DNA from: Pomacea canaliculata
Lineage: Eukaryota > Mollusca > Gastropoda > Architaenioglossa > Ampullariidae
Assembly (NCBI RefSeq): GCF_003073045.1
Contig: NC_037595.1
Span: 11,400,074 to 11,464,073 of the forward strand
DNA length: 64,000 nt
Direction: 5' to 3'
Translations under genes and position numbers: made by a program
The notes under the pieces: generated by a model
Database searches by the model: none
What the model was told of the DNA's origin: nothing
What the model saw: the letters and a program-made list of their open reading frames with translations, nothing else
Shown: in pieces, positions 1 to 64,000 of the stretch
Numbering within the stretch: the first letter of the stretch is position 1
Layout of the letters: the number at the start of each line of letters is the position of its first letter

Positions 1-969
1 CTGTTCTTGACCGTTCACTGTGCCTGCTTTGAGTTGTATGACAGTAAACTCCGGTAGCACTTGCTACAAAGAGGATTATAATCAGAATAGTTTTTTGAGA
101 TATTTGTCATTGAGAAAACTTATGCAGCAACAAACTAAAACTTCAGAACTAGCAGCAGTAAATACAGTAGAGATGATGATGATTGATGATGATGAGGAGG
201 AGACTTTCGTTATTTTGAATTAATCTTAATTATCTGAAAAGTGTTAATCGTCATTGTCACGCTAAAGTGGGTATATATGGTATCAGCACAATTGATAAAA
301 GATATACTTTACACCTCACGCGGCAATGCGAAATCTAATCTATATCCAGGTATGTGCAGCCATTGATAAAATATTTGCTGCCAAACGTTCTCACTGAATA
401 TTCCGAAGTATTCTTTATCACTCTGATTAATGTGACTGCGATAGTCTGGACCATATGAAAACCACAAGTTGAGAAACCACAAATCACTAAACTATGTTCA
501 CCTTAAGGGACAATTAGAGATAAAACACAAAAGCAGACGACAAGATAAAATCTGAAGACTTACTTTTAAAATCAATTAAAGACCCAAGGTTTTTTATGTC
601 TGGTACCTCAGTAATGGGATCTGAACTGATACATCAAGCAAAAGCAAAAGTGAAAGTACAGTCTTCTTTAGGAGTAGAGAAAAGGAAACTTATCATCAGG
701 AGCACGTTGCTGACTGTATTATACAATTATCAATCAAAAAGTATCAATGAAACTGTAACCTTCACGACAGGCAGATAAAAATTACTATCAAAAACAAATC
801 ACTGCGCATGTCCAAATTATCCGCCCCTTTTCGACCTATTTCCCGCACATATCATCACACTTTAGTCTTTTTTAGCGAAGGGAGCTAGTCGGACGTAGTT
901 TTTGCCGCAAAAATCATATTTGACACCAAAATATAATTACCACATCACAACCGAGATTTTAAAGACAAG
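1..969. other. Upstream flank of copy A, no gene seen
   Basis: AT-rich non-coding sequence. The short open frames here have no recognisable domain, no splice-site support and no match to the array genes. The last 60 bases before the start codon of copy A have no clear TATA box. They also do not resemble the 5' flanks of copies B or E, so copy A has its own promoter region or a distant 5' non-coding exon that I cannot place. Confidence 0.5.
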
Positions 970-3900
970 ATGGCGACTGGGCGATATCAAACTCCAGACT
1001 CCAGTGAGGTGCGTTTGTCCTGCAGTCTGTGCATGGAGTCCTATCGTGGTCGCACCCCCAAGCTGCTGCCATGTTTTCACACCTTCTGTCTGCCGTGTCT
1101 GGAAACCATGGCTGCTGCAGCAGCTTCCACAAAATCGTTCTCAGACGAAACAAACGCAGATGAAGACAAGAAGAGTGGAGAAGATGCCGTCATAGATGAG
1201 GAACAAAGCAAAACAAAGACCTTCCTGTGTCCGACGTGCCGTGCCTCCGTTGTTGTGCCTGAGGGTGGAGTAAGTCAGTTACAGGTGAGTCACTAACGGA
1301 AAAAAGAACACAAAGGCCTGGGCTAGCGTTGTCATGATTGCATATTCATTTGTTAATACTTACAGGTTCTGTCAGACTGATTCTTACCTTCAGCCCACTT
1401 TCTCAAGGTTAAAAATTTCTTCAGGTGAGTTGGCATGAGACAATTTAAGATGAGACCGTTCTAGGTGAATCAGATCCATGGCAGTCAACAAAATGCAGTG
1501 CCCTGATTATTTGAAACAATGTTGTCCTAAAGCAAATTCTAAAATAAGGTTTTGTTTTTAAAGAATAAAGAATAAAAGGGATGTAGATAAATGATCACAT
1601 AGGCAAGAAAACAATGTTGATTTATTGTAGGGTTCTGCTTAAAGAATTCATACCCTGTCACTATAAAAACATTTTTTATTGATGATTTATGTACATTTAA
1701 GCGCGTAATTAATACTTAATAAAGAAAAAAAGGAGTGTAATCTTTAATCGATATAAAAGAACTTTGTTCATCACAAAGATAAACAACTAGATTGCTAAGT
1801 TTGGATATCTTTCAGACCAACTTCTACGTGGACTTTAATGACTCGTCAGATGTGACTCTACCTGTGGAGTGTGACACGTGTGAGGACGGCAGCCGCGAGA
1901 CAGCGACACACGAGTGCGGAGACTGTCGTCACAAGATGTGCTCCCGATGCAGTCGTCTGCACGCCATGTTTGCTAAGGGTCATCGCGTGCGACCCCTGGA
2001 GGCCGGTGTTACTGGCAAGGCCACCTCCAGAGTCGTGAAGACAAGAGAGTGCCCGAGTCACGCTGGCCAATCGCTGTGCTTCCACTGTCGTCAGTGTGAC
2101 GTCAGCATCTGCCTGCACTGTAAGCTGACGTCACACGAAGGTCACGCCACAGAAGATTTTATGGCGGCTGTCACGCGAGCCAAAGGAGAGGTGACCAGAC
2201 TTATGGTGACTGCAAACCAGCAGGTGAGTGGTTCCAACCAAATAAAAAAAAATAAAATAAAAAAATAAAAAAATTAAATAAATAAAAGAATGAAATAAAA
2301 TCTTTAATTGTGTTCCTGTGTGTGCTACTTCTGTCTAGATCCAAGTGCTAGAAGCTGTACTGGGTCGTTTGGAGCGTGACACGCTAGAGTTATCCCGCCA
2401 GAAACAGGAAATGACGTCAAACGTGACTTCCAAATACGAAGCGTTGGTGGCGTGGGCGACTCGTGCACGTGACGAGGCGCTGGAGGAGATGGAGTGTGTG
2501 CAGCGTGCAGCACTGAAGGAGATGGAGGCCGAGCGGATTGTTGCGCGTGACACCAAACAGCTGCTGTCTCGCCTCGTGACGCGTGCGGCCTCTTCCTGTC
2601 ACGCCGACGCCGACGCCGACATCGTTCTTCACAAATCAGAGCTGCAGGCGGCGCTGCTGGACGACGACGCTCTCACCCGATACCGTCAACGGGGAAACAA
2701 GGAGGGTCACGTGACCTTTTTCACCTGCAGGTCAGACGACAAAGCCGTGCAGCTCGACCAGGTGAGAGACTTCGTGGGCAGACAGGAAGGACAGGACCAG
2801 GACAAGCAGGACAAGATGGCGGTGATGTCAATGAGAGAACTCTCAGAAAAAGCTGTGACGATGACCAAGTCAATGGAGGATTTGGGGATGAACATCACTA
2901 GAATGATAGGTATGTAGAAGGAATATTGCTGTGTGCGACATAGGTCTAAATTTTGAAATGAAATAACTTACATCTTGTACTTAAATCAGTATTTTCAGTG
3001 ACCTTCATATATTGTCAAAGTGACTTTGATATCTTAGAGAGCTGTAGCAATGACTAAGGAACTCAATGATTTGAAGATGAACACGATCACGATGCTTTAA
3101 AAGACCAAGTCCTTACAAGAGAGACAAATGACAAATAACAAATCCTTATCTGTGAGGGTAACAGAATAAGCAAAATTTATTCTTCTTTACATCTAGCCAT
3201 CGATCTTAGAAATAAACTTTATTGCTACAAAGACACAACAATAAAAAAGAAAAAAAAATACTCGTGTAGTACTGTAAAATTGGACGAATACAATGCCTCA
3301 GTGTTATGACCATATACATTGAAACTTAAGACAAATAATGTATAGCCATAGTCAGTCTCTATCGGTGATCTCGACGTCTTCTTAAAGTGACTGACTCCCA
3401 GTGGACCAATGGTACTTTGTGATGTTGTTGTTGTTGTTAATAATATTACAACTAGCTGTAAACTACCTTATAGGCACTATAAACTATACACGCACAACAC
3501 AACTCATTCCTTTACGCACACACGCACGGAATTCTTACGGATGTAATATTTTCCACTAACTCGTTTTATCACATGTCACTGTTGTCTTCTAACAGAAAAT
3601 GCGATAAGGCCGGTGTCATTCAGAGTACGGCGAAGTGTAAACATCAATGTGACGGCAGGAAATACTGTGATGTTCGATGTGGTCGACTTCAACGAAGGTG
3701 GAGGCTATGACACAGCCACTGGTGTCTTCACAGCCCCCGTCACTGGAACTTACATCTTTGTAGCCAACTTGTATAACCAGGTGACTGCAAGTGGCTGTGG
3801 CTACTGCTCTCTCTCCATAGACAGTAAGATTATGAATTATATGAACATCTCAAACAACGTTGGTATGATCCACGATATTGTCAGCCTTAAGACCGGCCAG

Positions 3901-4002
3901 AAAGTGTCATTAGTACCAAACACACAGTTCACATTAAACAAAAATGAGGGTTACACATTTTACACCGGTGCTCTGCTGTGTGCCACCCCAGGCACTGAGT
4001 GA
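970..4002 (+). CDS. TRIM-C1q protein, copy A (RING, B-box 1, B-box 2, coiled coil, C1q)
   Basis: Four exons: 970-1284, 1816-2223, 2339-2909 and 3596-4002. All introns are GT-AG, in phases 0, 0 and 1. They join to 566 aa. RING: C18-x2-C21, C35-x-H37-x2-C40-x2-C43, then C87-x2-C90 after a 43-residue Ala/Asp/Glu/Lys-rich insert. B-box 1 uses C124/C127, C139/C142, C147/C150 and later His. B-box 2 uses C184/H187, C196/C199, C204/C207, H212/H215. Residues 242-431 form a charged helical coiled coil with a Asp-Ala-Asp run. Residues about 435-566 are a C1q domain with the hallmark NEGGGYD and TGVFTAPVTGTY and a final FYTGALLC strand. RING/B-box proteins are normally E3 ubiquitin ligases that dimerise through the coiled coil. 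C1q modules bind ligands in molluscan immunity. No signal peptide or collagen repeat is present, so an intracellular sensor-ligase is inferred. The start matches copies B and E (MATGR). The nearest AATAAA downstream is at 4867. Confidence 0.88.
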
Positions 4003-4089
4003 AGTCAGTGAACACACACAATGTGCCAACATCAACATTCTGGCACTGTAACATGTCTGTAAATACAGAAACTGTTTATTACCTGTGAT

Positions 4090-5245
4090 CTGCAGAAAGA
4101 CATGTCTCAACCTTCAGTTCATAACCTAAAACGAACAATTTCACACCTGCTGACAGACTTACAAAAGTAACCGCTGATACTCGTTTCTCAAACAATTTCC
4201 ACAATCCCTTGTGGCCAATAGTATTCTTCTTTGAAACACGTGACGTCACTGACGTCTGCTTTGGTCACAAGTAAAGCGTCAGCTTACATAAGGCGTTGTC
4301 ATAGCAACCTGCTGACTTTTACACACACAGACGTCTCCCCTTTATTTGGTCAGGCATCCGACAATTCGATGTTTAAATATTTCATGCAAATATAACCCAC
4401 TTGTTGTGCCAGAGTTCTTGGACTTAAGATGCTTAAGCAAAGTTAACTATAGTACGTGAAATTTATTTCCATGTGTTTAGAATTAAAATTATTTTAATTA
4501 ACATACCGATCACCTATCTTGATTTTACAGTCTTTCAAAATTAAGTAAACGAAATATCTATTTTGCCTGAAATGATGTCTAGTATTTCCTTCATATTTGA
4601 TTATCTTGTGTCATATCAAATGTTACAGAAAGAAAATGACAAGAAAATGACTAAGAAATACTGTGTTTCTTTGATAAGGGAGATAATTTTTCTCCATACG
4701 ATTTTTTTTTCATGGTTACTGTTCTTGGTCGATTTTGCTCCTAATTGACTTTTGTAAAGGTTTTCTCATTTCCTTAATTGTAAAGATTTGAACATTAATG
4801 ATAAACGAATGAATTTATCTGTAGTCAGTTAAAAGTTTAGGTACAACATTTAAATATTTTGCCTCAAATAAAAGCAAATGAAGCAAATCCAAGACTGACA
4901 GTTTTAATACGGTTTTGTCACGACTTTGGAAAGAGAGAATGCAAGAAAGGATGAGTAATACGGACACTATTTAAATAATTTTGGACCTGTAATATTAAAG
5001 TGACAAATTACCACTAAAGGCCCATCGTTTAAAGAAGATCGGACACCATACTCGTTGTCTCTTAAATAACTCATTTTAATTTTTATTTCTCTTTTTAACA
5101 TACCTGCACTATTCTCACTAGTCTCACTACCTGGGTCGAGTAATTTACCACAAAGAGACAAACGAACGTTAGAGGCAGTAGCACGAACTCGTTGATTGTT
5201 GAGAAAACCAGCATGACAATGAAACAGTTTTCCCCATTGCTTTCG
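4090..5245 (+). repeat. Array intergenic repeat, first copy (left part)
   Basis: This flank downstream of copy A aligns by eye with 11150-12250 and 12840-13600. Shared landmarks are a TCATATTTGATTATCTTGTG segment, an ACCTGGGTCGAGTAATTTACC segment broken by substitutions, and a run ending in CATGACAATG. The right half of the same unit resumes at about 6497, after roughly 1.25 kb of inserted mobile DNA. The unit includes the promoter region of copy B, so it marks the period of the tandem gene duplication. No coding frame is conserved between the copies. Confidence 0.7.
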
Positions 5246-5317
5246 TTTCATTTCTTCGTCCCTCGACTGGGATCGGTCGTTGGTCGCTGGGGTGAGCACA
5301 TGGATACAGGTAGCAGA

Positions 5318-5545
5318 CTACAAGGCCCTCCACTCACAGGACGATAAGTTCTTCAAGTTCGTAAGCCAGATCTTCCTCTCCTCTTCGCGGCGTCGGACCT
5401 TATCCAAAGAACTTTGAATAACAGTATTCGACAAAGTGTCCTGTCGGGTCACGTGGCCAAACGAGAGCAGCAGTCGCCGCTTGACTGTTTCGACTGTTGC
5501 AGCCACGTGACGTAGCACACTGTTAGCGGCGCCCGTTGATCGCAG
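5318..5545 (-). mobile_element. LINE (non-LTR retrotransposon) reverse-transcriptase C-terminal fragment
   Basis: Read on the minus strand, the frame carries the conserved post-RT tail of LINE polyproteins. It has a LLSFGHVTRQDTL segment followed by a basic KVRRREEERK run and a Trp (the usual layout is FGHVxRxD, then RRRGR, then a W). Only the extreme 3' end is left. The reading frame continues upstream into the neighbouring hAT-like element, which is coincidental. It sits in a stretch missing from the paralogous intergenic copy at 12.8-13.9 kb, so it inserted after the duplication. Confidence 0.55.
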
Positions 5546-5568
5546 GTGCAAATCACGTATTTTGCTAG

Positions 5569-6001
5569 CAGAGATGCACAACCTACGGCCCGCGGGCCAT
5601 ATCCGGCCCGCGAAACTTCTGCCCACAGTGCAGGAAATCGGCATGTTAGTAATAAAAGAAAACCTTAAAAAAACGAAAAAAAAAAAAAAAAGGAAGAAGA
5701 AGTATTTATCCCCACGTAGGGGCGTTTCCCAATCTTTTTTCAATGGACGAACATTTCTATTCAGTGCTCTGACTTGGTGTCTCTACGATGCAGCCGGACA
5801 TTCAGAAGTTGGTTTCGGGAAAACAACTTCAAATATCCCACTAATTAGTACATAATTAATGGTAAGTACAACTTGTTTCTAATAAAAAATGGTATCTGCT
5901 CTATTTTTTTTTCCTTTTTGTATTTTTGCGGTGAAGTGGCCCGCGACACGGCTGTCCGAAATGGATATGGCCCGCAGGCCAAAAAAGGTTGGGCATCACT
6001 G
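5569..6001. mobile_element. Non-autonomous hAT-like DNA transposon
   Basis: The two ends are imperfect inverted repeats of about 40 bases. The left end begins CAGAGATGCACAACCT and continues into GGCCCGCGGGCCATATCC. The right end, read in reverse complement, begins CAGTGATGCCCAACCT and continues into GGCCTGCGGGCCATATCC. Ends of the form CAGnGATGnnCAACC are typical of hAT superfamily elements. I see no convincing 8-bp target duplication (flanks TTTGCTAG and AATTAAAG), so the edges may have decayed or the element may be nested. No transposase is encoded. Confidence 0.6.
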
Positions 6002-6496
6002 AATTAAAGGATTCGTTTAGGAAGCTGAAATGTACAGGTTAGGTTTAAATCTCCTATATGTCATATCTGCAAACAGACACAAACCATTCATGGTGGTCTT
6101 TAAATACCCACCCCTGTCCACACGAGTGAGCAAGGCACGAATCGCATCCACTTCGAGGACCCACGATTTCCATGCTTTCCACGAGGGAGAACACAGGGGC
6201 AACTCTACACATGTCACCCCACTCTACATGCCCTCACCATGATATTCTTTACATATTCCATCCTCTTTCCTGGATCAACCGTACAGGCAGACATATAGAG
6301 CCGTCATTAGTCATAACCGTAAAGACGTTGCCCGGTTATTTCACTACCTCATGATAAATACCCTAGCTTGAACGTATCACACACGCAGACCCTTATTATA
6401 AGTGTTCACTAGCCCATGACCGGGATTACTCTAGTTCGCTTTCCTCCCTGTGAACTGAAACAAACTCATGTCAGTTGGCTTCGTGTACACGACAGT
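6002..6496. other. Inserted sequence of unknown origin
   Basis: This stretch lies between the hAT-like element and the point where homology to the other intergenic copies resumes. It is therefore part of the roughly 1.25 kb absent from the copy at 13.58-13.63 kb. I see no coding potential, terminal repeat or tail that identifies it. Confidence 0.35.
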
Positions 6497-6924
6497 GTGT
6501 GTGCTAAGCATCCGGTAAAGGGTGAGACCGTTGGTCCATGCGATTTGTGAAGGCGAGATAACATACAGTACGTGGTAGACGATCTTGGCTGAATGAATGT
6601 TTGTAACTTAATCGACTTCCCTTCCCTCCACCCGAGAGAGACGCAGTGTGGAAAGTGTGACAGTCGATACCCCGTGTGCAGCGTTACCTCTTGTGTAGTA
6701 ACTGTCACTGCGCATGTCTGAGTCTGCTTGTGCTTGTCACAAGGGATTTTACATTTTCCTTTGTACTGCCGTTCCCGAGTAGTTGTGGTTACACTTGCTT
6801 GAACAGGCCTGCCCGACAATACGGGAATCAGAATCATCGTTTCATTTGTATCGTTTTCAACTATTAATTGTTACAAGTTTACCACATTTAAGGACAGGCA
6901 GGGGGTTTCAATTACTACATACAA
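6497..6924 (+). promoter_or_regulatory. 5' flank of copy B, promoter-bearing half of the array intergenic repeat
   Basis: The sequence up to the ATG of copy B is duplicated at 12285-12505 and 13610-13935. Conserved pieces include CATGTCTGAGTCTGC, CACAAGGGATTTTACATTTT and CCCGAGTAGTTG. The GGGATTTTAC at 6743-6752 is retained in the 13862-13871 copy and loosely resembles an NF-kB/Relish-type site. No canonical TATA box is evident. Promoter function is inferred from position and duplication, not from a recognised core promoter. Confidence 0.4.
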
Positions 6925-9900
6925 ATGGCGACTGGACGACATGACAAGCGGGGCTCCGATTTGCGTTTGTCCTGCAGTCTGTGCATGGAGTCCTATCGTG
7001 GTCGCACTCCCAAGCTGCTGCCATGTTTTCACACCTTCTGTCTGTCGTGTCTGGAGAACATCGTCGTCACCGCAACGTCCAAGAAATCAGCTTCACACGC
7101 AGACGACAGTCCAGTCAAAGACACAAAGAAAACGTGTGAAGAGAACAAGCAGAACATAGAAGTTACTGAGAAGGAAACAAATCCTGAACAAAAGAAAGAA
7201 GACAAAAATGATGATAGTGGAGAGGAGGAAGAAGACAAGGAAGTGACGTTTCAGTGTCCTACATGCCGTGTCTCTATACCTGTCCCCGCAGGTGGAGTGA
7301 GTCAGTTTCAGGTGAGTCACACGAAGATCTACTTTGTCCGTTTATGACCTTCCTTCAGTTTCTCCCAAGTTGTATCCTGCTATAAGTTAACGTATGAAGT
7401 GGTAACCAAGTATTATTGTAAGATTCTGCAGCAAAGAATATTGATCAAAGTTTAACCACAAAGTTTCCAGAATCTTACCCTTATACTTGTTGTGGCAAAA
7501 ACATGATAACATTTAATCAAACCTCTTCCAAGTCTTGTTGCTTTATTTATTCTATCCTCCAAGCCACTCTCTTCTCTCTCTCTCTTTCTTCCTCTTAAAT
7601 ATTTCATTTTATTTTTGCTCGCTTTAAGGACTAAATTTTTTAAGCTTCTGTTCAACAAAACAATTGGAGACCCGCAAAGAAGATAACGAGGAACACAGTG
7701 GTGCTCTATTGAATTACGAGTCCTGTATGTTTGCAAAGTACACTGTGAACTACACCTTGTACATCCATTACCTACAGTGTTAATAACTTCTCTCATTCCA
7801 CGCTTTTATACTCTTGCATTGAAAATACAGAGTTACTAAAAAAGACATAAATGTTTATTCTACATTTTTGGACTCTTGTCAAGTTACCAAAAACAACAGA
7901 GAAAAATATCTTTACTCAGTTTGAATACTAATAGAGGAACTACACTTGTAACCAAAAAGGATCACTACAAAACTCATAAAACTTTCGTCTTCCTATTTTT
8001 GCATTGTTTTTCAGTCAATGTTTAATTTTTGTAGGATCTTAAAGATTAATCCTATTCATCATTTATCTTTTATTAACAACAATTTAAAAGATTTAGCTTA
8101 TTCATCTATTTCCTTTCCAGAAAAATTTTCTAGCGTAAAGTGTTAGCATCACGCCATCTATAACCTTGACATGTACGTGTAATCATGTGTGTCAATATTG
8201 CTACAACATTTTATACTCATGCATACTCCTTTCCCTGACAAATGCTCTTCTATTTTTATTATTAATACCTTTTTCGGTCCTGACATTGATCTGTTTTCAT
8301 ATCAGTTAAAAATTAAATAAATATGTGCACCCAAAGGTAACCCTTATCTTGAACACTTTTGTAGCAATAACATGAAGAGGTTCTTAATCTTAAACCTCAT
8401 GTGTTTGGTCATACTTTATCGATTTGGATATAATTTATATTTTGTGAAATAATTTACTTTGTACCCTAACTCTATCATAAAAGGAAGCAACAACGATAGC
8501 AACATTTTGCTAAAGTAAATAAATATTACATCTAGAGAGCAGGCAGACCAAGTGTCCATCTCACCTATTTCAGACCAACTTCTACTTGGACTGTGATGAT
8601 GAACCTGACGCCAGTCTAGACCTACCTGTGGAGTGTGACACGTGTGAGGACGGCAGCCGCGAGACAGCGACACATGAGTGCGGAGACTGTCGTCACAAGA
8701 TGTGCTCCCGATGCAGTCGTCTGCACGCCATCCATGCGCAAGGTCATCACGTGCGACCTCTCGATGGCGGAGCTGCTGGCAAGGCCACCTCCAGAGTCAT
8801 GAAGACAAGAGAGTGCCCGAGTCACGCTGGCCAATCGCTGTGTTTCCACTGTCGTCAGTGTGACGTCAGCATCTGCCTGCACTGTAAGCTGACGTCACAC
8901 GAAGGTCACGCTACAGAAGATTTTATGGCGGCTGTCACACGAGCCAAAGGAGAGGTGAACAGACTTATTGTGACTGCAAACCAGCAGGTGAGTCTGTTCT
9001 ATAACAGTTTTAGATAATCTTATTAACATTATCTGACTATTCTAATCTGACCTCTTGACATGGGAAATATTTGAATGTCTTTCTTGTGTCTAGATACAAG
9101 TGTTAGAGGCTGTACTGGGTCGTCTGGAGCGCGACACGCTAGAGTTATCCCGACAGAAGCAGGAAATGTTGTCAAACGTGACGTCACGATACGAAGCCTT
9201 GGTGACGTGGGTGACCCGCGCACGTGACGAGGCGCTAGAGGAGTTGGAGTGTGTGCAGCGTGCAGCACTGAAGGAGATGGAGGCGGAGCGGATTGTGGCG
9301 CGTGACACCAAACAGCTGCTGTCTCGCCTCGTGACGCGTGCGGCCTCTTCCTGTCACACCGACGCCGACGCCGACATCGTGCTGCACAAATCAGAGCTGC
9401 AGGCGGCGCTGCTAGACGACGACGCGCTCACCCGATACCGTCAACGGGGCAACAAGGAGGGTCACGTGACCTTCTTTAGGTGCAGGTCAGACGACAAGGC
9501 CGTGCAGCTAGACCAGGTACGAGACTTCGTGGGCAGACAAGAGGGACAGGACCAGGACAAGCAGAACAAGATGGTGGTGATGTCCATAAGAGAACTCTCA
9601 GAGAACGTTTTGGCAATGATCCAGTCACTGGAGGATTCGAAGATCAACACGAGGACCATGATACGTAAGAGGAACAAATGTTGAAGTCACAATATTTCTT
9701 AGATTCTTTGATAGGCTGTCTGTGAGTATGATATGATTGAAGAAAAAGTATAAGTAGGATTGATGGAAATCTTCTTCAGTGGTTTTAATGTATTGATGCA
9801 CTACAGCGCAAATTATAGAACAGAGCTCATTACGATATTTTTTATGTCCACTAATGTTAAAGCTTGATTATCTACTAAGTTTTGTGTATTCTATCTGTCA

Positions 9901-10571
9901 ATCTGGCTGTCATCAATGTTTTTGTTTCAAACCTCTGTCTTTGTACAAAATTTGGTGGTGGTTACCAAAACTTTGAGCAGTATTATCTTGATTTAAGCTC
10001 TTTACAATCTTTAGTGCATTATATATTGTAATATAATAAACGCATGTATTAATCACACATACACACAAGGAAACGCACAAACACGCTTGAATTTTTAGCA
10101 AATAAAACGCATATCTTCCCCGTGAACAAAAAAAGTATTTTACATGTCTTTTTTCTTCTGACAGAAAATGCAACAAGACTGGTTTCATTTAGGGTACGTC
10201 TGAGTGCAGATACTACTGTGACGGAAGAAAACCCTGTGATATTCGATGTGGTCGACTTCAACGAAGGTGGAGGCTATGATACAGCCACTGGTGTCTTCAC
10301 GGCCCCCATCACTGGAACTTACATCTTTGTAGCCAACTTGTTTAACCAGCATTATGCGAGTGGCTGTGGCTACATCTCTCTCTCCATAGACAGTAAGAAC
10401 ATCAATTATATGAACGTTTCAAACAAAGTTGGCATGATCCACGATATTGTCAGCCTTAAGACCGGCCAGAAAGTGTCTTTAGTACCAAACACGCAGTTCA
10501 CACTATGCAATTATGGGTTACACACATTTTACACTGGTGCTCTGCTGTGCGCCAACCCAGGCACTGAATGA
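6925..10571 (+). CDS. TRIM-C1q protein, copy B (RING, B-box 1, B-box 2, coiled coil, C1q)
   Basis: Exons are 6925-7311, 8574-8987, 9094-9664 and 10165-10571, all bounded by GT-AG, in phases 0, 0 and 1. They give 592 aa. RING: C17-x2-C20, C34-x-H36-x2-C39-x2-C42, then C111-x2-C114. The insert between the third and fourth cysteine pairs is 68 residues, highly acidic (a GEEEEDKE run) and longer than in copy A. The exon-2 B-boxes and exon-3 coiled coil (190 aa plus a split codon) are nearly identical to copy A. The terminal C1q exon begins NATRLVSFRVRL and ends FYTGALLC. Intron 1 (1262 bp) and intron 3 (500 bp) differ strongly from those of copy A, so exons are conserved far better than introns. 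Role as for copy A: a predicted cytoplasmic E3-like protein with a C1q recognition module. Confidence 0.88.
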
Positions 10572-10690
10572 AGTCAGTGAACACACACAATGAGCCAGCA
10601 TCGACATTCTGGCACTGTAACATCTCTGTAATGAGGAAAACTGTTCAGAACAACTACATTCATGTGTCGACATACCACCATTAATATTTC

Positions 10691-10696
10691 AATAAA
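10691..10696 (+). terminator. Polyadenylation signal AATAAA of copy B
   Basis: A canonical AATAAA lies 120 bases after the stop codon of copy B, inside a short 3' UTR whose first 60 bases (ACATTCTGGCACTGTAACAT) are also present after copies A and C. Confidence 0.6.
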
Positions 10697-11149
10697 AGGG
10701 TTGATAAGATGTCAAAGTTCTTTTACATTATCATTGAACTCATATTTATATTTGACTAGTGAAATTAAATAAAAGTCTGCATCTTATCTTGATGTTGAGA
10801 GACAAATAAAAATGACCACAAACAATAAACCTTTTGCTACATTAATGAAATCAATCATTTGCACATAATCGCGACACGTTGTACTTGAAATATTTAAAGC
10901 ATTTCTATGGTTAACTCTTACATGTCTTCCTCATCACAGGAAAAATGCGCTAAACTAGAGATAACTTTTCCCGAGAAATGTCTTTACTCTTTGCAATAGC
11001 ACTCGGATTAGGGAACCATTTTAAATAATAAATAATCTTCTATTCTTATATAACTGAGCTGAATATTTTTTAATGTTTGCGTATTTAATTTTAGCCTAAT
11101 AAAAATTTTTTTTTTTAACTCGAATCTTGAATTATCTCCGATTTGTAGA

Positions 11150-12505
11150 AAGAAATGTTGTCCCCTTTAATAAATAACCCAGACCCAATATGTTCATACG
11201 TACTAACAGTTCTTACAAAACTAACCACTGTTATTGGTTTCTCAAACAAATTTTAATCTTCCTATTTACCCCAGAGTATTAATCTGTTAACCCTGTAACC
11301 TCACTGATATCTGCCTATGTCGTAAGTAAAGCGGCAGCTTTAATTAGTAGTTGCCTTAGAAACCTCGTGAGATTTACATAGAAATCTTAACCATATTTCG
11401 TTAGGCATTTAATTATTTTGTTTCTTCTTATCCTTAAGGCAATTTAAATATAGCATATGAAAATAGTTTTCTTGGGTTTAGAATTAAAATTATTTTATTA
11501 TACGGATTCATAAACTGATTTGATTTTATATTTATTAAAAGTTTAATAAACAGAGTGTCTATATTGTCTGAAATGGTGTCTTGTGTTTCCTTTCATATTT
11601 GATTGCCGTGTGTTGTGTGAAATGTTACAGTAAGAAAATGTCTGTTAAAAACACTGTAACTATTTTCTTTAAAAAGGGAGATAACTGTTGGCCCACAATA
11701 TATTTTCCCTTATTGATTTTTGTCATGGATTCTCTTCTCTTCAACACTTATGTACTAATTTTTTTTACGAGAAACAAATGAATGGCTCTGTAGTTCTAGT
11801 TTCAGTTTATACACAACATATAATCCCTTGTCACAAAGAAAAGTAAACTCATAACCGAAAGTTTTGAATGCTTTTTGTCATGACTAGAAAGAGAGAAGTC
11901 AACAAAGTTTAATGATGAAAACAACATTTAAATTAATTAACACATAAAAATTTCGAGCTGAAAGCCCACCGTCACTTTTTAAAAGCGTTTTTTTTATTTT
12001 TTTAAATATAGATATCGCTCAACTAGTTCATTAGCTAACTCACATTTTACTTTAATATAATACTCGCTCTTTAATTTACCTGCACTTTGTGGTGCGCACT
12101 TCGTCACACTGCCTTTGTCAAGTCATTTACCACAGGTGGACAATCGAATGTTGAAAGGCAGGTGCGTGTTTGGGAGAGCGAATTGGTTGATTGTTGAGAA
12201 AACAACTGGAATAGTTTGACAACCAGTGTGCAGCGAAACATGAGTCATTACTTTCAAGTCTTAACAAAAAAGTGCCTTCGCATGTCTGAGTCTGCCGGTA
12301 CTCGTCTCCGGTGCATTTACATTTTACTTACTGTACTTATTCATGTTTCTCCCGAGTAGTTGTAGTCGAACTTGTTAAAAGGGCCTACCAGACAATACGC
12401 AAATCAGAACAATTGTTTCATTTCCTTCGCTTTGACCTATAAAGTGTTACAAGTGAACCATATCTAAGGACAAGTAGAGGCTTTCAAGGTTTCAAATACT
12501 ACCTT
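11150..12505 (+). repeat. Array intergenic repeat, second copy, with orphan promoter
   Basis: This aligns with 4090-5245 plus 6497-6915, including the region just 5' of exon 1 (CGACAATACG-like, then AATTGTTTCATTT, then AGGACAAGTAGAGGCTTTCAA). Homology stops within about 20 bases of where the ATG of a gene copy should lie. No RING exon follows. The GGGATTTTAC motif present in the other two copies has been lost here. Confidence 0.65.
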
Positions 12506-12839
12506 ACTTTAGCACTGGCTGTAACTTCTAAATATCATCAGATGCTTTAGTTAATTAAACAGTTTCAAAATACGGACACGGGAGGGAAATTCGAACACCA
12601 AAAGTCTCAGTGATACTCTGAAGGTTGCTGTGATTAGAACACTAGACAGTGATTATAAAGGGGCTGACATTATCGTCTCACTCCTATATAATATTTGTTT
12701 CCTTCCTGTCCTAGCCATTTCCGTGGAAAAGTCACATAAGAAATAGAAGTGTTTCCTTTCACTGCATTGTAGAATGTAGAAAAAGCTCTGTTTTTATACT
12801 ACCTTTGCACTGATTTGTTTTAAATTATTTCTATGAGTG
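12506..12839. other. Unique spacer between two intergenic repeat copies
   Basis: About 330 bases without homology to TRIM-C1q exons or introns that I can detect. It occupies the position where a whole gene copy would be expected. No open frame of note. Confidence 0.4.
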
Positions 12840-13935
12840 AAATTTTTGTAAAAGTTCACATTTACTCATCTTGACAATGAAAGACAAATTGATTTTATAT
12901 TCTATCCAAATTAAATAAATGGAATACCTGTTTTGTCTGAAATTGTCTAGTATTTCTTTCATATTTGATTATCTTGTGTCATATCAAATGTTACAGCTAG
13001 AAAATGACGAGGCAATACTGCGACTTTTGGATAAGGGAGATAACTTTTCTCCATACGATTTTACTTTTCGGGATTACTGTTCTTGGTCGATTTTGCTCCT
13101 CATTGATTTTTGTAATGGATTCTTTCATTTCTTAAATTCTATATATTTTAATATTTACGATAAACGAATAAATGCATCTGTAGTCAGTTAAAGTTAATAT
13201 ACAACACTTAAACACATTGACACAAAAGCAAATGAAGCAAATCCCAGACTGACAGTTTTAATTCTGCTTTGCTCATTACTTTGGAAAGAGAATAAAGTAA
13301 AGGATTAATAATACTGACATTACAATTAATTATTACATCAAAATTTGGACCTTTGATACTAAAGTGACAAATTACCACCAAAGATCCTTTGTTTAAATAA
13401 CATCGGACACCCAGCTCGTTGTATCTTAATTAACTCATTTTAATTTTTATTTCTCTTTTAAGCATACTTGCACTATTTAGTTTCGCTACCTGGGTTGAGT
13501 AATTTACCACAAGTAGACAAACGGATGTTACATGCAGGTGCTCCTTTGGGAGCGCGAACTGGTTGACTGATGAGAATCCAAGCATGACAATGCAACAGTT
13601 TTACCGACATTGCGCGTGCTTCATCCGGTAAAGAGTAGGACCGTTGATCCCTACTGTTTGTGAAGGCGAGATAACTTTCAGAGTACGTGCTAGCAGAACT
13701 GGGCTCACTGCATGTTTGAGAACTTAATCTACTGCCACCCGAGAGGACGCAGTGTGTAAAAGGTGACAGTTGATACCCCGTGTACAGCGTTCCACCTTGT
13801 GTCGTAAGTCTTCCAAAAAAGTATCAGTGCTCATGTCTGAGTCTGCAGGTACTTGTCACAAGGGATTTTACATTTTCCTTACTACTTCTGCTCCCGAGTA
13901 GTTGAGGGTACACTTGCTTGAAAAAAGCCTACCCG
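12840..13935 (+). repeat. Array intergenic repeat, third copy
   Basis: This matches 4400-5245 and 6497-6800, without the mobile elements found in the first copy. It is the cleanest version of the ancestral spacer. It ends in CTTGCTTGAAAAAAGCCTAC, then joins directly to B-box coding sequence of pseudogene C at a short CCGGTG overlap. Confidence 0.65.
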
Positions 13936-13940
13936 GTGCT

Positions 13941-14473
13941 GGTGGCAAGGCCACCTCCAGAGTCGTTAAGACAAGAGAGTGCCCGAGTCACGCTGGCCAA
14001 TCGCTGTATTTCCACTGTCCTCAGTGTGACGTCAGCATCTGCCTACACTGTAAGGTGACGTCACTAACAGAAAGTGCAACAAGACTGGTTTCATTTAGAG
14101 TACGTCTGAGAGCACATACTGTTGTGACGGCAGCAAATCCTGTGATATTCGATGTGGTCGACTTAACGAAGTTGGAGGCTATGATACAGCCACTGGTGTC
14201 TTCACGGCCCCCGTCACTGGAACTTACATCTTTGTAGCCAACTTGTATATCAAGTACTTTTGTGACTATGGCTACTGCTCTCTCACCATAGTAAGATTAT
14301 CAATTATATGAACATTTCCAAGTGCGTTGGCATGATCCACGATATTGTCAGTCATAAGACCAGCCAGAAAGTGTCATTAGTACCAACCACGCCGTTTAAT
14401 TAAATTATACAGTAATGAGTTATACCCATTTCACACTGGTGCTCTGCTGTACACCAACGAGACCATTGAATGA
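13941..14473 (+). pseudogene. TRIM-C1q pseudogene, copy C (B-box 2 fused directly to C1q)
   Basis: Promoter-type sequence runs straight into the second half of exon 2 (GGCAAGGCCACCTCC, then TRECPSHAGQSL). It stops after CKVTS and continues with the last bases of intron 3 (CTAACAG) and the C1q exon. The RING, B-box 1, coiled coil and all introns between are gone, so two deletions are needed. The frame stays open across the B-box/C1q junction. It then breaks at about 14163, where one base of the GTCGACTTCAACG motif is missing, with a further gap near 14290 and a stop near 14400. The C1q start (ATRLVSFRVRL) is B-like. No start codon is in frame. It is presumed non-functional. Confidence 0.8.
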
Positions 14474-14696
14474 AGTCGGTGAACGTACATAATTAGCCAA
14501 CATCAATATTCTGGCGCTGTAACATGTCTGTAATGAGGAAAAACAGTTAAGAACAATAACATTCATGTGTCGGTATACCACTGTTAGTTTAGTCCTTGTT
14601 AGTCCTCGAGGAGCATAATGCCGCGACAACACATCTCCAGAAAACAGAGTTTTCTTCAGGCCGTTTACGATTGTCGCAGGTGGTTCCAATGTCGTT

Positions 14697-16006
14697 AAAC
14701 TAAATATCCGAACGACCAGCTTTCGCGTATGTATCTATTACATTTCAGTGTTGTTTGTTCAAGCACAGGCTGTGTATCAGACACTTCAATTCTATTTAAC
14801 ATTTTCAAACTTGTGGATATTTACTAAACAGAGTTCCCAAAATTTCCACCTACGGTTCGGATGATGTCCAGAGACGTTCATGCTTACACACACATCTAGA
14901 CTTCCATGAATAATAGTCCTCGAAACTTCGTAAACTGTGGCCACTGGGGTTGACGAGGTCAGTACTCCAGGCTGACGTCGAACGTATCCTTGTCCCAGAG
15001 GAACTGATGTCGACTACACTTTCCAACTTCCGAACAGTAGATGCTGACTGGGTAGACACACCTGACTGCTGACGTTCCTCTTCCAGTCGTCTTCCTTCTT
15101 TCGATAATTCCTTCTCCTCCTTGGTAATTCCTCATCCAGGTAATTCCTGAAATTTATACTTGTCTAATGAATATTCGTATTGAACTTTATCACTATTACA
15201 ACAACAACCACAACTCTTCCATCATCATTACTTCTAACCAAATATTACATCATTTCACACCATTCTTTGCGGACAGGGAGATGGCCAAAGCAAGAAAAGA
15301 CAACTTATCCCATACCTTGACTAGGCAAGGAATTAATCCGATTCCAAGATCTCTTCTACTCAAAATTCGCTGCAGTCTCTCCAGTTCGAAGACTGGCGTG
15401 GAAATGACCAAACTAAATATTTTTCCCATACACCTGGGGTTCAGTGAACCTGTCGCTCGCTCCTGTACGCTTTTCTCGAACGTCTTCACTTCCACGCATT
15501 CCATCTAGTGCACGGGTAAGGGCGAGAATCACTGCCTACCAACAGACAGAGGTGTCAACCCACACCCCCACACCCACCCGTTTCTAACAGCACATTCGTC
15601 CAAACACGTGACACACCGCTTGATGTTGTTACTACTGGCGGATCTCAAACTCTCTGTTACTTTGTACAGCCTCCAGTTTTATCACTTGATTGATTTGCAT
15701 TGAAAACAAGTAGCTTTGTTTACATACAACGAGTAACGAGAGTGTTATTACGCTGAATAGTAATTTCTGTAATCGGAGATCAAATCGACAAGGCTGTAGT
15801 CCAGTTGACTCGGTGCTGTGACCAATTGATAAATGGTCAATGATAGATGGGGAGCCTGTTGGCTCCATACAGAGCCCCAGTGTCAAAAGAACCAAATGAT
15901 CAGTCAACCAGGGATTCCACGACATCTTATAAACACGGACAGGACAACACAGACAGCGGTTCACGTGCTCTAGCCCAGATGTCAACAAATCACGTGCAGT
16001 CCGCAG
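14697..16006 (+). repeat. Duplicated block X, left copy (pairs with 25102-26676)
   Basis: The two blocks share long near-identical stretches in direct orientation, for example CCAGCTTTCGCGTATGTATC versus CCAGCTTTCGCATATGTATC at the start and CACGTGCAGTCCGCAG at the end. Open frames inside are not conserved. This copy lacks the SINE found in the right copy and so serves as its empty site. The nature of the block is unknown; it could be an old mobile element or plain segmental duplication. Confidence 0.65.
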
Positions 16007-16050
16007 GCTGCATGCTCACCATGACCACAGCTCGTGCTCACCCTTAAGGA

Positions 16051-17150
16051 GGCAGCTGGTAACTGCTTCAGATGAAACACATTCAGGTGGCACTGTCGAC
16101 AAGGAACAATAATATTAAAGAATTATTTTGAGTCTTACTTATTGTATGTACAAAGAAGAGAAATAGTTTATTGCCTCTGCATTATTTTCCTCCATGTATC
16201 TCGTGCAACATTTGTTTCATTAATGGGGCATCGAAAACAGGCATCTGGAATAAAATATTCGTGAACTCGATCACCATGATGGATTTATCCATATTTTCAT
16301 GAATTTTTAAAATAAATTTCAACAGATTTAAAAAAAATCTTATGATCCTTTCAGGGATCTTATTATGTATAGAGTGTACATTTGGAATTGTTTAAATAGA
16401 AAATATTTATTGAAAAAAAAACTAGTGGTGTGTTAGAAATATTACAAAATACTTTAAGTGTCTTCACCTGTCTGTCTTGTTTAAGATAATAATTGTTGCT
16501 CGAAAGTATTTGTATACTATTAAAAATCATAATAGTATTTTTTCGTAAGAAATAAGTTGCCAGTCGAAGTTTACAGTGTACACAAATATACTACAGTAAC
16601 AGGAGGTGTACACAATCTTAATATTTTTCTGTGAAAATCACTTTCCTATTTACTTTGATAATAAGTAGTTTTACTACAATGTTTTCTAGCTTAGATTTTT
16701 TTAAATAATAATGAACAGGTTTTGTTTATTTATTTTCTTTCGTCCCGTAAGTGGTAGTGGAGGAGTCGTGAATGAGTGCAGCAGACGTGAACACACGTCA
16801 TCGGCGCCGGTCTTGCACCTCCATAAGGTCCCCAGTGAACAGCTGGTCTTCACCTTCATCACCGTATTGTCTTTGAATCCCTTCTGTGAGAGACAGTTGT
16901 AGGATGGCACACATCACGACTATTCTACTTGAACTTGTCAACATAAACAACAAATATACAAAACGTTCACTGCATGAAGTTGTTTATTCACGTTTTCATT
17001 AGTGTTTGCATAATCAGTGAGACATTTGCATAAACACCTCGTTATGTACACGTGTATTGTGAAACAATTAAATTGTTGGTATAATATGTAAGATTTATTA
17101 TTTATTATCCATTACAAATATTTTATGGAAAACCCAAAGATTTTAGGATT
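16051..17150 (+). repeat. Duplicated block P, left copy (pairs with 21087-22325)
   Basis: This begins GGCAGCTGGTAACTGCTTC, matching GGCAGCTGGTAACTGCTTG at 21087. It continues with diverged but alignable AT-rich sequence (GTGTACACAATCTTAATA and a GATTTTAGGATTTTT segment near the end). Here it directly follows block X. No gene recognised. Confidence 0.55.
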
Positions 17151-18379
17151 TTTAAATTCATTAAAAAGTAGCGACAGCGCCACAACCTTATTAACATTAA
17201 AACGAAATTTGACAGACAGCGGCAACAACAAAGCAGCGCGGGAATTTATGATTGAAAATGTCAACGAATGATAAAGACTACCATAAATTGTAACTGATAA
17301 CCAACATTTTTTTTCAATATCAAAATCTATACATATTGAGCATGACATAAAAATGGATCAGCACACTTCAATTAAACACCAAGACAGCGGCCATAATTAT
17401 TAACACATATGGATCAGCCTCAGTAAATAAAGGAACCAACTACCAGAAATCAGTAACAACATTAAATTTTTATCATGAAAAAGCTGTTCCACTGTAATTA
17501 TTTTTAGCGAAAATTTGCGTTTTACTGAGACTATCGACATAACCATGAGTATAATGTGCGTGTTACACAGACTGTTCAACAACCTGGTTCGTGCAACATC
17601 GGTCCTCCATTCATCGACACACCTGCATCTGCTGCTATTGACCATTAAGCCGAGCATGTCATACTTATCTAGTACAACCCTCCACTTCTTAGTCCATTCG
17701 ACTCATAGCAGGTCAAACTTGTAGGAACACATAGACTTGTCTATCACCAAAACATTTCTTTAATTTTTCGATAGTTTTTTCGAAGGCCAGACTTGGAGGC
17801 AAGTTCCCGGTGAAGCGTGTACATCCGTCCTGTTGGTTATACCCGTGTTGAATACTTTTGGACACTTTCCCGTGCAAATAATTAATCAATATTATTTTTT
17901 AATAATTTCTTTTTACTAAAATGCAGTGAATTCATAATCTGAAAGTCCAGTACAAGAATAAGAATCATCGGAGTTCGATATGAGGTAGTTATGTCAGTAT
18001 AGGGGAGGCACCACCCTTACCAACAAATATATGTCGATAAACTATTAGTTATTAAAAAAAACACCTTTGATAATTCTTTTGACCCATCTCGAGTGACAGT
18101 TCTACTGTCAGGATGTGTGTTTGACCAACGGACAATGACCATCATCCCATTATCCTCAACTGACAGTATCTTTGCTGTTTTCCTTTACTGAAGTCTTGAC
18201 ATTTCTAACTTCTTTAATATATTCGCGTAAAAAATACTGCTTGTTTGTTTCTTGATTATTGTGATGGAGTATGCGTGCTAATTTCGAAGGAATAATAATA
18301 TAGAGGAAGAGTCAAAATTGTTGTAAATTCCTGCAAAGAAAGACTTCAGCAGTCCTCATCTTCAGTGTCTTCTACTCTC
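17151..18379. other. Non-coding DNA between the duplicated block and the GPCR
   Basis: AT-rich sequence without supported genes. The open frames here are short and have no domain. The final part is the region downstream of the minus-strand GPCR. Confidence 0.4.
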
Positions 18380-18385
18380 TTTATT
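18380..18385 (-). terminator. Polyadenylation signal of the GPCR gene
   Basis: TTTATT on the plus strand reads AATAAA on the minus strand. It lies about 75 bases beyond the stop codon of the receptor, a plausible 3' end for a short 3' UTR. Confidence 0.45.
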
Positions 18386-18461
18386 TGCCACCAACAGAAT
18401 CACTTTCTGATCATCACTTTAACTGATTTCTTGCTTCATTGTTTTGAATGAAAAACACAAC

Positions 18462-19562
18462 TCAACTATTTCTAAGAATAGCTTTTTTCTTAACATTTGG
18501 AGTCATAGATATGCATAAGCGACAGAAGAAAGAATAAACATCTTTTCTGAAGCGGGAGGACCTGTTCATGTAGACAAAGAAACTAACGGCGCAGTTGAAG
18601 TTAGAAAGTTGACTAGACGCTTTAACTGCGGTCCAGTAAAAATTATAGTAAGTACCTCTTTCTGAAAAACCTTCTATTAAAAGGGTAGACAGGTAAAAGA
18701 TGACCCAGGGTATGCTGGTTATGATATAAACACAGCAGACTGCTACAAGCATCTTGGTCAACGCCGTGTGCTGAACTTGACCTCTGGAGGTGACCTGACC
18801 TCGCCACGTCATGGCGGCTCTCAGCTTGACCACGGTCAGGCCGGTAGACAGACACGTGACTACAAACGTTGTTAGTGGTACCACGCTCATCATAATTATG
18901 TTTTCTAATATCTCGATTAACTTTTCATTGTTTGTGAAGAATTCAGACTTGCTCACCGCCAACGTAGAAGAGCTGTTGTTTATTTTAACGACTGTCAACT
19001 TCGCAGGCACAGTGAAAAACGCCAACTGGTTCAGACAAACAATACAAACCATAATCACCGCCATGTTGCGACTACTGATCAAAGACGCCGCCTTCAAAGG
19101 GAAGATAACACACAGGCACCGCTCTACTGCTATCACCATGGTGATGCACCCAGAAGCACTGCGAAATCCCAAATATACTCCAGACACAAAAGAGAAGATT
19201 ATGGCATAAAGACTTCCATACCTGACAGGGTCGACCTGCCCCATGTAGTAACCGACACTGTACAGCAGTGACACCAGCAGGAGACACATGTCCACCAGCG
19301 ACAGCGCCAACAGACACACGTTCATGCGGTCCCCAAGTCCCTGGCGCCAGAACACCACACAGCTGATGATGTTGGACGGCACGCCCACCACAACAATAGT
19401 AGGATGAACGAAATTTTGTAAAATAAACAAAGTCGTCAGGTAGTCCTTGTAAGACATGATGTCACGTGGGTTGTCCCATAGTGCAAAACCACAGGTGTCT
19501 GAACCACACTCAGTTTTATTCATTGTGGATATTTTCTGCAACAAGCGACAAATTGATGGCAC
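18462..19562 (-). CDS. Class A (rhodopsin-like) GPCR, chemosensory or neuropeptide receptor-like
   Basis: A single uninterrupted 366-codon frame with seven hydrophobic segments. Markers: N64 in GVPSNIISC (TM1), D91 in LALSLVDMCL (TM2), E147-R148-C149 in place of the usual DRY at the end of TM3, P285 in SIPWVIFY (TM6), and a TM7 ending NCAVSFFVY in place of NPxxY. The N-terminus has an N-glycosylation site (NKT) and lacks an obvious signal peptide. A second Met at residue 14 is an alternative start. Intronless class A receptors of this type form large families in molluscs, often as chemosensory or FMRFamide/TRH-like receptors. The ligand cannot be told from sequence. It lies inside the TRIM-C1q array on the opposite strand, flanked by duplicated blocks, and is probably regulated independently of the array. 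Confidence 0.85.
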   Translation of the reverse strand: MPSICRLLQKISTMNKTECGSDTCGFALWDNPRDIMSYKDYLTTLFILQNFVHPTIVVVGVPSNIISCVVFWRQGLGDRMNVCLLALSLVDMCLLLVSLLYSVGYYMGQVDPVRYGSLYAIIFSFVSGVYLGFRSASGCITMVIAVERCLCVIFPLKAASLISSRNMAVIMVCIVCLNQLAFFTVPAKLTVVKINNSSSTLAVSKSEFFTNNEKLIEILENIIMMSVVPLTTFVVTCLSTGLTVVKLRAAMTWRGQVTSRGQVQHTALTKMLVAVCCVYIITSIPWVIFYLSTLLIEGFSERGTYYNFYWTAVKASSQLSNFNCAVSFFVYMNRSSRFRKDVYSFFCRLCISMTPNVKKKAILRNS

Positions 19563-21086
19563 CTTTGAAGTTTTAATGAATTCTATGAGAATATCAGTAA
19601 GTACAGGTTTTTAACTAAAGAACCAAAGACAATGTAGTCTGTCCTCAAGGAAACCAAAAAAGCTCGAGAGGGATCTTCTGATGCCTGGACAACCTCCTGT
19701 TAGCAAGTTTCTTTACTCACACATTAATTTATTGGCTCACTTTTAAACAATAAATATGTTTATACAAATATTTTATAGTAACTCATTTTCTGTTCGAAAT
19801 GTTTCAATATTTGTGACTTGGTCTAATTTAACGAGGATAACATTCATCATGTCTTTTTTGTCAAGTTTACGGAGTTACTGATGTGACTGTTGACAGGAAA
19901 CGTTAGCAAAGGATGAAAATCACCTGGCTGTGGGTTCACTGTTGCTTTCTTCTTATTTTAATGTTTAGAAGACACACCCAAATGTTTTGTTCCATTTTTT
20001 GTTAATATTTACATAACTGACAGCGACATGCAACCGCTTTAGCAGGAACAAGAACTATTTTGTTCTCTGGAATCGATGTTAGTGTTTTCATGGAGGATAG
20101 CTTTCTGTCTGGCACTGTGTCGAATTACATAAAATTTCCCCCTGTTCAAAAAAATTCTCTTTTAAGTACACAATTTCCTGTCGATTACTTTAATTGTAAA
20201 GACGATACCATTACCTATTGCTTTCTTTGTCCGGTTTACAGAGTTGGTAAGATAAGACGGAGTAAGATAACATGTATTGTAACTGTTCCTAACAGTGGTC
20301 CGACAACAGTCATATGGCCAAATGACTACAAGTCAGAGGATTTTCTTATTTCAGAGCATACACACACCACCTGATATTGTTTTAAAAATTCAAGTTTTTT
20401 GATCAAATTCTTTGTCATTATCGATCATCCTACTCTTTTCAAATCGTCGGAAGTAAACACTTACTTCATGGATTGCTCAGTGAACACGTGAAAGATATAG
20501 TTCACGATGTAAGCCAGTCTGTTCTGTAAGATCAGCGTGGGAAAACTACTTCAGTAAAAGTATCGAATTAATTTTTCTCAGTTTGTTATTACTGACAGTC
20601 CATGCACAAAGCAGGGCTAGAGCGAAAATTTCACCGCTTCACCAGTAACTGGAAGTCTGTCGATCCTCTTAGTTGGCTATCTCACAGATACACAAGCTAT
20701 ACATACGAAAATTATTAAAATTTTTAGAATAGTATATGTATAAAAATGCTAATTAGTGCCTGTTGGACATTGACAATTTATCATGATGTCTATCAGCATA
20801 TTCTCAGACAGGGTTTGATGTCTTTACTTTTATATAACCCTATAGGAAATCTGTTTTCCTCTTCCCCACTATCCTGATGTATGTGTCTGGTCTGGAGGCC
20901 GACAGTCTTATTTCAAGTGTTTTCACACACTAACTACTCAAAGTCTAGTAACTGCAATTGTCAGCTCGTCCTCATTACCTTGATTACCGGCTACTGCAAC
21001 ACGACTGAGCCTAGCGGCGATAACAGCGGAGACGACACCATCGACGACTTCACATCGTCTCTAGGTGTTCCCTCCTCCTTACGGCC
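19563..21086. other. 5' flank of the GPCR, no gene seen
   Basis: AT-rich sequence. A 104-codon open frame at 20060-20374 has no recognisable domain and no splice context, and I do not call it. GPCR promoter elements or a 5' non-coding exon may lie here, but none is identifiable. Confidence 0.4.
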
Positions 21087-22325
21087 GGCAGCTGGTAACT
21101 GCTTGAGATGAAACACATTCAGGTTGAATCTCTGCATTTTATACTGTTGATGAGGAACAATTAAATTGAATATTTATTTAGTGTCTTACCTATTGTATGT
21201 GCAAACAGAAAATAGTCCATACCCTCTACAAAATTCTTGCATATCTCGTGAAGCAATTGTTTAATTAAAGGGGCATCGCAAACAGGCAGCTGGAATAAAA
21301 TATTCGTGAAGGTGATTCACATGATTAATTTCTCCATATTTTCATGAAATTTTTAATTAAATGTCAACAGTTTTTCAAAATGTTAGGATCATTTTAGGTA
21401 TTTTTATTATGCAGAGGGTGTGCATTTGGAATTGTTTGAATATAGAATTTAAAAAAAAAACTAATAATTTTTTTTAAAAATATTACAAAGTACTTAAAGT
21501 GTCTTCAGCTGTCCCTCATCTTTAAGATAATTGTTGCTCCAAAATAATTGTTTGTATACTACTATCTTTTGTAGTATTCGTAATAGGTTTTTTTCTTAAG
21601 AAATAATTTGCCAGTTGAAAGTATCAGATGAGGTGTACACAATCTTAATACTTTTTTCAAAAAATGAAAATCGCTTTCCTATTTATTTTAATAACAAGTT
21701 GTTTTACTGGAATGTTTGCTAGCTTAGATTTTATTACAATACTGAGTAGGTTTTTCACTGGAGCAGGTAGCATTTTAAAGAAATAAGAAAGGTTATTAAA
21801 GACATTTCTTTTATTTTACAAATGTTTGTTCCTACACAACCGATTGCATGTATGATGGCGTTGATGTGTCAATCCCTGTCATTGCTAGTACATTCCTAAT
21901 GCATATTCCTTCCAGCCAGATGTCATCTGTTTCCCAGACACATGAATATTCTTTGATGTGTTTCTGTTGGTGCAGGTGTGTGATTTGTTATTATTGGTGT
22001 TGACTTCTACTTGCTCTCGTCAGACACTTTCTTCATTCAGTCAGCACGTGATCTCAGTTAATGTCGGGTAGCTCCTGTCTGCTATAGAGTCAATGTAGTC
22101 TTGAAGTTGTAGACTGGTCTCCCACCGATGACGGTGACGGTTGTAGGGGAGTGGGTCTCCATGTTCACTGAGAAATGTGTGGAAGCATTTGCATAAACAC
22201 CACGTCGTTTACGTACACGTGTATTTGTGAAAATATTTGTGGGTACAATGTGTAGGATTTAATATTTCTCATCTGTTACAAACATTTTACAGAAAACTCA
22301 ATGATTTTAGGATTTTTTTTAATTA
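21087..22325 (+). repeat. Duplicated block P, right copy (pairs with 16051-17150)
   Basis: Direct-orientation paralogue of the block left of the GPCR, with many small indels. In this copy it is followed by intron-1-like sequence of TRIM-C1q pseudogene D, not preceded by block X, so the order of blocks differs on the two sides of the receptor gene. Confidence 0.55.
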
Positions 22326-22439
22326 TTAAAAAGCATCGACAGCACCACAACTTTATAGACATTAAAATGCTATCAAGAGATTCGACAGACAAGACAAGAT
22401 GTGGTGAACTAAGTCACGTGGGAATCCAACATCAAAATG

Positions 22440-23090
22440 TCAACTAACAGGTCTTAAAGTATTATTTCGATTTATTTATATTTCATAACGCTCCTTACGC
22501 TTTAAACCATATCTATCTTAAAATTAGGGAATAACCCCAATAGTGGCAGGGGAATATAACTTTTCTGTCACGAAACTGTCTTTTCATTTTCATTTATTTA
22601 TTTGAGTTTGGAGGCAGTTATGGGAAGGGGGAAGAATACGTTGTTTGACCGAAATTGTGAAGCCTACGCCTACCTCCCCTTTCGTGTTGCCTTCACACTT
22701 TTATACACACCAACAACTGTATACCAGAAGCGGATAGGAAGGTCTCTGGCTAAGTGTGCAAAACTGAGATCAACACCTACTTTATTAAAGTAGCTAAACA
22801 TTTAAAACGTATTTAAATTCTAAACTAATAAACGCCACATATATTGATTAACAGTCAAAGTAGTGCTTCATTTTATTATTCGGCTCATAACATCATAAAG
22901 GCTACATGAAATCTTAATATTTTATAGAACTGTGCAGTTCTGACGATGGTTTTAATTTGTTTGAACTCTAAATGCGACACTAATGCTTCCCTGTAACTCT
23001 CAATAGATGTCACTTAACGAAAATATTATTTAAAAAAGAAAAACACGAATGGAGAGCAAGTAGAGCAAGTGTACATCTCACCTATTTCAG
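22440..23090 (+). repeat. Intron-1-type sequence of pseudogene D (paralogue of 30040-30477 plus 31352-31555)
   Basis: This aligns with the intron 1 of copy E on both sides of the LINE in that intron. Examples are GGGAATAACCCCAATAGTGG versus GGGAATAACTCCAATGCTGG, and the shared CATCTCACCTATTTCAG acceptor. It shows the uninterrupted target site of that LINE (about 22889-22899). No RING exon is found upstream; it appears to have been replaced by the duplicated block. Confidence 0.65.
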
Positions 23091-24924
23091 ACCAATTTCT
23101 ACGTGGACTTTGATGACAATTGTTAAGTTACTCTAAAGTAAATATAACATCTGTATTTGAACTATCCATGCAGATATGCTGTACACATACATATTTTATT
23201 TATGCTTGCTTTACACATTTATGTAACAGTGATGTTTCCGAAGAAATAGGCTTTGCATATTTACGTTCAAATGCCTATAAAGTGTATGAGTTTTTTTCGG
23301 CAGATGGCCTTATTCCATGTTGTTGAGATTTTGGAAGAAGCCAAAGAAGGTTTAAAGGGGTTAGTAGCTGTAATTCCAGACAGCTGGCTGGGACGATTTA
23401 AAGATTCCACTGGTCGCAATTACTTGTGCAACTGGCCACCAAAATCTGTTAAAGCAGAATCTGAGAGAGACTTAAAGAAATGTTGGAGGTGGAGAGTGAT
23501 GACACAAATACTCCTACTGCATCATAAAGGACACGGATAACTCCAATTAGATTTCGGTCTGTTTTTATTTTCTCTACCATATGTTGCCATACTCTTTGCC
23601 GCCAGTTGTGAGCCCTAGGGTATCTGAAAGTAGAAGCTTTCAGCAAATTAGCAGCATTTCACCTCTCCCTTCACGGTTCCAACACCCTTTGTCTGCAAGC
23701 ACAGGGACCCACAACTCCTTGGAAGGTAATTTAAAGTCATTTTGTTTATAATCATTTTAACATTTTGTTTGTTTTTACCTTCTACCAAGTATTTTGGACA
23801 GTGTTTTTGTGAAATATAACCAGAAGGGCAAAATCCCAGGCTTCTGTTGCCATAGTGAAACAAAATGAAATAAATATGGTTCACTATTTTACATGTTTTT
23901 TGCTCTTGCGTTCGTTGGTTCCAGGTACATTAAAGCAAGCTCTACAACATATAATGTCTTCTCTGGAAGAGCTGAAAACCGACATGAAAGATGTAAAAAA
24001 TAGGTTTGCACAGAGGGAGTGCCAACCCCAAGAAAAGGAAAATACATGTGGGGAGCTGCCAGTGCCACTTTACATATCTATATAATCTGCTTGTAGCTTT
24101 CTTTATTTCACTTTATATTCTGGATTTTAAGGTCAGTGACCTATAATTAAGTGATTATTTTTATGCAGACCTCATATTCTTATATTTGTTCTATTTTTAG
24201 ATGCTGCAAGAAAAATGTGCCCTGCAGCTACAGAAGTAGAAGTGCAGGCATTGATCGCAAGCTGGCTAACTGGTGCACGAGATCGAGACAACGGAAGACG
24301 AGAAAGGGCACCCGAGCACAGACGATTAAAATCATTATTAAATAGTTCTGGGGAGGGGAATGCCTTGGGGGACATGTAAAGGTGTACATTTGTCTGTAAA
24401 ATTCTTGCACATAAACTGTCAATTTAAAAAAAAATTGCATACATTTAATTATAAAAGCTTAATATAATCTTAAAATTATCTGAGTATGCTAATCTGACCT
24501 CTAGAGGTGGGAAATATTTGAATGTCTTTCTCGTATCTAGATCGAAGTTCTCGAGGCTGTACTGGGTCGTCTGGAGTGTGACACGCTAGAGTTATCCCGA
24601 CAGAAACAGGAAATGACGTCAAACGTGACGTCACGATACAAAGCTTTGGTGAGGTGGGCGACTCGCGTACGTGAAGAGGGGATGGATGAGATGGAGTGCG
24701 TGCAGCGTGCAGCACTGAAGGAGATGGAGGCCGAGAGGATTGTGGCGAGAGACACCAAACAGCTGCTGTCTCGCCTCGTGACGCGTGAGGCGCGCTGCTG
24801 CACGACGATGCGCTCATTCAATACGTCAACGGGGGAACAAGGAGGGTCACCTGCAGGTCAGACGACAAAGCCGTGCAGCTAGACCAGGTACGAGACTTCG
24901 TGGGGAGACAGGAAGGACAGGACC
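23091..24924 (+). pseudogene. TRIM-C1q pseudogene, copy D
   Basis: An intact CTATTTCAG acceptor leads into only 28 bases of exon 2 (ACCAATTTCTACGTGGAC...), then unrelated DNA begins. Homology returns at about 24466 with the end of intron 2 (B-like, GGGAAATATTTGAATGTCTTT). It continues with exon 3 from 24541 (coiled coil, MECVQRAALKEME retained). Exon 3 loses roughly 70 bases after LLSRLVTRE, which shifts the frame to a stop, and the homology ends near 24924. The RING, both B-boxes and C1q are absent. The copy cannot make a TRIM-C1q protein. Confidence 0.8.
23262..24376 (+). pseudogene. Broken gene fragment inserted into copy D (DUF4806-like start, tentative)
   Basis: The sequence replacing most of exon 2 of copy D holds its own decayed exon series. 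The first (about 23290-23500) reads FHVVEILEEAKEGL, later VIPDSWLGRF and LCNWPP, the style of the N-terminal region of DUF4806-type animal proteins (short VVEF, PxxW, CxWPP motifs). A frameshift and stop follow near 23500. Next come an exon-like piece ending GAAG/GTAATT at about 23728, one opening after TTCCAG at about 23926 (ALQHIMSSLEELKTDMKDV, helical), and one opening after TTTTTAG at about 24201 (TEVEVQALIASWLTGARDRD). Family assignment is from memory of the motif style only. It may be a captured or transposon-borne gene. Confidence 0.35.
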
Positions 24925-25101
24925 CTGTAATTCATCCAATTCTTAGTAATTGGCAAGGCTCCCGCCGACACCGCTCTGTGGACCGACAAGGTGTGCAAGC
25001 CACCACACCACTACAAGGTACGTTGCACCAATTGGTGGTGGACCACCGTTAATATATAAATAAAATCATTGATGTCTAAGTAAAGACAAAACCGCATTAA
25101 C

Positions 25102-26676
25102 AAACTAAATATCCAAACGACCAGCTTTCGCATATGTATCTATTACATTTGAGTGCTGTTTACTCAAGTACAGGCAGTAAGCAGCGGTCTCTATCATTGT
25201 ATCAGACACTTCAGTTCTATTCAACAGCTTCAAACCTGTGGACATTAGAAGAGTTCCCAAAATCTGCACCTAAGGTTCGGATGATGTCCAGAGACGTTCA
25301 CGCACATCTACACTTCCATGAATAATCGTCCTCGAAACTTCGTAAGCTGTAGCCACTGGGGTTGACGAGGTCAGTACTCCAGGCTGACGTTGAACGTATC
25401 CCTGTCCCAGAATACACTTTCCAACTTCCGAACAGTAGATGCTGACTGGGCAGACACACCTGACTGCTGACGATACAACTTCAATAACCAGGAACAGCGG
25501 GTGTTGACTGGGCAGATACACCTAGCTGCTGACGTTCCTCTTCCAATCGTCTTCCTTCTTTCGATAATTCCTTCTCCTCCTAGGTAATTCCTCTTCCAGG
25601 TAATTCCTGAAATGTTTACTTTTGTAATGAATATTCGTATTGAGCTTTATCGCTATTACAACAACAACAACTCTTTCATCATCATCACTTCTAACCAAAT
25701 ATTACATCATTTCACACCATTCTTTCGCGGAAAGGGAGATAGCCAAAGCAAGTAAAACAACTTATCCCATACCTTGACTAGGCAAGGAATTAATCCGATT
25801 CCAAGATCTCTTCTACTCAAAATTCGCTGCCGTCTCTCCACTTCGAATACTTGCGTGGAAATGACCAAACTAAATATTTTCCCCATACACCTGGGGTTCA
25901 GTGAACCTTTCGCTCGTTCATGCACGTTTTCTCTAACGTCCTCACTTCCAATCATTCCATCTAGTGCACGGGTAAGGGCGAGAATCACTGCCTACCAACA
26001 GACAGAGGTGTAAACCCCCACCCCAACCCCCACCCGTTCCTAACAGCACATTCGTCCAAACACGTGACGCACCGCTTGATGTTGTTACTCCTAGCGGATC
26101 TCAAACTCTCTGTTACTTTGTACAGCGTTCAGTTTTACTTGATAACTATCACTTGATTGATTTGCATTGAAAACAAGTACATACTGTTTACATACAACGA
26201 GTAACGAGAGTGTTATTATGCTGAATAATAATTTCTGTAATCGGAGATCAAATCGACTAAGCTATATAGTCCAATTGACTCGGGCTGTGACCAATGGATA
26301 AATGGTCAAATGATAGATGGGGAGCCTGCTGGCTCCATACAGAGTCCCAGTGTCAAAAGAACGGCCCGGTGGCGCAACGGTTAGCGCCTGTCACCAATAC
26401 AGTGAAGGTTGGCTGCCCTGAGTTCATTTCTCGTCTCGGGCATGCTGTTCTTTCTCTGCACGTGGCATCTGTTCACAGGGCTGGCTGCTTGCCGTAATAT
26501 AGCCTTAGTTGCTGGCACGGCGTAAAACACCAATTCCCCCCCCCCCCCAGTGTCAAAAGAACCAACTAATCAGTCAACCAGGGATTCCACGACATCCTAT
26601 AAACACGGACGGGACAGCACAGACAGCGGCTCACGTGCTCTAGCCCGGATGTCAACAAATCACGTGCAGTCCGCAG
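25102..26676 (+). repeat. Duplicated block X, right copy, carrying a SINE
   Basis: Direct paralogue of 14697-16006. The two are similar across about 1.3 kb. This copy additionally contains a 183-bp tRNA-like SINE plus its target duplication (26346-26562). It is otherwise non-coding, and the frames open in one copy are interrupted in the other. Confidence 0.65.
26363..26545 (+). mobile_element. tRNA-derived SINE with a 17-bp target-site duplication
   Basis: The element opens GGCCCGGTGGCGCAACGGTT, which fits an RNA polymerase III A box (TGGCnnAACGG). A B-box-like GAGTTCATTTCTC follows about 45 bases later. It ends GGCACGGCGTAAAACACC followed by a run of Cs instead of a poly(A) tail. CCCAGTGTCAAAAGAAC flanks it on both sides (26346-26362 and 26546-26562). 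The paralogous block at 15883-15900 has that motif only once, which is an empty site. Transcription would be from the internal promoter, and mobilisation would depend on a LINE partner. Confidence 0.85.
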
Positions 26677-26819
26677 TCAACAAATCAAGTGCAGAGGCTC
26701 ATGAACCACACCTTCCACGGACATATTTTTTCTTTGCTATTGTACAGTTACTGTTAATCTATTCATGTGAGTAAAACGCGAGACAGAGAAATTGTATGCT
26801 TTGCGCATGCATGTGTGTG

Positions 26820-27030
26820 CGTTTGTTTGTGTGTGTGTGCGTGCGTTTATATCCAGTTTAATTGACATGTAAGACGAGAGGCCTTTGCAATTAAGAATTA
26901 GGATTTAGATTGTTCCTTTTATTCCATGATATAGTATAATTTCCTTGACTGACGATGGGTTTGTGTAATAGTATGTGTGCCTGTGTGTGTTCATGTGTGT
27001 GTGTGTGTTCATGTGTATGTGTGTCCATTG
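26820..27030. repeat. TG-rich simple repeats
   Basis: Interrupted GTGTGT runs at 26815-26850 and 26975-27025 in non-coding DNA. No gene is visible in the surrounding 26700-27480 stretch. Confidence 0.6.
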
Positions 27031-27500
27031 TAGTTCACTTTTAAGGTAAGTGTGTTTAGACCTTTGTGATTAGGATTTCGCATCGACAACTTCCCGCACA
27101 AAACGATACAAAAATGGCGGGAGTGGTAGCAAACTGCAAATAAGTTTTTAATCATTGATTGGTTTGAAGGGGCAACAAAGTGCTTATCCTTTACGTGGTT
27201 AATATAATATCGTTAAAAAACTTACAAAATGATCTCTAAAACGGAAATGAATAAGATGCTTTAACTTTGCCATGGTAGTAGGTCTGTGTCGACCTCTTCC
27301 TGCACTAATGGCGGAAGAGGCGGCCTCATGGCATCTGGAACTATCCAATACGAGTTTTAAACATAAGGAGCAGCAAAATGCTGATGCGTATATGTGGTTG
27401 CAAAAAGAATAGTTAAATGTTCACCGTTCCGGATGCGATTCACTTTACCTAATACAAGCAACAGCTTATAGGATAGTAGGAGATTGATTTCTATTACAAT

Positions 27501-27545
27501 ATGGCTACTTGGAGACATGACAAACTGGGAGAGGTCCGATTGTAC
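27501..27545 (+). pseudogene. Relic of TRIM-C1q exon 1 (5' end only)
   Basis: The first 14 codons read MATWRHDKLGEVRL, closely matching the start of copy B (MATGRHDKRGSDLRL). The bases just upstream (TTTCTATTACAAT) resemble the copy B 5' flank (TTTCAATTACTAC). Homology ends before the first RING cysteine, and stops follow. It is a deletion remnant of another array member about 1 kb upstream of copy E. Confidence 0.6.
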
Positions 27546-28522
27546 ATCTTTATGCTTATACTGCACTGGATATTTCTAAGCAGATGGCGATAAGAACCGA
27601 AAGTACAGCCTTCGTCTTGGTTAACCTGGCGACAGGGGCAGGAACTCTCAGCTACTCTACAGCACGCGCACACGTTACTGTATTTTTGCTCTGTGCTTTA
27701 TTAATCTAAGAATTTAGCCGTGTAAGAATTTGTTTTCTGTAAATTGTACATCAAACGTTTTAATATAGTTCATGTAAATAATGTACAACAGTTTGAGTAG
27801 AGGTATGGAAGATTGTACTCTTGTTTCGAAACTAGTCTGTTGCAGACGATTTATTTCGCGACGTTCATCGTTTGTTTAATAACAGAGAGGATCTGCAAGG
27901 GTGGTAAACAAGATTTAGGAAAATGTTAACTTGAGCGTGGTACGTTAGATCATCAGCTTTCTATGCAGTTTTAAGGCTTACTTTCTGCCTTGGCTACTTG
28001 CATCCTGCTGATACATTGCTGCTACTCGCTTTTGTTGATTGTTGCTTACTTCTCGATCCATTTGCTTGCTAAAGTTCACTGACAACACACATAGAGGAGA
28101 CATTTTAGAATCATCGCGTCGTGAGAAACTCTTATCAGGTGCACACCACTGAACAAGGCGGTAAATATTTTCTTTTCTGTGACAACAAAAACATTTTGAT
28201 TTTGTGTCAAAGTTTGTCATCGCTTGTTGTTTTCAGATTTCAACATTTTAAAATATATTTTGCATCCCATAGCAGGCCCTTCGTAGATCTATTTTTAGAC
28301 TGACTCTTTGCCTCGAACTAGTTTGGTTGCTCTAGTTACGATGGCAGACGACACGAGAAGGGGGCGCTGACGATGAAAGAATGAGTAGATCTGAAGCCTC
28401 CGTCGGTACAGTATCTCCAGGGAAGCCAAACGACAGGGACGGAAAGCCTTTATTCATACAGTATTTTCAGGTGAGCCAAACTTGACGACAGGGAAGAAAA
28501 TTGGAAAGGTTTTCAATCCAAA

Positions 28523-31500
28523 ATGGCGACTGGACGACATTACAGCTCAGACTTGCGTTTGTCCTGCAGTCTGTGCATGGAGTCCTATCGTGGTCGCACT
28601 CCCAAGCTGCTGCCTTGTTTTCACACTTTCTGTCTGCCGTGTCTGGAGAAATCGTCGTCACCGCAACGTCCAAGAAATCGGCTTCACACGCAGACGACAG
28701 TCCAGTCAAAGAAATGAAAGAAACATGCGAAGAGGACAAGCAGAGCGAAGATGATTCTGAGGAGAAAACGACAAAACCTGAGCAAGAGAAAGACGATGGC
28801 GATGATAATACTTATAGGAAAGGATGGAGAGGAGAAAAAGTGACATTTCAGTGTCCTACATGTCGTGTCCTTGTTCCTGTCCCTGCTGGGGGAGTGATCC
28901 AGTTTCAGGTAAGTCACAAAAGTTTTCCCTGTCGGCTTAATGCTACTTTCGGTTTCTCGTGTTTCTAGGTATTGCGCTGCTTTCACACGTTAGCAATACA
29001 ACGTACATAGGTGGTGATAAAGAAATAGTCTGAGAACCTACAACACAGTTTTCATCAATGTTCATCGAAAGATTTTCCAGGATCCTGTCCAGAAACCTTG
29101 AATCAGAATCTTGTTATGGCGAACACCCGATAGCATTTTATCAAAAGTCTACGAAGTTAAATATTTCTTTCTTCATTCATATCCCCTTGTCTCTTGGGTT
29201 CTTTCTATATATATCCTTGTAAGACTTTGTTCTCTTTGAATGACTGCTGTTTTTGAAAAAAAAAACTTATCATTTTATTGTAGAAGCCTACAAAATCTTT
29301 ACAAATCACAAAATGACACGAAATTAAAGGGACATCCCGAAGTAATTCTTAAACTGTCGTACAATGCCCACGTTTTGCCCCAATATTTTGACGGTAGGGT
29401 TTTTTATTTTTCATTTGTGAAGCAGCCTTAAGCCTGAGTAGCTGAGTAATGTATAGAGCATATCAAACTGAAGGTCCCCCAAGGGCCGCATGTGTCACAT
29501 TTGTGTTGTCACGAGTGCCGGAGGTGTGTTTGCAAAGGGCCGCATGCCTCCCACGTTGACATACCTGGTATAGAAGACTCGAGCCTACTTTCCGCTTCGC
29601 TTTAGCAATGACTGTCGATATGCACAGAAGTTAACGGGTATCATTTTCGTTTTAGCGAACTACGAGTAGCAATCTGGTGCGTTTGTCAAGTACACTGTAA
29701 ATAACAGTGCGAGCCCATTGCGTAAAGTGTAATCAATTCGTGGTATTCATTTAAATCTTGTACTTATATAGTGTACATTGTGAATATTGATTTTCTCACA
29801 GGACTAGGTGTTGATAGTATATTTCTAGGACTTGCTACCCTAACATTGCAGACAAAAATCTCTCCATTTATTTGAATCCTATTGCAGGCACTAACCTTAA
29901 CAAAAATTAAACGAAATTTAACATTGTCTTTAATGGAATTTTGCACAAAATTCTTTAAGATTAATCCTAGTTATTGTTATTGCGTTAAACACAATCAGTA
30001 AATGTGACATTTACCAATTACAAGATAATTGCTTAAAGTATCATTTCGATTTATTTATATTTTGTAACTTCCCTTACGCTGTTAACCACATCAATCATAA
30101 AATTAGGGAATAACTCCAATGCTGGCAGGTCAATAAACCGTTGCTGTCACGAAACTGTCTTTTTATTTTATTTATTTACGTTTTGAAGGCAGGGATTGTA
30201 AGAGAGTTGATACGTTGTTTGACCAAAATTGTCAAGCCTACGTCCACCTCCCCTTTCGTGTTGCCTTTACACTTTTATACACACCAACAACTGTATACTA
30301 GAAGCGGATGGGAGAATCACTGGTTAAGTATGCAAAACTGAAGGTCAACACCTACTTTTTTAAAAAGTAACTGAACATTTATAATGCATTTTTATTTTCA
30401 ACTTATAAAAGTCATATATATTGATTTACAGTCAAAGTAGTGCTTCATTTTATTATTTGACTCATAACATCATAAAGATTAGATTACTGCCCGATATGCC
30501 GGTCGGCACGAAGGGCAGCGACAAATGTCCTCCACTTTTGCCTGTCCTGGGCTAGCTTCCCCACAGTACCCCAGCTGAGGTTTAGGGTCTTCATGTCTGC
30601 CTCCACAGTTCGTCGCCAGGTGTTCTTGGGCCGGCCTCGCTTGCGTTTTCCTTCTGGCGTCCAGTGTAAGGCAGTTTTTATGATGGAGTTGCTCCCGCCT
30701 CTGATGACGTGACCAATCCAGCGCCATCGCTTCTTCATCAGGATGGTGGCCATGCTCTCCTGCCCACACTGGGTAAGTAGTTCTTCGTTGGAGATTGTCC
30801 TTGGCCAGAAGATGCCCAGGATTCTTCGCAGGCTTTTGGTGTGGAAGACTGACAGTTTGTTGAGGTCGCTGTCAGTCATTCGCCAGCATTCCGAGCCATA
30901 CAGTAGAGTGGACATGACCAGACTCTGGTAAAGTCTCAGCTTGGTATTGATGCTGTACCGTGTCGACTTCCAGATGTTGCTTAGCTACAGAAGATGCCCC
31001 TGCCTTTGCTCAGTCTGCTCTGGATGTCACGGCGTGCTCCTCCATCCTGCTTGACCACGCTGCCCAAGTAGGTGAAGCTTTCAACCATCGGCAGGTCTTC
31101 TCCCTCTACGCTGATCGGTGTTGTATTGGTGGTGTTCAGGGTCATCACTTCTGTCTTTGTCCGGCTGATGTGCAGTCCGACGTTCTGCGCAAAGGTGTTC
31201 AGGCGAGTAGTCTTCTCCTGCATGTGTCGGTGGGTGTGTGACAGCAGGGCCAGGTCGTCGGCAAAGTCTAGGTCTTCTAAGTTCGTGGAGAGTGTCCATC
31301 TTATGCCCCTTGGTTCATCTTCCGTTGTGTGGCGCATTACCCATACCCATTACATCATAAAGGCGACACGACATTTTAATATTTGATAGAGCTGTGCAGT
31401 TCCGACGATGGCTTCAATTGTTTCTATTCTAAATGCGACACCAATGCTTCCCTATAACTCTCCATGACTGTCACTTTACGAAAACATTATTTTAAAAAAG

Positions 31501-33955
31501 GAAAAAAAAATGGATGGAGAACAAGTAGATCAAGTGTACATCTCACCTATTTCAGACCAATTTCTACGTGGACTTTGATGACAAACCTGACGCCAGTCTA
31601 GACCTACCTGTAGAGTGTGACACGTGTGAGGACGGCAGCCGCGAGACAGCGACACACGAGTGCGGAGACTGTCGTCACAAGATGTGCTCACGATGCAGTC
31701 GTCTGCACGCCATGTTTGCCAAGGGCCATCGCGTGCGATCCCTTGATGCCCGTGATGTTAGCATGTCGTCTGCCCCCATAGTCGTGAAGACAAGAGAGTG
31801 CCCGAGTCACGCTGGCCAATCGCTGTGCTTCCACTGTCGTCAATGTGACGTCAGCATCTGCCTGCACTGTAAGCTGACGTCACACGAAGGTCACGCCACA
31901 GAAGATTTTATGGCGGCTGTCACACGAGCCAAAGGAGAGGTGACCAGACTTATGGTGACTGCAAACCAACAGGTCAGTCAGCTAAATAAAAACTGCTTGT
32001 TGACATTTTATTTCTTAATGGCTTTTTTTTTACCTCCACACAGGTTTAATCTTTTTGATGTTTTTGTGTCTAGATCCAAGTGCTAGAAGCTGTGCTTGGT
32101 AGTTTGGAGCGAGATTCAATGGAGTTATCCCGCCAAAAACAGGAAATGACGTCAAACGTGACTTCCAAATACGAAGCGTTGGTGGCGTGGGCGACTCGTG
32201 CACGTGACGAGGCGCTGGAGGAGATGGAGTGCGTGCAGCGTGCAGCACTGAAGGAGATGGAGGCCGAGCGGATTGTTGCGCGAGACACCAAACAGCTGCT
32301 GTCTCGACTCGCGACGCGTGCGGCCTCTTCCTGTCACACCGACGCCGACGCCGACATCGTCCTGCACAAATCGGAGCTGCAGGCGGCGCTGCTGGACGAC
32401 GACGCTCTCACCCGATACCGTCAACGGGGCAACAAGGAGGGTCACGTGACCTTCTTTAGGTGCAGGTCAGACGACAAAGCCGTGCAGCTAGACCAGGTAC
32501 GAGACTTTGTGGGCAGACAAGAGGTTCAGGACCAGGACAAACAGGACAAGATGGTGGTGATGTCAATGAGAGAACTCTCAGAAAAAGCTGTGGCGATGAC
32601 GAAGTCAATGGAGGATTTGGGGATGAGCATGACTAGAATGATAGGTAATGTAGAAGGAATATTTGAGGATTCACATTGTTGTTGGAATGTTCAAATAGTT
32701 TATGTATGATTATTCTCAGCTAAATAGGAGATATATGTACAACCAATGCCACTAACTTTTAAATGTTATGCTCCTTTCTTTTGTGGATTTAAAATTTAAT
32801 GTTCTTAAAGAAGTTATAAATATTCATACGATAACAATACTCTAAAATGTGACGTGCATGTGAATCTTTCTATAGCATATTGTGTATGACATAGGATTAA
32901 CGTTTGAAATGAAATAACTTCCATCTTGTACTTCCAATCGGTATTTTCAGTAATCTTCATATGTTGTCAAAGTGACTTTGAGATCTTAGAGAGCTTTAGC
33001 AATGACTAAGGAACTGGATAATTTGAAGATGAACACGATCACGATGTATTACAAGAGCAATTCCTTACAAGAGAAACAAATGACATAAAACAAATCCTTA
33101 TCTATGAAGGTAAAAGAATAAGCAAAAGTTATTTTTCTTTACATGTAGCCATCGATCTTTAAAATAATATACTCATTACTATAAAGACACTAAAATAAAA
33201 CAAAAAAGAAAAATATACTGGTGTATTCAAAATTATACGCATACAATGACTCAATATTATGACCATATACATTGAAACTTCAGACAAATAATGTATAGCC
33301 ATAGTCAGTCTCTATCGGTGATCTTGACGTGTTGTTATAGTGACTCACTCCAGTGAGACCAATGGTATGTCGTGATATTGATAATAATACATCTAGCTAT
33401 AAACTACTCTATACGTACTATAAACTATATACGCACAGCACAACTCACTCCTTCACGCACACACACACACACACGGATTTCTTACGGATAAAATATTTTC
33501 CACTAATTCTTTTTATCACGTTTCACTGTTGTCTTCTAACAGAGAATGCGATAAGGCCGGTGTCATTTAGAGTACGCCTGAGTACACCTGTTAATGTGAC
33601 GGCAGGAAATCCTGTGATATTCGATGTGGTCGACTTCAACGAAGGTGGAGGCTATGACACAGCCACTGGTGTCTTCACGGCCCCCGTCAATGGAACTTAT
33701 GTCTTTGTAGCCAACTTGTATGTTCAGGGAGGCAATGGTTATGGCTATTTATCTCTATCTGTGAATGATAAATTAATGAATTTTATGAATGGTTCAAACA
33801 GCGTTGGCATGATGCACGATATTGTCAGTTTAAAAACCGGCCAGAAAGTATTGCTCATGCCAAACTCGACCTACACACTAAGCCATAATGAGCAGTACAC
33901 TTTTTACACAGGTGCTTTACTGTGTGCCAGCATAAGCAGTGATACCACAAGTTAA
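28523..33955 (+). CDS. TRIM-C1q protein, copy E, with exon 1 frameshift (probably broken)
   Basis: Exons are 28523-28908, 31556-31972, 32074-32644 and 33543-33955, with good GT-AG sites and the family phases. Exon 1 starts MATGRHYSSDLRLSCSLC. Compared with copy B it lacks one C near 28650 (GAGAAATCG versus GAGAACATCG), so the frame is lost after CLPCLE. It is 386 bases long, one short of a whole number of codons. The downstream frame is otherwise intact to CPTC and the donor. Exon 2 keeps both B-boxes, exon 3 (571 bp) the coiled coil. The C1q exon is the most diverged (LYVQGGNGYGYLSLSVNDKL) and ends SISSDTTS. Either this is a recent pseudogene or the base was lost in sequencing; about 595 aa would result if the frame were continuous. 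Intron 1 holds a LINE and a hAT relic. AATAAA lies at 34729. Confidence 0.75.
29459..29568. mobile_element. Short hAT-like relic in intron 1 of copy E
   Basis: The left end (CATATCAAACTGAAGG, then AAGGGCCGCATG) and the reverse complement of the right end (CAGGTATGTCAACG, then GCATGCGGCCCTTTG) are imperfect inverted repeats. They have the GGGCCGC core seen in short hAT elements. The flanks GTATAGAG and GTATAGAA differ at one position and could be an 8-bp target duplication. No coding capacity. Confidence 0.35.
30478..31351 (-). mobile_element. 5'-truncated LINE with an 11-bp target-site duplication
   Basis: On the minus strand the element encodes the end of a reverse transcriptase. It shows the FADDLALLSH catalytic-core motif at about 31270, FTYLGSVV, then after a frameshift near 30985 TLLYGSECW, RRWRWIGHVIRGG and GKRKRGRPKNTWRR, ending shortly before 30484. 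ACATCATAAAG borders both ends (30467-30477 and 31352-31362). The paralogous sequence at about 22889 has it once, uninterrupted. The 3' UTR is almost absent, and the element ends TAATCTAAT with no poly(A). It is dead because of truncation and frameshift. The clade cannot be fixed from this tail. Confidence 0.85.
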
Positions 33956-34780
33956 TTTATAGTTGATTCTTTTGTAACACTTGTAATTTTTGGTGACAAA
34001 GAAAGATTAAAACAGTTGTTATATGAGACTTTTCTACGCTGAAATAGTTCTGTTTTTCTCCTCCAACTTAATACAAAAGTTTGGTTAGTCCTCGATCATC
34101 TCATGAAAAAGCTGTAGTTACATAGCGACTGAATATCTTCAATCAGTCCATAGATTATTTTGATTTTCCTGAAATCATCTTTGTGGAGACAAGGCACTGC
34201 CGATGACCTTTTTCATATCCTTTGGTGTCTCAGATTAAGTACGTGATTTTATTTTATTGTTTGGTTAGCTTTCTTTTGATTACGTGGTTTTGTACTGAAA
34301 AAGAAACTTTAATTCAGTATAAATTATTTTTCTATTCTGCTTAATTTTATTTTTGAACACTTATCTGTATGCTAGATGAAAATATTTGTGCTCAGTTTGT
34401 TTCTCTCTCCCTATCTCTCATATACGTGAACAATATAAGTTGTACGCATCACTAAACATCTCCTAATTTAACACTCCTTTTTATAAATGCATGCTAGGTA
34501 ACGGCCATACTTTTTAAGACTTGCTTTTCTTGCTTCGTTGTCTTAATTTTTCATGATACTTTTTGCCATATTGTTCCATTGAGTGCTGATTTTTGGGGAG
34601 CTGCCTATTAACCATACTACCTTTGCTATCTTTCTTCTTTTAGTAGGCTTGGTGTCAACATTATTATTACAGATTAACAGATGTACAAGTTGTTAATGGT
34701 GGTTCGTGTCCATGTACAGTATCTTATAAATAAAGCAAAATGTATCGGTGTATGTGTTTTTATGGTAGTGTGAGAGAGAG
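33956..34780. other. 3' flank of copy E
   Basis: AT-rich sequence with a candidate AATAAA at 34729-34734, about 770 bases beyond the stop codon. It has no homology to the intergenic repeat that follows copies A and B, so this end of the array has a different 3' context. Confidence 0.4.
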
Positions 34781-34918
34781 AGACAAATGACAGATAAAAA
34801 ATCCTTACCTCTGAGGGTAACAGAATAAGCAAAAGTTATGCTTCTTCACATCTAGTATGGATCTTAAAAAACACACTTCATTACTACAAAGACATTATAG
34901 TAACACAGAAAAGAAAAA
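34781..34918 (+). repeat. Relic of TRIM-C1q intron 3
   Basis: This matches the intron 3 of copies A (about 3119-3260) and E (about 33078-33215). Shared pieces include ATCCTTACCTCTGAGGGTAA, AGAATAAGCAAAAGTTATG and TACAAAGACA. No C1q exon follows. It marks the right-hand limit of detectable array sequence. Confidence 0.6.
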
Positions 34919-36928
34919 TGTTATGTGCAAAGATGAGGGTTGATATTTTGACGGGCAATTGTTTTATAACTAGGTAAATAATGATTTTGTGCAGACGCAT
35001 GGGTGTGTGACTTATTTCCATAGATGCATTGACGAGCACAGTTGGCATTCCCGTTCCGAATACATGTAATAAATACATATTGTAATCTAGCTGATGCCAT
35101 TTTAACTCTTGTAAATGTACAACCTTTAGCTAAACACAAGCACATATATATATATGTCTTTGTATGTATGTTTCGTGTTAACATACATCAGCACGCTTGC
35201 AATTATATGGATAGATATAATATATCCATAAATATTATATCCTTACTAAATGATCAGCGTCTTTGGCCTGCAAATAAATTAGGACGTTAAACACTAATCT
35301 TGAATTTTACAATTGAGTTTCCCAAGTTCATTGCATTGTATATATAGCTTGCTAGACAACTTGTAATACTACGTTGGTTATTTGATATGAGCATTGAAAA
35401 ATGGGAAAATGATGGGTAGTACCAAAATTTGGGAGAGAGAAATTTTTCCCGTAAGCGAGTATATTGTGGATAACACTATAAAAATGTAATTCAGTTTCTT
35501 CAATGTTTTTGCATAGGAAACAATTTTTGATTAATTCTTGAGAGTTATATACCTTAATTTGTGGCACTTTAGGTTAGTAACACCTAGTCTAAATCTGACT
35601 AGGGCACTTCTCATCCCTATGATTTAGATTTTGTAAATAAGAACACTGGGAGAAACTAGTTTTAAAACAACGATAAGGATAGAAGTGGTCACTACTAGAC
35701 TAGTTAGCCTCTCACTCCACTCTTCCTTGTAACTATCAATCTTTGTTTAAATTCTTTAAAAAGATAATTTCCTGCACTTTGTTGACCCCATACAAAGCCA
35801 AAATCATATCTGTACAAAACCATCATGATGCTGTTAACCTGGGTGATCTTATTGTTTACATGATTATTATATAACATTGTGTAAACCTTTCTAGAAATCC
35901 TGCTCTTAGGAGGGTAAACTATTCTTAACCACTACTCTTAAAAAATCTTATATAACAGTTTATACAGGATACATCCCATATTCTCCATAAACTATTATCT
36001 TTGGTTTTTTTAAAGACAAAGGTATGAACCCTTTCAATTTTTGTATCAGCACAAGTCAGCAGGATTCAAAACCACACAGAAGGACAGGATGAATTAGTGT
36101 CTAAAAAAATGTTGAAATAGAGGGAAGGAGAATGATTGTTAAGCCAATACAATATTTTCAATGTTCACATCACTGCCTTGCGGGATTGGTAAATCCTTTA
36201 GTGCCTGTGTAGACACACAGTGGGTTGATAATATAATTCCCAGGTATTTGTATGTTTTTTCATCTCAGGGTTATATGGTGCTAGTAGCACACACATACAC
36301 ACACATTAGGGATGGTAATATTCTCTAACAATCTATACTTGTTAAACAGTCAATGTGAGATAGGTTTGGTTTTGGCTCTGCGGTGGTTTATCGTTCATTT
36401 CACTGTGTGTGTAAAAAGCTTAAAGCTTTGTAGTATTATATATTGGCATTCAGTCTTTGGGGCTATTTAAAAGCTTTCAAATAATTGATCGAGGACTTCA
36501 CGACTATTAAAATTTCTTTCGAACTGCAGAGCTTTGAAAATTTGTTTCCTTAAAGTTCGTCATAACAAGACAAACATGGAAAAAAAAAATAAACAAGTTT
36601 AGCAAACTGTTTATGTGACGGTTATACAAAATCTTTGGTCAACCATCCACTCATATTTGTCCTGCAGAATTTAGAGAGATTTAGTTATAAAGGGGAGAAC
36701 CGCTAGAAACACAAAGGGCCACAACTCTTAAATTGCCGAGCGCAGATTGTACTATTTATGTCCCCTATCGTATTTTCCTCCAAAAATTGGTTTTTGAGAT
36801 ACATTTAAGCTAAAGATTTTGTTTAACATTAAAGATTCTTTTTGCCTTATGTTTGTTATTTGGGGGTGAAAATATGTATGTGTGTATATAGCATGGATGC
36901 ACGTGTATGTTTTCTTTTTGGTTGGGGA
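34919..36928. other. AT-rich intergenic DNA, nothing recognised
   Basis: About 2 kb with no supported gene, no array homology and only short interrupted open frames. A few CACACA runs occur near 36285-36310. Confidence 0.4.
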
Positions 36929-36933
36929 TGTTG

Positions 36934-37278
36934 TATAAGTAGAGGAACATGAGTGCGTGGCCGTTTTTATACACGCACAACAGACATACTAAACTCTTCG
37001 TCCAGTGCTTCAAGCGTAAACCGTTCAGTAACCATGCAAGAATTACAAGACTGTGTGGAGATCGAGCAAAAGCTAACAGCAGACGACAGCTGTAGCTACA
37101 GTGAGATGAAACTCGGCCTCAAATCACCACAGCCCCACATCCCCCCACTCGCGTGCGACTCTCTCCCCCAGCGTCCCGAGGACCCTCGACAGTGTTTACC
37201 TTTCGCTGCAGTGAGATCGTGTCGCGCATAGTGTGGGATGCTCCGATTCCAGACAGATTCTTCAGTAGCATCGGACAG
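36934..37278 (+). promoter_or_regulatory. Candidate TATA promoter and first exon of an unknown plus-strand gene
   Basis: TATAAGTA at 36934-36941 is followed, 93 bases after its end, by an ATG at 37034 opening a 65-codon frame (MQELQDCVEIEQKLTADDS..., stop at 37231). The base composition turns GC- and CpG-richer than its surroundings. A second frame stays open from about 37106 to a donor-like GGACAG/GTGCGC at 37279 (CSEIVSRIVW, IPDRFFSSIGQ). I recognise no domain. It could be a small gene, a leader exon or a CpG-rich regulatory island. Confidence 0.25.
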
Positions 37279-38011
37279 GTGCGCCGAGGGGGGAGAGTTG
37301 GGGAGGGTGAATTTTGTTAAGGAAGAGAACGTGACTCTTAAAGTCACATAAACTTAGTGACCGTCATGCTGATAGAAGTTGATAGTTCTTGCACTGGATC
37401 ACATTTTTGCACTTCCGGAAATAATGTCATAGCAAGCTCCATGTTACTGGGGTTTTTTTTTTTTTTTCCCCGTAAATAATCGTATAAAATAAAATCTTTA
37501 GAAGACATGACACCAGGCAGATGGTAAAAGAAACTAGTATGGTGTGACTTACCATGTCTTAAAAACTGAAATAAATAGGGGCTTAGGCTACAGATCTTAC
37601 ACAGAAGTTCCTTTTCTTACAGGAGGGAATTAAAAGAAACGTTCATTATTGTCTATATCAACGTTTCACTTCAACTTATTTTCATACATTTTAAAAAACT
37701 CTCCACGTTGATATCTTATACCATGCTCCTTTCATAAATTATGCAAGTGCGTCACTGAGTGCGAAATATCTCAACACATAGGATGGTGTGTATTTTTTAG
37801 ACTTACTTTCAATTCACAGTCATAATAGCTGTGTGTGTGTGTGAAGGTGGGGCACAGGTGACTCGGAGTGATCACAGACGAAGCCCATTATTTACACACA
37901 CACGCAGACAGCAATATGATTTCCCATACCACATCATCAATAGCAACAGTCTACAAACCTCAAAATAATGACAGGTCTCTGTTTTCTTATCCTACCCACC
38001 CACCCTGTTAG

Positions 38012-38258
38012 TATTAATCGCAAAAGGAAACCGAAAGAGTGCGCATCCTTGCCCGACATACCGCATTCCTCCAGCTGGTATGTCAACAGAGGCCCACGGA
38101 GACGCACTGCTCACCTCGCCGCGCCACCTGGCCGCTGGTGATCGACTTAACGGCTTCAGCAACAGTTCAAAAGACTCTGGAACCGCCGCAGACACCAACA
38201 CCCAGTGCCTCCTGTTCCCCACCGCACGTTACGGAACCCCAAACATTCGAGAAATCAG
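38012..38258 (+). CDS. Possible internal exon of an unknown plus-strand gene
   Basis: A pyrimidine-rich tract ending CACCCTGTTAG precedes 247 bases that stay open in one frame (81 codons; GDRLNGFSNSSKDSGTAAD, LLFPTARYGTPNIREI). They end at a strong donor, AATCAG/GTAAGG. Codon third positions are GC-rich compared with the flanks, as in the real exons of this window. It may belong with the candidate first exon at 37 kb, but the phases cannot be tied together without a transcript. No domain is recognised, and the open frame may be chance in a GC-rich island. Confidence 0.3.
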
Positions 38259-41200
38259 GTAAGGTAACTCCAGCTATGCAGGCGCCTGGAATGGAGGAGT
38301 TGTGAAAAGGATCTCCTCCCCTGTTCACGCACAATTTGCACAAGAACTCGCGGTCTGCTAAACGATCGTGATTGGTGTGGAGCAGAGGAGGTGGGAGGAC
38401 GAGGGGGACCTAGAAGCAGGCAGGAAATGTTTGTTATGTGGGGTATGAATCAGTCCTTGCTATGGCGTCTTAAAAGTGTTGACGGTTTCTATTTTCTTAA
38501 AGAATAATAAATTCATTTTGGGGGGGGGGGAAAAATTCTGAAAAATGTTTAGTTGTTCACAATAAAGATATATACGCTCAAGGTACAGCGTTAGACAAAG
38601 AGTGGATGAGATAGGAAGACAGGGATCGAGAAAGATTTGGATACATTTGAAAGGGAAGTCAAAGATAATAATTTGTACGAAGTGAATTAGCGAGCGAAAG
38701 AAAGATGAATTTATTTTCGAGCACAAATTGATGGCAAGCCTCCGATCCTTTCTCATAGTTCACGCATTTATGGTCAGTCTGAAAATTGATGATCATTTCG
38801 TCTATCTAAATTAAAATAAGCAAATAGAAAAACCCGCTCTACCGTCCCACCTTTTCTCTTGATCAGTCGCCTGCACAAATTAACAGCACGATGTCAAAGC
38901 GACTTTTTTTTTATCAAGAATATAAAAAAGTCCACATTAACTCATTGGTGCTTTTGTATAATTAATTGAGAACACGAGGTCGTTTCTTCAATACCTTGTA
39001 TTATTTTTCTGTTATATTTGAATACACAGTGCTTACATAAGCATCCACTTTATTCTCAATCACACCTGGGCAGAAGAGACAATGATGATATATGGAAATT
39101 CAAATTACGGAGATGTAAGAAACAATAACAAGTCATTTATGACTTCAAATAACTGGGGATTCTGTAGCAGGGGAACTTAGTCTACGTTTTTCATCTTTTA
39201 TCTTCTTTCCTTCATCCTTTATTTCTTTCATTCATCATTTGTTTATTTCTTTTGTTTGTTTGTTTTTTTGGTTTTTTTGGTACCGTTGCTTGCGTTCATT
39301 TTTTAATTAATTTCTTCTATCCATTCTTGTTTACTGTCTTTCCCTCTGTTTTTTTTCACGTTTCTTCGTTTCTCTTGTCCTAACTTACCTGGCGCGTTCA
39401 AGCATTTTCTTCCTGTCAACAAAATCTATCCACATTTTTGAACAAGTCAAGAGGTAAGCTGATAAACAACTAGATCATTATTACAACCTCCCGAGCATTA
39501 TTATAGTCAGAAATAGGCTGTATATTTCTCTAAACCCTCGTGTAGTGCTCAGATTTATTCCTGCAAAACTTGTTAATACAAGAAATTTACTGGTTTTATC
39601 TCCCGAACAAGGCGATAAATCATCGAGCGATGTCGAAAACAGTGCATCGTCCGTACATCAGCCAGGACATGGACGCACATTTAAGCAGTAAATTGTATCA
39701 CAATAAAAACTTGAAGCGCTGATGTATTATAGCCAATGGAAATTTACTCGCTAGCATCACCTCCCTTTGATGCTCCCCGACGACGCTGACGAGCATCCCA
39801 ACTCTCCTTGGTGTTAATTGCGGTCCGCCATGACAGTTGGCTCCGCGAAACCTCTGGCGCGAAGAAGGCGCGTGACTTACGACCAATTTACGCTCAAGGC
39901 CCCTAACCCTGCGCTCCTCTAAGGGTTAGGGGAGTTAACTCTCGGGAGAAAAAAGCCTGTACGCAAGATGGGTATAAACTAAAGAGGGTTTTGCTAAGGC
40001 TGTGTGCTGAATGTGGGCAGCTTAAAAGGCCCGCAACTACGGAAGTGGAAATGTCGAGAGTATGTAATAGCTCAAGAATCCTGATATTGAGGATCCGCCC
40101 ATTAGTGACATGAATAGGCGAGAGTAAATATTCATTTAGGGAACACTAGTGACAGAGAACGTGAGGCTCCGAGTGCTTTATAGCAAGAAGGATGCTAAAA
40201 GAGTTATCTTCCGTGGGCTGGCGATAACCGCAGAGTTATCTCTTCGAATTTGGCGCGTGCCACCGTGTGCAAGTGTATTAGACTAGAGTTGTCTTCCCTA
40301 CCCCCCCCCCTTCTCTTCATCCTTAAAATTAAATAGGTTTTGGGTCAGGGCGAACAAGGAAAGAGTTACCTACCCATTTACCCGATAATTCTTGGCTTTC
40401 CACCCGCTTGTCCCTCCTCCTGCACCCAGTCTACACTCTCCATCACCTTTCCTTGGCTAAGCGTCTTCATTAATGCTGCTTGTGGGAGGTTGGTGTGGGG
40501 GGACGATTATGCCGATCAAAATCGAGCGAATCATGAGAGCTGTTTCGTCAACAAGACCAATGTTTTTGGTGTCTCAATTAAGGTGCCATTCTAAACATCA
40601 CTCGCCGCTTTTTTCTGCTGTGGACTGCGAGTTTCCTGTTTTCCAGAGGCTGCGAGGAGCGTATCGTTTCCAAGGCTGCGCCGAAACCCGAGAACGCAAT
40701 CCCAAGGTGCACCACGGGGATGTTGTTTTCTCGGGCATTCTGTTCGCTCAAAATTCGGCTTCTTCTTTCGAGATTTAATAAGAAGACGAGCTTTTTTTTT
40801 TTTTTAATTTCGGAATAAATCGTTTTGTGGCGGAGCCGCAAGCCCGGATGTTCCTATCCCGGATAGTTCATTAATCCTCTCCTGCGCATGCGCACGTTCG
40901 AAACCCTACTTAGCACGTCGGCAGGATACTGTTGCACGTGCCGGGTACCACACCCTCTGTACTCTCGCTCCACCGTCTGAGAACGACGACTTCTTGGCGT
41001 CTGCGCATCCCAGGGCTGCCATTCCATCATAAGGGAGGTGACTCCGCAGTTTGCCATCACTTAAACGGTCCTGTGTGGTTAATTAAGTCCCCTCAAGCCT
41101 GTGTTAGTCGCCTTCATCCGTCGATGCCCGTTGTGCTACAACAGGAGAGCTTTTGGTTTCTTGGGAGGGCAGGATGTGAAGGCATGCTAGTGAGGTGATC

Positions 41201-41400
41201 ACTCACAGAACTCACAAACCCGCTTCTTGTGTTTTCATGGCAACCTGGTGAAGGTTCAAACACATATCAGTAATTCGGGATTCATATTCCTAATTCCACA
41301 TGTGATGCCAACTTCATGGCGCCCATCTTCAGTATCGTAAACATACTTTTAGTGACAATAAAATAAACATCGCTTTATCATGATGAAATTATCCTCACAT
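38259..41400. other. Non-coding DNA with GC-rich islands (39700-40270, 40340-41190)
   Basis: AT-rich sequence broken by two islands of higher GC and CpG content. They carry several direct and inverted short motifs, for example CCCTAACCC followed by GGGTTAGGGG at 39900-39930. No exon can be supported on either strand. The islands may be regulatory DNA. Confidence 0.3.
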
Positions 41401-42296
41401 CTTGTTTATTCCTAGTGTGTTGTTTATCACCTTTACCTTTGTCTCTTTTAAAGCCTTCCTCTCTCTCTCTGTATATATATAAATATATAAATAATATACA
41501 GCAGCGTGAACGCTGTTGATGTTGCCGTCACCTCTGTACACACACTCAAACGAGGCAACAGCAGTTGCATTTTTTATTCTCTCTCTGTATAAATTATTTA
41601 TTGAATATTTGCCACATTGTTTTATTTGTTTGTTTATTATTTGCTAGTAAGGCCATCCACATATCATATCATGTTATACTGCAGAAGCAAATCATGAAAG
41701 GAGTTCAGGCAGAAGCGGATGAGACCGTAGTAGTTGGATATTTAAATAAACCCGAGGTCCAGCCCTGTGAGCATCCAGCCCTGTGAACAATGTTTCAGGT
41801 CCAGAGACAAGCAAAGTGTCTAGACATGTACTAGTATGTATACTTGCTGTTTGGTCCACTGTCTGTTTGGTCTCACTCCCGACAAATCTCTTCATCAAAA
41901 GTGACTTTCCCAATGTCTCCAAAGCCAGAAGTTGCTCAAGGGTTGATCAAACATAAAATTTCTAACGAGACAGAGGAGACTATCGGTGACTGCGGTGGTG
42001 CTAATCACCGCTGGCCAGAGAGATTTTATTTCGCGGATTTCTGTAATGAGTTGTCACGATAAATGCTGGGGCCTGATAAATGACTATATCTACGGCAGTC
42101 ATTAAAGCGAGTAAAGCCTCGCTCCTGCAGAGGGAATGTATTCTGGGTGGATATCGGGGAGGCCCCCGTCGTTGCCCGTTGCCCTGCCGACAAGAAATCG
42201 TGTGTGACACTATCTTCCAGATTTCATGCAACTCATAAGACCACTGGCTTCTGTGACCCGTGGGTATAAAAGTTGTTGTTCGGGGGTAGTGGTGGG

Positions 42297-42520
42297 TGTG
42301 TATGCATGTCTGTGTGTGTGTGTGAGAGAGAGAGACAGAGAGTGGTATGAGAGTTTTTTGTATGTATGAGAGAGAGAAAGAATAAAGAGAGGTTGTGTAC
42401 ACGGATGTTTGTGTTTGTTTGTGTATGTGTGAGAGAGAGAGATAAAGAAGAAAGAGAGATTGTGTTCATGTATGTGTGTGTGAGAGAGATGTAGAAAGAG
42501 AAAAGAGAGGTTGTGTCCCC
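42297..42520. repeat. Purine and TG-rich simple repeat tract
   Basis: Repeating cycles of GTGTGTGTG followed by GAGAGAGA and AAAGAGAGGTTGTGT, three to four times over about 220 bases. Open frames across it are low-complexity artefacts. Confidence 0.7.
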
Positions 42521-44890
42521 CGTGTACCTTCACTTCTCTTTCCCTCTTTATCAGTCCACTTCATTTTGGTATCTATAAACTCACATCAATTTTTTTCATC
42601 TAGTTCTACAATGATATTTTCCTAACTTGTACATTCTAACCCCTCTTTTTTCCTACAAGATCCTCCCCAAACCTCCTTAACCTACAAGAGACACGACCTG
42701 CAGAATTACTTTGCGTTTTCGGCAGCCCCTGCACTCAGGTCCCTGTCTTCATCCGGGTCTTCACTCAAGGTGCTGCTCCAGCTTTTGTCTACACAGTCGG
42801 AAATTATCGCCCACTTACAGAAGAGGAGTGATGAAAACAGGATTATCTACCTTTTTATCAAACGGCTCCCTTGTATGCTTTAAAAACCGACGAGTGCTTC
42901 AAGATCTGTAACGAGCGGTCTCGGTTACTGCCTCTTGCTGAGCTCTCTAATGGGAAGAGAATAATAGGTGAGGCGATAGTTACAGCAAGTGTATTATCGG
43001 AGCGGCTCCCCAGGCGTCTGTCTTTTTTTAACTGCCTGGCTGCTGAGAACACGAGATGCAGGCACTCGACAGAACAGTTCCTAGGGGCCAAGGTAATCAG
43101 TACTTTGACATCCTCACTCCAGTCCGGGACTTTGATGTGCTGGGGATTCCCGCTGTCAAATATTTAAAAATATAGAAAAATATAGAAAATATATATAAAG
43201 TGTATACTAGTGACTATATCACAAAGTAACAAACGATACTTGAGATGGTATTGGCAAATATTTGTAACAAAATTATTTTTAAGTGAAATGACATATCATA
43301 ACCAAAAATTTAAATTATTAACTAACAATTATTTTTATTTATTTCTATCTTATTTCTTTTTTTATTTCTTTAACTTCACTTCTGGTTTTACTCTGAATCT
43401 TAACTGCTTTTTACGGGCAAGCAGCTGTCTCGCATCCACACATTCCAGGGCCAGCTGGGTTGCATGAGCGGGTGTATCTTCAGTTCCATACATAAAGCTG
43501 CCCATAGGAACTGTCCACGTTGTGAGATTTATGGGCGCTACTATGTGCGGAAAGGAGATATGATCCACCCAGGGTCTCCCCTCATCGATCTCTTTTAGGA
43601 TCCTTGAAACTTTTGTGTCTCTTTTTAGGATCCTTGCATCTGCAATGTGTCTTTCTAGGTCTACACATATTCTGGGACTCTTTGAGTGTCAGTGTCTCTT
43701 CTGAAATTCAGAATCCGTGGGTCTGATGGGATTTTCTTCTCTGAGAATTTAACCTCTTCGACTAACATTTTTGTATCAAAGGACAATGTTTTGTACACTT
43801 CAGATAATGTCGAAATGATAGTGGCCATTGATGATGGATGTATCAAAGACATCTAACACTGATGCATGTCACTCTCTGCATACATGAATATCAAATTATT
43901 AATTCCAAAGTTTTCAGTATAGTTTATAACAGGATACCCTTCTATGTAGATGTCCTGGTCAACAAATGCTTGCTTTGTCTTCTTATTTTGGTGATAAAGG
44001 GGTTAAAACCTCTACAGCCTTCGCTTGGAACACTTCTCAGGCAGGCAAGATCCAAACTCAGCTCACTTGGCATGGTCCTGGGTTATCACCGACGAGCATC
44101 CATCATGGTCTTAATTCTATCGCCTACCTCTCTTCACTTGGATCAACAATTTTATGCGCGCCGCTCTATCACACTGTGTCCTGCCGAGATAAAATATAGC
44201 CCACTCGTCTACAATCTGTTGGCGCGTGCAGATCGTGAGGGATGCCCGGAAGACGAGCAAGAGTTTGGGGAAAAGAGGGGAACAGGTACTTTCAACTGTG
44301 CTGAGTGGGATAGGTGCCTGAGGACGATATGAATATCGCCATCTTTGTTACGTACCCACACAGAGAGAGAACCGAGATAAAGGATGGAAGATAGAAGGGA
44401 GAGACAGAGAAGGAGAGAGAGAGGTTCTTAACACTGATTGATGCACTGTGCAAGGAACTTGTTCACACTGATTCCGATCGTGATAGGAAGGCGGTTGTCA
44501 GCCATTCTCTCCAGAAGAGCGGTGAAGCCGTACGGCATGGCAGAACTAATTCGACATTTTGTCAGCCGCCATAACGTGTGGTTAGACCTGTGTCTGGTCT
44601 GTCCGCCTACAGGTTCATTTGGAGACAGTTAACAAAACTGTTTTACTTTGCCTCATGCCTGCAGCAAAGCAGCGGAATCGCAATAAATTAGTGGTATCCT
44701 TGGTAACCCTGAGTTTTATGGTACTAGCTTTATCTCTGGGTATGTCGTGTGCACGTGCACACACACAAACAAAAACAAACACCCGCGTGCCCACACTCTC
44801 AAACACACAGAAAGGATGTAAAGAAGACTAATATTAATTTAAAGTAGTTTTGATTTTATGTAGGGAGTATTATATGTCTGAAAGGAATTC

Positions 44891-45081
44891 CATCCTTTCA
44901 CCTAACATAATTAGAATATTTTTTTTAATTTTTGTAACATTTTAAAGTTTTATTTGATATATGAAAACAACAGACAACTCCTATTCCATCCCTTCATCTA
45001 ACATAATTAGAATGATTTTTTTAAATTTTTGTAACATTTTAAAGTTTTATTTGATATATGAAAACAACAGACAACTCCTAC
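44891..45081 (+). repeat. Tandem duplication, two copies of a 96-bp unit
   Basis: The unit starting CATCCTTTCACCTAACATAA (44891) recurs as CATCCCTTCATCTAACATAA (44987). Both copies continue TTTTGTAACATTTTAAAG and end AACAACAGACAACTCCTA. The copies are nearly identical, so the duplication is young. Non-coding. Confidence 0.85.
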
Positions 45082-48000
45082 TCTACTGTAAAAGATAAGT
45101 TATGGTCATCCCCTAACCTTTTCAGGTTGTTTTAGGTGTGAGGGGTTAAAAATCTCACTCGGGGCCATCTGTACTCGAGGGCGATGTCCAACTCCTCTAC
45201 CTCGCTGCCTTACCTTTCTCAACCATCGATAGAGTCAGGTACCCGTTCGCGCCAGATGAGTCTCTGAAGACGTTTACTGCTCTACTCGGGTATCGAACTC
45301 TCGCGCTCTCAGTTCAGACACCAGCTCTCACCACCCGCTTCCCCCTGTGTAAGGACAAGGTGATAAATGAACGGATGTGGAGCTTAGGAATACAAATTAT
45401 GTTCAGCATCTTTATATGCAAGTAGTTTGCACCATAATAAAATAGATGAATGAGGAACGTTAAGCATGGGCAGTCGCACAAACACACTGACAAACTAGTA
45501 AGTATCCATGCCTGCTTATCTCAATCAAAGTTATCCTTGACAAGTCATCGCATTTTGAAATCGCCAGAAAGTGACTTTTATAGAGAAAAATAACAAGAAA
45601 AAACAAACGTGTATGCGTGAACAAGTTTGCAAGCGCATGTGAGTGAGAGAGAGAGAGAAAGAGAGACGGTGGGGAAGGAGAGAGCGTGGCAAGCCAAGCA
45701 CACAGTGTATGGGTGTTCCAATTCCTACCCTCCCATGTGCTTCGCTTACCGTGGAAAGGAAACACTCCAGATTATGTTTCGAAATTCCATCCCAAATGCA
45801 GCCGACTGCCTCAAGTTTTGCCTTGATAAAACCAGTTTCCATCTGCACTTCAAGACAGTTCTCAAGCAGCTTTTCCTCGGAGCCACGAGTCTTCAAGGGA
45901 AAGTTCACCGCCGAGAAAATTGTAGCCCTTTGACGACATAATTTAATTTTGCGAGCCCCCAATTTCTCTCCAAGTGAGAACCGCTTTACTTCGTTTATTT
46001 ATTCATTTTCATATAGATTTCACACAAAATTATCTTGCATCTCACAGAGTAATTGAGTTGATGGTAGGTTTACAGGAGCTGTCAGAACAGTTTAAAGTTG
46101 GGAATCTTTTTAGCATCGCTGGGATCTATCAATATTTATCTACTGATGGAATGTTAAAAAAACAAACATACAGACAAACAAATTCGTTAACTATGGTTAA
46201 TCAACTTTAAAAGTTGTACCAAAACCATTGTAACAGAAATAGAAACAATACAATAAAGATGAATGAAGTAGAAAAAAGAAGTTATTAAGTATGTGATACT
46301 GTTCATACAGTTATATTATATGACATGAGCCAATGACATTCTTAACTTTTAACTAACAAAAAAAAAAAAAGAGAAATCATAACAGATTCGTGAATGAAGT
46401 GCAGTAAATATTCAGAGATATAGAAGCATTTGGTGAAAATAAAGTGGATTATTTGTGATGTGGCGAAATCACAGAAGGGATGCTCGACCAACCGTTGATT
46501 GTTTCAGATGAAAAGTGTTATAAGCAAAGAAAATATTTGAAGCCGGAGACAAGAAGTTCTCATTTTTATAAACATAGAAACATAAATCTTATGTTTAATA
46601 ACTGCTGGAAACGAAAAACTAGACTCTACTGAAAATACTGATCACTAAATGATCGCAATTAAATTTCATTCTACTGAATGTTTTCCTAAGAAAACAAAGA
46701 AAAAGCACCGAACATTTTTATCATCACAGTTAAACGAATGAGAAAGATCTTTAAAATATGCGTCTACGAAATAAGTAAGAATAAATTCATAATGATTTTC
46801 AAAACTCCCTTGGAAACGGGTGTGACTTGTCTCTGGTGATGAAAATAAAAAGACACAGAAGGATGGGGGAAAGTCGGCTCGTTTGGTTACAAATACTTTT
46901 TGTTGTCGTTACTGATGGCTTGGAACTGGCTTAAGCTAATTTAAGATTCACTTTAGATAAATTATCTCATCAGCAATGCAGCAACATGTCCACAAGATAT
47001 AACTTCTGAACACTAATGATAAAAAATACTGAAAAGAAAACAGTAAAGAAGAACAAACATTATAATCTTTACTTAACTCAAAAGAAACAAAAAGCAACCA
47101 AAATAAATTTACAGGACGAAAACATCAAATTTGCAGTTTATGAAGCTTAAAGAATCATTTGCACGTTTGCTTTAACCGTTCCAATTCTTCCACCCCACAC
47201 TCCACTCCCGCTACCCGCGACCACCCTGGCTCGCCGTGTGCACGGTGACGTGCGTCTGTAGCCGGGGAACCTGATTTGATCGCAGGGGGGCACGTGCAAC
47301 ACGTGTGCTTCCAGCAGGCGGCGGAGAACATGATGGTGGTGTTTGGAAACCTCATCTGGCCTTTCGCTTTCCAGTCATGTCTTTACGGGAAAAAACAAGA
47401 GTACTCAAACAATGACACACACCCCAGAAAAAGCTCCATCATCACCATCTTAATCGCACTCTGAGTCCAGGTAAACATGGCGGGAATCATAGAAAGGGAA
47501 TCAAGCGTCGCCTTCATAGTACTAGACACAGTGAACCACTCACGTCACCTGACTACGGCTATTAGACTGTTGGAAGTGTTACCATCACCATCGCCATCTT
47601 TCTTTTCTTGCCTCTCGCCCCATTGCTCATCATAGATGATGATGACGAAGACGACGACGATGATGATGATGATGTACTTGTTACTCCTGTAGAAGTCATA
47701 TCAGAGAAGTAGAGTCGGCACCCTAGGAGAGGACGTTTGCTATCAAGTTCTCACATCTCTTCCCACTGGCCTGACATCCAGATCCGGCCAGTGAACAAAT
47801 CTCGAGGCCGAGGCTGCCGAGGTCTTGCGTTTCACCTTTTAATCTGCGCGCGACGCCTTGCTAATTGACTGGCGGGGCCCCACCGCCGGGACCTTATCAC
47901 CTGCAGGGAGAGGGGAGGGAACTCCTGGGGAGTGCGACTGCCAGTCCTGGCATGTAGCTGCCAGAGTCCCAGACACTTTCGTGCTATTGTGACAATTGTG

Positions 48001-48680
48001 CCCTGGACAAGATACTCCAGTCGTTAAACATGGCCGCTACACGACAGCGCTTCAGTAACCATAGTAACACACGCACGCATACAGAGAGAGAGAGATGCTG
48101 GGAAAGACGGAGAGAAATGTCATCTAGTGATGTATCATCAGCCTTATAGGAACTTCATGTGTTCACTGTGGCCACCTTACTTGTAACGCGTGCTCTGACT
48201 GGTTGAAATATATTCAACCGTTATAAATGCATTGGATGCGATTTGTTTGCGGCTGGTGGTCCACTTTAAACGCAAAAATCATTCACATTCGCATTTTCAG
48301 CGCATGGTCAAGTAATGTTAATGCAGTATTAACAGCCATAATCACCAAATCTGACTAGATGCTTATAAATATCAGCCAATCAGATCACGCTTCTCTCGCT
48401 AGCGTAACTATAAAATATTCACTTGTCCCCACTTCTGAGAACCAGAAGGTCCTGGGTCCAGATCTCATCTGAAAGAAACCTCTTTATGTGACACCTGTTC
48501 TCATGACTGGCCGTCAGGGATTTTCTTCTGGTTTCGTCCCTACTCCACGTTACCTCTATGAAATCATCTCTAGGTGGAAGCACTTTCCCTCCATACCAAC
48601 TAATCAGCCAACCACGCTTTTATCAGGTCATTTCTGCACTAGAGTTATTATCGAGAGCAATCATGTTATGGTTTGTCTTC

Positions 48681-48725
<45 letters not shown>
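48681..48725 (+). repeat. (GATT)n microsatellite
   Basis: About eleven uninterrupted GATT units in non-coding DNA. Confidence 0.9.
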
Positions 48726-49505
48726 AGCGTGCAGACCCTTGATGCCATCTTCATCCTTGACACATGCTATCCCCAGAGAGTCTTCTCGGGGTCCTCAATC
48801 TCCACACGATCACATCAGGCTCAGGAAGATTCCAGGTATGCGGTCCGAGGATGCCACGTTGTGAAATAGAGTTTTCAAAGTGGTTAATGCCGATGTTTTG
48901 ACACAAGCGACCATATTATCCGCCAGAAGATCTGAGCTGCCAGGGAGTCAAGTGGCGCATTGAGAGACAGTGCAATCTGGGGCTGCACCAGACCCGTCGT
49001 CAGGCTCGCTCCATCACCAACGCCACGAGAGAAAAAGAGAATTGAGAGACCTTCCCACGCGTGGTGTGGACCCCACTTCCATTGAGATGCTGAGTGAGGC
49101 CGAGATGCTTTATGAGGTGAACACATTTCGTAACATGCAGCCTGCGACAAGGAGGCAGAAAGATAACGAATATTCTAAACAAAACATGCCTTCCTCCCTC
49201 CCGACCCTCATCCCCCAGACACACTCCAACACCTTCCTGTTGTTGCGCTAATGGCTTTGTCACTGTGATGCCTGGTTTTGATAATTTTTGAAGAAGGAAT
49301 TCAGGCTTTCAAAATCTTGTTTGACGTATTACTTGCACTTTGGTGTGAATATTCTCTTCAGGTGATAAACATTTCGTCAGATTCATCGCTCCTTCTCTCT
49401 CACGCGCACGAACACACCAACCAACAAATTCATTTCTACTTTCTCTCCCGTTCTTTGCCTGCAAAGACACACACATGAATGTTTGTTTTAGCTTATATTT
49501 GGTCC

Positions 49506-49575
<70 letters not shown>
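49506..49575 (+). repeat. (TGA)n microsatellite
   Basis: About 23 uninterrupted GAT/TGA units. The poly-Met or poly-His frames across it are artefacts. Confidence 0.9.
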
Positions 49576-50999
49576 CCAGGAGTGGTTGTTTGTTTACAGA
49601 GAGGGTGTCACGGGTGAGTGCGGTGGCCAGACGAACATAATTACGAGACCCCAGCAGTGAAGACGATGAGGTGCATCGATACACCACACACACAAACCTC
49701 TATACAGCGTATCGCATGTTCTCGCACTTCTGGTGATGTTGCTGTTGGGGGTGGGGTTGGCGTTAGTAGGATGGACACCTGCACTTGCCAGACATATGTC
49801 TGTCATTACTCGAATATTCTCGCAATCACATGCTCAGCTGTGGACACGAAAATTACTTCGTGTCTTCGTGTCTTTATTATAATTTATTCTGCCATTCTTA
49901 GATCACCTCGCTCTCGTGACCTTTGTACCACGTATCAGGGGTCAGAATTTTTTTTCCTTTTTTTTTCTTTCTTTATTGTGAGATATCTGTTTGGCTGGTT
50001 AGGCAATCTTGTGATGTCTGCTGTATCTGCACAGCGTATTACTTGCCCTTCGCAAGAGCATCGCAAAGAGAAATAAGCAAGGATGCTAGATAACTGCTCT
50101 CACACCGGGAAGTTTTTGTTGTGGTAAGTGGCCGACTGCCATTATTCACCTGAATAATTCGAGGGTTTTTAAAAGGTAGGGGAAGTCACGTGACCTAACG
50201 GTGGTAGCGGGTGTGAAGTGTTCTAGACATCACTTATCCCTTTCTACGATATTTAATGTTTCCACCCCTGTACAGACTCAGGTACCCGTTCTACAGCTGG
50301 GTCGTCACCCGGATGCCAGACCGTACCCGTGCTGTTGCTGTAGCCACGAAACTCTTTCCACATTTTCAGCAACTACGTAACTATTACGACAATGTCGACA
50401 TCGCTGTTGTTGCTGTTACCGGTGTTGTTCCAACCGTCCCTATTGAAACCTCCTACAGAACAAAACCACGGTCTGTGATGGTGCCAGTGGTTGCGACTGT
50501 GGAGATGGTGGCCGCAGCCCTACAGCCGCAGTTGACGAACTTAATTATGATTGGCGGCAGGGTGTTAACAGCCGCCGCGGGTCCCATCGCGAGCTGGATC
50601 TGTGAATACTAGTTTGCACTTTCGTGACCGTGGTGAGGGGAGGCTTTTTATCAGCGGGGAACTATGTCTGCGGATGCCGTTCGAATGAGCATCACTCGAC
50701 ACAGTCTGGTCGTCAGTGACGATGACTTAGCGCGAGCCAACGGTGCGCTATCAGATAGGACCCCTCTCATCAGATCTGGCGCTGATTGGCCCTGACAGCC
50801 TAGGGGCCCGTCTCGGCCCCGACTCGCGATCCAGCTGAAACGAGGGGCACGTGAAAAATGCAAGTGCTTAGCAAAACCGGATTTTTTTTTCTTTTTCCTC
50901 ACTTCCTCGCTGCATCCCTCGGCCAAAAGTACCCGGTTGAATAAGTCGCACTAGCCTAGCTGACAAGTACTGTCAACTTCATCGGTGCTCTACAGAAAA

Positions 51000-51410
51000 C
51001 AAGCAAAGAAGAAACAAAAATTTAAAAAACCCTAAAAGCTAAATCAAAGCCAAACATGTCAAACAAAATAACAACCAAAAACAAATAAAAATAAATAAGC
51101 AAATAATAAACAAAAGAACTAAACAAAATCAAACAAGGCAAACAAATATAAACAAACAAAAAACGAAAAATAACAAACAAAATAAAAAAAAAAATAATAA
51201 TTCAAACAAAAATAAACAAGCAAAAACAAAAAATAAATAAGCAAATAATAAACAAAAGGCATAAACAAAACCAAAGAAGGCAAACACATTTAAACAAACA
51301 AAAAACAAAAACTAAACAAAATAAAAACAAAAAATAATTCAAGCAAAAATAAATAAGCAAAACCAAAACAATAAAGTAAAAATCAATTTAAAATTAAAAA
51401 AAGTAAAAGT
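51000..51410. repeat. A-rich low-complexity tract
   Basis: About 400 bases made almost only of A-rich words such as AAACAAAAT and AAATAAGCAAAT. Two subsegments repeat nearly word for word (around 51070-51180 and 51225-51340), an expanded degenerate repeat. Confidence 0.75.
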
Positions 51411-51895
51411 ATCCTTCAAGACCATGTATTGTGTTGGCACACATTTTCTTAGTCTGTTGAGAGAAAACTCTCTTGACTGTCGGACGATATGCAGCCTTGT
51501 CGTTTCAATCAAATGAGTTGAGTTCACTTCCAATTTTCTGGAGAACCTTTGCCAAATAGTTTCTATTAAACATTCTTGGAGCGAACCACACAGCTGCACC
51601 TCGTCTGGCAACATTACAGACATACGCACACAGTAAAACAAACACATAAATAACCAATCAATAAAACAAAAACAAATAACAAAAAATCAGACAGGCAAAA
51701 GGACTTGTAAAATGTCAGACAGCAAAAGCTTTATTATAGCCTTCGTTGTTCGAATCGAGGAAGGCGTACATGCAATGTTCTATTATCGATGACATAGATA
51801 ACAAAAAGGTAATAAATTAGTCAAATATCTACAGGACAGTTTACAGGTACGATTATTGTGCTTTTCTTTCAGTTGTTCGTACTGATGAAAATATA

Positions 51896-52107
51896 CACAC
51901 ACAAACACAAAAACAAACACAGACACAAACAAACACAAACACAAACAAACAAACACAAATAAACACAAACAAACACAAACAAACCAAAACAAACAAAAAC
52001 AAACACAACACAAACAAACACAAACAAACACAAATCAAACAAACACAAACACAAACACAACACAAAAACACAAACAAGCACAAACACAAACACAAACAAA
52101 CACAATC
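51896..52107. repeat. (CAAACA)n minisatellite-like tract
   Basis: About 210 bases of CACAAACA and AAACA variants with very few G bases. The Cys/Val/Leu-rich frames on the minus strand are artefacts. Confidence 0.85.
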
Positions 52108-54959
52108 AGTCCGGATGGAGTGCAAAAACAAGTCCTGTAGAGGATGTTTGGTGAGAAGAGCTTCACTCCGCATTGTGGAGGGAGTCGTTCTAAATATAGC
52201 CGCCTTGATAAATCATCCCTGATTGCCCAAAACAATTTAGCGGGATCGCAGTGGAGATGGAGAGAGTGGCGAAACCACCCCGATAAAGCCAAGTTGCCTG
52301 TCAAAAGTAACACCCGTTGTCGATGAGACTGCGAGACCGGGCTCCCACACTGGTGCGGAGGTGAGTAGGTAAACAACACCTTCACCTCGTCTTGGCGATG
52401 CTCTCCTGCTCTCCTTTAATAGGAGAAAAGTAATTAACACAATTGTTTTATTGTTGTTCTTTTTGTTTGTCTTTGAGAAAGAAATAGTGTATATGTATGT
52501 CTGTTTTTCCTATATTCGTTTGTAAAACACACCACACGCCCTGACAGACAAACCAACACGACTAAAACCATTGTTATGATAGTAATTGTAGTCTGGCAAT
52601 AGCACTTCCTGACTAAACCCTGAACTCAAAACTGATGGTAGATGAAGTGAATCTTGAGGAAGACATGACGAAAAAAATATGTTAAGAACACTGATATCAT
52701 TAATGGAATCAATGGTTACATTGTTTTCTATAATTAGTCATTCACTCTCTTTCTCTCGTTCTGTCTCTCTCTCTCTCTAACACACATACAAACAATGTCC
52801 GCCTTTGTGAGTGAGTGAGCGAGCTACGAAAGGAAGACAAACTAACAAAAAATTTAAACTTTTAACGCCAGATATTCTTCATAGATGACAGCAACCACCG
52901 AATCCATCCATCCCTCCGTCCGTCCATCGGTCCATCCATAAAGTGTACGCCTCGGAACGGGTCAAGATGGTGGCCGTGTTCACCAGCTCCTCCTTTCTCC
53001 TCCTCCTCCCCATCCCCTCGCATCTCTTTCACAAGCATCCTGCGACATCCTCCAGCATCTTCACGTCTGCTCGGTGCTTCCAGTGCAGAGCACTCTCCCA
53101 TACTGTGTACGGTGTCACTAGCAATCTGCCACGCACTCCAACGCACCCTGCACGCGCTCACAGCACTGGCAGTCCCAAGAGCCGCTTGGAGAGCTTCTCC
53201 TCAATTTCTAACAACCTCATGAAGTATGCGCAAGAATTTTTTTTTCTCCTTCTCTTCTTTTTTTTTTTTTCGGTTGGCGTTTTCTTGTGTGATGCGAGAT
53301 CAAGGGTCCCGTAATCTCTCCTGCCAAAGGGGAAGTCTCCACGTTCGTTCTTTGACTGAAAATAAGACATAAATTGTGTTGTGCTTCAACTTGAAGATGG
53401 TGTCGTTGTGGTTTTATGAGGCAGCATGTCAGAAACATGCGATGGAAAGAAAGAAGATATACAGGGCGAGACTGCTTGCCCAGCCTTCACTGAAGGAGAA
53501 GGAGGTGTAGAGGGGAGGAGAAGCAGGGAGGGGAGAGAAAAGAGGGTTTGAAACTAAGTGACAACAGCGCTGAAAATATATTTTATTTATTTCCAGATAG
53601 ATCGGAATGCTCTCTCTCTCTCTCTCTGTCTGTCTCTCTCTCTCTCTTGTTCTCTCGTGCACAAACGCACGCACAGGCCAGTGCATCAGCTTCTCTATTT
53701 CACATCAGCTCGAAAACAAAGAACTCTTCCTGTTTGATGATAACTTACTGACTTGGTTTCATTCTATAAACTGTCATTTCCCCCTCTTTGCCATATTAAA
53801 AAAACAACTATTTCGTTCTTCTTTGTCTTGGCATCATCATCGTCGTCGTCGTCTTCATTATCATCGTCGTCGGCGTTATCATCAAGCTGTAAAGATAAGT
53901 AAACTAATTTTCCAATGTTGTTTCATTCTACAGATTTTATTTATACACCTTTGCAGGTGCTACTTCTTTCAAGGATGTAATCTTTTTATATCTCCTGTTA
54001 ATGTGAGTACGTGAAGAAGGAATAATCATTATAAAGCGGCGTGTTTAACAGTAAACAAAAATAATATTTTTAAGTTAACGATGAATTGTTGTCATTGTTG
54101 TATAATGAGTTATGTCAGATAATATACTTCACAAGTTAGCTTCATGTGAGTGTCATAATGTTGAGGATATTTCCCTTTCAGAAGAGCATTTGGTACATAA
54201 GGTGTTTTTACCTATTTGTTTAGTTGTTTAAACAATAAAAATACCTACATGTGTAAGGAATAGATATACCTATCTGTTAAGGTGTTTATACACTGGCTAT
54301 ACCTAACTGGAAAAGTGTATGTACAGTAAATGTATCTACCTGGTAAAGTGGTAAGGTGTCTCCTTACACTTACCTAGTAACATAATCTTCGTGAATATGT
54401 TTGCTCCTGATTAGTTTGATCCATATATGTCTTTACAGTGTGTTTGTGTGTGTGTGTGTGTGTGCTCACTATTTCTTTTTAAGTCCCGCCCTCTCCTCAT
54501 TTCACTTCGTATCTCTTAGCTTCTCACAAAGTTTTCAACTGCTACGAAAGCATGCAGGGAAAAGATGTCAACATCATATTTGTTACAAAAAGGAAGAGAG
54601 GACAATTAAGCGATTTGTCGTGAATACAGAAGTAAATGAATTCATAGTTTTCCTAATCTGTATGTAGTAGAGTTTGTTAACAGTTACACCAGTCAGCTCT
54701 CTCTTTAAGCTCGAACTCGTCTTAATTGTGTTCCATGATAGCTAAGTAAACACTTCCATTGCTTAAAAAAGCAAAGCTATGTCTTAAGAATGCGATGAAC
54801 ATAATAAAACTCTGTTTCCCAATATTTATGCTGTTTGTTTATACTTTTGTTGTGGTGTCACCTGTTTGCTAAGGATTCTGTTTCTTGTATGGTTCACCGT
54901 CGGTTTGTTTGTAGTCGGTGCGAAGAGCATTGAGCTTGCATCCACATGGAGAAATGCAC

Positions 54960-54983
54960 TTCTTCTTCTTCTTCTTCTTCTTC

Positions 54984-55076
<93 letters not shown>
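54960..55076 (+). repeat. (TTC)n followed by (TTA)n microsatellite
   Basis: About eight TTC units pass directly into more than thirty TTA units, a compound microsatellite about 117 bases long. Confidence 0.95.
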
Positions 55077-55077
<1 letters not shown>

Positions 55078-56552
55078 AATCTCGCCTTTATACTTTGTCA
55101 ACAAAATACTGCAGCCTCTTTTCTATTCATGTCATCGAATGCTTTAGTAGAAGGTGAGAAGTAAAGGTACATATTCACATCTTACTTAAAGAGCCCCAAA
55201 AGTATTCCTCACTATTTTAGAACAATGGATGTTCCAGACAGAGTGCTGTATGTTATTCTTTCCTCTACCCGTATACCCAACACCTTCTATCCATTCTAGC
55301 TGTAGTCGGTTTCTCTAGCAGCCTATAACACTCTAGGGAGAAAGAATGAAAAACGACAAAATAGGAAAAGAAAGAAAAACTCTAGTAGTGGGATGGATCG
55401 CACTTCGTCATGCATGGAGTCCGTGCCGATGACGTGGCTCCGAGATGCTTCAGCGGCAAGGAAAATATTTCCTGGACCCGCAAACTGCTAAACCCACCCA
55501 CTATCCACCCATCCTCCCATCTACCCATCCCCACCCCACTTCACGCTTCATGCAAACAACAACGCAGAAACCACGAGACCAGGGCCCGTTGCATGGCCGT
55601 TTCTTATCCATGTACTTCAGAGCTCGTAGCTTCTAAAATAACTTTTTGCTTGTGATGAGGACATATCAATGTTCACACAACCTAAAACAGGACCGTGACT
55701 GTCATCACACACTCGATGCACAACACAGAGAGGCTAGAAAAAACGAAAAAGACACACACAAACCACCCAAGACATTCGCAATTTTGTCAGTCAATGTTTT
55801 TATTTAATTACAATATAATTTCGTGAGAACGGTCCACATTTGCTGCTTCCAAACCTCTTCAAAGAAATCTTTACAAGCAAATACCTTCATTTTTGCACAA
55901 AAATCAAACGACACAAGATTTAGAAAACTGCAAACAGCTACTTACTGGTGGAAAGTTAGACCAAGGGTCGCTTAAATCTCTACCAACACTGTAAACCTGT
56001 AAACCGTGGACAAACAACAACAGACAGGCGGAGTGTTAGTGAGCTTGACTAACAAACATTACCCTCGCTTATCCAATGGGCAAGCAAAATATATTTTACA
56101 GAAACCAAATCCGTAGAAATGAAAGTAGGCATCAGCAACTGTTGTTTTCCAACAGACACCAAAAAATCACGAATTTCAAGAACACGTGTATAAATATGCA
56201 GCAAGGCACTCCAACATCAACCAGTAAGACACCTTCCATTGTCACGTGACAGTGGCTTTGCATAGAATGGACGACATAACAAGAAAAGGACGAATACAGC
56301 ATTTGTGTGAGAACTGAGAGGTAGTGGGTCTGGACGGTTCTCTTGTCAAAAGACGGGTGGAACAGCACTCGTATCGATGCCGCGGTCGTCGAACATATCA
56401 TCGCAAAATACAAGTAATACTTTTTTTCTTGGAGGGATTGAGTGAAGGCGTTTGTTCCGTAAACCGGAAGTTTTTTATTTCTTGGCTTCACAAGGCAGTT
56501 TTGTGGCAAAGACAGGACCGAAGGACAAAATGACAATTTTTTGGTTTTCATT

Positions 56553-56558
56553 TTTATT
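56553..56558 (-). terminator. Possible polyadenylation signal of the MyoD-like gene
   Basis: TTTATT on the plus strand reads AATAAA on the minus strand, about 975 bases beyond the stop codon at 57533. It would imply a 1-kb 3' UTR. Other candidates exist further on, so the assignment is weak. Confidence 0.2.
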
Positions 56559-57532
56559 CTTCTGCTTATTGCTGGTCATTATTGCTGCAAAAGAAGCAGC
56601 TTGTTAGTTGAGAAGTGACTTACATAGAAGAAGCACCTTTCAGTTCAGGCTGAATAGCTATCCATCGTCAGGTGACTAATATTCCTGGGAGACAGGTGTG
56701 AATACGGAAACCACAGACGAGGATCCATAATATCAAAGATGTTGTGTTTGTAGCAGTGATTTCTTTGGAAATTTGCGCATCGAATTTTTTATGTGATTGT
56801 ACAAGATTTAGAAAATTATTATACCAATCCTTCTCTCTTTTTGTTCGTCCGTTCTTTTTCTCTTTTCTCTTTCTCTCTCTTTGTCACACACACGCACACA
56901 AAATCTCTTTTTTCTTTTTTTAACTAATTTGAGAAGAATACGATTGTCATGGATCGATAGCCTAACAAGAAAATTTTTGTTTGAATTATCGGACTCCTCG
57001 CGCGCGCGCGTGCACACACACGAGGGCGCTGGACACTTTCTCTGATTTCATCCATTTGTTTGTATGTAAGACGAGTTGTCAGGCCATTAGTCAAGCACTT
57101 TCTGCTAAAAGTAGTCTTAAAACTGTCTGCAGCTCTCATTTAGGCTGACATTTAGTTCTGAAACACTTCACTGAGATATCTGTCCCACAGTCACTTCACA
57201 GACAGATTTGTCCTCAAATTTTCCACCTCATGAAAATTCTGTCACTTCACTGACTTCTGGCGCACAATTGTCACTTCACGGACAAGTCTCACCCAAGGCA
57301 AAGTCACCAACATGGACTTGAACTTCATCTTTGGCACTGTTCACTCACATTGCAGTGACAACATGCAATCATATTGTTTGCAATGGTTTATACCAACAAC
57401 CGAGAGAAATGTTTACGGGAGTAAACTTCACGTGGCGCGGAGTTGAGGGACGGAGTCATCTTCAGCTCACATTGGCTGAGGTCACCGTCGATGACCTGTC
57501 AGATGGTGTCATCTTCTCGATGTCGGTGTCGT

Positions 57533-57684
57533 CTAGAGGGGTCTGTCGACTGAGGTCATGTTGCTGAGGACGGAGGCGGTGTTGTTGGGCGAGATGCTCT
57601 CCACGATCAGAGACAGACAGTTGAGGCTGGATGCGCCGTTACTGCCGCTGGTGGTGGTGGAGGAGCTGGACATCTGTTCGTATC
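57533..57684 (-). CDS. MyoD: Terminal exon of a MyoD-family (myogenic bHLH) transcription factor
   Basis: On the minus strand a good acceptor (GTGTGTTTGCAG) leads into 152 bases. The first two complete a split codon (phase 1), followed by 49 codons and a TAG stop. The product is Ser/Thr-rich, then SSLNCLSLIVESIS, then SPNNTASVLSNMTS. The pattern SSLxCLSxIVExIS matches the conserved C-terminal helix (helix III, SSLDCLSSIVERIS in vertebrate MyoD) that ends myogenic factors, and in vertebrates it is also in the last exon. Codon third positions are GC-rich. Myogenic factors bind E-boxes as bHLH dimers and drive muscle genes. The bHLH-coding exon is not visible in the window, so it would lie beyond 64 kb. 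The unknown gene at 63 kb would then be nested in an intron. The assignment rests on one short motif. Confidence 0.6.
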
Positions 57685-60600
57685 CTGCAAACACACACAG
57701 AAGCTTATAGAAAAACTGCACAACCAACAAGAGAAGCTGCTTTGTACACTGATATTATTTGCAAACGCCGGTAGTACATACACATTTAAAGAACTGAAAT
57801 AAAAATGGATACTAACTGTAGTTTTAACTACTGTTAGCTTTTGGGTGTCATGAATAATTAACCAATATGAAATTGTATTATTGTAACTATTGTGTCTAAT
57901 ACGCCTAATTCATACCCATTTACCGTCCTAATAATATTATATCCTCATTTCCTGTCCTAATATATCTTTATTTACTGTCTTGATATACTCCCATGTTCTG
58001 AGAGATTCCTGATAGTGTTCACTAACTTTATATGAAGATGTTGAGGTTTATTTCCAGTTTCTAAATAAATTATATACATTTCTGAGAATATAACGGAATT
58101 TTAAATGTTTATGTGTTTATGTGTAGACGTTATCTAAAGCGGCGCGTGATAGATAACAGACACCCCGGGTACGATACAATTTGCTTGAAAACTCAGTGAT
58201 AACCCAAACACAACGGCGGGAAGAACAGAACGAAGAAAAACAGCGATAAGAACTGGCGACAAGCGATGAGGATCACAGTTTGGTCTTATCAGCTGCATGT
58301 TAGAGCCCTGCGTAAGAGCTTTGACGCTCTGGTTTGTTCTCCGGATGATTGGCTTTAACCCTTCGCTTCCTACCACCAACCTACCACGTGGACGGCTGTC
58401 AAATATTTCTGACAACTCAAGCGTGCCTTGGTAAACAACCCCCTCTCCACCTCACCTCCCTGCTACTACCATCCCACCTGCCCATCCTCCGCATCGCGGC
58501 TCTCGCAGCCGCTGAAGCCTCCCTTCGCCAAGTGGAGCTTGAAGACGTCTCGCGCAACGAGGAAGACGTGGAGCCCGTCTGACGTCCCCGGCTGTCAATC
58601 TCGCGCCCTCGCCTCCTCGCCGCCGGCGACGGCTCATTGTTTATTTGGTCAACAACTCGTCGAGGGCGAGAAACTTTTGCGAAAACGATTCGGTTTGAAG
58701 CAGCCGGCACACTCGAGAGAGCAGCGGCCCAAATCGAGAATCTTTGTCGACGGGAGGTAGTGACACCCAAGGTGCTGGACGAAGAACGTTACACAACAAC
58801 CAACGGCGAGGTTGATAACGAGGGTCTGGGAAAAGCACGGTATAGTCTGTTGTTCCTAATTGAAAACCAGTGATTATTCCGCGAGTTTTGCAAGAAACTC
58901 TCAGCTATAAATAGCATTAAAAAGTGGATAGAGTTTATCGCACCGGACCTGAAAAATCGTTTATGCCGAGCTGTCACCCATCCCTATTTCCTAAGATCAG
59001 AATCTGTTTGATTGACCAGATAGCGTATAATATCTCCAAACATTCACCCTAAACCTACCTTTAAACAGTAACAGTGCATTAATTACCGATGTGTAATAGA
59101 GGTGTCTGTATATTTAAATCCCATTGTGTGTTCGGAATAATGGACTGACTGTGAGGTCACTGTAACCACAAACTTGTATTACTGGACTGCCGGCAGACGA
59201 TTTTTTCCAGTTAACTACTAAAACGAGGCATGAGACTACAAAGCTTCCGGTTTAGTCACATGCTTTGTTTAGCCTTGCCGAGACTAATAGCAGAGAAATT
59301 CGCAAAGAGTCTAAGCGTTGGTCTTGGCAGACAGACAGCAGTCCACCTATACACGCCCATGCTGTAACCAATCAGTGACCAGAAAAGAGAAATGATAAGA
59401 AGTAAATGACAATAAAACGCATAAGAAATACGGTGACTACAACGCTCATCCACCCTTCGTTACACTAACAATCACACAGGTTCTCTAATTGCAATCTCTG
59501 CATCCCGTAGTCGCCATGTTAAAAAAATCTCGTTCACGAAGGATGTTGCAGAATTAAAAAGACTTCTTAACGCTGGTGAAGCTGGCGGAAGCGCTGACTG
59601 ATGCCATGGCAACCAGCACGGGTGCGAATTAGACGCGGGTAGAGCGCGTGGGGCATAATTAAGCCGGGGGTGTTTACGCAGATTAAAGCGAACGGAGGAA
59701 GTCCGGCCTCTTCTCCCTCCATCCACCCATCCACCCACACACACATAGACACACTTCGAAACATCTTTTTTTTTCCAGGTGTAGGCACCCAAGATGGCAG
59801 CTTTACCTCCGAGTCCTTTTTCCCCCATCCGACACACTTCCTGCGATTTCCAGATTCTTTTCCGTCCAAGCTCCGTCGTCATGACCCGACGCCATTGTAC
59901 GGTTCTTTGATCGTCGCCTGCTTCGTCAGATGATTAAACCGTTAGTGTCATCGCAAGTCCACTTCTGAGTTTCTTTACTCATCGCAAGCAGCCACTCCTT
60001 CCACAATTTTCTTCACTTTCTTTTTCCCTCGTCATAAAAACACTATTAAAAAAATTCTGAAGATAAAAGCGGGTAGCTGCTGTCAGCGAGTCAAGTCCAT
60101 GATTGTTGCGCCACAGTTTGTCTTCCTGTTGACTGCTGATATCTGGAAATATTTTTGGCAGCAGAACCGCCTAAAGAGTTTCGGGTTGCTTTTACTGTTT
60201 TTTTGAGCTTCTGGCTTTTTCTTTTACGGCTCCTTAAATGATCTGTTACTTTAAGTGCACCCTTCAGCTCTTTCACATCATCATTCGTCGTCGTCATCAC
60301 CAGAGTCTTTCACAACCACCTCCTCTTGCTCCATATTATTATTTTTTTTTTTTTTTTTTAGGAAAATGATTTTTTTTTTTATTATCTGATGACAATGCCT
60401 TTTCTTAATTCTTATTATTTCATTGTTTTCCTCTTCATTCTCGTCAAATCCGAGTGTAGCATCTTGCTGACCTTCGCTGTCAGATGTCTTAAGAGTGTCG
60501 AGTCAGTGCATCCACCCTTCACAGCTGCACACCGTGACCGGCAGGTCAACCGTCTCCACGGGGAGGCTGGATGAGGGGGGTAAATGTTGTGCCTGGTGCT

Positions 60601-62897
60601 GCGTCAAAATGCAATGTCCCCCTTCTCTCCTCCCTCTCTCCACACACGTCCTTCCCTACCCACCCTCACCCCGGCTCCCTGCAAGCGTTACTGATGACTT
60701 TTCCAGCTCGACATCCTCTGCTGCCAGGTAACTGCCGGAGTGATGATACTGATGAACTTGATGTGAGAGAGTGTAGAATGGTGTGGAGGGTGTGGGGAAA
60801 TTTTAAAAAAACAGGATAACGAACAGACAAATTTCTTTTGACCACTAAAAGACAATAATCCAGTCGATGGAAGATAAGACATTTTTTTTGTCAGAGTCTT
60901 TCCAATCTTTCCCTCCATCGACATTCATCTCCAGCAGAACCCACAGCTAACAAACTCAAAACCTCGTCCATCGTCACCGCACGTTTTTCTCGCAGGTCAT
61001 CGGTGTCCACATCTCCAACTTTCTCCTGCCAACTTCCGATCATGTTTTGTCCTCGTCCACCACCACCACCACCCTCTGCCACCCCTAGCTTGATGTATGC
61101 CGGAGGCAGCGTCCCGCAGTCCAGCTATTAACATTCTCGATTGTCCGCCTTTTGCGGCAGCCGCTCCATCAAAGTCTGGTCTGACACCTCCGGGGTCCTT
61201 TGCTTGCCCCGCGCTAAGTACTTGGCGTCTGTCAGATTCCGAGAGCGTGCTTGTGTTTCCTTCGTGCACGATGGAACTCTGGCACCTCTTTCCAAAGAGA
61301 TTATACCGATTAGTTTCATTGCTCTTCACCGTTACCCTCTGCGGTGCCGATACCCGCGCTCCCTCCAATGACTGTACAGTCAGTCAACTAGCTCAAGACT
61401 CAATAGAGAAGACGAAGAGGTTTCGTACAAAGCAATCTTGCCGTTTTGTGGTAAAGACAATAGAAGGTAAATCAACTTTCACAGGGATTGAGGTAATAAT
61501 CGTAAATTAAATCCACATTTTTGTGTCTGACAATACATCGTCAAAAAGAATGATGAATGAGTTTAAAATTCAAACTTTCTGATCCTTCAATCCTATATGC
61601 ACGTATTATGGATGTATAAAAGAATTAATATTTTAAGTGTATGTACTCAATACTACGTTGTGTATATGTGAGTGTAAGTGTTTGTCTATCTTTCAGATAC
61701 AACCTACATAAAATGAGAGTTACAGTGACGTATACCTATAACCGCTTCGAAAAAAGGACGTTTGAACATCCTCCAGAACCATCTCCCATGGTCAAGTTCG
61801 GTTTGTCCTTGCTCTTCTTCTTACTTCTTTCTCGTCAAAATCTCATCTTTTTATAATTTGCTTGAGCAATTATTGCTAACATAAGATATTATATAGTCAG
61901 ACATAACCAGATCCTCTCTAACTTCATCAAAAAAGTTGTTTGAGGAGATCACAGGCCGAGGAGAGTACAGAGCCTCTATGAACTATTAAAGGGGGAAAGA
62001 GATTCAAACTTCAACTCAAAAAATATTCGTTTCTATCAACAGAACAGTAAGTCCAGCTTTAAGATCTGAGAAAAACACAAATTTCAAATCATATAAAATA
62101 ATTTGTTACGATAACTAACCGGCACATGCCTGTGAGACAAATGCATGGCTGCAAAGCATCTTCGAGAAAAAAAAACCCTTGGTCCAAGGTAAAGATAACA
62201 GGAAAAAATTGTTTCAGAAAACAAAAAGTCCATGACAGGCGAAGTCATAGAGGAGAGTTCTGACACGCTGGTGTCGCCATAAACTAGTGCAACCCGCTGG
62301 AGACTATTGCACGTGCGCGGGTTGAGCAAACACCAGCAAGTAGTAGGTTAATAGAGGGGCTCGGGGGCTGCCGCTTTCCAAACAGCAATCTTGATGGGCC
62401 CGTGGAAGGCGGGCATAAATTGGCTTTTTTACTTCCTAACTGGCGAATTAGAGACAGTTTAGTGAAGAGATAAGTAAATCCTTACTTGGGCGGGAAGTTT
62501 TTATATTTATTTGGTGTTAAGTATCAACACACACCACCGCTGGCTCCGGATCAGCAGTACCTCCCCCCGTTTCCTCTTTGCCCCTTCTGTCTGCTCGCTA
62601 ACGAAGGCTTCGTACAAATCATTGTCAATAGGGGATTGTGTTGCTGATACTTCCTGGACTAAGGGTATTAAAAAGGGATGAAACACAGGGAAGGTGGATA
62701 ATAAAGTAGTGGTAGCATAAAATGGAAGTAAACACAATACAATACCTCTCACATCAAGTAGCTTTATCATTTCGATTTGTGTTCATGGGGTTTGTTCTTT
62801 GTGACAGTGGAGCAAACCCCAGGCTGTGAGATTTTCTTCATACCTTCGCATATCTGCTTCATTTAGAGCATCTTCCCTCCCCCAGAGCTTATAATTC
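57685..62897. other. Presumed intron or flank of the MyoD-like gene
   Basis: No bHLH-coding frame on the minus strand. CpG-rich complex islands lie at about 58130-58800, 59480-59720, 60990-61400 and 62270-62500. A 79-codon frame at 61271-61510 on the plus strand opens with a hydrophobic leader-like stretch (LVSLLFTVTLCGA) but has no other support. A 98-base exon-like stretch (62561-62658, minus) is bounded by CCCTTAG and GGGAG/GTACTG, but its end phase (0) does not fit the phase-1 start of the MyoD-like exon. Confidence 0.35.
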
Positions 62898-62986
62898 TGT
62901 CTGTCTGTCTATTTGCTTGCTTGCTTGTTTGTTTGTTTGTTTGTTTGTTTGTTTGTTTGTTTGTTTGTTTGTTTGTTTTTTTGTTT
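62898..62986 (+). repeat. (CTGT)n and (GTTT)n microsatellite
   Basis: CTGT units pass through TTGC units into about 14 GTTT units, ending just before the candidate start codon of the neighbouring small gene. Confidence 0.9.
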
Positions 62987-62991
62987 TCTAT

Positions 62992-63698
62992 ATGTCCATG
63001 ATGAGGTTTCAAAGATGGACTGACAGAATACGTCTTATTGGTAATAAAATTTTTCGACACAAACTGAGAGCGGTGGGAGTCAATGGCCAATGGTGGCCAA
63101 TGACCTCACCAGACTGCAGGCGACATGTGTACAAAAAATCCATGAGGAAGGTAATATTGTTTTTTAAATAAAAATGTGAATCTTCATGTAGAAGTCAGAC
63201 GCTTCCCTCAACATCCGCTCGAGCTCTGCGATGCCGTCGAAGAAGGGAGAGAGACCATCGAAGACATTCAGCCTCAGCCGCCAACTCCCTTGTCCTGCCG
63301 GCCGTCGCTACTCTGATGTGCCAGATAGCAGGAGGAAGTCATCATCGAAAGCAGGTCCAAAATCAGCTATAAATCATACACCAGAGATATCGATACACAT
63401 CTATTGTCAACAGAAGTCCCCAATGTATCAGTGATAACAACACACCAAAAATATATAGTGTAATGCAGGTACCCAGGAAAGTCGCTCTGTGGACGACAAG
63501 AGAGGATTTCTTTCATCGCAGCAGGACAACTCCGTGCTCCTAAGTGTTCTGTCATCCCAATACGAGAGGATGCCAACTAATGACAAGCAGGGAATACTTC
63601 CGACCGCATGGAGTGGTAAGACGGTGCAAGTAGGGATGGTGGTGGTGCAAAGGAAGGACAGGGTCTGTAGGGTGGGGCCCTCAGGTGATGATGCATGA
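62992..63698 (+). CDS. Small three-exon gene of unknown function
   Basis: Exons are 62992-63150, 63192-63354 and 63469-63698. Phases 0 and 1 match across both junctions (GAGGAAG/GTAATA to CATGTAG/AAGTCA; AAAGCAG/GTCCAA to AATGCAG/GTACCC). They join to 183 aa with a stop at 63698. The protein is basic and Ser/Arg/Lys-rich (PSKKGERPSK, DSRRKSSSKAG), then has a helical stretch (NSVLLSVLSSQYERMPTND). No domain is recognised. Exon 3 could instead end at GGAGTG/GTAAGA (63615) and continue beyond the window. Odd points: the first intron would be only 41 bp, and the start codon lies directly after a GTTT microsatellite, so the true 5' end may be further upstream or exon 1 may be spurious. The second junction and third exon are the best supported. 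Confidence 0.45.
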
Positions 63699-63898
63699 GA
63701 GGAGTCTTAGTGTGTCTACCAATGGATATCTCCCTAGATTGTATCTATTGATGTATATATGTGTATATATGAATGAAGATTTCTGTGCATGTGTTACAAA
63801 AGTCAGTTTTAATTGTTGTTGCTATAATTGCATTATGGTCTAAGAATGTGTAATTATAGTAACAGGTACTCTCACCCTTGCTGGAGCTATCCTTAAGC

Positions 63899-63904
63899 AA
63901 TAAA
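63899..63904 (+). terminator. Polyadenylation signal of the small right-end gene
   Basis: AATAAA about 200 bases after the stop codon at 63698, a usual distance for a short 3' UTR. It supports ending the gene here. Confidence 0.45.
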
Positions 63905-64000
63905 GAATTGAATCGAATCTTTTGTTTCTTATTTCTAACAATCCAGGAAACGAGTTTGCCCTTTGAGAACAGCCGCGCTCGGTGCAAACCACTTTGAATT

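Follow-up and report, generated by a model that had tools for sequence, protein, structure and literature searches.

C1q is known from textbooks as the recognition head that complement uses outside cells, and to our knowledge it is not among the recognised classes of TRIM C-terminal domains. The closest described systems are found among TRIM ligases, in Caprin-2 and in the C1qDC proteins of molluscs. TRIM2 and TRIM3 (class VII, TRIM-NHL) share a RING, B-box 2 and a coiled coil with the snail genes considered here, but carry filamin and NHL domains at the position that is occupied by C1q in the snail. They also differ from the two genes described below, which have two B-boxes (most distant paralogues that we read show one), and from the snail genes in general, which have a long insert or an intron inside the RING. 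TRIM21 and the other SPRY-TRIMs are likewise RING/B-box/coiled-coil ligases that end in a recognition domain, and the snail proteins would work in a like manner, although with C1q instead of PRY/SPRY; we know of no antibodies in molluscs. The coiled coils of TRIM proteins form antiparallel dimers (PMC9732051), and in mammals TRIM10 has been reported to bind C1q, which there is a separate extracellular protein (PMC12678476); these statements, like the others drawn from cited papers, refer to excerpts of their text.

C1q domains form trimers, as reviewed in one excerpted source. Caprin-2 resembles the snail genes in carrying a C-terminal C1q domain on a cytoplasmic protein with a dimeric part, but it has HR1 and HR2 and no TRIM core, RING or B-box. 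Its HR1 region is dimeric and its C1q domain trimeric, and trimerisation of the latter matters for LRP5/6 phosphorylation and is needed for full receptor activation (PMC11480233, in part). A C-terminal fragment of Caprin-2 is bound by a Chlamydia inclusion protein (PMC4440618, in part).

Molluscan C1qDC proteins (sghC1q, C1q-like type II and cghC1q) share with the genes described here the C1q domain and tandem duplication, and the type II proteins also have a coiled coil ahead of C1q. Predicted cytoplasmic C1qDC forms have been reported in a clam. Unlike the genes described here, the molluscan proteins are described in the excerpted sources as secreted, membrane or C1q-only cytosolic forms or as having SUEL or Ig partners, and none of these sources describes a RING or B-box partner. 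A C1q expansion is reported in Ampullariidae, with tandem clusters of Pomacea canaliculata on chromosome 14 (PMC13336756). Less than a dozen C1qDC proteins are given for gastropods in the available text of PMC6835236, against the 114 C1q matches found here.

A fusion of RING/B-box with C1q was not found described in the searchable full-text literature, nor in the available text of PMC8382680, PMC9334734, PMC5549309, PMC8905726, PMC10672478, PMC3503706, PMC13336756, PMC11788884, PMC8476170 and PMC6835236. The word C1q is absent from the available text of PMC3503706, and 'trim' in that of PMC13336756 denotes the trimming of reads or alignments, not TRIM. The initial annotation, made from the DNA sequence, had known of no such described system, and this agrees with the literature that could be searched. 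Since subscription journals lie mostly beyond the reach of such a search, novelty is provisional, and automatic domain databases may already list the architecture.

Here we describe a 64,000-nt window of P. canaliculata contig NC_037595.1 (C6:11400074-11464073) and the genome-wide family to which its genes belong. We consider it probable that this family, which is expanded in the snail, encodes cytosolic TRIM-type RING ubiquitin ligases with C1q as a C-terminal, diversifying recognition domain.

Structure of genes A and B

Genes A (970-4002) and B (6925-10571) each consist of four exons on the + strand, with open coding sequences of 566 and 592 aa, respectively. All six introns are GT-AG, the exon-end phases are 0, 0 and 1 in both genes, and exons 3 and 4 measure 571 and 407 nt in both. 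In gene A, exon 1 (970..1284, +) contains the start codon and the entire RING (zinc ligands at 1021-1239), exon 2 (1816..2223, +) contains B-box 1 (about 1870-1983) and B-box 2 (about 2050-2145), exon 3 (2339..2909, +) encodes the coiled coil and ends in phase 1, and exon 4 (3596..4002, +) encodes the C1q domain (about 3619-3975), followed by the stop. The order is the same in gene B: start codon and RING in exon 1 (6925..7311, +), both B-boxes in exon 2 (8574..8987, +), the coiled coil in exon 3 (9094..9664, +), again with a phase 1 end, and the C1q domain and stop in exon 4 (10165..10571, +).

The features of a TRIM (RBCC) protein are present in both genes, namely an N-terminal RING, B-boxes after it and then a coiled coil; the C-terminal domain being C1q, the TRIM assignment is based on this core. 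Pfam recognises C1q (PF00386) in A and B at E values of 3.8e-9 and 1.3e-9 (37.3 and 38.8 bits against a curated cut-off of 23.7) and zf-RING_UBOX, over its cut-off, at 8.8e-7 and 1.2e-6. One B-box per protein, B-box 2, is matched by Pfam zf-B_box at E values of 7.8e-5 and 8.8e-5, with 23.2 and 23.0 bits, which is slightly below the 24.1-bit cut-off, and B-box 1 is identified from zinc-ligand spacing only. The coiled coil of A (residues 220-330) shows a hydrophobic periodicity that is equalled in 9 of 2000 shuffles, and it aligns with the coil of TRIM3. Among solved sequences, the core of A is closest to TRIM3 (chain 8amr, E 1.5e-16) and TRIM2, and its head is closest to C1q chains, EMILIN-1 and the cytoplasmic Caprin-2. 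The initial annotation had read both genes as a RING, two B-boxes and a coiled coil joined to a C1q domain, and this architecture holds, with open coding sequences.

The full set of RING zinc ligands (C3HC4) is found in both genes. Ligands 6 and 7 of a RING are usually separated by 4-48 residues. The gap is 43 residues in A, and in B it is filled by a 68-residue acidic/lysine-rich insert, so the RING of B, lying beyond the usual range, may be weakened. The insert in exon 1 of A and B occupies the site of an intron in distant paralogues (L012-L028), which suggests intron loss or exonisation.

Secreted C1qDC proteins and complement C1q have a signal peptide and a collagen stalk (as in C1q-like type I), neither of which was found in A or B, in line with what the initial annotation had said. 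For the signal peptide, this refers to a simple hydropathy test of the first 45 residues, in which the best 15-mer scored 1.05 in A and 1.10 in B compared with 2.57 in L031, the signal-peptide-like start of another C1q gene in the same genome and the sole comparison for the test. For collagen, the translations contain no Gly-X-Y run by eye and give no Pfam collagen match.

Further copies in and beside the window

Searching the window with the A and B proteins revealed a third copy, C, and two relics. Copy C (28523-33955, +) is open in exons 2-4 and frameshifted in exon 1. Its RING exon (28523..28908, +) has 386 nt compared with 387 in B, a net one base short of whole codons relative to B, and its frame is broken. 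The B-box exon (31556..31972, +) is open, as are the coiled-coil exon (32074..32644, +; 571 nt, phase 1) and the C1q exon (33543..33955, +), the last up to the stop. Relic 1 (13935..14470, +) is a B-box piece joined directly to a C1q piece that is decayed and carries stops and frame changes, and relic 2 retains the start of exon 2 (23088..23135, +) and a truncated exon 3 with an internal deletion (24541..24924, +). Intron 3 is 86% identical between A and C over 673 aligned bases, with 238 further gap columns, and gives no useful alignment between A and B (51% over 368).

Just upstream of the window, U2 is a third open gene of 592 aa, with an exon 3 of 571 nt that ends in phase 1, and the neighbouring copy U1 has a stop 21 nt ahead of its exon-3 donor. 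Thus, two of the five neighbouring copies U1, U2, A, B and C are damaged (U1 and C). Elsewhere, W2 has a stop in the B-box exon, and the core ORFs of V2 and Y1 are short, so broken copies are common.

Three other observations were made in the window. Two copies of a block of some 1.3 kb, 85-95% identical, occupy 14697-16006 and 25102-26676; each comes after a relic, a pattern that tandem segmental duplication would produce. Intron 1 of copy C contains a sequence (30500-31350, -) that by eye resembles reverse transcriptase. An ORF at 61094-61510 (+), in which a hydrophobic stretch comes after an internal start, might serve as first exon for a secreted or membrane protein.

The family across the genome

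The genome searched comprises 440,159,624 bases in 24 contigs. PF00386 gave 114 exon-wise C1q matches at E ≤ 0.001, and a hand-made family RING query gave 86 matches. A pair was defined as a RING with its own same-strand C1q no more than 12 kb downstream and no other RING between. By this definition, 27 of the 114 C1q matches are paired with a family-type RING of their own, which lies 2.4-6.6 kb upstream; 22 of these loci are on C6, four on C3 (at two places) and one on C13. All but one of the best 24 RING matches (of 86) are paired. Within 12 kb, none of the 86 RINGs has a C1q on the opposite strand, and upstream of 18 there is a C1q on the same strand, which tandem clustering would produce. 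At the sequence level, 43 of the 114 C1q matches were read, and the other 71 (2 of 24 on C6 and 69 of 90 elsewhere) enter the pairing count only. This pairing on one strand led us to reject a chance adjacency of TRIM core and C1q. The initial annotation had spoken of a possible family on the strength of two genes, and that family now extends to copy C, the relics, U2 and the RING/C1q pairs of the whole genome.

The core of a C3 member, used as the query, gave 22 matches, 20 of which are followed by C1q within 6 kb. At the two exceptions, C3:29263609 and C6:17805470, the longer downstream ORFs contained no C1q when read by eye. The first of them is the core-like exon of L042 (C3:29258500-29263699), with no C1q seen in the next 5 kb. 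Conversely, seven C1q loci have no TRIM core in the 4.6-5.6 kb of upstream DNA that was searched. When the C13 RING served as the query, it found itself at rank 1 and 19 family RINGs, all on C6, at ranks 2-20, and the C3 members ranked among or below C2 TRIMs without C1q. The RING ends in CPTCR in 16 further cases, in a search whose pattern itself required CPTCR, and divergent ends are CPVC (L030 and L040), CPTCN (L039) and CPLCS (L022). A whole-genome B-box search, from which the best 150 of 375 candidates were taken with the window genes not among them, was not used for counts. Several tens of tandem RING/B-box exons at C2:24.19-24.57 Mb have no C1q match among them and represent another expanded TRIM cluster.

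A single origin of the TRIM-linked heads was considered but is not supported by a tree of 19 linked and 7 not-linked C1q rows, which needs two changes. In that tree, the linked heads are not resolved as one group, and 37% of bootstrap trees have one change. The second change arises because L002 falls among the linked rows. L002, L003, L005 and L007 were labelled as not linked from about 1.5 kb of upstream DNA; L002, when extended (L034), again showed no core, and the labels of the other three stay on that length.

One gene or two

The principal structural alternative is that the four exons are not one gene, that is, that exon 3 is the last of a TRIM gene and a separate secreted C1q gene comes next. 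Some features of the DNA would suit such an arrangement. If exon 3 is extended into intron 3, a stop is reached after a few codons, which would allow an isoform that lacks C1q. Under a loose definition, ATG-to-donor stretches of the right phase occur in intron 3 of A (two), B (one) and C (one); that at 3422-3542 in A is hydrophobic enough for a signal exon but has a poor donor, and no counterpart is listed in B or C. In copy C, moreover, exon 4 is preceded by one ATG in frame. In A and B, however, there is no such ATG. The junction is preserved in all three exon-3/exon-4 pairs of the window (A, B and C), and it is in phase 1 wherever it can be read well, including in U2 and in distant paralogues. 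In an automatic junction search, X1 and Y1 came out in phase 0 and X2 with an implausible donor, the core ORF there being broken or reading through; W2 and W6 had an acceptor off the expected domain start, V2 had no donor, and U1 and U2 were outside its scope. Taken with the 20 of 22 cores that are followed by C1q, the genome-wide pairing and the selection on exon 4 described below, the phase of the junction and the missing in-frame start of A and B make the separate secreted C1q genes envisaged by the initial annotation as a counter-case very improbable.

Divergence of head and core

For exon 4, dN/dS is 0.40 for A-B, 0.35 for A-C and 0.44 for B-C, below 1 at p ≤ 0.0011 in all three pairs (count-based Fisher test), which indicates that the C1q exon is maintained as protein; for exon 3, the values among the same copies are 0.12-0.21. 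Exons 2-4 of the window copies are under purifying selection. This selection and the fully open frames of A, B and U2 speak against the view that the window cluster is a set of decaying copies without function, which the damage to C, U1 and the two relics might otherwise favour and which we judge quite improbable.

The comparison was extended to 13 chosen genes in three groups (A, B, C, U1 and U2; V1, V3, V4 and W1; W3-W6). In 19 of the 22 paralogue pairs, which share genes and are not independent, dN/dS is higher in the C1q head than in the core; in the other three, the head is not faster. At one-sided p < 0.05, the excess is seen in nine of ten window-type pairs, in one of six V/W1 pairs and in none of six W pairs. 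The C1q values reach 1.00 in A-U1, 1.32 in V1-V3 and 1.45 in V1-V4, with bootstrap ranges that include 1. Positive selection on C1q was considered on this basis and is suggestive only, with dN/dS above 1 in 2 of 22 pairs.

These rates also bear on the notion that C1q is a mere oligomerisation head, gathering RINGs and having no ligand of its own. C1q domains do form trimers, and W3 and V1, the two distant members examined, carry an additional coiled coil of strong periodicity ahead of the head (as high in 0 of 2000 shuffles). A head of this kind would be expected to be about as constrained as the core, however, and the faster heads, with values near or above 1 in several pairs, render the notion improbable.

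Proposed mode of action and implications

What the family displays is a gene structure, a repeated same-strand order of RING, B-box, coiled coil and C1q, and a phase-1 junction. From this architecture we infer transcripts, ligase activity, a ligand and an immune role. The initial annotation had predicted cytosolic ligand capture coupled to ubiquitylation, and we find this plausible from the sequence. With the TRIM coils, Caprin-2 and TRIM10 as precedents, a cytosolic, self-assembling and ligand-triggered ligase is the most likely reading. The protein would stay in the cytosol, where its coiled coil would be expected to form antiparallel dimers as in other TRIMs, and its heads would trimerise like those of C1q and Caprin-2. 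By combining two-fold with three-fold contacts, the protein could build large assemblies, and the binding of a multivalent ligand might then cluster the RINGs and activate them to ubiquitylate either the ligand or bound targets.

The tandem, diversified C1q repertoire suggests recognition of changing targets, which would most likely be microbial or damaged-self surfaces inside cells. As a tentative and more specific proposal, which may well not hold, gastropods could have a form of cell-autonomous recognition by diversified cytosolic C1q-headed ligases, in which lattices of trimeric heads and dimeric coils assemble themselves on repetitive targets inside the cell (e.g., microbes in the cytosol) and cover these with ubiquitin, with each paralogue owing its specificity to its variable C1q loops.

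A rather unlikely alternative is an intracellular scaffold like Caprin-2, whose C1q trimer would gather a receptor tail or RNP of the host in signalling or development, with ubiquitylation as a form of regulation and no pathogen sensing. The solved sequences nearest to the head include Caprin-2, whose C1q trimer takes part in receptor activation (PMC11480233, in part); the paired members on C13 and at C3:29.25 Mb have no other pair at their places, as a fixed function would have it. Tandem clusters with birth and death, relics and fast C1q heads nevertheless fit changing targets better than one fixed partner.

The reading of the family as C1q-headed recognition ligases is directly testable, in that the heads should bind and the RINGs should ubiquitylate. 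If it is true, C1q would be the business end of a multigene family of TRIM ligases and thereby a new C-terminal class of TRIM. The family would be a candidate intracellular counterpart to the mollusc's secreted C1q repertoire, and some of the C1q genes counted in the P. canaliculata genome would encode proteins that are not secreted.
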